From positions 1 to 42,809 of the forward strand of contig JAHDEE010000032.1 in assembly GCA_020629005.1 (NCBI GenBank): a stretch of DNA of 42,809 bases. The letters are read 5' to 3'. How positions within the stretch are numbered: position 1 is the stretch's first letter; each line of letters starts with the position of its first letter. This stretch comes from Chitinophagales bacterium. GTDB lineage: Bacteria; Bacteroidota; Bacteroidia; Chitinophagales; UBA2359. The notes beneath the pieces were generated by a model. The model did no database searches. It saw only the letters and a list, made by a program, of their open reading frames with translations, and was not told the DNA's origin. The position numbers and the translations under genes are program-made. Shown here one piece after another: positions 1 through 42,809 of this stretch.

Positions 1-384
1 CCCCTTCCCCAATTCGGCTGGGTAGCAAAGTTTGATAGCTTAGGCAATACCTGTGGAAACCTGGATGGTCCATGCGACAGTGTAGTGTACAGTCCAGCAA
101 TCAATAACCTGGAGCTTGATAGGGAATTGCATTGGGAATTTGCACTGGGGCCGAATCCGGCAAAGGAGCTGATTTCGGTGAGCTATGAGCTTCCGGAAAT
201 GGTGCCATATGCCTGGCTTCGCTTCTATGCTGTGAATGGTCTTGAAGTGCGCTCCAAGCGATTAGAGACTGGTAAACATCAACGTGACATTGATATTGAC
301 CGGCTTCCGCCTGGAGCATATGTGTATGAGCTTTGCATAGCTGGTAGAGCCTTGCATACAGGAAAGCTTGTAGTGGTTGAGTAA
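1..384 (+). CDS. C-terminal part of a T9SS-exported protein (5' end off window)
   Basis: The reading frame is open from base 1 to the TAA at 382-384, so this is the 3' end of a longer gene that starts outside the window. The last ~80 residues look like a type A T9SS sorting domain: a GPNPA motif, then alternating hydrophobic strands, a 'FYAVNGLEV' strand-turn, an 'LPPGAYVYEL' segment and a final 'GKLVVVE'. That layout is normal for proteins carried across the outer membrane by T9SS, where the C-terminal domain is removed and the protein is attached to the surface or released. The stretch before it (GWVAKFDSLGN, then Cys-rich residues) is often seen just before such domains. The function of the passenger cannot be seen. 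A strong terminator follows at 393-437. Confidence 0.8.
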   Translation, partial: PLPQFGWVAKFDSLGNTCGNLDGPCDSVVYSPAINNLELDRELHWEFALGPNPAKELISVSYELPEMVPYAWLRFYAVNGLEVRSKRLETGKHQRDIDIDRLPPGAYVYELCIAGRALHTGKLVVVE

Positions 385-392
385 GCTTATAG

Positions 393-437
393 ATGCAGAA
401 TTCGGCTGAGATGCTCACTCGGATTCTGCATTTTTTT
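393..437 (+). terminator. Rho-independent terminator of the left-edge gene
   Basis: Arms 393-404 (ATGCAGAATTCG) and 420-431 (CGGATTCTGCAT) pair over 12 positions with one G-U wobble. They enclose a 15-base loop and are followed directly by a run of seven T. The hairpin lies 8 bases after the stop codon of the left-edge gene. Confidence 0.85.
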
Positions 438-579
438 GATTCGTGTTTTCGAGGGAAGTCCAATTACTCGCTTATTGATTCTCTATCCCTTAAGTCCAGA
501 AATTTAGACTGTTTGCAACTTATGTGTATTTCGGCCAATCTGCAAGTGCGGAAAACCAACTACGAAGCACCAAGGCTGC

Positions 580-756
580 AAAATAGCCCCGGGCGACGTG
601 GAAATGAGGGGCTGGGCTGCCGTGACGAATGCGCGGCCATGCTAGCTCGACGATAGGAGAGATGGCAGGGCCGCAGCATGAGTAGGCAGACCAGCCCTGA
701 ATTGCAACAAAGCACGGGCAAGCCCTTTGCGCGGACTCACATCATGTCGCTCCAAA
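580..756 (+). repeat. Interspersed structured repeat, copy A
   Basis: One of four ~175-bp intergenic copies in this window; the others are at 9059-9233, 28400-28572 and 36789-36965. Conserved blocks in order: AAATAGCCCCGGGCG at the left end, GCTCGAC..TAGGAGAGA in the middle, AGCACGGG near 710, and TCGCTCCAAA at the right end. Between the blocks the sequence differs but still folds. Here 609-615 (GGGCTGG) pairs with 691-697 (CCAGCCC), 617-621 (CTGCC) with 685-689 (GGCAG), and 633-638 (GCGGCC) with 669-674 (GGCCGC). The conserved TAGGAGAGA block sits in the apical loop. The copy lies between two convergent genes. It fits an RNA gene or a non-autonomous mobile element. Confidence 0.85.
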
Positions 757-788
757 TAAAATTTTTTGCATTAGTATGGGATTGCTTT

Positions 789-1667
789 CTATGTGAACTG
801 TTGAAGAATACGCTTGATAGAGTCCACATAAGTCGGACCGAAGAGATTGAGGTGCACCAGCAAGGGATAGAGCTTGTAAATTTCTACCCGCTCCATGAAA
901 CCCTCTTCTAAAGGATAGGACTCATTATAGGCATTGTAGAACTGTTCATCGAAGCCGCCAAACAGAAGAGACATGGCCAGGTCGACCTCCCGATGTCCGT
1001 AATAGACTGCCGGATCTACCAGCGCCGGATAACCATGACCATCCACCATAAAATTGCCACTCCAGAGGTCGCCATGTAGCAGCGCCGGTTGATCGGTTGG
1101 AAGGAGCTTTGGCAGTTTTTTGATCAGCTTCTTGAAGCGTTTTTGTTGTTTTTCATCCAGGAGATTTTGATCTCGTGCCTGCTTTATCAGTGGCTCGAGT
1201 CTGTTGGTCTTGAAAAAGTCCAGCCAGTCATCGTTAAGGGTATTCACCTGCCGGATCGAACCTACATAGTTATCTTCCTGTAAACCGTATTGCGACTGGC
1301 TGCTGCGATGCAACTCTGCTAACTGATGACCAAAGATACTCCAGAAGTCGTAATCCGGAGCAGAAGCCTGCAGAAATTCAATAATGATGAATGACTGATT
1401 TTCATGTGTGCCCAGCCCGAGTACTTTCGGTACACGAATCGCCTCTGTGCTTCGCAAAAGTTCAAGCCCGTTGGCCTCGCACTCAAACATTCGCGGATAC
1501 TGCTGACTGCTGTTGCGCTTGACAAAGTAGCTGCCCTGATTCGTGATTACTCGTGCCGATTGATTGATGCAGCCTCCTCCGATTGGCTGCGCGGAAATTG
1601 CCTTTACCGGCTGCGACAAAATCTCGCTGAGTCGCTGTGCGATATGAGGGAGTAAGTCGTCAAACAT
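789..1667 (-). CDS. Fructosamine kinase family protein (FN3K-like)
   Basis: A 292-residue protein, the usual length for bacterial fructosamine-kinase-family proteins. Members with known activity phosphorylate ketosamines on glycated amines or proteins and so help remove the sugar. Seen here: an N-terminal kinase-like lobe with 'GGGCINQSARV' (31-41) and the ATP-binding Lys in 'YFVKR' (Lys50), the catalytic loop LHGDLWSGN (Asp200) and the metal-binding DPAVYYGHREVDLAMS segment (Asp218). All key residues look intact. It is the second gene of a minus-strand pair: its ATG comes 3 bases after the stop of the TPR-AAA+ gene, so the two are almost certainly co-transcribed. The substrate is not known from sequence. 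Confidence 0.9.
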   Translation of the reverse strand: MFDDLLPHIAQRLSEILSQPVKAISAQPIGGGCINQSARVITNQGSYFVKRNSSQQYPRMFECEANGLELLRSTEAIRVPKVLGLGTHENQSFIIIEFLQASAPDYDFWSIFGHQLAELHRSSQSQYGLQEDNYVGSIRQVNTLNDDWLDFFKTNRLEPLIKQARDQNLLDEKQQKRFKKLIKKLPKLLPTDQPALLHGDLWSGNFMVDGHGYPALVDPAVYYGHREVDLAMSLLFGGFDEQFYNAYNESYPLEEGFMERVEIYKLYPLLVHLNLFGPTYVDSIKRILQQFT

Positions 1668-1670
1668 AGC

Positions 1671-3023
1671 CTATAGCTTTAGGTATTTGACGATGTCATC
1701 GTATAGTCCGCCTTGATTCGAGTATAGCGCATAGTTTTTGGCAGAGTTAAACCACTCACGTGTGGAAGGCTTTACTTGTTTGACTGCTTTGAGCAGATCT
1801 TTGGTTTCCAGGGGTGCTAGCTTTCCGGATTTCAAGGATTCGGAAATCTTTGCTTCAACGGCAATGTCTACCACTGCACGTAAATCGGCCCCGGAAAATT
1901 GTCGGGTGTTTTTTGCTACCGCCGCCAGATCTAGAGGATTCTTAGGCTTTTCACGAAGTAGTATTTGCAATATCTCTACTCTGGCCAAACCATCCGGAGG
2001 GGGCACAAATATAATGCGATCAAAACGGCCCGGTCTGCGAAATGCGGAGTCCATATTCCAGGGTGTGTTGGTAGCGGCTAGTATTAAGACCCCTTCATTG
2101 GAGGATTCAATGCCGTCTAACTCTGCGAGAAACTGGTTAATTAGTGGTCGGCCTGCTGCTCGTTTCATGTCCTTTCGGCTAGCACCGAGAGCATCTACTT
2201 CATCAAAGAAAAGCACTGCCGGACTGTGATCCCTTGCAGATTCAAACAAGCTGTGAAGATTTCTTTCGCTGGAGCCGATCCACATATCCAGTACATCGTT
2301 GATACCAACAGAAATGAAAGAGGCCTTGATTTCTCCAGCAGTGGCACGTGCCAAATGCGTCTTACCACAACCCGGTGGGCCGTACATCAAAATTCCTCCG
2401 CCGATAGATTTTCCGTATTGCTTATACAGATCAGCATGATTGAGTGGATGAATAATCTTCAGCCGTATTTCTTCCTTTACTGATTCCATCCCGCCCACGT
2501 CTTCAAAGTCGATACTCGGACGTTCGACTGAGATATCATCTTTGAGATCAGTATAGTCTTCTTCATTCATCGATAGGCGAATTCGGCCATCTTCAGTAAT
2601 CGCTTGTGTGGGATTTTCTGCCTGGTTGATTTCATTGGCCAATTCAGGATCTCGCAAATCGCTGTCGATACTGATGGCATATTCGTATTCCTTTCGGGCC
2701 GCAGCAATTTGCTTATCATCCAAGAGCAGTTTTGCATGCAAGAGGTTGACTGCCGGAGAAGGGTTTTCATCATCCAGCAGCTCTTCCACAATAACAAAGG
2801 CCGGATCATCCTTTCCATGTTGGTAATAAGCCACAGCAAGGAAAAATTTAATGCCTTTGTCTTCCGGACTGAGCGCAAGCGTGTCCTGGAAGTGCTGGAT
2901 GGCTTCCTCAGTCTTGTTCAGGTCCAGACACAATTGTCCAATTTGCAGTCTGAGCGGAATATTTTCGGGGCTAAACTTAAGGGCGTCCAGCAGATTCTCG
3001 AGAAGTTTCTCTTGTGGGTCCAT
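1671..3023 (-). CDS. AAA+ ATPase with N-terminal TPR domain
   Basis: A 450-residue cytosolic protein. Residues ~1-125 are helical with TPR-like spacing (for example 'EEAIQHFQDTLALSPED' at 39-55). An acidic linker leads to a classical AAA domain of the Cdc48/FtsH/SpoVK kind starting at 'DFEDVGGMESVKEEI' (~172-186). Walker A is GPPGCGKT (215-222), Walker B is LFFDEVD (271-277), the sensor Asn is in AATNTP (~319), and the arginine-finger region is FRRPGRFDR (~328-336). Such proteins unfold or remodel protein substrates as hexamers, with the N-domain picking the client; the TPR region probably does that here. No protease domain is fused. It is first in the operon with the FN3K-like gene, so a shared role in handling damaged (glycated) proteins is possible but only inferred. 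Confidence 0.88.
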   Translation of the reverse strand: MDPQEKLLENLLDALKFSPENIPLRLQIGQLCLDLNKTEEAIQHFQDTLALSPEDKGIKFFLAVAYYQHGKDDPAFVIVEELLDDENPSPAVNLLHAKLLLDDKQIAAARKEYEYAISIDSDLRDPELANEINQAENPTQAITEDGRIRLSMNEEDYTDLKDDISVERPSIDFEDVGGMESVKEEIRLKIIHPLNHADLYKQYGKSIGGGILMYGPPGCGKTHLARATAGEIKASFISVGINDVLDMWIGSSERNLHSLFESARDHSPAVLFFDEVDALGASRKDMKRAAGRPLINQFLAELDGIESSNEGVLILAATNTPWNMDSAFRRPGRFDRIIFVPPPDGLARVEILQILLREKPKNPLDLAAVAKNTRQFSGADLRAVVDIAVEAKISESLKSGKLAPLETKDLLKAVKQVKPSTREWFNSAKNYALYSNQGGLYDDIVKYLKL

Positions 3024-3284
3024 AATTCACCATTGAGCTTACACAGTGACAACAAAATCAGTGGGTTGGCGTTTCTGTTTGCAGGGGTAAAATATGTACT
3101 AATTGTCGAGGAAATCTAAAATTTCGAAATAATTTCTGCTCCAAGCTATATTTCGTGTTCAATTTTGTCCTTAAGCTAGATATTTGTCTTGACCTTGATA
3201 CCTTGCGGCAAGGCTTGGACCTATCTTTGATTGCCTGCAGCCTCCATGCCTAATCCCATATGCGTTTGCAAATACTATTTTGGT

Positions 3285-6200
3285 ATGCGTACTATAAGGC
3301 CGTTTTTTCTTGTTTTGCTATGCTGCTTATTTTTTCGAAACCAGCTGTCTGCCCAATGTCCGTACGGATTAGTCGATAACACAGTGCTACTGCAAAGCGG
3401 CAATGGATTTAACCCGGTTAATTTCAATTTTTTCTTCGAGACGATTTCTGTTTGTGGACTCACGGCAGGCGAAACCTATAACTTTAGTGTCTGCGACGAA
3501 AACCTCCCTTTTGAATCTTCGATAAACATTTATAGTAGCGACGGAGCCTTGCTCGATTGGACAGGAAGTGAGTGTTCGCTCGACATAGTAGCGGCCGAAG
3601 ATGGCTGTGTGCTACTAGTAGTGAGCGACGAGGATTGTTCCCTGAGCTTTGTTCAATCCTTTACTACACTGGTGCAGTGCAGTTCCTGCGAAGAAGTAAC
3701 GCAACTTTCTGCCACTGCAACAAATGATGCTGAGCTAATTCGGGATACCTTTATAGGACAAGGATGTTTTGAAATCTTGAATATGGAACTCAACGGTCCG
3801 CAGGGCAGTATCGGAACCTTCGCGGGAGGGGAAGCGGTTTTGGGTATGGCTGGAGGAGTGATCTTGGCCACGGGTGACGTGCAGATTGTCAGCGGTCCAA
3901 ATAATGACAATGGGCAATGGACCAATCTCGACGATGGCTCCGATCCCGACCTCGCTACTGAGAATGCCGACATCAATGATGTGGTCAAGATTGAGTTCGA
4001 TTTTATTCCATCGGCTGATCAAGCGCAGTTTCAATACGTTTTTGCTTCAGAAGAGTACTGCGACTATACTGGCAGCGATTACAATGATGTTTTTGGCTTC
4101 TTTATAAGTGGTCCCGGCATCAATGGTCAGTTCCAGAATGGCGCTGAGAACATAGCACTGGTACCCGGCACCAACGAGTTTGTTGCCATCAACAGCGTTA
4201 ATCACCTCTCCAACAGTCAGTATTATGTTCCGAATGTCCGACAGGCCGAAATAGATGAGTGGGATAGTTGCCAAGGGCATCCAGCACCTGTTGCCTTGAC
4301 AGGCACCGAGTTTGATGGCTTTACCACAGTACTGACAGCCACGGCGGATCTCATTGCTTGTGAAACATACCATATCAAAATTGTCATTGCCGATGTATTG
4401 GATTCCGCCTGGGACTCGGCAGTATTTCTTGCCGCAAACTCCTTCAATGCGGGTGGTGGAAGCACCGTGAGTGGTATTGTGCCAAGTACAGGTACAAATC
4501 AAGCTTATGAAGGCTGTTCCGATGGATACTTCTTGTTTGAGCGAAGTGATGAAGATCTGAGTGAGCCACTAGAGATTGTCTATTCGATAAACCCAGCAAG
4601 TACGGCAACAGCCGGTGCAGACTATGCGGAACTTTCTGGTTCCACCACAATTCCGGCAGGTGAACAGACAGCAGCAGTCCCCTTGATCGTATACGAAGAT
4701 GGCATGCAGGAGGGAGTGGAGACCATTGTAATCGAGTATCAGATTGACTGTGGATGTCCTGGAAATGTAAGTGGCCCTCTGATAAGTGCAGTCATTGAGC
4801 TAATCGAAGCTGAGCCACTTGTCGCAGTCAATGAAACCCTGGTGGCTTGTGAATCAACACCCATTACAATTGAGGCGCAGAGTACCGGAGGCCATGGCAG
4901 TGTTAACTATCTTTGGCCCGCCACGGGAGAGACCACCGAAAGTATCAGTGTTAGCCCTGTTGATGGCAACATTATAGAGTACAGGGTCACTGATGCTTGT
5001 GGCTATGTGGCAAATGGAAGCTATACTTTTGCAATTACGGACTTCATAGAAGTCTCCGTTGATACTTTTGCATGCGCCGGTACCAGCATCGAGCTGGCGG
5101 GCCAGATACTGCCTGCGGGTAGCGAATATACGGACCTGGCAAGTACCGCAGCTGGCTGTGATTCTACGACTTATATTACTGTCAACAGTAGTCCGATCTA
5201 CGAAACCACTATCGACACCCTCGCATGCTCAGGCGAGCAGATCGTGATCAACGGTTTGTCTTTGACGGCACCTAGCATTACACAAATTGAACTTTTTAGT
5301 ATTGATGGTTGCGATTCCACGGTAATTGTAAATCTATCAGAGTATCCTATGCAGGCTCCACTTCAAATTGATACAGCTATCTGTGCCAATGCCGAACTGG
5401 AGATTTTGGATTCGATCTTGCTACCAAATACCAGTGGGTCTTTTGTATTCGAGGCCGCCTCCGGCTGCGACTCTACCGTGATTGTGAATGTACTTAGTCT
5501 GGAGCCATTGGATCTGGGCATTGTAGATACAAGCATTTGTGACAACTCCTCTATTTTCATTTTCGATACCGAATTATTCGCAGGCAGCTCGCAGGACTTT
5601 CTCCTTAGCGGAGCCGAAGGTTGCGACTCGACTGTACAGGTGAATGTGAATATTGTGGAAATTCCCACTGGCTTCGTCAGTGACCAGGCCTGCGAAGGAA
5701 GCTCATTGAATTATTTTGGCCAAGAACTGTTAGCCGGCACTTCGGCAACATTCACAGTGCCTTCAGCAATGGGCTGCGATTCCACCGTAATTATCGATGT
5801 TGTAGCAGTCAGCAATTTTGAGACTCAGCTGGATACAGCGATCTGCCTCAATACTACATTGCTATTTGAAGGAGAAGAATACAGTCCTTCGACCAGTCAG
5901 TCCATCCTCTATAATTCTGTTTTGGGCTGCGATTCTACCCTACTCTTAAACGTTTTTGGTTTACCAACCAGTCAGGCAGCCTTGGATACTTTTACCTGTT
6001 CGGGTACTAGTATACAGATCGCGGGGGAAACCGTAGCAGCTGGATCATCGATTGAGCTACTAGACATGAATATCCACGGTTGTGATTCGCTTACGATTGT
6101 AACCGTTTCCGAAGCCGAGGTATATGATTTGTCCCTCGACACTACTGCTTGTCCAGGAGCATCCGTTCTAATCGATGGTACCTCTATTGTTGCAGGGGAA

Positions 6201-9017
6201 TCGGCACTTTTAAGTTATCAAAGTACTCAAGGCTGCGATAGTTTACTCACGGTTTCTGTCCAGGAAATCCCGATTGAATTCGCCGACCTCGACACCTTGA
6301 TTTGTGAAGGCAGCAGTATAAACCTCTTTGGAACGCCGCTTAGTCCTGGTGATGCGCAAGACTTCACATTTATCTCAAGCGGTGGCTGCGATTCTATTTT
6401 AACTGTTACTGTGCAAGCTTTGCCCAATAGCTTCGCCAGCTTTGATACCATTGCCTGCGCGGGAAGCACCGTAGAAATCGAAGGTATTGCAATCAATGCT
6501 GGAAGTAGTCAGGACCTAATCCTGACATCGGCACTTGGCTGCGATTCCATAGTTACTGTAAGTGTTTCAGCCATAGAACCCGTATTCTCTGCATTGGATA
6601 CATTTGCTTGTGAAGGTTCATTCCTTGAATTAGCGAATACTCAAATTCTGGCTGGAGGTAATGCAACTTTGGCACTTACGGCCGCTTCTGGTTGCGACTC
6701 CATTCTTACAGTGAATGTTCAAGCTATTGAACCAAGCACTGGCCAAATTGATTCAGTCGCCTGTGAAGGCGGGTCCGTTCAAATTGAGGGCATTGACATT
6801 CCCGCAGGAGAAACGCAAGAGATAATGTTGACTAATAGCCAGGGCTGCGATTCCCTCTTGGTTGTAACAGTCGATCTGGTTTCTGTGATCTTTCAGGATT
6901 TGCCTCTGCAAGCCTGTGAAGGTAGTTCTGTGAGTTTTGAAGGAATGGAAATTGCAGCAGGAGAATCGGAACAGTTTACCTACGCCAGTGCGCTGGGCTG
7001 CGACTCCATCCTTACCGTCATTGTTTCCGCTGTGTCAAATATAGAGAGTGAGTTTACAGACATGCTCTGCGAAGGCGAGCAAATCAATATACAAGGAGAG
7101 TTCTTTACAGCTCCTGCCAATGCAGAGTTAAGCTTGCAATCTGCACTCGGATGTGATTCCACGGTCACCGTGACACTCGATCTAATCGAAACCATCCAAA
7201 CGGAGCTGGATACATTCGTATGCGAGGGCAACAGTCTTACTTTCGAAGACGAGGAATTCGAGACAGGCTCAGAAGGGCAATTTACCTACATTGCTGACAG
7301 TGGTTGTGATTCCATTCTTACTTTGCGTATCAATGCCTGGCCGGTCTTCAACACGGAAGTTGATACTTTTGCTTGTGAAGGAGAAAGTCTTGAATTCTTC
7401 GGCAGCCAGATTCTAGCCGGCAATTCTGAAAATTTCCTTCTGCAAACAATCTACAATTGTGATTCTCTGGTTTCCATTTTTGTGGAAGCAAAATCAGCGG
7501 AGCAGTACGAGGTCAATGATGCAACCTGTCTTGGAGAATCACTCCTCTTTGATGGGCAAGAGGTAGAAGCGGGAAGCTCGACTGTATTTTTATATGAAAA
7601 TGTATTTGGTTGTGATTCATCCATTACTTTCATTGTGCAGGCTCTTGAGCCTGACAGCTTGTCCTTAGATACTGCCGTTTGCACTGGCGGTAGCTTTATT
7701 ATCGATGGACAAGAAATTCTTCCCGGCTCAGAGGCTGAATTTGCCTATACGAATTCATTTGGTTGTGATTCTATCGTCAGTCTTTCAGTTGAGGAGGTTG
7801 ACATCTTGTTTACTTCACAGCAGTTCAGTCTATGCGAGGGAGCCAGTTTAGATTTCGAGGGCCTGAGCATGCAGCCAGGCGATGAGCAGGACTTTAGCTA
7901 TACTTCTCAGCTAGGCTGCGATTCCATAGTAAGCGTTTCCATTCTACCACTGCCTAAATACAATGTCTCAGTAGACACTGCCATCTGCGCTGGCAGCATG
8001 TTGAGCATTGATGGTATGCTGATTTCAGCCGGTGAAACTGAATCGCTGGTTTATCAAACGGTCGATTCCTGTGACTCCACTGTTATTTACAACGTAGCTT
8101 CTTTGCCTGATTTTAGTGCGTCTCTTGATACCAGCATTTGTGAAGGAGAGATATTCAACTGGCAGAATAATGATTATGATTCTGATACCACAGCTAGTTT
8201 CACCTTCCAAAATATCGAAGGCTGCGATTCGATCTGGACCTTGAATCTCAACATCAATTCTATTGCACTAGACTTTGCAGCCGAGGACTTGTCATGTTAC
8301 GGGGAGGGTGACGGTTCTATTGAAATTCTTGACCTCGATTACCCACTAGATCAATACACCATGCTGCTAAATGGGGACACGATACCATCAAGCAATCTTT
8401 TCGAAAATCTATTAGGAGGGATTTATCAAATAGACATATTCGATCAGAATGATTGTCTTTTTAGTGAGAGCCTGGAGCTGATGGAGCCTCCCCAGGTCAG
8501 TGTAGATGCCGGTCCGGATCAAAGCATCTATCCTGGCGAATCGGCTCAGATTGAGGCTATAGTTGCAGGAGAAGACTTGACTATTGATTGGACTCCTGTT
8601 CAGGATCTATCTTGCACTGATTGTCCCACCCCTTTAGCTAGTCCGAGCAGCACAACCGTATATGAAATTCAAGTCACCGACTCCAAAGACTGTTCCGCCA
8701 CCGACGAGCTCACCATTTCGATTCTGCCGCCAGAAGAGAATTCCGTGCAAATCGTAAACGCCTTCAGCCCAAATGGCGATGGTATCAATGATAACTTTGG
8801 GCCGATCATCCAGGGAGAGGTAGAGAATTATTACTTCATGGTTTATGATCGCTGGGGCAAGCAGATTTTCTATAGCAATGATCCAGCCACACGTTGGGAT
8901 GGTACTTATCAGGGAGAACGCGTAGAGCTTGGTGTTTATGTCTATTATGGCGAGTGGATTTTCACGAATTCCGGAGAGCTAAACAAACTGAAGGGCAACG
9001 TCACAGTTGTGCTATAA
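3285..9017 (+). CDS. Giant T9SS-exported protein: choice-of-anchor L, 21 tandem repeats, SprB-like repeat, CHU_C domain
   Basis: 1,910 residues from the ATG at 3285. A TTG 54 bases upstream is in frame but would put 18 polar residues before the signal peptide, so I reject it. Order of parts: signal peptide (1-24, ending LSAQ); choice-of-anchor L domain (~140-390, with 'FASEEYCDYTGSDYNDVFGF' near 250); Calx-beta-like region (~395-505); an Ig/PKD-like segment; 21 tandem ~51-residue repeats each with a GCDS-type core (~587-1658); an SprB-like repeat with 'CYGEGDGSIEI' (~1660-1740); a PKD-like segment with 'DAGPDQSIYPGE'; and a C-terminal gliding-motility-associated domain starting at 'NAFSPNGDGINDNF' (~1822-1910), which is the type B T9SS signal. 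This is a large cell-surface or released adhesin-like fibre; the ligand is unknown. No clear terminator follows. Confidence 0.9.
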   Translation: MRTIRPFFLVLLCCLFFRNQLSAQCPYGLVDNTVLLQSGNGFNPVNFNFFFETISVCGLTAGETYNFSVCDENLPFESSINIYSSDGALLDWTGSECSLDIVAAEDGCVLLVVSDEDCSLSFVQSFTTLVQCSSCEEVTQLSATATNDAELIRDTFIGQGCFEILNMELNGPQGSIGTFAGGEAVLGMAGGVILATGDVQIVSGPNNDNGQWTNLDDGSDPDLATENADINDVVKIEFDFIPSADQAQFQYVFASEEYCDYTGSDYNDVFGFFISGPGINGQFQNGAENIALVPGTNEFVAINSVNHLSNSQYYVPNVRQAEIDEWDSCQGHPAPVALTGTEFDGFTTVLTATADLIACETYHIKIVIADVLDSAWDSAVFLAANSFNAGGGSTVSGIVPSTGTNQAYEGCSDGYFLFERSDEDLSEPLEIVYSINPASTATAGADYAELSGSTTIPAGEQTAAVPLIVYEDGMQEGVETIVIEYQIDCGCPGNVSGPLISAVIELIEAEPLVAVNETLVACESTPITIEAQSTGGHGSVNYLWPATGETTESISVSPVDGNIIEYRVTDACGYVANGSYTFAITDFIEVSVDTFACAGTSIELAGQILPAGSEYTDLASTAAGCDSTTYITVNSSPIYETTIDTLACSGEQIVINGLSLTAPSITQIELFSIDGCDSTVIVNLSEYPMQAPLQIDTAICANAELEILDSILLPNTSGSFVFEAASGCDSTVIVNVLSLEPLDLGIVDTSICDNSSIFIFDTELFAGSSQDFLLSGAEGCDSTVQVNVNIVEIPTGFVSDQACEGSSLNYFGQELLAGTSATFTVPSAMGCDSTVIIDVVAVSNFETQLDTAICLNTTLLFEGEEYSPSTSQSILYNSVLGCDSTLLLNVFGLPTSQAALDTFTCSGTSIQIAGETVAAGSSIELLDMNIHGCDSLTIVTVSEAEVYDLSLDTTACPGASVLIDGTSIVAGESALLSYQSTQGCDSLLTVSVQEIPIEFADLDTLICEGSSINLFGTPLSPGDAQDFTFISSGGCDSILTVTVQALPNSFASFDTIACAGSTVEIEGIAINAGSSQDLILTSALGCDSIVTVSVSAIEPVFSALDTFACEGSFLELANTQILAGGNATLALTAASGCDSILTVNVQAIEPSTGQIDSVACEGGSVQIEGIDIPAGETQEIMLTNSQGCDSLLVVTVDLVSVIFQDLPLQACEGSSVSFEGMEIAAGESEQFTYASALGCDSILTVIVSAVSNIESEFTDMLCEGEQINIQGEFFTAPANAELSLQSALGCDSTVTVTLDLIETIQTELDTFVCEGNSLTFEDEEFETGSEGQFTYIADSGCDSILTLRINAWPVFNTEVDTFACEGESLEFFGSQILAGNSENFLLQTIYNCDSLVSIFVEAKSAEQYEVNDATCLGESLLFDGQEVEAGSSTVFLYENVFGCDSSITFIVQALEPDSLSLDTAVCTGGSFIIDGQEILPGSEAEFAYTNSFGCDSIVSLSVEEVDILFTSQQFSLCEGASLDFEGLSMQPGDEQDFSYTSQLGCDSIVSVSILPLPKYNVSVDTAICAGSMLSIDGMLISAGETESLVYQTVDSCDSTVIYNVASLPDFSASLDTSICEGEIFNWQNNDYDSDTTASFTFQNIEGCDSIWTLNLNINSIALDFAAEDLSCYGEGDGSIEILDLDYPLDQYTMLLNGDTIPSSNLFENLLGGIYQIDIFDQNDCLFSESLELMEPPQVSVDAGPDQSIYPGESAQIEAIVAGEDLTIDWTPVQDLSCTDCPTPLASPSSTTVYEIQVTDSKDCSATDELTISILPPEENSVQIVNAFSPNGDGINDNFGPIIQGEVENYYFMVYDRWGKQIFYSNDPATRWDGTYQGERVELGVYVYYGEWIFTNSGELNKLKGNVTVVL
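5044..8260 (+). repeat. 21 tandem ~153-bp coding repeats
   Basis: Within the giant exported protein, a unit of about 51 residues is repeated 21 times without interruption. Each unit has a 'D(T/S)xxC' near its start, a small 'I.G..I.AG' middle and the core GCDS(T/I/L)(V/L)TV. Two of the units, around 7457 and 8070, have Asn or Ser in place of the Gly before CDS. Each unit holds two Cys, which suggests one disulphide per unit. The copies differ at DNA level, so this is an old expansion, not a recent one. Confidence 0.9.
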
Positions 9018-9058
9018 ATGATTTGCCTCTACAAGAAAAGACAATGATGTTTTCTTTT

Positions 9059-9233
9059 TTTTGGAGCGAAACATTAATCCCTCTCTTTCTGTCCTTCCCG
9101 TGCTCCACTATTACTCGGCACCTGCCTGCTTGTTCCTGCTCAGCAGCTGCTATCTCTCCTATCGTCGAGCTACCATCTGCTGGCAGTCACTGGCGCATTC
9201 AGGCACCTCGTACCGCTTCGCCCGGGGCTATTT
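9059..9233 (-). repeat. Interspersed structured repeat, copy C (reverse orientation)
   Basis: Read on the minus strand it begins CAAATAGCCCCGGGCG and ends TTTCGCTCCAAA, the same ends as the other copies. The internal blocks AGCTCGACGATAGGAGAGA and AGCACGGG are in place. A helix forms between plus-strand positions 9141-9146 (CAGCAG) and 9177-9182 (CTGCTG), and an outer helix between 9123-9128 and 9200-9205. It is closest to copy D, with which it shares CGGTA(C/T)GA(G/A)GTGCC and CTGA(G/T)CAGGAACA. It lies between two genes that both run on the plus strand. Confidence 0.85.
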
Positions 9234-9481
9234 GGAAGCCTCTTCGATTTTGGCAGCTGATTTTTTTCCTTTGATCAGGCGGTTGTAGCAGCACAGAGAA
9301 AGAGGTTTCGGTAAGACATCAGATGCAAACGTAAATTGCTTGGTCAATTTGTTTACTATTCAGGAACTCCAAGGGGTATGCATATGGATATGAAGATTCG
9401 TGGACGATGAAGGCCAGAATGTAAGAGAGTGCAATTATTGTGAGCTTTTGTCAGTAGCTGTCTTGAAATTTATATTATTAC
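9234..9481. other. Intergenic stretch upstream of the STAND NTPase gene
   Basis: No gene is evident. A TTTTG at 9446-9450 followed 20 bases later by TATATTAT at 9471-9478 loosely resembles the Bacteroidetes -33/-7 promoter pattern (TTTG and TAnnTTTG), but the -7 match is poor. If real, transcription would start after the ATG at 9482 and favour the in-frame ATG at 9509. Confidence 0.3.
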
Positions 9482-12400
9482 ATGCTACTTTGTAATAGAA
9501 TTCCCTCTATGAAAATCTTTCTACTTGTCGCATCTGCTGCGCTTGGACAATACGGCCTTTATGGACCCACCTCTGGTTTCCTCCAGGAACTTATAAAAGG
9601 CTATGGCTTCGGCAAATTCTTAGATATCAGCGAGGAGGAACTACGCAAGTTTTTGGTACGTGGACTCTTCGACAACACTGGTACAGTGTTAAATCATGAT
9701 ATTCAACGTGCCATGCGTCGTGCCTACATGAGGGCGATTGGTATACTTAAGGACAAATGCAAAAATGACGAACTAATTGAAGGTCAATCCAGGGTCTCGG
9801 CAATCGCCTTTTTCGATCGGCTTCTCGCAACTGCCGACAATGTCTTCGCCATTGATAAATTGAGTACATCCCAAGTAGAGAAGCTTATCGGTAGTGACCA
9901 AACTTTTCTGGATAAGCTTTGGGAGGAGATTCAGTCAGAAGTTTTTTCTGGCATGCATCCCCTTGTTCGCTTTGAAGATCTGAGTGAAGCAGAGCAGATC
10001 ACGGCTACATCAGTTTATACACCTGAATTCAAAAACCTCATTAAGGAGACACTCTTGGGAACAACTGCATTTTTGTTTGGAGAGGAGTTAAAAAAAGATA
10101 GTACTGAGGGAACCAAAGCCTGGAGGGCATTTCAGAGATCGTTCTTAGAAGGTCTCAGCCATCAATTGACATTGTCGCAGAATCGTGGACTCGATTTTGC
10201 CAGAATTGTAGATGAAAAGCAAAGCAAGAAATTGCAGCAGCTCTTTGTCCTCATGGAAAGCTTAAAGCAAGGGGGAAAACTAGATCGAAGTTTTCTGGCC
10301 ACCGAATTCGCGAATTCCCTCTTGAAACTGCAAGCTAGCATGCATGTGCGTTTTGATAGACTCGAAGTCAAAGTAGACAAGCTGACCTATGCCGTGGCAG
10401 AATTCCTCAAAAGGTCAGAACCTGTCGAGGATAAATTGTATTTTCCTGTTCCTCCTTTACCCAGTAGATATTTTTCGCGACACAATTACATACGAGAAAT
10501 AGGAAACTCGTTGATTGACAGTAACTTCCGGAGTGTGGCAGTTACAAATGAAGATAGATACCAGGGCCTACTAGGGATGGGTGGAATAGGAAAAACAACT
10601 ATTTGCATTGGGCTCGCTCATGACAGAAGGATTCGCAGAAAATTCTCAGATGGGGTAATTTGGCTGGATGCAGGTAGAGACAGGGATGAGGATGGAGTAG
10701 ACCTTGCCACTGATTTTTTTCGATTGCACCGGCAAACGCTCTCTGTAAGGTTGAGTGATTTACAAGATAAAACGCCGAAGGGAGCAACATTTAGCAGAGA
10801 ACGTGCAATTGGTCAGTTGATATTTGAGCTGACCAGAGAGAAGAAATACCTAATCATTGTAGATGACGTCTGGAAGGGCAAACAACTCAACATATTCAAG
10901 ACTCTCGGTCCCGAATGTAGACTATTGGTGACAACTAGAGTTCGGGATGTCATAAGGAAATTAGATGCAAAGGAACATATGGTGAACGTATTAGAACCAG
11001 ATAAGGCGTTGGACTTTCTCTTAGTATATGTAGGGAGGAAAAGAGAAAATCTTCAGGCCAAGGAAAAAGGTGTATTAGAGGAAATTTGCAAAGCAAGCGG
11101 ATTTTTGCCATTGGCACTTGCAATCGTTGGTTCCATGATGCAGGATGGGGACTACTCGCCGGAAGATCTGTTGAAGAAATTGCTAGATGCCAATAATCAA
11201 AAGGACCTGAGAGCTGTCTTCCCGAATTACCTGCCAGGCTCTCTTAGAGTTGCTCTCCAGATTAGCTTCGATGACCTGGGTAACAAGATGGACTCACTGC
11301 AGGAAGCCTATTTGGACTATGTAGTATTTGATCCGCAGGAGCCGATTCCCTCGGCAGCTTTTTTTTTGCTATTGCAGCAACGATTTGAGTCTGAAGAACA
11401 GGCCAGACAAGCAGCAAATTGGCTGGTTCGTAGATCACTGCTCACTAGAGCAGATGGGGTCTATCGGATTCACGATATGAATTATGCTTTTATCGAAGCC
11501 ACTTGTATGGCTGCAAATGAAGATCAGTATCGGCGAATTCAACAGGCACATATTAGTTTGGTTGAGGCATATCGTAAAGAATGCGAGAATATTTGGCACC
11601 GTGGCCCAGCTGATGGTTATTTCTTTAAAGGTCTACAAAAGCACCTTCGAAAATCAGGTAGTTTGGATGAGTTACTTGCTTTGCAGTATGATTACAATTG
11701 GTTGAGAGCAAAACTAGATCATACGACTGGCTCCTTCCTCGTGAAAGACTACCAGATCAATTGTCAAGTATTTAAGGACAGCAATGACATGGCAATATTG
11801 CAACTGGTCCTTGATGCGCTAAAATTATCCAGCTATGCCATCAACAAAGATAGGAGCCAGCTGGAGGGCCAGTTGATAGGGCGGTTGAAGCGATATGAAG
11901 TGCCAGTTATTAAGGAACTACTCAAGCAGGCCAGAGAAAATAAAACGGATCCTTGGTTGAGATTGGTTACGGATACTCTGGTGCCGCCTGGTCAGGAGCT
12001 GAAGCAGATACTAGAAGAGCATGAAGCTGATGTGCGCTGCTTTGATGTAGTGAAGCTACGAAGCGGCTGGAGACTCGCCTCTGGCTCGGATGATTGTGAT
12101 GTCAGGATCTGGGATGTCGAAACAGGTGTTGATCTTCGTTTACTTTCCGGCCATAGCGCAAGAGTAAATGCTATTGTAATTAACTCTTCAAGCTTGCGTA
12201 TTTATTCTGCTTGCGAGAAGGGCGAAATTCGAGTTTGGGCTTTTGATCGAGATCAGGCTCTACAGGTCATTCACACAGGTAGGGGAGCAATTTCCGCACT
12301 GTTGCTGTTGCCAGATGAAAAGACGCTTCTTTGCGGATCCGAAGATGGTTCGATCACAGTTTGGGATATAGACGGAAATCGACAAATGGCAAAAGCAACC

Positions 12401-13864
12401 GCAATTGTAGATGCCTATCAATATGGAGGCGTAGGTGCCTTGGCTCTTAACAGTGATGGAACCCTGCTTGCCTCAGGATGCAATAAGCGCATAGATAAAG
12501 AATATAGTTCGGCTACCGTCCGGATTTGGAATGTGCAAGAAAACTATGCTCTGCACAAAGAACTGGACTATCGTGGCCAAATCAACGACCTTGTATTCAG
12601 TAGAGATAGCCAGAAACTGGTCACTGCAAGTAACGACTTCACTGCAAAAATTTGGGATCTTAATACAGAATCTTTGTTGCACACCCTTAAAACCAAAGAA
12701 GAAGGACGTGAACTTCACTATAGAGCGATCAATAGTCTGGCTGTTTCAACAGACAATCGCTATGTGTTGACTGGAGGCGACGATCATTATGTATTGCTCT
12801 GGAATCTTGAGACAGGAGCATTTGAAAGAGAGATAGGTCAACATTCAAATGCTGTTCATGCAGTGAATTTTCTGACTGAACTTGACCTGATCGTATCTTC
12901 CTCCAATGATTCAACGTTGAGGATTTGGAAATTCGAAAGTGGAGACGGCGATCATAGTAGCGACTTTGAAAAACACAAGGGGTGGGTGCGGGACATTGCA
13001 GTGGATGCTAACAAGGGAATTGCCATCAGTGCTTCTCAAGATGCAACTTTGCGGGTATGGAACCTAGAGCAGAGAGTAGTCACCTTACCGCCTATAGACT
13101 TTCATGATGGTCAGGTGGAAGCCGTATGCTTGCTAGCTCTGTCACCGCTTGCCGCGTCTGCCTCCGTTGACAAGACAATCAAGGTCTGGAATTATGAAAC
13201 CGGAGAATTGATCAACTCTTTCAAAGCACATAAGGAAACTGTTAGCTCGGTCGTGGCTGTGCCGAACTCAAACCGTATTCTATCTGGAGCATATGATGAC
13301 CTGGTTAAGCTTTGGGACCTTGGCGAAGATGGAACCCAAAATCAATTGATAAAGGTGTTTGAAGGTCATGAGAAGCTCCAAAAGCCTTCAAAAGGTATAC
13401 GCCATCTGGCGGTAAATGCTACTGGCACGATGGCAGCATCCGGTGGCGATGATGGTCAAATCATTCTTTACGATCTTCATCAGAATGTGGAGTTGGTGCG
13501 CTGTTCTGCTCATGCATCAACAGTTCGATCTATATCGTTTTCAAAAGATGGCACATTGATAGCTTCTGGTTCGGAGGATCGCAGTGTCAAGGTCTGGTCA
13601 ACAGAAGACTTGGGGCTTATACACACAATAGAAGATCATTACAAGCGAGTAAGAGGAACCCACTTTGTCGCGGGAGATCGTTTTCTTGTATCGCTATCTT
13701 CTGATAAGACGATTAAGGTTTGGGATTTGCACGCTGACTTTTCCCATGTTGCAACATTTTTTGGTAATGGTGCCATCACTTCATTCAAGGCCTTAAGTGA
13801 CCGCCAGTTTATGGCAGGAGAAGTCGAAGGGTACGTTCACTTTCTCACCTTGGAAAATATCTAG
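9482..13864 (+). CDS. STAND NTPase: novel N-terminal domain, NB-ARC, helical linker, 14 WD40 repeats
   Basis: 1,460 residues, with the architecture of Apaf-1-type signal-transduction ATPases, which stay closed until the sensor part binds a trigger and then oligomerise. Residues 1-~330 are mostly helical and match no domain I can name ('LNHDIQRAMRRAYMRAI' near 70-86). NB-ARC motifs follow: P-loop GMGGIGKTT (365-373), Walker B LIIVDDVW (457-464), LLVTTR (481-486), GFLPLAL (540-546) and RIHD (662-665), the equivalent of the MHD motif. A helical linker (~670-840) includes 'QYDYNWLRAKLD'. Residues ~846-1460 form 14 WD40 blades, enough for two seven-bladed propellers. Some bacterial STAND proteins are antiphage sensors; there is no defence gene nearby to confirm that. 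Start uncertain: ATG 9509 is possible. Confidence 0.9.
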   Translation: MLLCNRIPSMKIFLLVASAALGQYGLYGPTSGFLQELIKGYGFGKFLDISEEELRKFLVRGLFDNTGTVLNHDIQRAMRRAYMRAIGILKDKCKNDELIEGQSRVSAIAFFDRLLATADNVFAIDKLSTSQVEKLIGSDQTFLDKLWEEIQSEVFSGMHPLVRFEDLSEAEQITATSVYTPEFKNLIKETLLGTTAFLFGEELKKDSTEGTKAWRAFQRSFLEGLSHQLTLSQNRGLDFARIVDEKQSKKLQQLFVLMESLKQGGKLDRSFLATEFANSLLKLQASMHVRFDRLEVKVDKLTYAVAEFLKRSEPVEDKLYFPVPPLPSRYFSRHNYIREIGNSLIDSNFRSVAVTNEDRYQGLLGMGGIGKTTICIGLAHDRRIRRKFSDGVIWLDAGRDRDEDGVDLATDFFRLHRQTLSVRLSDLQDKTPKGATFSRERAIGQLIFELTREKKYLIIVDDVWKGKQLNIFKTLGPECRLLVTTRVRDVIRKLDAKEHMVNVLEPDKALDFLLVYVGRKRENLQAKEKGVLEEICKASGFLPLALAIVGSMMQDGDYSPEDLLKKLLDANNQKDLRAVFPNYLPGSLRVALQISFDDLGNKMDSLQEAYLDYVVFDPQEPIPSAAFFLLLQQRFESEEQARQAANWLVRRSLLTRADGVYRIHDMNYAFIEATCMAANEDQYRRIQQAHISLVEAYRKECENIWHRGPADGYFFKGLQKHLRKSGSLDELLALQYDYNWLRAKLDHTTGSFLVKDYQINCQVFKDSNDMAILQLVLDALKLSSYAINKDRSQLEGQLIGRLKRYEVPVIKELLKQARENKTDPWLRLVTDTLVPPGQELKQILEEHEADVRCFDVVKLRSGWRLASGSDDCDVRIWDVETGVDLRLLSGHSARVNAIVINSSSLRIYSACEKGEIRVWAFDRDQALQVIHTGRGAISALLLLPDEKTLLCGSEDGSITVWDIDGNRQMAKATAIVDAYQYGGVGALALNSDGTLLASGCNKRIDKEYSSATVRIWNVQENYALHKELDYRGQINDLVFSRDSQKLVTASNDFTAKIWDLNTESLLHTLKTKEEGRELHYRAINSLAVSTDNRYVLTGGDDHYVLLWNLETGAFEREIGQHSNAVHAVNFLTELDLIVSSSNDSTLRIWKFESGDGDHSSDFEKHKGWVRDIAVDANKGIAISASQDATLRVWNLEQRVVTLPPIDFHDGQVEAVCLLALSPLAASASVDKTIKVWNYETGELINSFKAHKETVSSVVAVPNSNRILSGAYDDLVKLWDLGEDGTQNQLIKVFEGHEKLQKPSKGIRHLAVNATGTMAASGGDDGQIILYDLHQNVELVRCSAHASTVRSISFSKDGTLIASGSEDRSVKVWSTEDLGLIHTIEDHYKRVRGTHFVAGDRFLVSLSSDKTIKVWDLHADFSHVATFFGNGAITSFKALSDRQFMAGEVEGYVHFLTLENI

Positions 13865-14668
13865 TCAAGATTCTAGGAACGAGATATTCATTTTACCTTC
13901 CTTAAAATGCTTGTGAATCATGCGCATCCTGCCCCCTTGTCCCACATTCTTGTGCAGTTCGAAAACTCCATCTTCCGTTTTTTGTGGATAAGTCAGATAG
14001 ACTTTTCCTGTAGCCGTAAAAAAACGCCTCATAATCAATAGGTCGTCTACCGCCGACAGCTTTTTGACAATAAATGTTTTGAAACAAGAGCAGAGGTTGT
14101 CCGTACATTTGAAAATATTGAATCGAATTTCTCCTTTTTGACAAAGCTTGGTGCTGTAATAAACCTGTCCTCCGTAAAGGTTATTCTTACCGTCTACAGA
14201 CCAGCTACTATCTCTTACAAAACCCTCGATTGGGATTGCCCGCAGAACAGGTTGACTGTAACCCAGATCAAGCATGAAAGTGCTACCTTGCGTCTGAACG
14301 ATGTTTACATAATGGTTCTCACTGGGATAGTAACTAGAAGAATAGACCTGGACGCTATCGATCCAGGTCTCCCGATCAAGTATTCCCGCCACGGTTGCGC
14401 AAATTGTTCTGCAGTTACCTGTAATCTTGCCATTTGAATCATACCGCTGTAAACACAACTCCATTAGTGCTGCAATTCGATGCATCATCAAGGTTTTAGT
14501 TTTCCCTCGTTGGTATATAAAGTACAATGGTTCTTCGACCATGCTGCGATCATATACAAGTTGTGGCAACACAGATGTAATCCAATCGTCGAGCATTCCT
14601 TGGGCTAATGTATTCAAACTATAATATTGGGTAAAGTGGATTTGATCTAAGATAGGGGTTATGGTCAA
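13865..14668 (-). CDS. Arylamine N-acetyltransferase-like protein
   Basis: 267 residues from a TTG start; no ATG or GTG lies between it and the upstream in-frame stop, and the next ATG would remove 24 residues, so the start is uncertain. A possible Cys-His-Asp triad is visible: Cys86 in 'TGNCRTICATV', His119 in 'ENHYVNIV' and Asp134 in 'FMLDLGY', followed by 'AIPIEGF'. The order and the 15-residue His-Asp gap match arylamine N-acetyltransferases, which share their fold with transglutaminase-like enzymes; the Cys-His gap (33) is close to the usual 38. Overall similarity looks weak, so the chemistry is not settled. Its stop codon (13865-13867) directly abuts the stop of the convergent STAND gene (13862-13864), with no room for a terminator. 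Confidence 0.65.
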   Translation of the reverse strand: MTITPILDQIHFTQYYSLNTLAQGMLDDWITSVLPQLVYDRSMVEEPLYFIYQRGKTKTLMMHRIAALMELCLQRYDSNGKITGNCRTICATVAGILDRETWIDSVQVYSSSYYPSENHYVNIVQTQGSTFMLDLGYSQPVLRAIPIEGFVRDSSWSVDGKNNLYGGQVYYSTKLCQKGEIRFNIFKCTDNLCSCFKTFIVKKLSAVDDLLIMRRFFTATGKVYLTYPQKTEDGVFELHKNVGQGGRMRMIHKHFKEGKMNISFLES

Positions 14669-14786
14669 TAATGCTGCATTATAGCTTGTCGAAGAAAGTT
14701 TGCTATGATTGATTTGTGGTAAACCGGCTGGTTATTCAGGTTAAAAAGGCGATCTTGCAGCACAAAATGATCACTCAATCCCTGCT

Positions 14787-16670
14787 ATGAGATGTTTAAG
14801 AGCCTGCCTGGCCATGACATTGCTGTGTCTATGGCTCACTGATGCAAAAGCAATTATCGCAAATGGAAGCATCGCCCCTGATTTTACCGTCACGGATATA
14901 TACGGTGTTACACATAATCTGTATGACTATTGCGACTCCGGGTATAGTACTGTTATCGACTTTTCGGCGACCTGGTGCAACCCCTGTTGGAACTATCATC
15001 TCTCCGATGCACTCGACGATGTATACAGCACTTATGGACCGTCTGGTAGCAACCAGCTTCGCGTTATTTTTCTCGAATCTGACCCCGGTACCTCTCTGGC
15101 GGACATCCACGGCACAGGAAGCAGTACTTTAGGAAACTGGTCAGGAACAGCGGATTTCCCAATTGTGGATCTTTCTAATGGAAACATTCCCTATGCATAT
15201 GGAGTTTCCGGTTTTCCAACTGTTGGCATCGTTTGTCCAAGTAAGAAGTTCTACAATATTGGCACGATGTCGGCAAATGGTATCGCGACCTTTATGGACA
15301 ATTATTGTCCTGTCGCTCAAGGAGCGAATAATGTAGAACTAACGCCCTACTATGGCTCAACCGTAGGTTGCTATGACATCGACCCTTTTGTGCGTCTGGT
15401 GAATATGGGCACCAATCCCTTAAGTTCTGCAAACATATCGCTGAGCCTGGACGGTAGTTTGCAGCAAAACATTTCCTGGACAGGAAACTTGCCTCCTTAC
15501 GAAGATCAAATTGTCTATTTCAACAGTATTGTACCTGTAGGGAATCAGAGCATGCAAATCAATGTGGATTACCCGAATGGTTTTACCGATGCCGATCCTT
15601 CCAACAATGCTACCGCTGCAACGATCAGTCTGTCAAGCACAACAACCCAAAGCAATGTAACTTGCACAGTCACCACGGATGACTATGGATACGAAACCTA
15701 CTGGGAGATTACTGACGAGAGTGGAAACCTGGTCCACTACGGAGGCAATGCCAATGCCTCCCCTGGAGCACAAGGAGCCAGCTCTGGAGACTACAACGCT
15801 TACATCGGAAATTCCACTTATTCAGCCAATATTAGCTTGCCCACTGAGGGTTGCTACACATTCACGATCATCGATGATTTTGGGGATGGCATGTGTTGCA
15901 ACTACGGACCTGGCTCCTATACACTTATTGACGACATGGGGAACACGCTGCTTTCTGGTGGACAGTTTTCCGCAATTGAATCTACTGAGTTCCTTCGAGT
16001 AAGCAATAACATATTAACCGTGCGCGCTAAAATCGCTTTGGAAGGGGCGATGGAAAGTAGCTTGATGAGGACTGATCTTAGGGATAAGGGCTTGCTGCCA
16101 ACCTTTCAGCCCTTCACAAGTGCTCCCTGGCACTATGGAGGAATTGAGAATGCCTCTTGGTTTCCGACCAATGCCGTTGATTGGGTTCTCGTGGAACTGC
16201 GAACGGGTATTTCAGCCAATAGCAAGGTTGCTGAAAAAGCTGGTATTCTGCTTAGCAATGGAGAAATTGTGGACCCTTCAGACCCGAGTGATGGGTTATT
16301 GTTTTCCGGACTCAACACTGCATCAAGCTATCATGTTGTCATTCGCGCGAGAGGACATTTGGATGTGATGAGCAAATCTGCAGTGAATTTCTCAACTGGG
16401 AGTTGGTACGATTTTACAACCTCTTCCTCCAAGGCCTATGGGTCAAGCCAAATGAAGTACGTCAATGGAAAGTATGCATTGCTCGCTGGCGACTCCAATG
16501 GCGACGGACTCAATAACTACAGCGATTTCAATCAATACCTTTCCGATCCTTCAGCACTATTGGTCTTGCTTCCCTGGGACTACGATTGTGACGGCTACGT
16601 AACTGTGTTGGACTATAATCTCTACAAGGCCAACTATTCCAGATTTGCTGTTTCAGAGGTAAGATTTTAG
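14787..16670 (+). CDS. Exported thioredoxin-fold protein with dockerin-like EF-hand C-terminus
   Basis: 627 residues. A signal peptide (1-~22, hydrophobic 'LAMTLLCLWL') is followed by a redoxin-type thioredoxin domain (~25-175) with the active site ATWCNPCW (Cys64, Cys67) and the cis-Pro in 'GFPTVG'. A middle region (~185-400) has beta-rich segments including 'DDFGDGMCC'. Next is a domain with 'DWVLVELRTG' and 'SYHVVIRARGHL', which I know as a common C-terminal piece in Bacteroidetes exported proteins. The end has two EF-hand-like calcium loops, 'GDSNGDGLNNYSD' (~569-580) and 'DYDCDGYVTVLDY' (~598-609), arranged like a dockerin. No standard T9SS sorting domain follows. It probably acts outside the inner membrane as a thiol-disulphide oxidoreductase; the partner is unknown. 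Confidence 0.8.
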   Translation: MRCLRACLAMTLLCLWLTDAKAIIANGSIAPDFTVTDIYGVTHNLYDYCDSGYSTVIDFSATWCNPCWNYHLSDALDDVYSTYGPSGSNQLRVIFLESDPGTSLADIHGTGSSTLGNWSGTADFPIVDLSNGNIPYAYGVSGFPTVGIVCPSKKFYNIGTMSANGIATFMDNYCPVAQGANNVELTPYYGSTVGCYDIDPFVRLVNMGTNPLSSANISLSLDGSLQQNISWTGNLPPYEDQIVYFNSIVPVGNQSMQINVDYPNGFTDADPSNNATAATISLSSTTTQSNVTCTVTTDDYGYETYWEITDESGNLVHYGGNANASPGAQGASSGDYNAYIGNSTYSANISLPTEGCYTFTIIDDFGDGMCCNYGPGSYTLIDDMGNTLLSGGQFSAIESTEFLRVSNNILTVRAKIALEGAMESSLMRTDLRDKGLLPTFQPFTSAPWHYGGIENASWFPTNAVDWVLVELRTGISANSKVAEKAGILLSNGEIVDPSDPSDGLLFSGLNTASSYHVVIRARGHLDVMSKSAVNFSTGSWYDFTTSSSKAYGSSQMKYVNGKYALLAGDSNGDGLNNYSDFNQYLSDPSALLVLLPWDYDCDGYVTVLDYNLYKANYSRFAVSEVRF

Positions 16671-16690
16671 AACAATGCAAACAGAAGATA

Positions 16691-16725
16691 AAAAGGGGGA
16701 CCCATCAATTGGTCCCCCTTTTTCT
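16691..16725. terminator. Bidirectional terminator between the thioredoxin-fold gene and ilvC
   Basis: Perfect arms GGGGGACC (16695-16702) and GGTCCCCC (16711-16718) enclose an 8-base loop. There are four A before the hairpin and five T after it, so it can stop transcription from both convergent genes. Confidence 0.9.
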
Positions 16726-16745
16726 TTCCTGATTCTTCAGGATTA

Positions 16746-17810
16746 CTATCCTTTCACTTCTTCACCAACCCTTTCAGGTCTCAATTCACGAACCTTGGCG
16801 CCAGCCTGCCACAATTCTGAATTCCTCAGTTCGGCAAGTTCCTCTTCGAGTTTGCTTCGATAGTCCGCTTTGCTATTGGCTTCAATCACCACTTTTGCTT
16901 CTTCACCGCTTGAAACTCTTTCGTACAATTCCTCAAAAACAGGAGTGGTTGCTTCACGGAACTTATGCCTCCAGTCTAAAGCACCTCTTTGGGCCGTAGT
17001 AGAGGTATTGGCATACATCCAATCCATTCCGTTTTCAGCTACAAGAGGCATTAGACTCTGTGTCAACTCTTCCACCGTCTCATTGAAGGCCTCTGACGGA
17101 GAGTGGCCATACTTGCGAAGCGTGTTGTATTGTGCCTCGAACAAGCCAGCCAGCGCACCCATCAGGATGCCTCTTTCTCCTGTGAGGTCAGAAAATACTT
17201 CCTTCTTGAAGTCTGTTTCAAACAGATACCCGGATCCAACGCCTATGCCTAATGCCACTACACGTTCCTGTGCGCGGCCCGTGGCATCCTGGTATATTGC
17301 ATAGCTTGAGTTCAATCCTCGACCAGCCACAAAAAGTCTTCTAAGACTCGTGCCAGATCCCTTAGGTGCTACCAAAATGACGTCCACATCGGGAGGCGGC
17401 ACAATGCCTGTTTGATCATTGTAGGTGATGCCAAATCCATGAGAGAAATAGAGCGCATTGCCGGGCTTAAGCCGCTTTTTCAGTTCTGGCCACTGCGCCA
17501 TCTGTCCTGCATCGCTGAGCAGATATTGGATGATGCTGGCTCGTTCAGCCGCTTCCATAATTGGAAACAGTGTTTCACCAGGAACCCAACCGTCGTTGAC
17601 TGCTTTGTCCCAACTTGGAGAACTTTCTCTCTGCCCTACAATTACATTAAATCCATTGTCTCGTAGGTTCATTGATTGACCAGGTCCTTGCACGCCGTAG
17701 CCAATGACAGCGATGGTTTCATCTTTGAGCACTTCCTGTGCCTTGGAGAGGGGAAATTCATCGCGGGTGACTACGTTTTCTTCTACGCCACCAAAATTGA
17801 TTTTTGCCAT
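16746..17810 (-). CDS. ilvC: Ketol-acid reductoisomerase
   Basis: 354 residues, class I (short) size. It converts acetolactate or acetohydroxybutyrate to the dihydroxy acid with NADPH and Mg2+, the second common step of valine and isoleucine synthesis. Seen here: the nucleotide-binding loop GYGVQGPGQ (37-45) with 'VGQRESSPS' after it, the metal-binding DLTGER (Asp207, Glu211), and the helical domain with 'FNETVEELTQSLMPL' (Glu243, Glu247) and 'YANTSTTAQRGALDW'. It is the last gene of ilvDBNC, 42 bases after ilvN, and ends at the bidirectional terminator. The Pro in the GPGQ part of the dinucleotide loop is unusual compared with the commoner G-x-A-Q-A but should not stop activity. Confidence 0.97.
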   Translation of the reverse strand: MAKINFGGVEENVVTRDEFPLSKAQEVLKDETIAVIGYGVQGPGQSMNLRDNGFNVIVGQRESSPSWDKAVNDGWVPGETLFPIMEAAERASIIQYLLSDAGQMAQWPELKKRLKPGNALYFSHGFGITYNDQTGIVPPPDVDVILVAPKGSGTSLRRLFVAGRGLNSSYAIYQDATGRAQERVVALGIGVGSGYLFETDFKKEVFSDLTGERGILMGALAGLFEAQYNTLRKYGHSPSEAFNETVEELTQSLMPLVAENGMDWMYANTSTTAQRGALDWRHKFREATTPVFEELYERVSSGEEAKVVIEANSKADYRSKLEEELAELRNSELWQAGAKVRELRPERVGEEVKG

Positions 17811-17852
17811 GATATATTGTTTCTGTGTTTGATTTCTGTTAATAATAGTTTC

Positions 17853-18374
17853 TTAGAAGGCATGCATTTCCTCCATGTGTTCCGAGAATTTCTTCATCGG
17901 CTTTGTGATCGCGATTCTGCCTGAACGTACAAATTCCAGCAAGCCAAGGGGTTGCAGCTGATTGAATAGTTCTTGCGTTTCCGCTTTATGTCCAGTCTTT
18001 TCAACGATCAGAAACTCCGGCGAAACAGATAGAATTCGAGCATGATGATGCCGCAGCATTTTCTCTAGATTCAAGCCGTTGGACAATGCGGATATTGGCA
18101 TTTTGTACAAGGCAATTTCCTGATGAACAGTCTCATCGGTTTCGTGATAAAATGCCTTGACTACGTCAACCTGCTTTTCCATTTGTTTGACGATCTTCTT
18201 TACCTGATCCTCGGCGACGTTGATCACGATTGTGAATCGGTGGATGCCTTCGACTTCAGATTCCGAAACCGTCAAACTCTCGATATTAATATGTCGACGA
18301 GTGAGCACCACGGTCACCCGATTGAGTAGCCCTACTTTGTTTTCCGTAAAAACGGATACTGTAAACTCTTTCAT
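17853..18374 (-). CDS. ilvN: Acetolactate synthase small (regulatory) subunit
   Basis: 173 residues. It starts with an ACT domain (~3-75: 'FTVSVFTENKVGLLNRVTVV', 'INIESLTVSESE', 'RFTIVINV') that binds valine and gives feedback control of the large subunit, followed by the usual C-terminal ACT-like half (~80-165). The length matches long-type IlvN/IlvH. It sits between ilvB and ilvC with 42-base gaps on both sides, which fits a single operon and stoichiometric expression with IlvB. Confidence 0.95.
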   Translation of the reverse strand: MKEFTVSVFTENKVGLLNRVTVVLTRRHINIESLTVSESEVEGIHRFTIVINVAEDQVKKIVKQMEKQVDVVKAFYHETDETVHQEIALYKMPISALSNGLNLEKMLRHHHARILSVSPEFLIVEKTGHKAETQELFNQLQPLGLLEFVRSGRIAITKPMKKFSEHMEEMHAF

Positions 18375-18416
18375 TTTTTCTTTGTTTGCTTCTTTTTGGA
18401 TTAAGGATGCAGCAGC

Positions 18417-20147
18417 TTAGCTAAGTCTGATTTGACTTACAGAGGCGCCAGCAGGAATCATAGGAAATACACAGTCCTCTTTCTCCACCATAATCTCCAA
18501 TAGGTAAGACTGCTCACAGCCAAACATTCTGTTGAGTGCATCATCGAGATTCTCTCTCTTATCGACACGCTCAGCATCAATGCCAAAGCCTTTAGAGATG
18601 GCGACAAAATTAGGATTGACCAATTCTGTGGCGGAGTAACGTTTGTCAAAGAACAACTGCTGCCACTGTCGAACCATACCCAAAAACTCGTTGTTCAGAA
18701 TCACAATCTTTACATTGGTTTGAGTTTGCCAGATGGTACCCAATTCCTGCAAGGTCATTTGAAATCCTCCGTCACCAATGATGGCGACTACGTCACGGTT
18801 CGGCGCTCCCAGTTTTGCGCCAAAAGCAGCAGGCAGGCAAAAACCCATGGTCCCAAGACCTCCGGAAGTAATGTTGCCACGGTGTTGTTGGAAACGGGCA
18901 TATCTACAAGCTACCATCTGGTGCTGTCCGACGTCAGTGACAATGATCGCTCTACCGTCGGTACGATCGTTAATACGACGGATGACCTCACCCATAGTCA
19001 TGCCTTCTTTGGATGGATGCAATTCTTTTTCGATGATCATTTCCTGCTCCATCTTCATACAGTCATGAAAGCGTTGTAACCAGGGCTTGTGATTGTTCTT
19101 TTTCAATAGCGGCAATAGAGCCTGCATGGTTACCTTGCAGTCGCCCACCAGTGCAACCTCGGTTTTCACATTTTTATCTACCTCTGCTGGATCGATTTCC
19201 AGGTGGATTACTTTGGCTTGTTTAGCATAGGTATTCAAGTCTCCTGTTACCCTGTCGTCAAAGCGCATTCCGACAGCAATCATCACATCGCATTCATTGG
19301 TCAGGATATTTGGTCCATAGTTTCCATGCATGCCCAACATACCCACATTTTGTGGGTGTTCCGTTTCCAGAGCTGAAAGCCCCATAATCGTCCACGCTGC
19401 CGGAACGCCGGTCTTTTCGATTACTTCTTTTAGTTCCTTTTCTGCACCAGAAATCGTCACGCCATGACCGAACAATAGAAAAGGACGCTTGGCTTTATTG
19501 ATCAATTCAGCTGCTCTCTCAATCTCCGTAGGATTTGCTTTTGGAACTGGCACATAAGATCGCACGTGATCGCATTTCTTGTAGTAATAGTCCAACATTT
19601 CGATCTGTGCGTTCTTGGTAATGTCTATAAGCACGGGACCAGGCCGACCGGAGGCTGCTATGTAGAATGCTTTAGCAAAAATCTCGGGAATCTCGGAAGC
19701 CTTGGTGATCTGATAATTCCATTTCGTAACGGGAAGTGAAATCCCTATTACATCCGTCTCCTGAAAGGCATCTGAACCGATCAAACGCTTTGGCACCTGT
19801 CCTGTGATACAGACAAGCGGAGTCGAGTCAATGAGAGCGTCCGCAATTCCGGTGATTAGATTTGTAGCTCCTGGACCAGATGTGGCTATGCATACACCCA
19901 CTCGACCAGTGGCTCTGGCATATCCCTGAGCAGCATGAACGGCGCCTTGCTCATGACGATTCAGGATGTGTTTTAGTTCTTCCTGATAATCATACATGGC
20001 ATCGTACACGGGCATAATTGCACCACCTGGATATCCAAAAATATACTCCACCTGTTCTTCCAACAGGCATTTTACGATCGCTAGTGCACCAGAGATGTTC
20101 TCTGTGTCTGTAAAGGCACTGCTTTTTTCTTTCGTTAAGGTCTTCAT
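18417..20147 (-). CDS. ilvB: Acetolactate synthase large (catalytic) subunit
   Basis: 576 residues, normal for the thiamine-diphosphate-dependent acetolactate synthase catalytic subunit. It condenses two pyruvates, or pyruvate with 2-oxobutyrate. Motifs: 'GYPGGAIMPVYDA' (38-50), the catalytic Glu66 in 'NRHEQGAVHAAQGYAR', the middle FAD-binding domain with 'GMLGMHGNYGPN' and 'GMRFDDRVTG', and the ThDP/Mg motif 'GDGGFQMTLQELGTI' ending in 'ILNNEFLGM'. The C-terminus 'MIPAGASVSQI' is typical. It lies 57 bases after ilvD. Confidence 0.97.
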   Translation of the reverse strand: MKTLTKEKSSAFTDTENISGALAIVKCLLEEQVEYIFGYPGGAIMPVYDAMYDYQEELKHILNRHEQGAVHAAQGYARATGRVGVCIATSGPGATNLITGIADALIDSTPLVCITGQVPKRLIGSDAFQETDVIGISLPVTKWNYQITKASEIPEIFAKAFYIAASGRPGPVLIDITKNAQIEMLDYYYKKCDHVRSYVPVPKANPTEIERAAELINKAKRPFLLFGHGVTISGAEKELKEVIEKTGVPAAWTIMGLSALETEHPQNVGMLGMHGNYGPNILTNECDVMIAVGMRFDDRVTGDLNTYAKQAKVIHLEIDPAEVDKNVKTEVALVGDCKVTMQALLPLLKKNNHKPWLQRFHDCMKMEQEMIIEKELHPSKEGMTMGEVIRRINDRTDGRAIIVTDVGQHQMVACRYARFQQHRGNITSGGLGTMGFCLPAAFGAKLGAPNRDVVAIIGDGGFQMTLQELGTIWQTQTNVKIVILNNEFLGMVRQWQQLFFDKRYSATELVNPNFVAISKGFGIDAERVDKRENLDDALNRMFGCEQSYLLEIMVEKEDCVFPMIPAGASVSQIRLS

Positions 20148-20204
20148 TTATTGATCTGATTATTTGTTTTCAATTATTCTTTCCTGCCGAATGCAGTGTC
20201 CGCC

Positions 20205-21878
20205 TTAGTGATCCGTTACACATCCAAAGGAGGCGGAGGATACCAGTTTGCTGTACTTGTGCAAGGCACCATTGCTTGCCTTTTTCTCAGGTACTTTCCA
20301 GGCAGCCCTGCGCGCTTCTATCTCCTCGTCCGACAATTTCACGTCCATGACATTGTTCACGGCATCAATAGTAATAAGGTCACCGTCTTGTACGAGCGCC
20401 AGCATTCCTCCTGCAGCTGCTTCAGGAGAAACATGCCCGACAACAAATCCATGACTGCCACCGGAAAAGCGACCATCGGTGATGAGCGCAACCTCCTTGC
20501 CTAGACCTGCTCCCATAATTGCCGCAGTCGGTTTGAGCATTTCGGGCATGCCGGGTGCACCTTTGGGACCTTCATATCGAATCACGATCACATGTCCCTT
20601 TTGCACCTTACCTGAGCTGATTCCCTCAATTGCTGAGAATTCATCGTCGAACACTATAGCAGTGCCTTCGAAAACTTCTCCTTCCTTGCCGGTGATCTTT
20701 GCAACGGCTCCTTGCTCAGCCAGATTGCCGTAGAGAACCTGTATGTGACCGCTGCTTTTGATTGGGTTTGCCAAAGGTCGCATGACATCCTGGCCCTGTT
20801 TCAGGCTGTCGGCAAGTTCCAGATTCTCCCTCATGCTCTTTCCTGTTACCGTGAGACAGTCTCCATGTAGCAGTCCTTCTGAAAGCAAGTATTTCATCAC
20901 AGCCTGACTACCTCCAACGGCATGAAGATCTTCCATCAGGTACCTGCCAGATGGTTTGAGATCCGCAAGTAATGGAGTACGGTCGCTGATGTCCTGAAAG
21001 TCTTTCAAGCTCAAAGGAACATTCACCGTTTTCGCCATGGCCAGCAAATGCAAAACAGCATTGGTAGACCCTCCTAATGCAACGATTGTGGTAATTGCAT
21101 TCTCGAAAGCCTCCCTGGTCATGATGTCTCTTGGTTTTAGGTCAAGCTCCAACAAGCGTCTGATATAGGAACCTATTTGTCCGCATTCTCCTTGTTTATC
21201 GCTACTTAATGCAGGAGCCGATGCGCTATAAGGGAGAGACATTCCCAAAGCTTCAATCGCGCTTGACATAGTATTAGCGGTATACATTCCACCACAAGCG
21301 CCTGCCCCAGGACAAGAGTTCTTGATCACGCCCAGGTAGTCTTCATCGGAAATTTCATCTTTAAATTTTTGTCCATAAGCTTCAAAAGCTGAGACAATAT
21401 TGAGCTTCTTTTCTTTGTAACAGCCAGCATTGATAGTGCCTCCATAGAGCAGTATGCCAGGTCTGTTGAGTCGACCCATAGCCATCATTGCACCCGGCAT
21501 GTTTTTATCACAACCAACTACAGTCACTAAGGCATCATAATAGTGAGCGCCTGCTACGGCCTCTATAGAGTCAGCGATAATCTCTCGGGAAACGAGAGAG
21601 TAGCGCATGCCTCGCGTGCCATTTGATATGCCGTCACTTACACCAATTGTATTGAAAATCAATCCGACCAAATCGCTGCTGCGGACAGATTCCTTCACCT
21701 TGAGGGCCAGATCATTCAGATGCATATTACAGGTGTTGCCTTCGTAGCCTGTACTGACAATGCCGACCTGAGCCTTTTTCATATCTTCCTCGGTCAGTCC
21801 AACCCCATATAGCATTGCCTGAGATGCTGGCTGACTAGGGTCCTGGGTAATTCGCTTGCTGTATTTGTTAAGTTCCAT
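20205..21878 (-). CDS. ilvD: Dihydroxy-acid dehydratase
   Basis: 557 residues from the ATG at 21878 ('[16 protein letters not shown]'). The frame runs open further up to 21998, but that 40-residue extension begins inside the terminator hairpin of the leader, so it is not coding. The enzyme dehydrates the dihydroxy acids to 2-oxo acids, the third shared step of Ile/Val synthesis. The three iron-sulphur-cluster cysteines are present: Cys50 (GNTCNMH), Cys123 (VGCDKNMPG) and Cys195 ([16 protein letters not shown]). The C-terminal '[15 protein letters not shown]' is intact. It is the first structural gene of the operon and is controlled by the two upstream attenuators. Confidence 0.97.
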
Positions 21879-21979
21879 ACTTTGTTTGCCTGATAGTGTT
21901 GGGTTTACCTGCTTTGCTCCTTTGCCTTTTAACTGCCATTCTGCCTTTCCAAACAAATTTTGTGCTACAATTCCCAGCC

Positions 21980-22018
21980 AAAAAAAAGCCCCGATCACTC
22001 GAATGATCGGGGCTTTTT
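21980..22018 (-). terminator. ilv attenuator 2: terminator hairpin with competing antiterminator
   Basis: Minus-strand arms AGCCCCGATCA (22014-22004) and TGATCGGGGCT (21997-21987) pair perfectly over 11 bases around a 6-base loop, followed by a run of eight T on the minus strand. The rival arm CGGATGATTGG (22045-22035) can pair with CCGATCATTCG (22010-22000) over 11 positions with two G-U wobbles and so break the terminator. That rival arm overlaps the stop codon of leader peptide 2, so a ribosome finishing the peptide hides it and termination follows. Confidence 0.9.
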
Positions 22019-22038
22019 GTCGCTCATAGCCTTACCAA

Positions 22039-22101
22039 TCATCCGGTAGTCTTCCTAATGACGATAATAATACTGACGACTGTGAACTGGTGATCTCTCA
22101 T
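22039..22101 (-). CDS. ilv leader peptide 2
   Basis: A 20-codon open frame, MRDHQFTVVSIIIVIRKTTG, ending TGA at 22041-22039. Seven of 20 residues are Val or Ile, packed as VVSIIIVI; there is no Leu. Its stop lies inside the antiterminator arm of attenuator 2. This is the layout of a classical ribosome-stalling leader: shortage of charged tRNA-Val or tRNA-Ile stalls the ribosome before the arm, the antiterminator forms and ilvD is read. It is too short for standard gene callers. No strong Shine-Dalgarno is visible, which is common in this phylum. Confidence 0.85.
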   Translation of the reverse strand: MRDHQFTVVSIIIVIRKTTG

Positions 22102-22114
22102 AAAAAGTAATGGG

Positions 22115-22145
22115 CAAAAAAATAGCCTTCCAAAAGTGGAAAGCC
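22115..22145 (-). terminator. ilv attenuator 1: terminator hairpin with competing antiterminator
   Basis: Minus-strand arms GGCTTTCCA (22145-22137) and TGGAAGGCT (22132-22124) pair over nine positions including two G-U wobbles, with a CTTT loop, and are followed by A and seven T. A rival arm GTGGAAA (22179-22173) can pair perfectly with TTTCCAC (22142-22136), extended by G-U pairs. That rival arm starts four bases after the stop codon of leader peptide 1, under the footprint of a ribosome at the stop. The hairpin is weaker than that of attenuator 2. Confidence 0.78.
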
Positions 22146-22182
22146 AGGTCTTATTCATTTGATCTTATAGCATTTCCACCCC

Positions 22183-22233
22183 TCATTTACTAATGACGAC
22201 GACAGAAATGACTATGTTGATTACTTGATTCAT
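22183..22233 (-). CDS. ilv leader peptide 1
   Basis: A 16-codon open frame, MNQVINIVISVVVISK, ending TGA at 22185-22183. Nine of 16 residues are Val or Ile and none is Leu. It lies directly upstream of attenuator 1 and is the first translated item of the ilvDBNC transcript. It shares the 10-base run TCGTCATTAG with leader peptide 2 (plus-strand CTAATGACGA at 22190-22199 and 22055-22064), in the same reading frame and same part of the peptide, which suggests that the two leader units arose by duplication. Confidence 0.85.
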   Translation of the reverse strand: MNQVINIVISVVVISK

Positions 22234-22386
22234 CGCCGTAAAACTAGAATAATTTTTAGAGTTACACAACCTAGCCCCATAAATTTTGAATTTTCTGCAA
22301 AATGACTCTTTGGGTATTTAGTTCGGCTGGTAGCAAATCATGTGCTTGCATTAGCTTATCTTTCGGCACACAATCAAACTGCTTCA

Positions 22387-23394
22387 ATGCTCAGAGTGCT
22401 ACCAATACTTGTACTTCTTGTGTTCTTTGTCCAGGATGTTGAGGGCCAGGAATGTTTGATCTGGAATGGATTCAGCATCGACTGGACCTACAATCACCGT
22501 GTCAATCGACTTGGTAGCTATGTGCAGGGGCAGGAGGTGTACACTACAGGTGCAACCGGGCTCGGTAGAGATAGTTGCCGATTCGAAACTTTCTATTCAA
22601 CACTTGAAGCTGAGCTAAAAACGCAAGAAGTAAAAAAGCGGATTGTGCTGATAGGAGAGGAGCATGAGCGAATCAACAAAAGGTTGATGGTTTCTTTTCC
22701 CCTTACCGGTGAGGACAATAAGATTTACAAAGCCGTTCTCAATGGTTTTGACCTTTTATCGGTTGGTAAGGCTGACAAGCTTCATGATCTTACGGTTCGC
22801 ATTGCTGATCAGCACCTGAGTGCTGATTCAAATCGTTGGGAGTTAAGCGTTGATGTTTCCTTGCTGGTCAATTGCACTACTCCGGAATGTGAAATCTTCA
22901 ATCAGGAAGTGCATTATCAGCTGGACCTTTTCTTCCTGTTGCTTGAGCTGGATGCTGATACTCCACTTGAGGCGATTTATCCCTCACATAGATTTGACTG
23001 GTTTGATGAAGACAAACGTGTCAGGAACGCCTTGTTTTTGCAAACTCGAAAAGGGTACAATCAAGCTGCGATTCAGGGCTTTGAAATTGCTTTGGATCGT
23101 GATCACTGGATTGTGGCTACAGAGTTATCTGCACAGTACAAAAAAGCGGATCATTTTGAAATTGCATTGGAGTATTGGGCAAATTTCTGGAACATGAAGA
23201 AAGACTCTTACCATCGACCCCACTCTCGCTTTTCCAAAGGAATAGAAGGAGAAGCTAAGGTTGCAATTGACCTCCTGCTTATGGTCTTACCAGGTAAGGT
23301 TACCCCTGATAGCTTTGTTGGATCCATCATTTGGCCTGGGAAGAATATCTCTGCCGCAGGAGATGAGGCCGTCATGTTTAAAAAGATTCGATAG
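22387..23394 (+). CDS. Exported protein of unknown function
   Basis: 335 residues from ATG 22387; an in-frame GTG at 22342 would add 15 polar residues before the signal peptide and is less likely. The signal peptide is clear ('MLRVLPILVLLVFFVQDVEG'), with cleavage near GQE. The mature part begins 'CLIWNGFSIDWTYN' and contains a regular mix of helix and strand; the stretch 'ALFLQTRKGYNQAAIQGFEIALD' may be a TPR-like helix pair. I do not recognise the family. It runs divergently from the ilv operon and convergently with the membrane-protein gene, 12 bases away. Confidence 0.75.
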   Translation: MLRVLPILVLLVFFVQDVEGQECLIWNGFSIDWTYNHRVNRLGSYVQGQEVYTTGATGLGRDSCRFETFYSTLEAELKTQEVKKRIVLIGEEHERINKRLMVSFPLTGEDNKIYKAVLNGFDLLSVGKADKLHDLTVRIADQHLSADSNRWELSVDVSLLVNCTTPECEIFNQEVHYQLDLFFLLLELDADTPLEAIYPSHRFDWFDEDKRVRNALFLQTRKGYNQAAIQGFEIALDRDHWIVATELSAQYKKADHFEIALEYWANFWNMKKDSYHRPHSRFSKGIEGEAKVAIDLLLMVLPGKVTPDSFVGSIIWPGKNISAAGDEAVMFKKIR

Positions 23395-23406
23395 TGAGCG
23401 TACGTT

Positions 23407-24033
23407 TTAGTCGTACGAATTGGGAAACAAAAGGCAGAGTGAAAAGAAGATCAAAAAGGAGAGATTGAGACCGGCAAGTAATAGCACATTTCCTACAGGA
23501 GGATAAATTATGTCCAGGATCAACCATAGTAAGTAGGTGCAAATAGGGCTGAGCAGTATTGCCCACTTTGGCAATTTGACCCATTGCTTGTAAATGCCTA
23601 TGACAATAAGAAGGCCAGCGGCCGTAAAAGCCACACCAACAATTGCCTTATAGAACTCCATTGCCTGGAGGGTCATAGGTAGTATAGTATCACTAGCAGT
23701 AAACTCATGCTGAACAAGCAAATGTGCATGAAACAAGAGGCCAAAGACCAACATGTAGAGCGCAATCACAACTAGCAACAATTGCCCTCTTCCAAACTGC
23801 TTCCCCGGTTTCACAAAAGCAAATATTGCCAGAAACTCCAAAGGGATGGCGCTTACTCCAAGGTAGTTGCCAATCTTCATATTCTCAGCTGACATCTCAC
23901 CGAGGTAGTCCAGCTGCTTTATGTCGAATAAGGAAGTCGGCGACCAAAGCAAGAGGCAATCGGAAATTATTCCTAGAATGGCACCAAGGCAAGCTAGTAG
24001 AAGAACATGCCGGGAAAGATTGCTTTTGGACAC
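23407..24033 (-). CDS. Small multi-pass membrane protein of unknown function
   Basis: 208 residues from a GTG start. About six hydrophobic segments are visible: ~9-27, 56-73, 82-102, 129-146, 156-172 and 181-202. The C-terminus is 'LCLLFPNSYD'. It resembles a family of short Bacteroidetes/Flavobacteria membrane proteins of unknown role (possibly DUF6796), but I cannot confirm that. Its start is only 35 bases from the divergent start of the glycosidase-like gene, so the two promoters must overlap. Confidence 0.75.
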   Translation of the reverse strand: MSKSNLSRHVLLLACLGAILGIISDCLLLWSPTSLFDIKQLDYLGEMSAENMKIGNYLGVSAIPLEFLAIFAFVKPGKQFGRGQLLLVVIALYMLVFGLLFHAHLLVQHEFTASDTILPMTLQAMEFYKAIVGVAFTAAGLLIVIGIYKQWVKLPKWAILLSPICTYLLWLILDIIYPPVGNVLLLAGLNLSFLIFFSLCLLFPNSYD

Positions 24034-24068
24034 AATTATTAGCTTTACGGTGCAAAAAAAACAAAGTT

Positions 24069-26228
24069 ATGAATTATCGTGTACTTCTGCTGTTTGTGAT
24101 GTTGCTGCTGCCTCTACAAGCATTGGCAATTGATAGTATTGCGATTCTCGTTTCGGAGCAGGTACAGGCCAGTAGTGTAAGCAAGCTTGCAATCGATGAT
24201 GCCGTAAACCTATTACAGCAAGCCTGCGAGTGCAAAGTTAGCGCCAATTCGAAGGCAAAATCTGCCCAGGTGTTGATCGACCTCGCCCTCTCCTTTGAAC
24301 CAAGAGAAGAGAAGGAACTCTTTGCTGCCTATACCGGAACAGACAAGGTGCCGGCATTGGGCAGTAAGTATACCTGGACAGGAGTTAGGGAAGACCGTCG
24401 ATACAGATTGGAACTGAATACAGATTCGCCACATGGATTATCTAATGCTTTGTACGGTCTGCTGCAGGAACAATTGGGCTTCAAATTTTACCATGTCAGA
24501 GAGACCTTGATACCCACGATGCACGAATGGCCTCTAAAAGATGGTTTTGAGATGAAGGCGGAAGCTGAGTTTGATAAGCGAGGATTTCATGTACATACGA
24601 TGCATCCGATAGAAATGACCGAACCTCTCTTGGATCAGGATTTTGAAGGAGGACGAGAAATTATTCGGGAGTACATCGATTGGTTAGCGCGAAATCAACA
24701 GAACTTTTTTGAATTTAATCTCCTGGAGTCTGTCGACTTAAAACCATGGCTTCCCTATGCGAAAGAAATGGTTGACTATGCTCATGAAAGGGGCATTCTC
24801 ATTGGACTTGATTTGTCCCTACACATGATTCAGCAAAAGGCTTATATGCTTTATCGCAACAAGCCCAATTCCTTTAGGTCGAAACGTGCTCAGATGGAGC
24901 GCAATCTTGAAAAGCTGTTTTCCGCCGATTGGGATTTTTTGAATGTTGAGTTTTCTACGACCGAATATCACAAAGGAAATGCAAAGAAAAAGTATCGCCT
25001 CCAGTCACGCTTACTCTTCTTACTCCAGGAAAAGTATGCTGCAAAATTATTGGGACGAAAGCATGTAGTGAAAGCTATCAACGACGATATAATTGCTGAT
25101 GAAGACAAGGCGCATAAGGATGCGCAGAAGTTGGCTGAGGATCGGGATCGAATTATGTTGATTCACACCGTTATGTTTTATGGTCTTAAGGATAAAAGGG
25201 CACCAGTCTATGGCAATGAGAATCTTTCTGGTATGAATGACCTCTTGCTCAGAGAAAAGGACAAGCGGGAGGCCTGGTATTTTCCGGAATCAGCCTATTG
25301 GGTGACCTTTGATGTCAATGTACCTATGTTGCTTCTCCCATACCTTAGTGAACGCCTCGAAGATATCGAGTATGTTTCGCAACTGAATGTGCCAGGGCAT
25401 GTAACGTTCAGCAGTGGATGGGAGTGGGGATATTGGTTGGTCGACTGGTCCATCGCCCGTTGGAGTTGGTCCTTTACGTATGGGAATGAGCCGGAAAATC
25501 GATACCCAGCTCAGTACTTTGATGACCTCTTTCCTGAGCCGGATTTAAAAGCTTCGTTTCAGTCATTATGCGATTTACAGGAGGATTTTATCAAGGATCA
25601 GGAACTCATACAATATATGGCGGGGGTGACCATAACTGATGAACTGCCAGGGGCACTAAACATGCAGTTTCACCCGAGACCGGATCATACGCCTAAATGG
25701 TTAACAATAAAAGCTGAGGAGGAACAGATTGAATTTTATTCTGGTGAAGCCGCTAAGCTGCGATCCTTTGCTGCACGAAACCAGGAGCAGATTTCATTGC
25801 TTCGCAATGTTGAAGTTTTGGCAGCGGATGTCTCCAGATCTAAGATCTTGAGCGAGTTGGTAGATGGCTTGGAGATAACTGGACTAAGGGCGGCACATAG
25901 AGCTGCGGTCATGCTGGGGACTCTGGACAAGAGAAGCAGGAAGTTGAATCTCGACCCTTCAAGCAACCTGGACTCCTTGTTAGAGGAGGCGGCTTCGGCT
26001 CGTTCTACAGCGCAGGAATTGGTTGATGGCAGACGAGCATTGTACCGATATGATCAGCACTGGCTCGACGGCTGGAGAAGAGATCATACAGCATACAAGT
26101 TTGGCTACTTGTACACTGTCAAGAATTTGCACTTTTGGAAGCGCGAGGAAGAACAGCTTCGAAGAGGCAAGTACAGCCCTTGGTTTATGAACATCTGGGA
26201 CGTTTGGAGAATCAGCGGGATTTTATAA
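24069..26228 (+). CDS. Exported glycosidase-like protein (GH67/GH20 N-domain fold)
   Basis: 719 residues from ATG 24069; the frame is open for 345 bases further upstream, but that part overlaps the divergent membrane gene and precedes the signal peptide (1-~19, 'LLLFVMLLLPLQALA'). Residues ~20-150 have the pattern of the non-catalytic N-terminal domain of alpha-glucuronidases and hexosaminidases, ending 'SNALYGLLQEQLGFKFYH'. A barrel-like region starts at 'FDKRGFHVHTMHPIE' and 'REYIDWLARNQQNFFEFNL'. The C-terminal ~150 residues are helical with coiled-coil character. The likely role is cleaving or binding a polysaccharide in the periplasm or outside; catalytic residues cannot be named. It overlaps the convergent acylase gene by 17 bases at the 3' end. 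Confidence 0.7.
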   Translation: MNYRVLLLFVMLLLPLQALAIDSIAILVSEQVQASSVSKLAIDDAVNLLQQACECKVSANSKAKSAQVLIDLALSFEPREEKELFAAYTGTDKVPALGSKYTWTGVREDRRYRLELNTDSPHGLSNALYGLLQEQLGFKFYHVRETLIPTMHEWPLKDGFEMKAEAEFDKRGFHVHTMHPIEMTEPLLDQDFEGGREIIREYIDWLARNQQNFFEFNLLESVDLKPWLPYAKEMVDYAHERGILIGLDLSLHMIQQKAYMLYRNKPNSFRSKRAQMERNLEKLFSADWDFLNVEFSTTEYHKGNAKKKYRLQSRLLFLLQEKYAAKLLGRKHVVKAINDDIIADEDKAHKDAQKLAEDRDRIMLIHTVMFYGLKDKRAPVYGNENLSGMNDLLLREKDKREAWYFPESAYWVTFDVNVPMLLLPYLSERLEDIEYVSQLNVPGHVTFSSGWEWGYWLVDWSIARWSWSFTYGNEPENRYPAQYFDDLFPEPDLKASFQSLCDLQEDFIKDQELIQYMAGVTITDELPGALNMQFHPRPDHTPKWLTIKAEEEQIEFYSGEAAKLRSFAARNQEQISLLRNVEVLAADVSRSKILSELVDGLEITGLRAAHRAAVMLGTLDKRSRKLNLDPSSNLDSLLEEAASARSTAQELVDGRRALYRYDQHWLDGWRRDHTAYKFGYLYTVKNLHFWKREEEQLRRGKYSPWFMNIWDVWRISGIL

Positions 26229-28290
26229 CGTACTCATCTACTTTCTTGATCTTGTCCCAGTCCAGTGTCATTGGCTTGAGTTCCTGCTGGGCAAATAGGG
26301 ACATTTGGTCAGTATAGTGTGGGCTGTTATCGCGATTGCTTGCTCCGAAGGGGTGGGCGGTTTCAAGTTTCAGCCCTTCCTCGGTATAACTGGCAAAGAG
26401 GATATAGCTTTCTCCCATTTCATTTCGAAATACGCCTTTTTTCGGCTTGCCGAGAAATACAGGTGCCAGCACTTCTGGCATTCCCGATATTGGTAGGGAT
26501 TCATCGCCCTTAATGTGGCGTTGGACTTGGCCCAAAGGTACCTCCAGGCTTCCATGATGTTTGAGCAGAAATTTTTTTGCTTGCTTGATTCCATCAACAA
26601 ATACTTCCCTTGGGATACTGGTGGGTTTGTCGATGCTAATCTGATCCATATGGTATTTTAGGATAAAATACACACTCACTGCTGCGATCGTGGCCTGAGT
26701 ACTGCTATGGTGCGTGTTGCCATCCCATGCTTGTAAGATTCCAATGGCATCAGCGATTTTGGGATGTTTGTCTGGATTCAGTTCGAAGAGTTCATCAAAA
26801 TTCTCAATGTTCCAGGTGTAATAGGACTCGGAAAAGTAGTTGAGATCATACTTCATTTTCTTCACCTCCTCATAGCTGAGTTTTTCTGCTTGGGATTGCA
26901 TTAATTCGCGAAAGCGCAGAGCTCTGTTGGTGGGTTTGTTTCTAAATCCGAATGTCGGGTTGAAGTTTTCTGGCTTTAGGTTTTCAGATTCTTCAGTAGC
27001 CAGGAATGGTGGGTTATTGCAATTGAAGAGGTATCCGGAATTTGGATTGTGAATTTGTGGCAGCTCTGTGATCGGATGGTATTCTCGCTGAGCCCAAAGC
27101 AGGTCGGATGTATTAGCTAACTGAGGTTTGTGCCAATCAATGCCTTGCTTTCGATAGGGAAACAGACCATTTGACCAAAAGGAAATATTGCCACTTTTGT
27201 CCGCGTAGATGATGTTTTGACAACTCAAGCCTTGCATGTTTAAGGCATCCTTAAATTCCTCGAGGTTGCTTGCTTTATTCATTCTCCACCATTGTTCTGC
27301 AGCCTTGATTCCGTGTCTGGCTGGAAATCGAACAGCATAGTAGTGGCCTTTCTTTTTGATGGTGGTTCCAAATTTACTCCAATAGAACTTCTTCCTGAAA
27401 GGAAACTTGATCGGTCCAAGCTTCACTTTGATTTTCATTTTTCTTTCTTCCAACTCCAGCCATTCACCATCTAGCTGATACTGATGCTTCTTTTTTGGGT
27501 GCATATCCAGTTGAAATACATCGGCAAAATCGGGATAGTTGGTGGTATGTGTCCAGGCCAGGTTTTCATTTGCGCCAAGGAAAAGTGTGACGCCTATGGA
27601 GAAAGTGCCGCCAAGCATATTCCATCCTTCATCACTGACAACATGAGCCTCGTACCAGCTCAGCATTCCGTCTAGCGGTTGGTGTGTGTTGGAGATAAGC
27701 AAAGACTCACCACTCTGCATCTTTTGTGGAGCGAAAGCAAAGCCATTGGAGCCAGCAGAGAAGGGTTGCTCTTCGGAAACCGGTTTGATTTTGCCTGTGA
27801 AGATGCGAGCTATCTCGAAAAAGGCATTCGAAAGCATGCCCTGAGCAAGTATATAGCCTTTGATGATGTCCTTTTCATTGACTGGAAAAAGGTCTTTCAT
27901 CAGTACTTCTTCGGGGTGCTCTCTTCCGTATTGATTTATTGCAGAAACAGATGCCGTAAGTAAGGCTCGAAACTCGGGCGACAAATCTGATTCGTAATAC
28001 TTTTCAACAATGGGATCGGCGTTCATCATAAATGCACCTGCCGCGAGGATGGCCCCTTCCATTCCGATTACTTCAGGCAGTCGAAGCCTTGTTCCCAGGA
28101 TGGCATGTTGTACGGTCACAAAATCATCTTCACAGTGCGCCCAGGCCAGGCCGAAGGCAGCATCTGCATCGGTTTTTCCATGAATGTGAGGTACGCCCCA
28201 TTCATCTCTGAGGATCGTCGCTTCATATTTTTGGCCGAATAATCCGGATAAATGGCATAAAAGCAGTAGTGTGCAAATCAATCTGATCAT
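26212..28290 (-). CDS. Penicillin acylase family (Ntn-hydrolase) exported protein
   Basis: 692 residues from ATG 28290, giving a clean signal peptide ('MIRLICTLLLLCHLSGLFGQ'); an upstream in-frame ATG at 28353 adds 21 residues and is less likely. The family contains penicillin acylases and acyl-homoserine-lactone acylases, made as a precursor that cuts itself before a Ser. Seen: 'LRDEWGVPHIHGKTDADAAFGLAWAH' pattern at the start of the alpha chain, the cleavage site AG-SNGFAFAP with nucleophile Ser181, 'LISNTHQP' and 'HTTNYPDFADVF' in the beta chain. Substrate is open: antibiotic amides, acyl amino acids or quorum signals are all possible. Confidence 0.88.
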   Translation of the reverse strand: MIRLICTLLLLCHLSGLFGQKYEATILRDEWGVPHIHGKTDADAAFGLAWAHCEDDFVTVQHAILGTRLRLPEVIGMEGAILAAGAFMMNADPIVEKYYESDLSPEFRALLTASVSAINQYGREHPEEVLMKDLFPVNEKDIIKGYILAQGMLSNAFFEIARIFTGKIKPVSEEQPFSAGSNGFAFAPQKMQSGESLLISNTHQPLDGMLSWYEAHVVSDEGWNMLGGTFSIGVTLFLGANENLAWTHTTNYPDFADVFQLDMHPKKKHQYQLDGEWLELEERKMKIKVKLGPIKFPFRKKFYWSKFGTTIKKKGHYYAVRFPARHGIKAAEQWWRMNKASNLEEFKDALNMQGLSCQNIIYADKSGNISFWSNGLFPYRKQGIDWHKPQLANTSDLLWAQREYHPITELPQIHNPNSGYLFNCNNPPFLATEESENLKPENFNPTFGFRNKPTNRALRFRELMQSQAEKLSYEEVKKMKYDLNYFSESYYTWNIENFDELFELNPDKHPKIADAIGILQAWDGNTHHSSTQATIAAVSVYFILKYHMDQISIDKPTSIPREVFVDGIKQAKKFLLKHHGSLEVPLGQVQRHIKGDESLPISGMPEVLAPVFLGKPKKGVFRNEMGESYILFASYTEEGLKLETAHPFGASNRDNSPHYTDQMSLFAQQELKPMTLDWDKIKKVDEYVIKSR

Positions 28291-28399
28291 AGCCCAAATG
28301 TACGGGTTTTGCCATGCTCTGATAAAGAAACTCTGGCCGATATTCGATTGCACTGTTTCAGGAGAAGGAAAAATAAATGCGCGATGGAGAGGCAGTGCG

Positions 28400-28572
28400 A
28401 AATAGCCCCGGGCGTCGAGGAAATGTAGCTGCTAGCTGCCGTGGCGAATAGCTGGCCATGGGGGCTCGACTTTAGGAGAGACCGCATGGCCAGACTATGA
28501 GCAGGCAGATAGTAGCTACATTGGAACAGAGCACGGGCCTGTAGTATCTTCGTGATTTTAGGTTTCGCTCCT
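28400..28572 (+). repeat. Interspersed structured repeat, copy B
   Basis: Begins AAATAGCCCCGGGCG and ends TTTCGCTCC. The fold is the clearest of the four: 28422-28434 (AATGTAGCTGCTA) pairs with 28510-28522 (TAGTAGCTACATT) over 13 positions with one G-U, and CTGGCCATG (28452-28460) pairs perfectly with CATGGCCAG (28485-28493). The loop carries the conserved GCTCGAC and TAGGAGAGA. Paired positions differ from copy A on both sides, while GCTGCCGTG(A/G)CGAAT and GAG(T/C)AGGCAGA are shared with A. It lies between two divergently transcribed genes. Confidence 0.88.
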
Positions 28573-28822
28573 AATCATAACCAACAATGCAATATGTCTT
28601 TTTTGTGACTTTTTAGAGTATTTTTTCATGTGACAATTTGCTCTGTTTGCCTTTCTGTCTTAACATATGTAAAGATGATACAATTTTTATTCCTTTGTAA
28701 AACAAGGCTTGCAGTAGGTCAGTCTAACAAAGAAAGATCAAATCGCATATATATTGTTATGCCATTCGCGCAATCAAACTATATATACCCAAGAAAGCGC
28801 CGAAGTTATATGGATTTTCTCG
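28573..28822. other. AT-rich intergenic stretch before the GNAT gene
   Basis: No gene or clear hairpin is seen. An 85-codon open frame at 28630-28887 has no family pattern and overlaps the GNAT frame, so I do not call it. Promoters for the plus-strand gene are expected here but none matches well enough to place. Confidence 0.4.
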
Positions 28823-29338
28823 ATGAGACCTGTATACTTGCATACAATAAATCTATCCTTCGTGATTTCTACCTTTCGAATAGTTAAAGCAGTTTCGAAA
28901 GAGGAGCTTGATATGGTGCAATCGCTCTTAGTCCAATATGCCGAACTGAGACAATACGACTCAGCATTGGGAACTTTTGAGCATGAGGTTGCGACCTTGC
29001 CGGGAAAATATGGACCTCCTCACGGCTGTTTGTTAGTGGCGTATTCGCCTAGTGGCCCTATGGGTTGTGTTGCTCTTCAGCGTCTGTCTGAAGATGTGTG
29101 CGAAATGAAACGCTTATTTGTGCCTCTTCAATTTGAGGGCAATGGGATAGGGCAGACCCTTGCCCGCCGTATCTGTAAAGAAGCATCTAATTTGGGATAT
29201 AAACGGATCGTATTGGATACACATCCATGGATGAAACGTGCTGTGGCCATCTACAAGATGCTAGGTTTCAAGGAGATCGGCCGATACAATGACAATCCTA
29301 CAGAGGGCATAAAGTTTTTTCAGCTGCATCTCAAGTAG
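28823..29338 (+). CDS. GNAT family N-acetyltransferase
   Basis: 171 residues from ATG 28823. The fold proper starts at 'FRIVKAVSKEELDMVQSLL', so a GTG at 28862 (158 residues) fits the family's usual N-terminus equally well. Acetyl-CoA-binding motif A is visible: 'CEMKRLFVPLQFEGNGIGQTLARR' pattern, with the pyrophosphate loop QFEGNGIG, followed by 'KRIVLDTHPWMKRAVAIYKMLGFKEIGRY', the typical end of a small GNAT. Substrate not predictable. It is a single gene with no visible partner. Confidence 0.85.
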   Translation: MRPVYLHTINLSFVISTFRIVKAVSKEELDMVQSLLVQYAELRQYDSALGTFEHEVATLPGKYGPPHGCLLVAYSPSGPMGCVALQRLSEDVCEMKRLFVPLQFEGNGIGQTLARRICKEASNLGYKRIVLDTHPWMKRAVAIYKMLGFKEIGRYNDNPTEGIKFFQLHLK

Positions 29339-29357
29339 CGGAAGCGGGCTCAGAATT

Positions 29358-30203
29358 CTAGCCGAGCTTGTGATTAAGTTGTTCCACCCCTTCACTCTGT
29401 CCCGGCTTTGGGAAGAGCAGCAGTTCTGGTAAAATCTTTTGCGGGCTAGCCGAGACCTTGATAACCAGTTTTTCATCAAATTCCGGGTGTATATCGCGTC
29501 GGTCGGTAAGTCCAACAATCGATTTCCGGTCGTAGATGAGCTTTTGCCCCACTTCTACATTGTGGCTGGCTCTGAAGTGCAAGCCGAATCTTTTGATAAC
29601 CAGCATGAGGTAATCATCGATAATCTCATAGCGGGCATCGCAGGTATAAGCGGACAACAGCTCTTCCTGGAAACGGTCGTCAGCATATTTGCTGCTGTAG
29701 CGATTGAGCAATTTCTCAGTGCTTAGGCAAAGCGTTTCGGCTTCGGTAAATACATTCTCTTTTGCCTTGGGCTTTTTGCCTATAGGTTGATAGTCCGGAT
29801 TTTTCATGATCCGGATCTCGCCTTCCTTCCTGAACGTCTTACTGAAAATGAGATCTTTGCTTTTGAGGCAGAAGTTGATAAAGGTTTCTTCCCTGATAAT
29901 AAAAGGAAGGATCTTTAAGGGGCCAGGTGTGAACCTGAGGAAGAATACGGTGTACACCATTCCAAACAGTGGACGTAATTTTGACTCATCTTCGAGCGAA
30001 TTTCCGAGGATATTTTTCACTTGCTCGGGAAAGCGGGTGAAAAGTATTTCCTGGATTACGGGAATAGAGTTTTTGAGGAATTCCTGGCTTTTGTAGAGAT
30101 TGTCTTTTCCCTCTCCAGCGAGATTGGAAAGGGTGTTGCCGGTTTTCCGGATGTTGTTTACTAGTTTTTTCCCGAAACGCTTGAAAGATTTCTTCTTCAT
30201 CAT
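29358..30203 (-). CDS. Protein of unknown function, possibly membrane-associated
   Basis: 281 residues starting at ATG 30203 (a second ATG follows directly). A TTG six bases upstream is also in frame. The N-terminus is strongly basic (MMKKKSFKRFGKKLVNN), followed by an amphipathic region and a hydrophobic patch at ~77-100 ('LFGMVYTVFFLRFTPGPLKILPFII') that could be membrane-bound but is interrupted by Arg, Pro and Lys. The C-terminal half is mixed alpha/beta with 'DYLMLVIKRFGLHF'. I do not recognise the family. It is convergent with the GNAT gene, 19 bases apart. Confidence 0.65.
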   Translation of the reverse strand: MMKKKSFKRFGKKLVNNIRKTGNTLSNLAGEGKDNLYKSQEFLKNSIPVIQEILFTRFPEQVKNILGNSLEDESKLRPLFGMVYTVFFLRFTPGPLKILPFIIREETFINFCLKSKDLIFSKTFRKEGEIRIMKNPDYQPIGKKPKAKENVFTEAETLCLSTEKLLNRYSSKYADDRFQEELLSAYTCDARYEIIDDYLMLVIKRFGLHFRASHNVEVGQKLIYDRKSIVGLTDRRDIHPEFDEKLVIKVSASPQKILPELLLFPKPGQSEGVEQLNHKLG

Positions 30204-30388
30204 GATCAATTGGGTACAATTCTATACCTTAAGGGACAGAGAATCAATAAATGTCCATTTTGACTTGCTAGAAATGATTTATCCATCGTTATTTTTCTCC
30301 ACCAACCAACAAGGATGCTGTCAAAAAATGCCTCGTCAAAATCATTTCCAGCGGCGTCAAAATCGGACAGTTATTGATACCCTATCCC

Positions 30389-30412
30389 TAAGTACTACAA
30401 AAATAGTACTTA
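30389..30412. repeat. Perfect inverted repeat in intergenic region
   Basis: TAAGTACT (30389-30396) and AGTACTTA (30405-30412) form a perfect 8-base palindrome with an 8-base spacer, in the 287-base gap between two minus-strand genes. It has no T-run, so it looks more like a protein-binding site than a terminator. Nothing else is seen in this gap. Confidence 0.45.
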
Positions 30413-30490
30413 ATATCGTTCACTGAGACAGCAATAAATTGAAAATGATTCTTGCGGAAATTGGCTTTCGTTATAGAAGACTTTTGCCTT

Positions 30491-30739
30491 CTACCAGGAT
30501 TTGAGTATTAATTGTTCGTACTGTGCCAAAGTCGTTTCCAATTGTTCGATCTTTCGCTGAAGAAGCGCGGTTTGGTCTGTGCTTTCCGCCTTTGTAGTAC
30601 TTATTCTATTAAGGTTGGCTCTTTTCTCACTAAGTTGTTCAATTTTGATACGGTATTCTGCCAGGAATTGCACCTTGAGCGGATCCCTGGAATCACTAGT
30701 TATCCTACTGGACTTGAACTCTTTAGATTGATGAGTCAT
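30491..30739 (-). CDS. Small coiled-coil protein of unknown function
   Basis: 82 residues from ATG 30739. Residues ~20-78 are rich in Gln, Glu, Lys and Leu with heptad spacing ('QRKIEQLETTLAQYEQLIL'), so a short coiled coil is likely. It lies 165 bases after the TolC-like gene on the same strand and may be a trailing member of that operon. An opposite-strand frame (30512-30997) overlaps it but has no recognisable features. Confidence 0.5.
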   Translation of the reverse strand: MTHQSKEFKSSRITSDSRDPLKVQFLAEYRIKIEQLSEKRANLNRISTTKAESTDQTALLQRKIEQLETTLAQYEQLILKSW

Positions 30740-30904
30740 TGGTTATTTGTTTTGCGGGTTGCTAAAATCAATACCAAGATAACCAAAAGTATTTACGCCT
30801 GTAGGTTGTTACATGCATATTGTTTTTTAGCCGCTAAATTGGATTATTTTGTCGCCCAGCATGGGAAATTGGCATTTGTTAGGCGTCTTAAGAATAGCGA
30901 TTCT

Positions 30905-32227
30905 TTAGAGGAACTCGCCGACAAGCCAGTCTATATCTGTTTTGCTGATGAGCAAGTTGTAGATGGCAGATGTTTGGGCATATTGAGCAGTCAATAGCTG
31001 GTTTTGCAGATTTCGGTAATCCAATGACGTTATCTGTGCTGACTTTAGCCGCTCCTCTGCCATTTCAAGATTTCTTTCCGCAATCTGAATCTGATCCTGG
31101 TTGAGTTTTAGAATCTGTTTTAGATTTTCGTAGTTGACAAGCAGGATGTCTAATTGGTTGCTAAGCTGCATTTGGCTTTCTTCAAGATCCAATTGACTGT
31201 TGCGCTCCCGGATTTTGGCATTTTGCACGTTGGCCTTATTCACTCCTCCATCAAATATTCTCCAACTAGCAGATGCACCGATCAACAGGTTGGTACGATT
31301 ACTCAATTGTCCTTCAAAAGGATCTCCAGTGGCAGGATTATCTTCGAAAAACTTGAAGTAGTTTTCGGCAAATCCCAAATTGCCGTTCAGGCTCACACTG
31401 GGTTTGCGGGCAGTATCTTCCAGCCTGGTATTGATTTGGCTAAGGCGGGCGGCGGTTTCCAGACTTTGCAAGCTGTAGTTTTGCGTTTTTAGCAGTTCCC
31501 GCATCTTTTCCCGATCAATTTCTTCCAGAGTTACTTTCAGCCGTTCAGGATAGGTGAATTCCGTGTTGGTATCCTCGTTTAGCAAATTGAGCAAATTACG
31601 TTTGTTGATCTCGATGAGTTGATTTTGCGAAACCAGATTGGTAGAATCTACGGCAATAGCTTGTTCAAATTGAATGATGCTAAAGGCATTGCTGCCACCG
31701 AATTCTCGCTTCACTTTTTCGTATTCCATTCGATCGCGACTCAATTTAAGCTGTTCTTCGAGCACAATTAGCCGTTCTTGCTGTAGCAAGACATCATAAT
31801 AAGCCTTGATCACATCGCGGATGACATTTTGACTATTGATGGATTGCAGTTGGCGCTGCTGTTCTACCGCTAAATTGAGCTGTTCCTTCGCGATGCGTAC
31901 CCGGCCGCCACCGTACAGCAGCCACTGCGCATTTACAGCTGGGCTGAGACTGGAGATCTGATAAGTCCCATTGAGGAAACTGGCAGGATTGTTATCATTG
32001 ATCAACGTATTTGAAAAGTTGCCCGTCAGATCCACCGTTGGATAGCTGCCAGCACGTCCCCAGGTATTGTTGTTCTCCGCGATCTCAATATTCGTCTCAT
32101 CGATCTTGATTTGAAAGTTGTTTTCCAGTGCTTTGGCGATCGCAGTTTCCAATGTCATTTGCTCCTGGGCATTGGCCAGAGCAGTAATTCCAAAAAGAAG
32201 CAAAGCACAAATTAGTTTGATATCCAT
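30905..32227 (-). CDS. TolC-family outer membrane efflux channel
   Basis: 440 residues, normal for the family. Signal peptide 1-20 ('LICALLLFGITALANA'), then two outer-membrane-efflux-protein repeats made of long helices: 'TLETAIAKALENNFQIKIDE' starts the first, and 'ESQMQLSNQLDILLVNYENLKQ' lies in the second. It would form the trimeric outer-membrane barrel and periplasmic tunnel of a tripartite pump. It is third in the operon, 12 bases after the RND pump gene, so it is a dedicated channel for that pump. Confidence 0.93.
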   Translation of the reverse strand: MDIKLICALLLFGITALANAQEQMTLETAIAKALENNFQIKIDETNIEIAENNNTWGRAGSYPTVDLTGNFSNTLINDNNPASFLNGTYQISSLSPAVNAQWLLYGGGRVRIAKEQLNLAVEQQRQLQSINSQNVIRDVIKAYYDVLLQQERLIVLEEQLKLSRDRMEYEKVKREFGGSNAFSIIQFEQAIAVDSTNLVSQNQLIEINKRNLLNLLNEDTNTEFTYPERLKVTLEEIDREKMRELLKTQNYSLQSLETAARLSQINTRLEDTARKPSVSLNGNLGFAENYFKFFEDNPATGDPFEGQLSNRTNLLIGASASWRIFDGGVNKANVQNAKIRERNSQLDLEESQMQLSNQLDILLVNYENLKQILKLNQDQIQIAERNLEMAEERLKSAQITSLDYRNLQNQLLTAQYAQTSAIYNLLISKTDIDWLVGEFL

Positions 32228-32239
32228 GATGCTTAATGT

Positions 32240-35200
32240 CTAGACCAAAATGTCGGAGAATTTATAAGCTACAAATGCATAAGCGAAGAAAGCAACAAGA
32301 CAAAGAACCGCTGCAACCAGATAGACGGGCATACTGCCGACCTTGGCCGGATTGGCTGGTTCTACTTTTTCCGCGGCAATTCTTTCGCCTTCCCAAAAGG
32401 AAAGCGCGTTGCGTTTGATCTTATTGACCAGCACCAACAATGCCGGTATTAGTACCAGCAAAATGAAGGTGGCCACCATAAGCCCGTAGGCAACAGAAAC
32501 CGCCATCGGTATCAAAAATTTCGCCTGGAAGCTCTTTTCGAGAATTAGCGGATACAATCCCGCAACAGTAGTCAGCGAAGTCAGCAAGATGGGCCTGAAT
32601 CTCGAACGGCCGGCCATCATCACTGCTTCTTCAAATGCTTTTCCTTCGGCTATACGTTCGTTAAAAGTTGTAATAAACACCAATGCATCATTGACCAGTA
32701 TGCCAATGAGTGCAATGACCCCGAGTATGGAGAAAAGACTGATGGGCAAATCTACCCAATAATGCCCAAAGCCTACACCGATAAAACCGAATGGAATCAA
32801 AGCAAAGACGATCAGTGCCTGACTGATGGATTTAAAGGTTAGCACAATGATGAAAAACATGATCATAAAGATCATCGGCATCACCAGACTCATGCTGGCT
32901 TGCGTTTTTGCTGTTTCTCTTTGCTGTCCTTCATAGCCGATCGCCACAGAGGGATATTTGGCCAATATCTCCGGGATGATGGTGTTGGAAATATCCGCAT
33001 TAATATCACTGACCGATGCTTTATCATCCGAAATGTCAGCCTCTACACGCACTTCTCGCTGACCATCTATATGGTTGATATTTACTACTCCGCGTTCTGT
33101 CTTGAAGTTTACTAATTCTCCCAAGGGAACTGCCAATCCGGAGGCGCTACGAATACGCATTTCCGCCAGGTCAGACAAATTGCTCCGGTCTTCAAGTTCA
33201 TAACGCACCCATACGCGCACCTCGTCCTGTCCGCGTTGTAGTCGCTGCACTTCTGCTCCGAAGAAGCCCTTACGCACATTGCTGATAATATCTCGCAAAG
33301 TGAAACCAAGATTGTGTGCCTTCGGTTTGAGTTCAAGTGAGACCTCTTTTAGTCCGACCAGGTTATTGTCGACTATATCGGCCAAACCGGAAATCTCGGA
33401 GAGTCTGTCTTTTAGCTCCTTGATGGCCAGTTTCAGCTCTGAAGGATCCTTACTCAGCAGAGAAACCGAAACCGGCATTCCAAAGATATTTGCCGAGCCG
33501 TAGGTGAGCAACTCAGCCTGAGGAATCGGTCCTACCAGCTCCCGTACCCTTCCGGAAACCATGCGTGCAGTTACCTGTCCCATCTCCTCCGCAGCCACGA
33601 GTGATACCTGCAGGCTTCCCTGGTATGTGCCAGGACCAATTTTCTTTTCAATCTTATTGATTGGCCCCTTGGAGCCATCATAATATTTTTCGCTAAACTC
33701 CTGATTGACGATCTCGGCCTTTCGTTCTATTTCATCCAGAATTTTGAGTGTTTGACTCTCTCTCATACCTGCCGGCAAACGTAGACCTACCGTGAAGCTA
33801 TCTCTAGGCAATACAGGAAAGAAAGTGCCCTTGATTAGTCCTCCTTGCATAGCTCCAACCACCATTAGCAAGCCCGCAACACAGATGGCCACAATCGGTA
33901 AGCTGAAATTTACAGCAAAGCGCAGAATCGGATCGTAGAGTTTGTTCCTCAAAAAGTTCATCACTGAGTCCAGAAATCGACTGACGACACCTGGTTCAGT
34001 CCCTCGCTTTAGCGCCTTGGAATGCGCAATGTGCGCCGGCAATATCAAAGCACCTTCCACTAGCGAGAAAATTAGTGAGAAAATGACCACAATCGCCATT
34101 TCCTTAAAGATATCCCCAAGCCTTCCATCAATGAAGAAGAAGGAGCTAAAGGCCACAACGGTTGTCACAATTGCCGAAAAAACCGCCGGCAATACCTCCA
34201 TCGTTCCATTAATGGCGGCCGTGGTGGCATCTTCTCCCTTTTCATAGTGCTGGTAAATATTTTCCGCAATCACAATGCCATCATCCACCAATATCCCGAT
34301 CACGATGATCATTCCAAACAAGGAGATGACATTGATCGTAACACCCAGCAGAGAAACGCAAAGGAACATACCAGCGAATGAGACCGGAATGGCCAGTGCC
34401 ACCCAGAAAGCCAGACGATAATGCAGAAACATGGCCAGCAAAATCAGTACAATGATGAATCCGATGATGCCATTGTTTTTCAAGAGATTGATTCTGCTAA
34501 TCAGGCTGACACTCCAATCCTGCACTACGTTTGCCTGCACATCCGTATTTTTGGCATTAAAGTCATCAATAAAAGCCATCACACTTTCCTGTATTCCGAG
34601 TAAGTCCTCCTCGATCGTGTTTTGCACACTTATGGTTACGGAAGCCCGATTGTTGAAGTAGGAGCGCTCCGGTGAATCTTCCCATTTGTCACTTACATTC
34701 GCCACATCCGAAACATGTAGAAGCCCACCTTGCTCATTGGAGCGCAGCACGATATCTTCCATGTCGCTTGCATAGTATTCCTTGTTGGAGGCTCGGATTA
34801 GCAACTCCTCTTTTTCAGTTTTTATCGTACCTCCAGTCAACTCAAGATTAGCGCCAGCAAGGGCAGCCACCGCCTGATCAAAGGTCATATTATACCTTCT
34901 CAAATCGGCTTCCCGAAAACTAATTTCAATTTCCTCCTCGGGAAATCCCGACAAACTTACTTTGGAAATTCCCTCAATAGCGAGCAATTCCTTTTCTGCC
35001 AATCGGGCATAGCGCTTCAAAATCCGTAAATCAACATCTCCGTCGATCGAGAAGCTAATTACATTACCAAGACTCTCACGCTTGTATACTCGCAGTGGTT
35101 CCATGCCGACCGGAAAAGAACTCACTGATTCGACTGCATTCTTAACATCCTGCAACACCACATCCGTATCATATCCTTTCAATACCTCAACGGTTACACT

Positions 35201-35470
35201 GCCCGCATTCTCGCTTGAAACCGAGCTGGTGCGCTCTATTCCGGTTACGCCCTTAAGGTTTTCCTCGATCTTGGAAATCACTCCTTCCTCTATCTCAGCA
35301 GGAGAGGAGCCAGGGTAGATAGCCTGCACACTGATGATTCGACTTGGAGTTTCCGGAAAGAAGGTACTCTTCATCTGCCGGGCGCCGATTAGCCCCACAA
35401 TTAGCAGGAAGATCATCAAGATATTGCCCGCAATCTCATTTTTGATAAAGTAGGTGATAATGCCTCTCAT
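32240..35470 (-). CDS. RND-family efflux transporter permease (AcrB-like)
   Basis: 1,076 residues, the usual size, with 12 expected membrane spans: one near 12-30, five after ~335, one near ~525 and five at ~865-1000. The proton-relay pair is seen in 'GILVDDGIVIAENI' (Asp396-Asp397), in the fourth span. Two large periplasmic loops carry the porter domains ('YPGSSPAEIEEGVISKIEE'; 'GMRESQTLKILDEIERKAE'). The second half ends with 'SLTTVAGLYPLIL' and an extra hydrophobic segment near the C-terminus ('YLVAAVLCLVAFFAYAFVAY'), which is not in AcrB. Charge pattern favours the hydrophobe/amphiphile (drug) type over the metal type. Its ATG overlaps the stop of the adaptor gene by 4 bases (ATGA). Confidence 0.94.
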   Translation of the reverse strand: MRGIITYFIKNEIAGNILMIFLLIVGLIGARQMKSTFFPETPSRIISVQAIYPGSSPAEIEEGVISKIEENLKGVTGIERTSSVSSENAGSVTVEVLKGYDTDVVLQDVKNAVESVSSFPVGMEPLRVYKRESLGNVISFSIDGDVDLRILKRYARLAEKELLAIEGISKVSLSGFPEEEIEISFREADLRRYNMTFDQAVAALAGANLELTGGTIKTEKEELLIRASNKEYYASDMEDIVLRSNEQGGLLHVSDVANVSDKWEDSPERSYFNNRASVTISVQNTIEEDLLGIQESVMAFIDDFNAKNTDVQANVVQDWSVSLISRINLLKNNGIIGFIIVLILLAMFLHYRLAFWVALAIPVSFAGMFLCVSLLGVTINVISLFGMIIVIGILVDDGIVIAENIYQHYEKGEDATTAAINGTMEVLPAVFSAIVTTVVAFSSFFFIDGRLGDIFKEMAIVVIFSLIFSLVEGALILPAHIAHSKALKRGTEPGVVSRFLDSVMNFLRNKLYDPILRFAVNFSLPIVAICVAGLLMVVGAMQGGLIKGTFFPVLPRDSFTVGLRLPAGMRESQTLKILDEIERKAEIVNQEFSEKYYDGSKGPINKIEKKIGPGTYQGSLQVSLVAAEEMGQVTARMVSGRVRELVGPIPQAELLTYGSANIFGMPVSVSLLSKDPSELKLAIKELKDRLSEISGLADIVDNNLVGLKEVSLELKPKAHNLGFTLRDIISNVRKGFFGAEVQRLQRGQDEVRVWVRYELEDRSNLSDLAEMRIRSASGLAVPLGELVNFKTERGVVNINHIDGQREVRVEADISDDKASVSDINADISNTIIPEILAKYPSVAIGYEGQQRETAKTQASMSLVMPMIFMIMFFIIVLTFKSISQALIVFALIPFGFIGVGFGHYWVDLPISLFSILGVIALIGILVNDALVFITTFNERIAEGKAFEEAVMMAGRSRFRPILLTSLTTVAGLYPLILEKSFQAKFLIPMAVSVAYGLMVATFILLVLIPALLVLVNKIKRNALSFWEGERIAAEKVEPANPAKVGSMPVYLVAAVLCLVAFFAYAFVAYKFSDILV

Positions 35471-36612
35471 AGCTCCTCATTTACTAGCCGTGCTGCAACT
35501 TTTTGACCCTCGTACAGCCCACTAAGCGGGCTGGTAATTACTGCCAATTCAGTTTCAAATTTTTCCAGATAAGCGTTGTTGGCATCTTTCTTTATCAAGG
35601 ATACCTGCTGTTTAACGATCACAGAATCCTCTACAACATATACATACTTTTGGTCTATCAATTGATCCTTGGGAATCACAATAATTTCTTGTAATCGTTC
35701 AGCCGCCAGCCGGCCCTTGAGGTACATGCCATCACGCAGCTCTCGGCCGCTAACTGATATATAGACAGGCAGATTTTGGGTCGTTGGATCAATTACCCGA
35801 CTGATCCGACTAACTTTTCCGGTATATGATTTTCCCAGCTCAGCAGACTTTAGCTCCACGCTTTGCCCCACTTTTATAGCTGCTATATCCGACATGGCAA
35901 TAGGAGCACTAAGCTCGTAGCGGCTCGTATTCATCATTGTGCCCAGGTTTGCTCCCGGACTTACCAGCTGGCCTCTATAGGTATTTGCTCTGGTTACTAC
36001 ACCACTAAAAGGGGCATAGATCTGATATTTACCCTGCTGGTTTTCCATACTCTTTATGGAATAGTAGAGGTTAAATATGTTTTTTCCCGCAATAAAATAC
36101 TTTTCCGTATCCGAACTCACCTCCGGTAGCGGCCTAAGATTGCGTTTCTCATCAAACTCGTCCAAATAGCGCTTCCATTTATCGAAAGCTGCAGGATGAT
36201 CAAACTTCAAATCAGGCATGCTTTGCGCAATGATGGTAAAGAGATTGCTGCGTTGAGCCAGCAAATTCAGTCTGGCATTTTCTCCATCAATATCAAAGAG
36301 CAAATCCCCCTCACTAAAGTAGGTCCCTTCCTTAAAGGGTTTTGAAGTATCCTGCAGTTGACCCTGTACCTCGGCAAACAAATCTATTTTCTCATAGGCT
36401 GACAATCGTCCATCAAGCTCGATCTCGTTCAGTACCTCACCCGCTTTAAGCACCTGGGTTTCCACAGTTCGAAGCATCGTCTTGCCCCCTTTCTTTGCAT
36501 CCACCGTCGACTGCTTTTTGGAAGAAGTCTTCAGATAAGCCATACCTCCAAGTGCCAGAATCACGAAGGTCAAAATCAAAGAAATGATCGTCTTTCTTCT
36601 GCCTTTATTCAT
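35467..36612 (-). CDS. RND efflux periplasmic adaptor (membrane fusion protein)
   Basis: 381 residues. An N-terminal membrane anchor (~9-27, 'IISLILTFVILALGGMAYL') is followed by a lipoyl-like half-motif ('YEKIDLFAEVQGQL'), a short helical hairpin (~105-185), the second half-motif ('YQIYAPFSGVVTRANTYRGQLVSPGANL') and beta-barrel regions. It bridges the inner-membrane pump and the TolC channel. First gene of the three-gene operon; the inverted repeat at 36628-36657 lies 16 bases upstream of its ATG. Confidence 0.93.
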   Translation of the reverse strand: MNKGRRKTIISLILTFVILALGGMAYLKTSSKKQSTVDAKKGGKTMLRTVETQVLKAGEVLNEIELDGRLSAYEKIDLFAEVQGQLQDTSKPFKEGTYFSEGDLLFDIDGENARLNLLAQRSNLFTIIAQSMPDLKFDHPAAFDKWKRYLDEFDEKRNLRPLPEVSSDTEKYFIAGKNIFNLYYSIKSMENQQGKYQIYAPFSGVVTRANTYRGQLVSPGANLGTMMNTSRYELSAPIAMSDIAAIKVGQSVELKSAELGKSYTGKVSRISRVIDPTTQNLPVYISVSGRELRDGMYLKGRLAAERLQEIIVIPKDQLIDQKYVYVVEDSVIVKQQVSLIKKDANNAYLEKFETELAVITSPLSGLYEGQKVAARLVNEEL

Positions 36613-36627
36613 GATCCAAAAGTAAGC

Positions 36628-36657
36628 CTAATTCGCGACATAGATTCGTCGAATTAG
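36628..36657. promoter_or_regulatory. Candidate operator of the RND efflux operon
   Basis: CTAATTCG (36628-36635) and CGAATTAG (36650-36657) form a perfect 8-base inverted repeat with a 14-base spacer, starting 15 bases before the adaptor start codon. Position and size fit a dimeric repressor site, but no regulator gene lies next to the operon. It could instead fold in the 5' leader of the mRNA. Confidence 0.45.
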
Positions 36658-36788
36658 AGCTATGTACACATATTGTACAATACGAAACATTAAGGCATTC
36701 ATCCCTAAACAATGGCCCCGATCGAGTCGTTTTAACTCGCAGACCTGCTACACTTTTTATCCACTTTGCAATACCTGATCTTTTATTT

Positions 36789-36965
36789 TTTGGAGCGAAA
36801 CGAATCCCATCGCGCTAACGGTGTACCCGTGCTACACTATTATTCAGTACCCTTCCAGCTGTTCCTGATCAGCCACTGCTGTCTCCTCCTAAGGTCGGAG
36901 CCACCATTGGCTGCCAGTCACCACGCTGGCATGGCACTTCATACCGTTTCGCCCGGGGCTATTTT
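36789..36965 (-). repeat. Interspersed structured repeat, copy D (reverse orientation)
   Basis: On the minus strand it begins AAAATAGCCCCGGGCG and ends TTTCGCTCCAAA, with GGCTCCGACCTTAGGAGGAGA and AGCACGGG inside; it has one-base insertions in the central block. Plus-strand 36870-36875 (CAGCCA) pairs with 36908-36913 (TGGCTG), the same helix as CAGCAG/CTGCTG in copy C with both sides changed. An outer helix joins 36847-36859 and 36925-36937. It lies between two minus-strand genes. Confidence 0.85.
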
Positions 36966-37011
36966 GAGACTCCCTACCGCCGCGCCAGCCTGTGTAAAAA
37001 CCCAATTTGGA

Positions 37012-37156
37012 GTCTTCAACGGTCGCTGAGTGTAGTCGAAGCGTTCGTTGAAGACGGACTACGAAGAACAATATTTTCGTTGCACAAGGACTTCATTACC
37101 AGCTCCGTAGTCCGCCAATAACGGACCTTTCGGCTACGCTCAAGGACCGTCATTGG
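37012..37156. repeat. Cluster of three adjoining inverted repeats
   Basis: Three hairpin-forming pairs follow one another: GTCTTCAACG (37012-37021) with CGTTGAAGAC (37046-37055); CGGACTACG (37055-37063) with CGTAGTCCG (37106-37114); and CCAATAACGG (37115-37124) with CCGTCATTGG (37147-37156, one mismatch), extended by CCTT/AAGG. The loops contain CTGAGTGTAGTCGAAG and TTTCGGCTACGCTCAA, versions of a palindromic repeat motif (CTTCGACTACGCTCAG-like) found widely in bacterial intergenic DNA. Confidence 0.75.
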
Positions 37157-37219
37157 CTACTGCATTACTGTGAGCAAAGTCCTTTTTCAGGCAGGCAAAA
37201 TAGTTTTTACTCAGTCTGT

Positions 37220-37236
37220 CGTCCGGGGCTATTTTG
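37220..37236 (-). repeat. Remnant end of a fifth structured repeat
   Basis: The minus strand reads CAAAATAGCCCCGGACG, matching the left-end block of the ~175-bp repeat with one substitution (A for G). The rest of the element is not recognisable. The flank beyond it (plus-strand ACCCACCGCGCCAACC) resembles the flank of copy D (TCCCTACCGCCGCGCCAGCC), so it may derive from a local duplication of copy D's end. Confidence 0.6.
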
Positions 37237-37345
37237 CACCACCACCCACCGCGCCAACCAAAAACCAACAACCAACGACCAAACAACCAAAAACCAACAA
37301 CCAACAACCCCAAAAAACCACCTAAAACCCAAAAACCAACAAAGG
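37236..37345. repeat. CCAA(C/A)AA low-complexity tract
   Basis: About 110 bases nearly without G or T on the plus strand, built of CCAACAA, CCAAAAA and CCAAACAA units. It runs into the last seven or so codons of the M50 protease gene. It may have grown by slippage; a role as an unstructured transcript tail is possible. Confidence 0.7.
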
Positions 37346-38248
37346 CGGCACAAAGAATGCCGCAAGCCAAATCAGGATCATCAGCAGTTTTCCAGGTAAG
37401 GACAGATCCGGAATAGGAGGATTGAGCAGTAATCCTTTTATCTCTTCTTGCAAGCGACCTTCCATCGCATGTATCTGGTAGTCACGAGGATCCATTTGTT
37501 GGTACGGTGCCCCCTTTTCAATCACCATTTCCCTAATTTTCCAATACGATTCGTCACTCAACTCATCGAATGATTTTCTATAGTCTATTCCCCGATCTTC
37601 CATAATCTTCTGTTTCTCGCCAGTGCTTCGAACATGCTGCAAGCGGAGCACAAGGAAAAATGGGATGATCAAGAGAAAGTAGGATTGAGTCAAGATCGCG
37701 ATGCCGGCCAATAGAATGGCAGAAAGTCCCATAAACACAAGTTGCAATCCCTGGTGCCGACCAAAGAAAAGTGTTTCCAATAGGTGCCCGCCATCCAAAG
37801 GGGTAACTGGAAGCAGGTTGAAGATGTTGAGTAAGATAAAGATGTTGGCAGCCATGATGCCATAACCTCCAAACAGACTGCGATCGCCATCAAGCCAGAG
37901 GTACAATATGGTTCCTATGATAATTCCTGGCACAGGACCGGCAAGCAAGATAATGCTCCTTTGCTTTTGCGAGATCTTGTCTTTCTCTCCGGTGACCAGG
38001 GCACCCAGCAAGGGGACAAAGAACATTCGGACATCCTGATAATTGTACATGCGCATAGCAATATAGTGTCCAAGCTCGTGGATGAGTAGGATCAGCACTA
38101 TCAGAAAGATGTAAATCAAGTCGGAGTCAAATATTAGATAGAATGCACCTACGAATAATAATAAACTATACAAGGTTTTGCCAATTCCCGGTCTGGCGGC
38201 TGCGGGTAATAACGGTTTGGTGGGATAAGTAAAGCTGCTGGGGTCCAT
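37322..38248 (-). CDS. Site-2-protease-type M50 membrane metalloprotease
   Basis: 308 residues with about five membrane spans. The zinc site HELGH (His57, Glu58, His61) lies in the span at ~44-63, and the third ligand Asp152 in 'PVTPLDGGH', the usual LDG motif of the M50 family. Such enzymes cut inside membrane helices, often releasing anti-sigma factors or other regulators. There is no PDZ domain, so substrate access is by other means. The C-terminal ~100 residues are soluble and helical, ending in a final hydrophobic stretch ('LLMILIWLAAFFVPPLLVF'). The last codons lie in the low-complexity tract, so its C-terminal end may have changed recently. It stands alone and diverges from the Kazal-protein gene. 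Confidence 0.88.
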   Translation of the reverse strand: MDPSSFTYPTKPLLPAAARPGIGKTLYSLLLFVGAFYLIFDSDLIYIFLIVLILLIHELGHYIAMRMYNYQDVRMFFVPLLGALVTGEKDKISQKQRSIILLAGPVPGIIIGTILYLWLDGDRSLFGGYGIMAANIFILLNIFNLLPVTPLDGGHLLETLFFGRHQGLQLVFMGLSAILLAGIAILTQSYFLLIIPFFLVLRLQHVRSTGEKQKIMEDRGIDYRKSFDELSDESYWKIREMVIEKGAPYQQMDPRDYQIHAMEGRLQEEIKGLLLNPPIPDLSLPGKLLMILIWLAAFFVPPLLVFGF

Positions 38249-38505
38249 CAGGTAGCTGTTTATGGGATAACACGAAAGGTAGAATGGCAGATTATTAAAG
38301 CCAAAAAAAATCGGAAAAAGCTTTCTTTGGCGGCTGCTGGTATTCGTCTTAGAGTTTCAGGAATATCGCGTGAGCAGTCAAGAGCCTTCGCTGCTTCAGC
38401 TGCGCTAATACAAAGAGGCGGCAATTTAGTGCAAGGAAGAACGTTTGCCAGGGCTGTATTCTTTTCCTGGAACACTACTAATTCTATTAATCGCAAAAAG
38501 AAAGG

Positions 38506-41500
38506 ATGAAGCAAATTTATTTTTATGTGCTATGTATTGGCCTGATTCTTCTGAATCCGGCAGTTTCCATAGCCGATGATTTACTGCAGGTTTATGGGAA
38601 TGAGGCGAATGGCACGGGGCACCATGTCGTGGCTATGCCAAATGGTTCAGTGGCGATTGCAGATGATTATACCATCATCGCTGCCAATGAAAATCCTGCA
38701 CTGTCCTGGACGGTTTCTCCTGCTGAGCTGAGTATTAATGGTGGGGTAGGCACTATTGCCTATTTGGGTACCGATGAGAGTGGTGATTTACAAGCCATCG
38801 TAAAGACCTGGGTGGACGGTGAGCATGGTGTATTTCTATTCCATTTTGATGCCAATACTGGGACATATACGTCTAACTATAAAGCGGACTTTCGACTCTA
38901 TCCAAGTTGGGAAGTCAAGGCTTTGCCTGATGGGAACTTTGTAGGGCTGGAATTCGACCAGGATCAACTGGTCAAATTTAATGCTGATCTGGATATTCTT
39001 TGGTCAATTCCAATTGATCCTATCAATAAATCATCTTCGGATGATCCAATATTTGTGAACGATGCTGGTGAGATAACGGTGATTGCTAATACCGGAGTTG
39101 ATTCAAGTAATGGACTCTTTGATTATGTTCGATTGCGCGTTAGTTCCGACGGAACGGTATTGGAAAATTCAACCTTCACTCAATTGGAAGGTGCAGCCAT
39201 ACCACTTATTTTGGAAAACGGAGAGGTCTGGCTACACGATGGTGAGTCAGTAACCGGTGGAGCGCTGGTGAGAAACTATAACGTAACTGGGCTTGGCGCT
39301 CCTGTAGTATCTTCATTACCCTTGCTGCCTGGAGCGCCGCTACCTCCTGGAGCTATTAATGCCTCAACAGGTGGCAGAGTAATAGACGCCATCCAGCTTT
39401 CTAATGGCAGACGCTATTTGATAGCAATATTTAGTGCGACCTGGATACCAGCTGGCTCGGATGTAGGTGCATTACAGGAGCAGTACATACTGGTGGAACT
39501 AGAAACTAATGGTTTTGCAATTGATCAGTGGGACTTAACAGCTATGCACAATTTTGATGCCTTCAATATGGCGGAGAGTCATGATGGCCAATTGCTAATT
39601 TCCGGTTCGATGGACCAGAAGATCACCGCTGTACTATGGGGAGTTGAACAACTGAACTGTGGCTGCGATAACGGTTATGCTCCGGTTTGCACACCGGATG
39701 GCATACAGTATGCTAATGCTTGTCTTGCTAACTGCGCAGGGGAAAATTCCTTCACTTCGGGCGAATGTACTATCTCTGATGAGCAGGTTAGTATTTGTCC
39801 TGGAGAAACGGCCGAATTGCCAGAGCCAATGTTGCTTGGCCCTCCTGATAATTTTGACTGTCCATTGCCAGCAAGTTCGCTCTCTATTACGCCCAATATC
39901 GGGGTCGAGGCGATTCTCAGCAATCAGGTCAACGTTTCGCCTGAAGTAACTACTACCTATGTGGTGGTAAGGACCTTTCCTGCCGGACCGCAAGGCCCTG
40001 ATGGAGTAAATTGCCCCAGTTGGTCGATTAGCAAAGAATACACAGTTGTTGTTAAACCTGAATCTGAATGTGTGCCACTGCCAACTGATCCAGTTACCTG
40101 TCCTGGAGTTCCGGTTCAAGTGCTGAGTCCACCATATGGGCCTACTCCTCCAACTCCTTGTTTCTCCACCGGTGGTCCTGGATTGGTGACCGTTAGTCCG
40201 GAAACCGGAGTAGTATCTGCAAATGATACTGACGGCTTCTGGTTTGCGCCTACCGTCACAACGACGTATACGGTCACAAGGTATTATGATGTTGCCGGTC
40301 CGGTCTGTCTGAACTGTCCCGAGTGTCCAGATATTACGGTGTCATTTCAATATACAATAAATGTAATTGATGGCGTAGATTGTCCCGCCAGTGGAATAGA
40401 CCTTCCAGCCTATCCCTGGGCATCAGAGGTACCGGATGGTCCTGCTTGTCAATCATTTTCCGAGGTGATTGAGTTCAGCCTTGGTGGCTATCAATACTTG
40501 TATTTTGAAGCGCAGGAAAACAGTGGAGTTAACTCTGTCTTGTACAATGCTACTGGTCAACTCTACTGTACCGAATCAGGCAATTTTGACTGCATTGCGG
40601 CTTATGGTTTTGTGGGTGGCAGTGTCATTTGGTCTTGCGAAGATGGTCCAATCGGCTGTGACTGCGTATTTGTCGATGACCCAGTTTGCGGCAGTGATGG
40701 TGTGCAATACAGCAATGCTTGTGAAGCGGCTTGTGCAGGTGTCACCTACACAGAAGGCCCCTGCACAGTAGACTGCGATTGTCCTATTATGGAGGTTCCT
40801 GTTTGTGGAACGGACGGAGTGGAGTATCCAAATGCTTGTGTGGCAAACTGCTTTGGTGTGGCTTTCACCGATGGTCCCTGTGGCTCAGGTCCGGGTACGG
40901 AAGGTCTTGAGGATTATCCTTGGGCACCTGCTGCTCTTGGTTCTCTTGATTGCAGCAATTATACATCGGTAGTTGAATATACTAGCGGCAGCTACAAATA
41001 CTTGTATTTCTCTGCAGCGCCGAATAGCGGCTTGCTTTCCGTCCTATACAATGCAAGTGGACAACTATATTGCACAGAAACCGGAAACTACGATTGTGTG
41101 GCTGCCTATGGCTTTGGTGCAGGAACACAAATTTGGAATTGTAATTCAGAGCCACCAATCGAGTGTGATTGTGATTTGATTTTAAATCCTGTTTGTGGAA
41201 GCGACGGAGAGGAGTATAGCAATGCCTGCTTTGCAGATTGTGCCGGAGTAAGCTGGACGGAAGGCCCTTGCGATTCCGGACCAGGTCCAAATACCGGTTT
41301 TGCCTGGTTGGATCAGATGTTGCTGAGCATGAGCTGTTGCGAGGCCGGAGAAGTTGGTTTGTGGAGAAACAGTAATTACGAATACATCTACATTGAGCCG
41401 CAGGCAGGTTGCGGAGAAGGAATGCTATACAATGCTTCCGGACAATTCTATTGTCAAAGCAGTTCCGGTTATGACTGCCTTAGTATTTATGGACTCTCCT

Positions 41501-42309
41501 TCGTCCAGGTACTGTACAGTTGCAATGAGCAGCCGCCTTTGCCTTCATGTGAGTATGACACTTCCGGCCAGGTATTCTTTGATACCTGTGCGGGCCAATC
41601 GTATTTTTTGATTCAGTTGGAAAATGGAGTGATTCTCGATCCATACTTGCTAGATCAGGAGTTTGAATTCATCGATGGCGAACTGGTCGAGTTCACTTAT
41701 GTAATTCCGGACTTCAGTTCGCCCTGCACCAATGGCGCAATAGCTGTAGATCTGATCTGTATTCGAAGAGTCGATGATGATCCAATACCTGGCTTCGATG
41801 ATTATCCCTGGCTCGTCGATCTTGTGGATGAGTTTGATTGCTGTGCAAACAGCCAGGTGCTGGAATATAGCAGCGGCATCTACTCCTACATTGTGATTGA
41901 GTCTGCAGAAAGCTGTGGAGGTTCGCAGGTGATGTATAGTTCCTCAGGACAATTCTATTGCAGCTCTTCTCCTGGATATGATTGCCTTGCACTTTATGGC
42001 ATCGAGAATTGGGAGGTCAACGTTCTTTGGAATTGTTTAGGTAAAAACGAAACGTCCATAGACGCTGAGCAGTTTTTGTATGACCTAAGTGTGTATCCAA
42101 ATCCATCCACTGGCCCAATCAATATTACGGTGAACGGCGATCTGGAAAATGCAGAATTTAGAGTGTTGGATGTAAACGGTCAGTTGATCTACCGTCAACC
42201 TGCTATTGGGGAAACGACTTTGGAATTGGATCAACTTGCTCCAGGCATGTACTTACTGCAAGTCCTGCATCAGAAGCAAAGTCTGGTAGAACGCATCATA
42301 ATCAATTAA
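38506..42309 (+). CDS. T9SS-exported protein with four Kazal domains and a repeated Cys-containing module
   Basis: 1,267 residues. Signal peptide ~1-24. Residues ~25-380 have repeating beta segments ('VVAMPNGSVAIADDY', 'EVKALPDGNFVGLEF') that suggest a propeller. Four Kazal-type protease-inhibitor domains follow at ~384-421, 718-755, 755-791 and 885-921, each with the C-x-C, PVC, Y.NAC and GPC (first: GEC) pattern. Between and after them a ~75-80-residue module occurs four times (~632-713, 802-880, 931-1006, 1097-1177), with YPW at its start (absent in the third) and a 'LYN(A)(T/S)GQ(L/F)YC' core. The C-terminal 'YPNPSTGPINITV' to 'VERIIIN' (~1194-1267) is a type A T9SS sorting domain. Likely a surface or released inhibitor of outside proteases; the target is unknown. 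The next gene is a paralogue. Confidence 0.88.
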   Translation: MKQIYFYVLCIGLILLNPAVSIADDLLQVYGNEANGTGHHVVAMPNGSVAIADDYTIIAANENPALSWTVSPAELSINGGVGTIAYLGTDESGDLQAIVKTWVDGEHGVFLFHFDANTGTYTSNYKADFRLYPSWEVKALPDGNFVGLEFDQDQLVKFNADLDILWSIPIDPINKSSSDDPIFVNDAGEITVIANTGVDSSNGLFDYVRLRVSSDGTVLENSTFTQLEGAAIPLILENGEVWLHDGESVTGGALVRNYNVTGLGAPVVSSLPLLPGAPLPPGAINASTGGRVIDAIQLSNGRRYLIAIFSATWIPAGSDVGALQEQYILVELETNGFAIDQWDLTAMHNFDAFNMAESHDGQLLISGSMDQKITAVLWGVEQLNCGCDNGYAPVCTPDGIQYANACLANCAGENSFTSGECTISDEQVSICPGETAELPEPMLLGPPDNFDCPLPASSLSITPNIGVEAILSNQVNVSPEVTTTYVVVRTFPAGPQGPDGVNCPSWSISKEYTVVVKPESECVPLPTDPVTCPGVPVQVLSPPYGPTPPTPCFSTGGPGLVTVSPETGVVSANDTDGFWFAPTVTTTYTVTRYYDVAGPVCLNCPECPDITVSFQYTINVIDGVDCPASGIDLPAYPWASEVPDGPACQSFSEVIEFSLGGYQYLYFEAQENSGVNSVLYNATGQLYCTESGNFDCIAAYGFVGGSVIWSCEDGPIGCDCVFVDDPVCGSDGVQYSNACEAACAGVTYTEGPCTVDCDCPIMEVPVCGTDGVEYPNACVANCFGVAFTDGPCGSGPGTEGLEDYPWAPAALGSLDCSNYTSVVEYTSGSYKYLYFSAAPNSGLLSVLYNASGQLYCTETGNYDCVAAYGFGAGTQIWNCNSEPPIECDCDLILNPVCGSDGEEYSNACFADCAGVSWTEGPCDSGPGPNTGFAWLDQMLLSMSCCEAGEVGLWRNSNYEYIYIEPQAGCGEGMLYNASGQFYCQSSSGYDCLSIYGLSFVQVLYSCNEQPPLPSCEYDTSGQVFFDTCAGQSYFLIQLENGVILDPYLLDQEFEFIDGELVEFTYVIPDFSSPCTNGAIAVDLICIRRVDDDPIPGFDDYPWLVDLVDEFDCCANSQVLEYSSGIYSYIVIESAESCGGSQVMYSSSGQFYCSSSPGYDCLALYGIENWEVNVLWNCLGKNETSIDAEQFLYDLSVYPNPSTGPINITVNGDLENAEFRVLDVNGQLIYRQPAIGETTLELDQLAPGMYLLQVLHQKQSLVERIIIN

Positions 42310-42338
42310 ATTGAGTATTATTTGAGAACTATGATTGT

Positions 42339-42378
42339 TCCCGGCAGCCGTGTTAGCGGTTGTCGGGATTCTCTATTT
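42339..42378 (+). terminator. Rho-independent terminator after the Kazal-protein gene
   Basis: Arms 42339-42350 (TCCCGGCAGCCG) and 42357-42368 (CGGTTGTCGGGA) pair over 12 positions with two G-U wobbles around a 6-base loop, followed by a T-rich but interrupted stretch (TTCTCTATTTT). It lies 29 bases after the stop codon. Confidence 0.75.
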
Positions 42379-42494
42379 TGGGACCGAAACTAAAACTGAA
42401 ACTGACTACTTAGGGAATTTTAATAAAGTTTTCCGTACGGCCCCTTGAGCATCGTCCTAAGCAAACAAATACTACGGATCCTAAATTGTAAAAC

Positions 42495-42809
42495 ATGCAC
42501 AGTAAAAGTACACTTCTAGTCTGTTTGTTCATCAGCTTTCTGGCCTACCCAGCCATCTGCGGCGAGTACATACAGACTTACAAATTCCAGACTGACCAGG
42601 TTGGCGAAATCGTCGTCGCTTTGCAGGATGGTTCTGTGGCTGTAGCCACCGATCATGGCTTCGCAGTCTCCTGGCCAAACAGTAATGTAAAGAAATGGTC
42701 GAAGAAGCCCGGAAGAATTAACTCTGACGTAATCGCTAGTGAACTGCTACATTTTGAGCAACTAAGTAATGGAAACCTTCGGGCCTTTTATCTTACGGCA
42801 ACCGAATTC
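42495..42809 (+). CDS. N-terminal part of a paralogue of the Kazal-domain exported protein (3' end off window)
   Basis: 105 codons are visible from ATG 42495 to the window edge without a stop. A signal peptide ('MHSKSTLLVCLFISFLAYPA') is followed by 'YIQTYKFQTDQVGEIVVALQ', then 'DGSVAVATDHGFAVSW'. This lines up with the start of the preceding gene ('LLQVYGNEANGTGHHVVAMP', then 'NGSVAIADDYTI'), with the same spacing from the signal peptide. The two are therefore tandem paralogues. Whether Kazal domains follow cannot be seen. Confidence 0.85.
   Translation, partial: MHSKSTLLVCLFISFLAYPAICGEYIQTYKFQTDQVGEIVVALQDGSVAVATDHGFAVSWPNSNVKKWSKKPGRINSDVIASELLHFEQLSNGNLRAFYLTATEF

Follow-up and report, generated by a model that had tools for sequence, protein, structure and literature searches.

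The ilvDBNC operon on the minus strand of the window (the whole 42,809-nucleotide stretch of DNA analyzed here) is preceded by two complete units in series. In each unit an Ile/Val-rich mini-ORF is followed by an intrinsic terminator, and an arm located at the stop codon can pair with the 5' half of that terminator (Table 1). The parts of both units are certain from a direct reading, and the operon is very probably run by two serial ribosome-operated attenuators that both sense charged tRNA-Ile and tRNA-Val. A first-pass annotation of this DNA had described such a tandem pair, with each competing arm lying at or just past the stop codon of its own peptide. The parts and their order are confirmed here, the arms lie where that annotation placed them, and all of its coordinates match the minus-strand reading within a few bases.

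Table 1. Coordinates of the ilvDBNC operon and of its leader in the window (energies in kcal/mol)
Feature	Position	Strand	Remarks
Predicted Bacteroidota-type promoter	22234..22269	-	-33-like TTG 22269-22267, 20 nt, -7 box TAGTTTTA 22246-22239 (5/6 matches)
Leader peptide 1 ORF	22183..22233	-	ATG 22233, TGA 22183; MNQVINIVISVVVISK, then stop; 16 residues with 5 Val and 4 Ile
Antiterminator arm A1	22167..22181	-	directly 3' of stop codon 1; core GUGGAAA 22179-22173
Intrinsic terminator 1	22116..22146	-	hairpin 22146-22123, then U7 (22122-22116); -12.0
Leader peptide 2 ORF	22039..22101	-	ATG 22101, TGA 22039; MRDHQFTVVSIIIVIRKTTG, then stop; 20 residues with 3 Val and 4 Ile
Antiterminator arm A2	22027..22045	-	overlaps stop codon 2
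Intrinsic terminator 2	21980..22015	-	hairpin 22015-21986, U run to 21980; -22.2
ilvD, dihydroxy-acid dehydratase, first operon gene	20205..21878	-	ATG 21878; TIGR00110, 737.8 bits
ilvB, acetolactate synthase large subunit	18417..20147	-	TIGR00118, 715.4 bits
ilvN, acetolactate synthase small subunit	17853..18374	-	TIGR00119, 110.2 bits
ilvC, ketol-acid reductoisomerase, last operon gene	16746..17810	-	TIGR00465, 308.1 bits

The gene order ilvD-ilvB-ilvN-ilvC was assigned by NCBIfam equivalogs, and the leader sits between ilvD and a divergent ORF on the plus strand (22342-23394). Each unit places in the 5' leader of ilvDBNC a short ORF in which codons for the pathway products abound, with an intrinsic terminator between that ORF and the first gene. 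When folded, the full leader is more stable than every one of 200 dinucleotide shuffles (z -4.25). Terminator 1 was listed by a simple consensus scan of the minus strand, which missed terminator 2, probably because the stem of the latter runs into A/T tracts; a folding scan recovered it. Searches with Rfam covariance models gave no match anywhere in the window, and hence none to a T-box or other cis-regulatory RNA in Rfam. Elsewhere in the window we observed a predicted protein of 1460 aa that combines an NB-ARC domain with many WD40 repeats in an NLR-like (STAND) architecture (9482-13864), an ordinary RND efflux set of adjoining outer-membrane efflux protein, AcrB-like pump and HlyD-like adaptor (30905-36612), and a predicted protein of 1267 aa in which several Kazal-type protease inhibitor domains are accompanied by a Por_Secre_tail secretion sorting tail (38506-42309).

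Each arm pairs preferentially with the terminator of its own unit. With the arm region (A) defined as the stretch that begins 24 nt upstream of the 3' end of the stop codon and runs up to the terminator, and the 5' half of the terminator as B, A1:B1 reaches -14.6 kcal/mol (z -3.1 versus shuffled arms) against only -11.7 for A1:B2, and A2:B2 reaches -17.8 kcal/mol (z -3.8 versus shuffled arms) against only -10.3 for A2:B1. The same specificity extends to 130 units, in which own A:B pairs average -13.2 kcal/mol while permuted terminators average -9.06 (sd 0.22), with none of 2000 permutations falling below -9.77. A shorter A region, reaching back only 9 nt from the same point, gave a weak cross-pairing result because many arms begin within the last codons. 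Among the 22 arms of 11 tandem leaders, all but two prefer their own terminator over that of the sibling unit: the second unit of locus L055 has no convincing arm, and A2 of locus L006 fits B1 even better than its own terminator because the two units of that leader are near copies of one another.

How the position of a ribosome would act on this pairing was addressed by folding. Equilibrium folding of the complete leader with ribosome masks favored the terminator at nearly every ribosome position, so the choice of antitermination must be kinetic and be made during RNA synthesis. Equilibrium folding was therefore replaced by a snapshot fold of the RNA downstream of the ribosome footprint and ending before the 3' half of the terminator. 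In these snapshots the mean pairing of B with upstream RNA over 130 units is 0.92 for a ribosome stalled on the Ile/Val codons, 0.17 for one that has reached the stop codon and 0.75 when no ribosome is present. The corresponding values for the window are 1.00, 0.47 and 0.76 in unit 1 and 1.00, 0.34 and 0.95 in unit 2, such that, as computed, a ribosome at the stop codon would mask the B-pairing arm, with residual pairing, and one stalled earlier would leave it free. By the identical procedure, E. coli ilvL, trpL, leuL and thrL give 0.81-1.00 when stalled and 0.00-0.12 at the stop codon. Shuffled spacers still give 0.77 stalled versus 0.30 at the stop codon, a moderate to weak discrimination, and the argument is accordingly carried by the arm permutation test and by conservation. 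That each unit works as an attenuator is very likely. According to the folding model, most Bacteroidota units lack a strong protector helix (1:2), any such helix in the window units being at best partial. The high ribosome-free pairing implies that most units would permit read-through if no ribosome were present, and that the off state would depend on efficient and prompt initiation and translation; in the only other genome of the genus (G001), ribosome-free pairing of unit 1 is 0.30 in the snapshot.

In the proposed mechanism, RNA polymerase would begin just before peptide 1, onto which a ribosome would load immediately. With abundant Ile- and Val-tRNA, the ribosome would arrive at the stop codon and cover A1, B1 would pair with the 3' half of the terminator, and transcription would end at approximately 22116. 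A ribosome delayed in the Ile/Val run would leave A1 free, A1:B1 would form before the 3' half exists, and the polymerase would continue. Past the U run, the same test would be repeated with peptide 2, A2 and terminator 2. As ilvD would be reached only by polymerases passing both terminators, read-through would be multiplied, with the leak approximately squared and a steeper response than that of one unit; for illustration, a 10% leak per unit would become 1% for the pair. Such a joint output of the two units is likely.

To place the tandem arrangement in context, we surveyed 238 non-redundant ilvD upstream regions of up to 2 kb, drawn from whole-genome searches at the order and class level and a contig scan. 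The detector, which was designed after the window had been seen, called a peptide with at least 6/7 Ile/Val/Leu followed by a hairpin and T run within 110 nt. At least one unit was found on 126 of 238 sense strands and on 11 of 238 antisense strands. Ten loci are strict tandems (L001, L002, L006, L053, L055, L072, L104, L105, L240 and L248), among them Chryseobacterium MYb7 (L053), an Ignavibacteriae record (L055) and Tenacibaculum caenipelagi (L072), with the caveat that names of MAGs may be wrong. An eleventh, L018, was detected manually and has a shorter U run at its terminator 2. Relaxed criteria add six more: L030 (Myroides), L042 (a Cyclobacteriaceae MAG), L043 (Chryseobacterium lathyri), L100 (Lutibacter), L101 (a Runella MAG, in which the tandem is weak) and L137. 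Tandem ilvD leaders include those of genomes G151 (L104), G238 (L105) and G268 (L137), and the total of 17 spans Saprospiraceae-like, Flavobacteriaceae, Chryseobacterium, Cyclobacteriaceae, Runella and Ignavibacteria records. In 16 of the 17, hairpin 1 and the second ATG are 14-34 nt apart, placing the second start just past the U run, as expected if translation of peptide 2 has to await escape from terminator 1. The hisG loci of the order (L254-L283) carry a single His-rich leader attenuator in 14 of 30 cases and a tandem in none of these 14, and leuA upstream regions yielded nothing convincing.

These counts bear on the simplest alternative, in which Ile/Val-rich frames and hairpins merely coincide in A+T-rich intergenic DNA. 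Short hydrophobic frames are common, and the antisense strands do produce 11 matches in 238 regions. At that antisense rate, however, a second unit within 250 nt is expected in approximately 0.7 of 126 loci against the 10 strict tandems found (P ~4e-9), and the excess of 126 over 11, the specificity of arms for their own terminators and the conservation described below refute coincidence, which we regard as extremely improbable.

Both units of the window are found at orthologous places in G001 (L002), the sole same-genus genome, whose IlvD is 88% identical. Unit 1 of G001, with peptide MINSINIVISVVVIIN and GGCCTTCCAATATGGAAGGCC, is 82% identical to unit 1 of the window, and its unit 2, with peptide MLQHLVVIISVIIVVRLKTG and AGCCCCGATCATCCAGGATGATCGGGGCT, is 76% identical to unit 2. 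Between the two genomes an A-U pair in A1:B1 is replaced by G-C with both sides changed; such two-sided compensatory changes are few by pairwise counting, a result that depends on the alignment. Two other genera of the family, represented by G004 (L006) and G009 (L018), likewise carry a pair of units, and the searched region of the remaining family members showed one unit or none. A single unit only is present in L024 (IlvD 78%), the closest relative outside the genus. By IlvD, the nearest named relative is an uncultured Saprospiraceae MAG (78%), and the host of the window is a Bacteroidota genome. Further afield, tandem pairs are kept between two Chryseobacterium species and across Tenacibaculum, G513 and Lutibacter. 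The lack of conservation that the first-pass annotation had named as a refuting outcome did not occur: peptides and helix pairs of both units are kept in the same-genus genome, and other genera and families also contain tandems. The two units of a locus resemble one another with z mostly 4-9, a similarity confounded by shared Ile/Val codons and terminators; L006 alone, with z 15.6, looks like a clear recent duplication of units.

The conservation of unit 1 also weighs on whether a single unit, most likely unit 2 near ilvD, does the work, with the other reduced to a weak accessory or a duplicate in decay. Terminator 1 is the weaker of the two (-12.0 versus -22.2 kcal/mol), unit 1 of the window retains 0.47 antiterminator pairing once the ribosome has reached the stop codon, and many relatives, L024 as the next closest among them, manage with one unit. 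A decaying copy is nevertheless difficult to reconcile with the retention of the peptide, arm and terminator of unit 1 in G001 along with the matched change in A1:B1, with tandems in which unit 1 equals unit 2 in quality (L072, L240 and L104), or with the persistence of pairs in Chryseobacterium and in Tenacibaculum, G513 and Lutibacter. We consider a single working unit unlikely and favor two serial attenuators.

Serial action further presupposes that transcription enters ahead of unit 1. A promoter-like box precedes that unit (Table 1), and the box position rule of PMC9723704 predicts a transcription start at approximately 22234, a single base upstream of the peptide 1 ATG. Judging from the sequence, peptide 1 may be almost leaderless, and such a near-leaderless start would suit repression by prompt translation. 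At the equivalent place G001 carries TTTG-19-TAGATTTA, and in both G001 and L053 the predicted start coincides with the ATG of peptide 1. More broadly, a perfect TAnnTTTG box is present in the 80 nt ahead of 28 of 119 first or only units (24%, against a background of 3.5%), and a 5/6 box with a -33 element before 66 of 119 (against 11.6% in random stretches of the same DNA); boxes of first or only units end mostly ~15-20 nt before the ATG. The second units of tandems have a perfect box in 0 of 11 cases and a 5/6 box with a -33 element in 2 of 11.

Were each attenuator served by a promoter of its own, the two units would act in parallel and not in series. The window does have TTTG-21-TACTTTTT directly before peptide 2, but this weak box matches at just 5/6 positions, a grade that occurs together with a -33 element by chance at the background rate given above, ends at the start codon, and is absent in same-genus G001 and in most other tandems. 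An internal promoter, which the first-pass annotation had named as a way for the first unit to be irrelevant, is thus not indicated by comparison of boxes: no conserved box lies between the units, with 0/11 perfect boxes before second units versus 28/119 before first or only ones. Parallel action from two promoters is highly improbable, and the comparison favors serial units behind one promoter.

The two units also appear to respond to the same signal. Over the 17 tandems, peptides of first units average 6.5 Ile and 2.8 Val and those of second units 6.3 Ile and 2.4 Val, and both residues are present in 16 of 17 and 15 of 17 peptides, respectively. With Ile and Val in each unit at like composition, both switches would hear one common signal. 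The peptides of the window lean in different directions at their ends, peptide 1 being Val-heavy (SVVVIS) and peptide 2 Ile-heavy (SIIIVI), as would be expected if one unit sensed mainly Val and the other Ile in a two-input gate like that of mgtCBR. Both residues nonetheless occur in each window peptide and the mean composition of tandem peptides is equal, making a division of signals very unlikely. The first-pass annotation had called the output AND-like; serial multiplication is retained as the predicted outcome, but two-input logic is a poor description because both units sense identical amino acids, and "pseudo-cooperative, lower leak" fits better.

Codon use in the leader peptides differs from that of the genes they precede. 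Across the peptides of all 130 units, GTC accounts for 39% of Val codons versus 12% in ilvD genes and ATT for 70% of Ile codons versus 51%; in the window, GTC makes up 7 of 8 Val codons. A single tRNA-Val species is possibly the actual sensor. The window peptides contain no Leu codon. In the whole genome of the window (G000, 97% complete), no hisG match was found and the leuA-family match is weak and partial; this organism may be auxotrophic for His and Leu while retaining Ile and Val synthesis.

Ribosome-mediated attenuation by leader peptides is classical for ilv, leu, thr, trp and his operons, as in E. coli ilvL-ilvXGMEDA. The units described here share with ilvL-type attenuators a codon-rich peptide, alternative pairing of the 5' half of the terminator, an intrinsic terminator and a cognate biosynthetic operon, and the response to ribosome position agrees in the snapshot fold test. 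They differ in that the classical systems have one unit per operon whereas here two complete units stand in series with their own arms and terminators, and in that most Bacteroidota units appear to lack the strong protector helix, such that the off state would need a ribosome at the stop codon.

The only published tandem leader-ORF attenuator that we found is the Salmonella mgtCBR leader (mgtM/mgtP), which responds additively to ATP and proline through stem-loops unlike intrinsic terminators, and whose authors term it a singular example (PMC3641672). That leader likewise contains two serial short ORFs, each linked to alternative hairpins; in contrast, the ilvDBNC leader reads identical amino acids twice and has two intrinsic terminators. 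Two serial same-signal units with one terminator each are also the plan of tandem riboswitches, for which a pseudo-cooperative and more digital response to a common ligand has been described (PMC12452182), and of tandem T-boxes, whose mode of action is listed as unknown (PMC7583486). These bind a ligand or tRNA through aptamers, whereas the sensor here would be a peptide and its ribosome. Within the same phylum, clues to leader-peptide attenuation upstream of amino-acid operons come from Flavobacterium psychrophilum, elements of a like kind for which the main text does not mention a tandem arrangement (PMC9723704).

We found no earlier description of two serial same-signal leader-peptide attenuators in the open-access literature. 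The statement of the first-pass annotation that it knew of no such case therefore holds, within that literature, for serial units sharing a signal, and fails for tandem attenuators in general, since mgtCBR is published (PMC3641672). Leader-peptide attenuation itself is known; the double switch seems not to have been described before.

Taken across the survey, serial same-signal attenuation is probably a recurrent feature of ilv operons in Bacteroidota, as well as Ignavibacteria, that has been repeatedly gained and lost (~13% of attenuated ilvD leaders here) and that multiplies read-through, providing pseudo-cooperative, low-leak control by translation alone as a ribosome-sensing counterpart of tandem riboswitches. 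The survey documents the breadth of leader-peptide control of Bacteroidota ilv operons, including in a window that no Rfam model matches. Serial units also permit a clean test, as either can be removed and the effect on leak, dynamic range and steepness followed. Attenuation is the textbook case of a single switch read by a ribosome, and two same-signal copies kept across several lineages would extend it. If this reading is true, bacteria would sharpen or deepen attenuation simply by repeating the switch, in the manner of tandem riboswitches.
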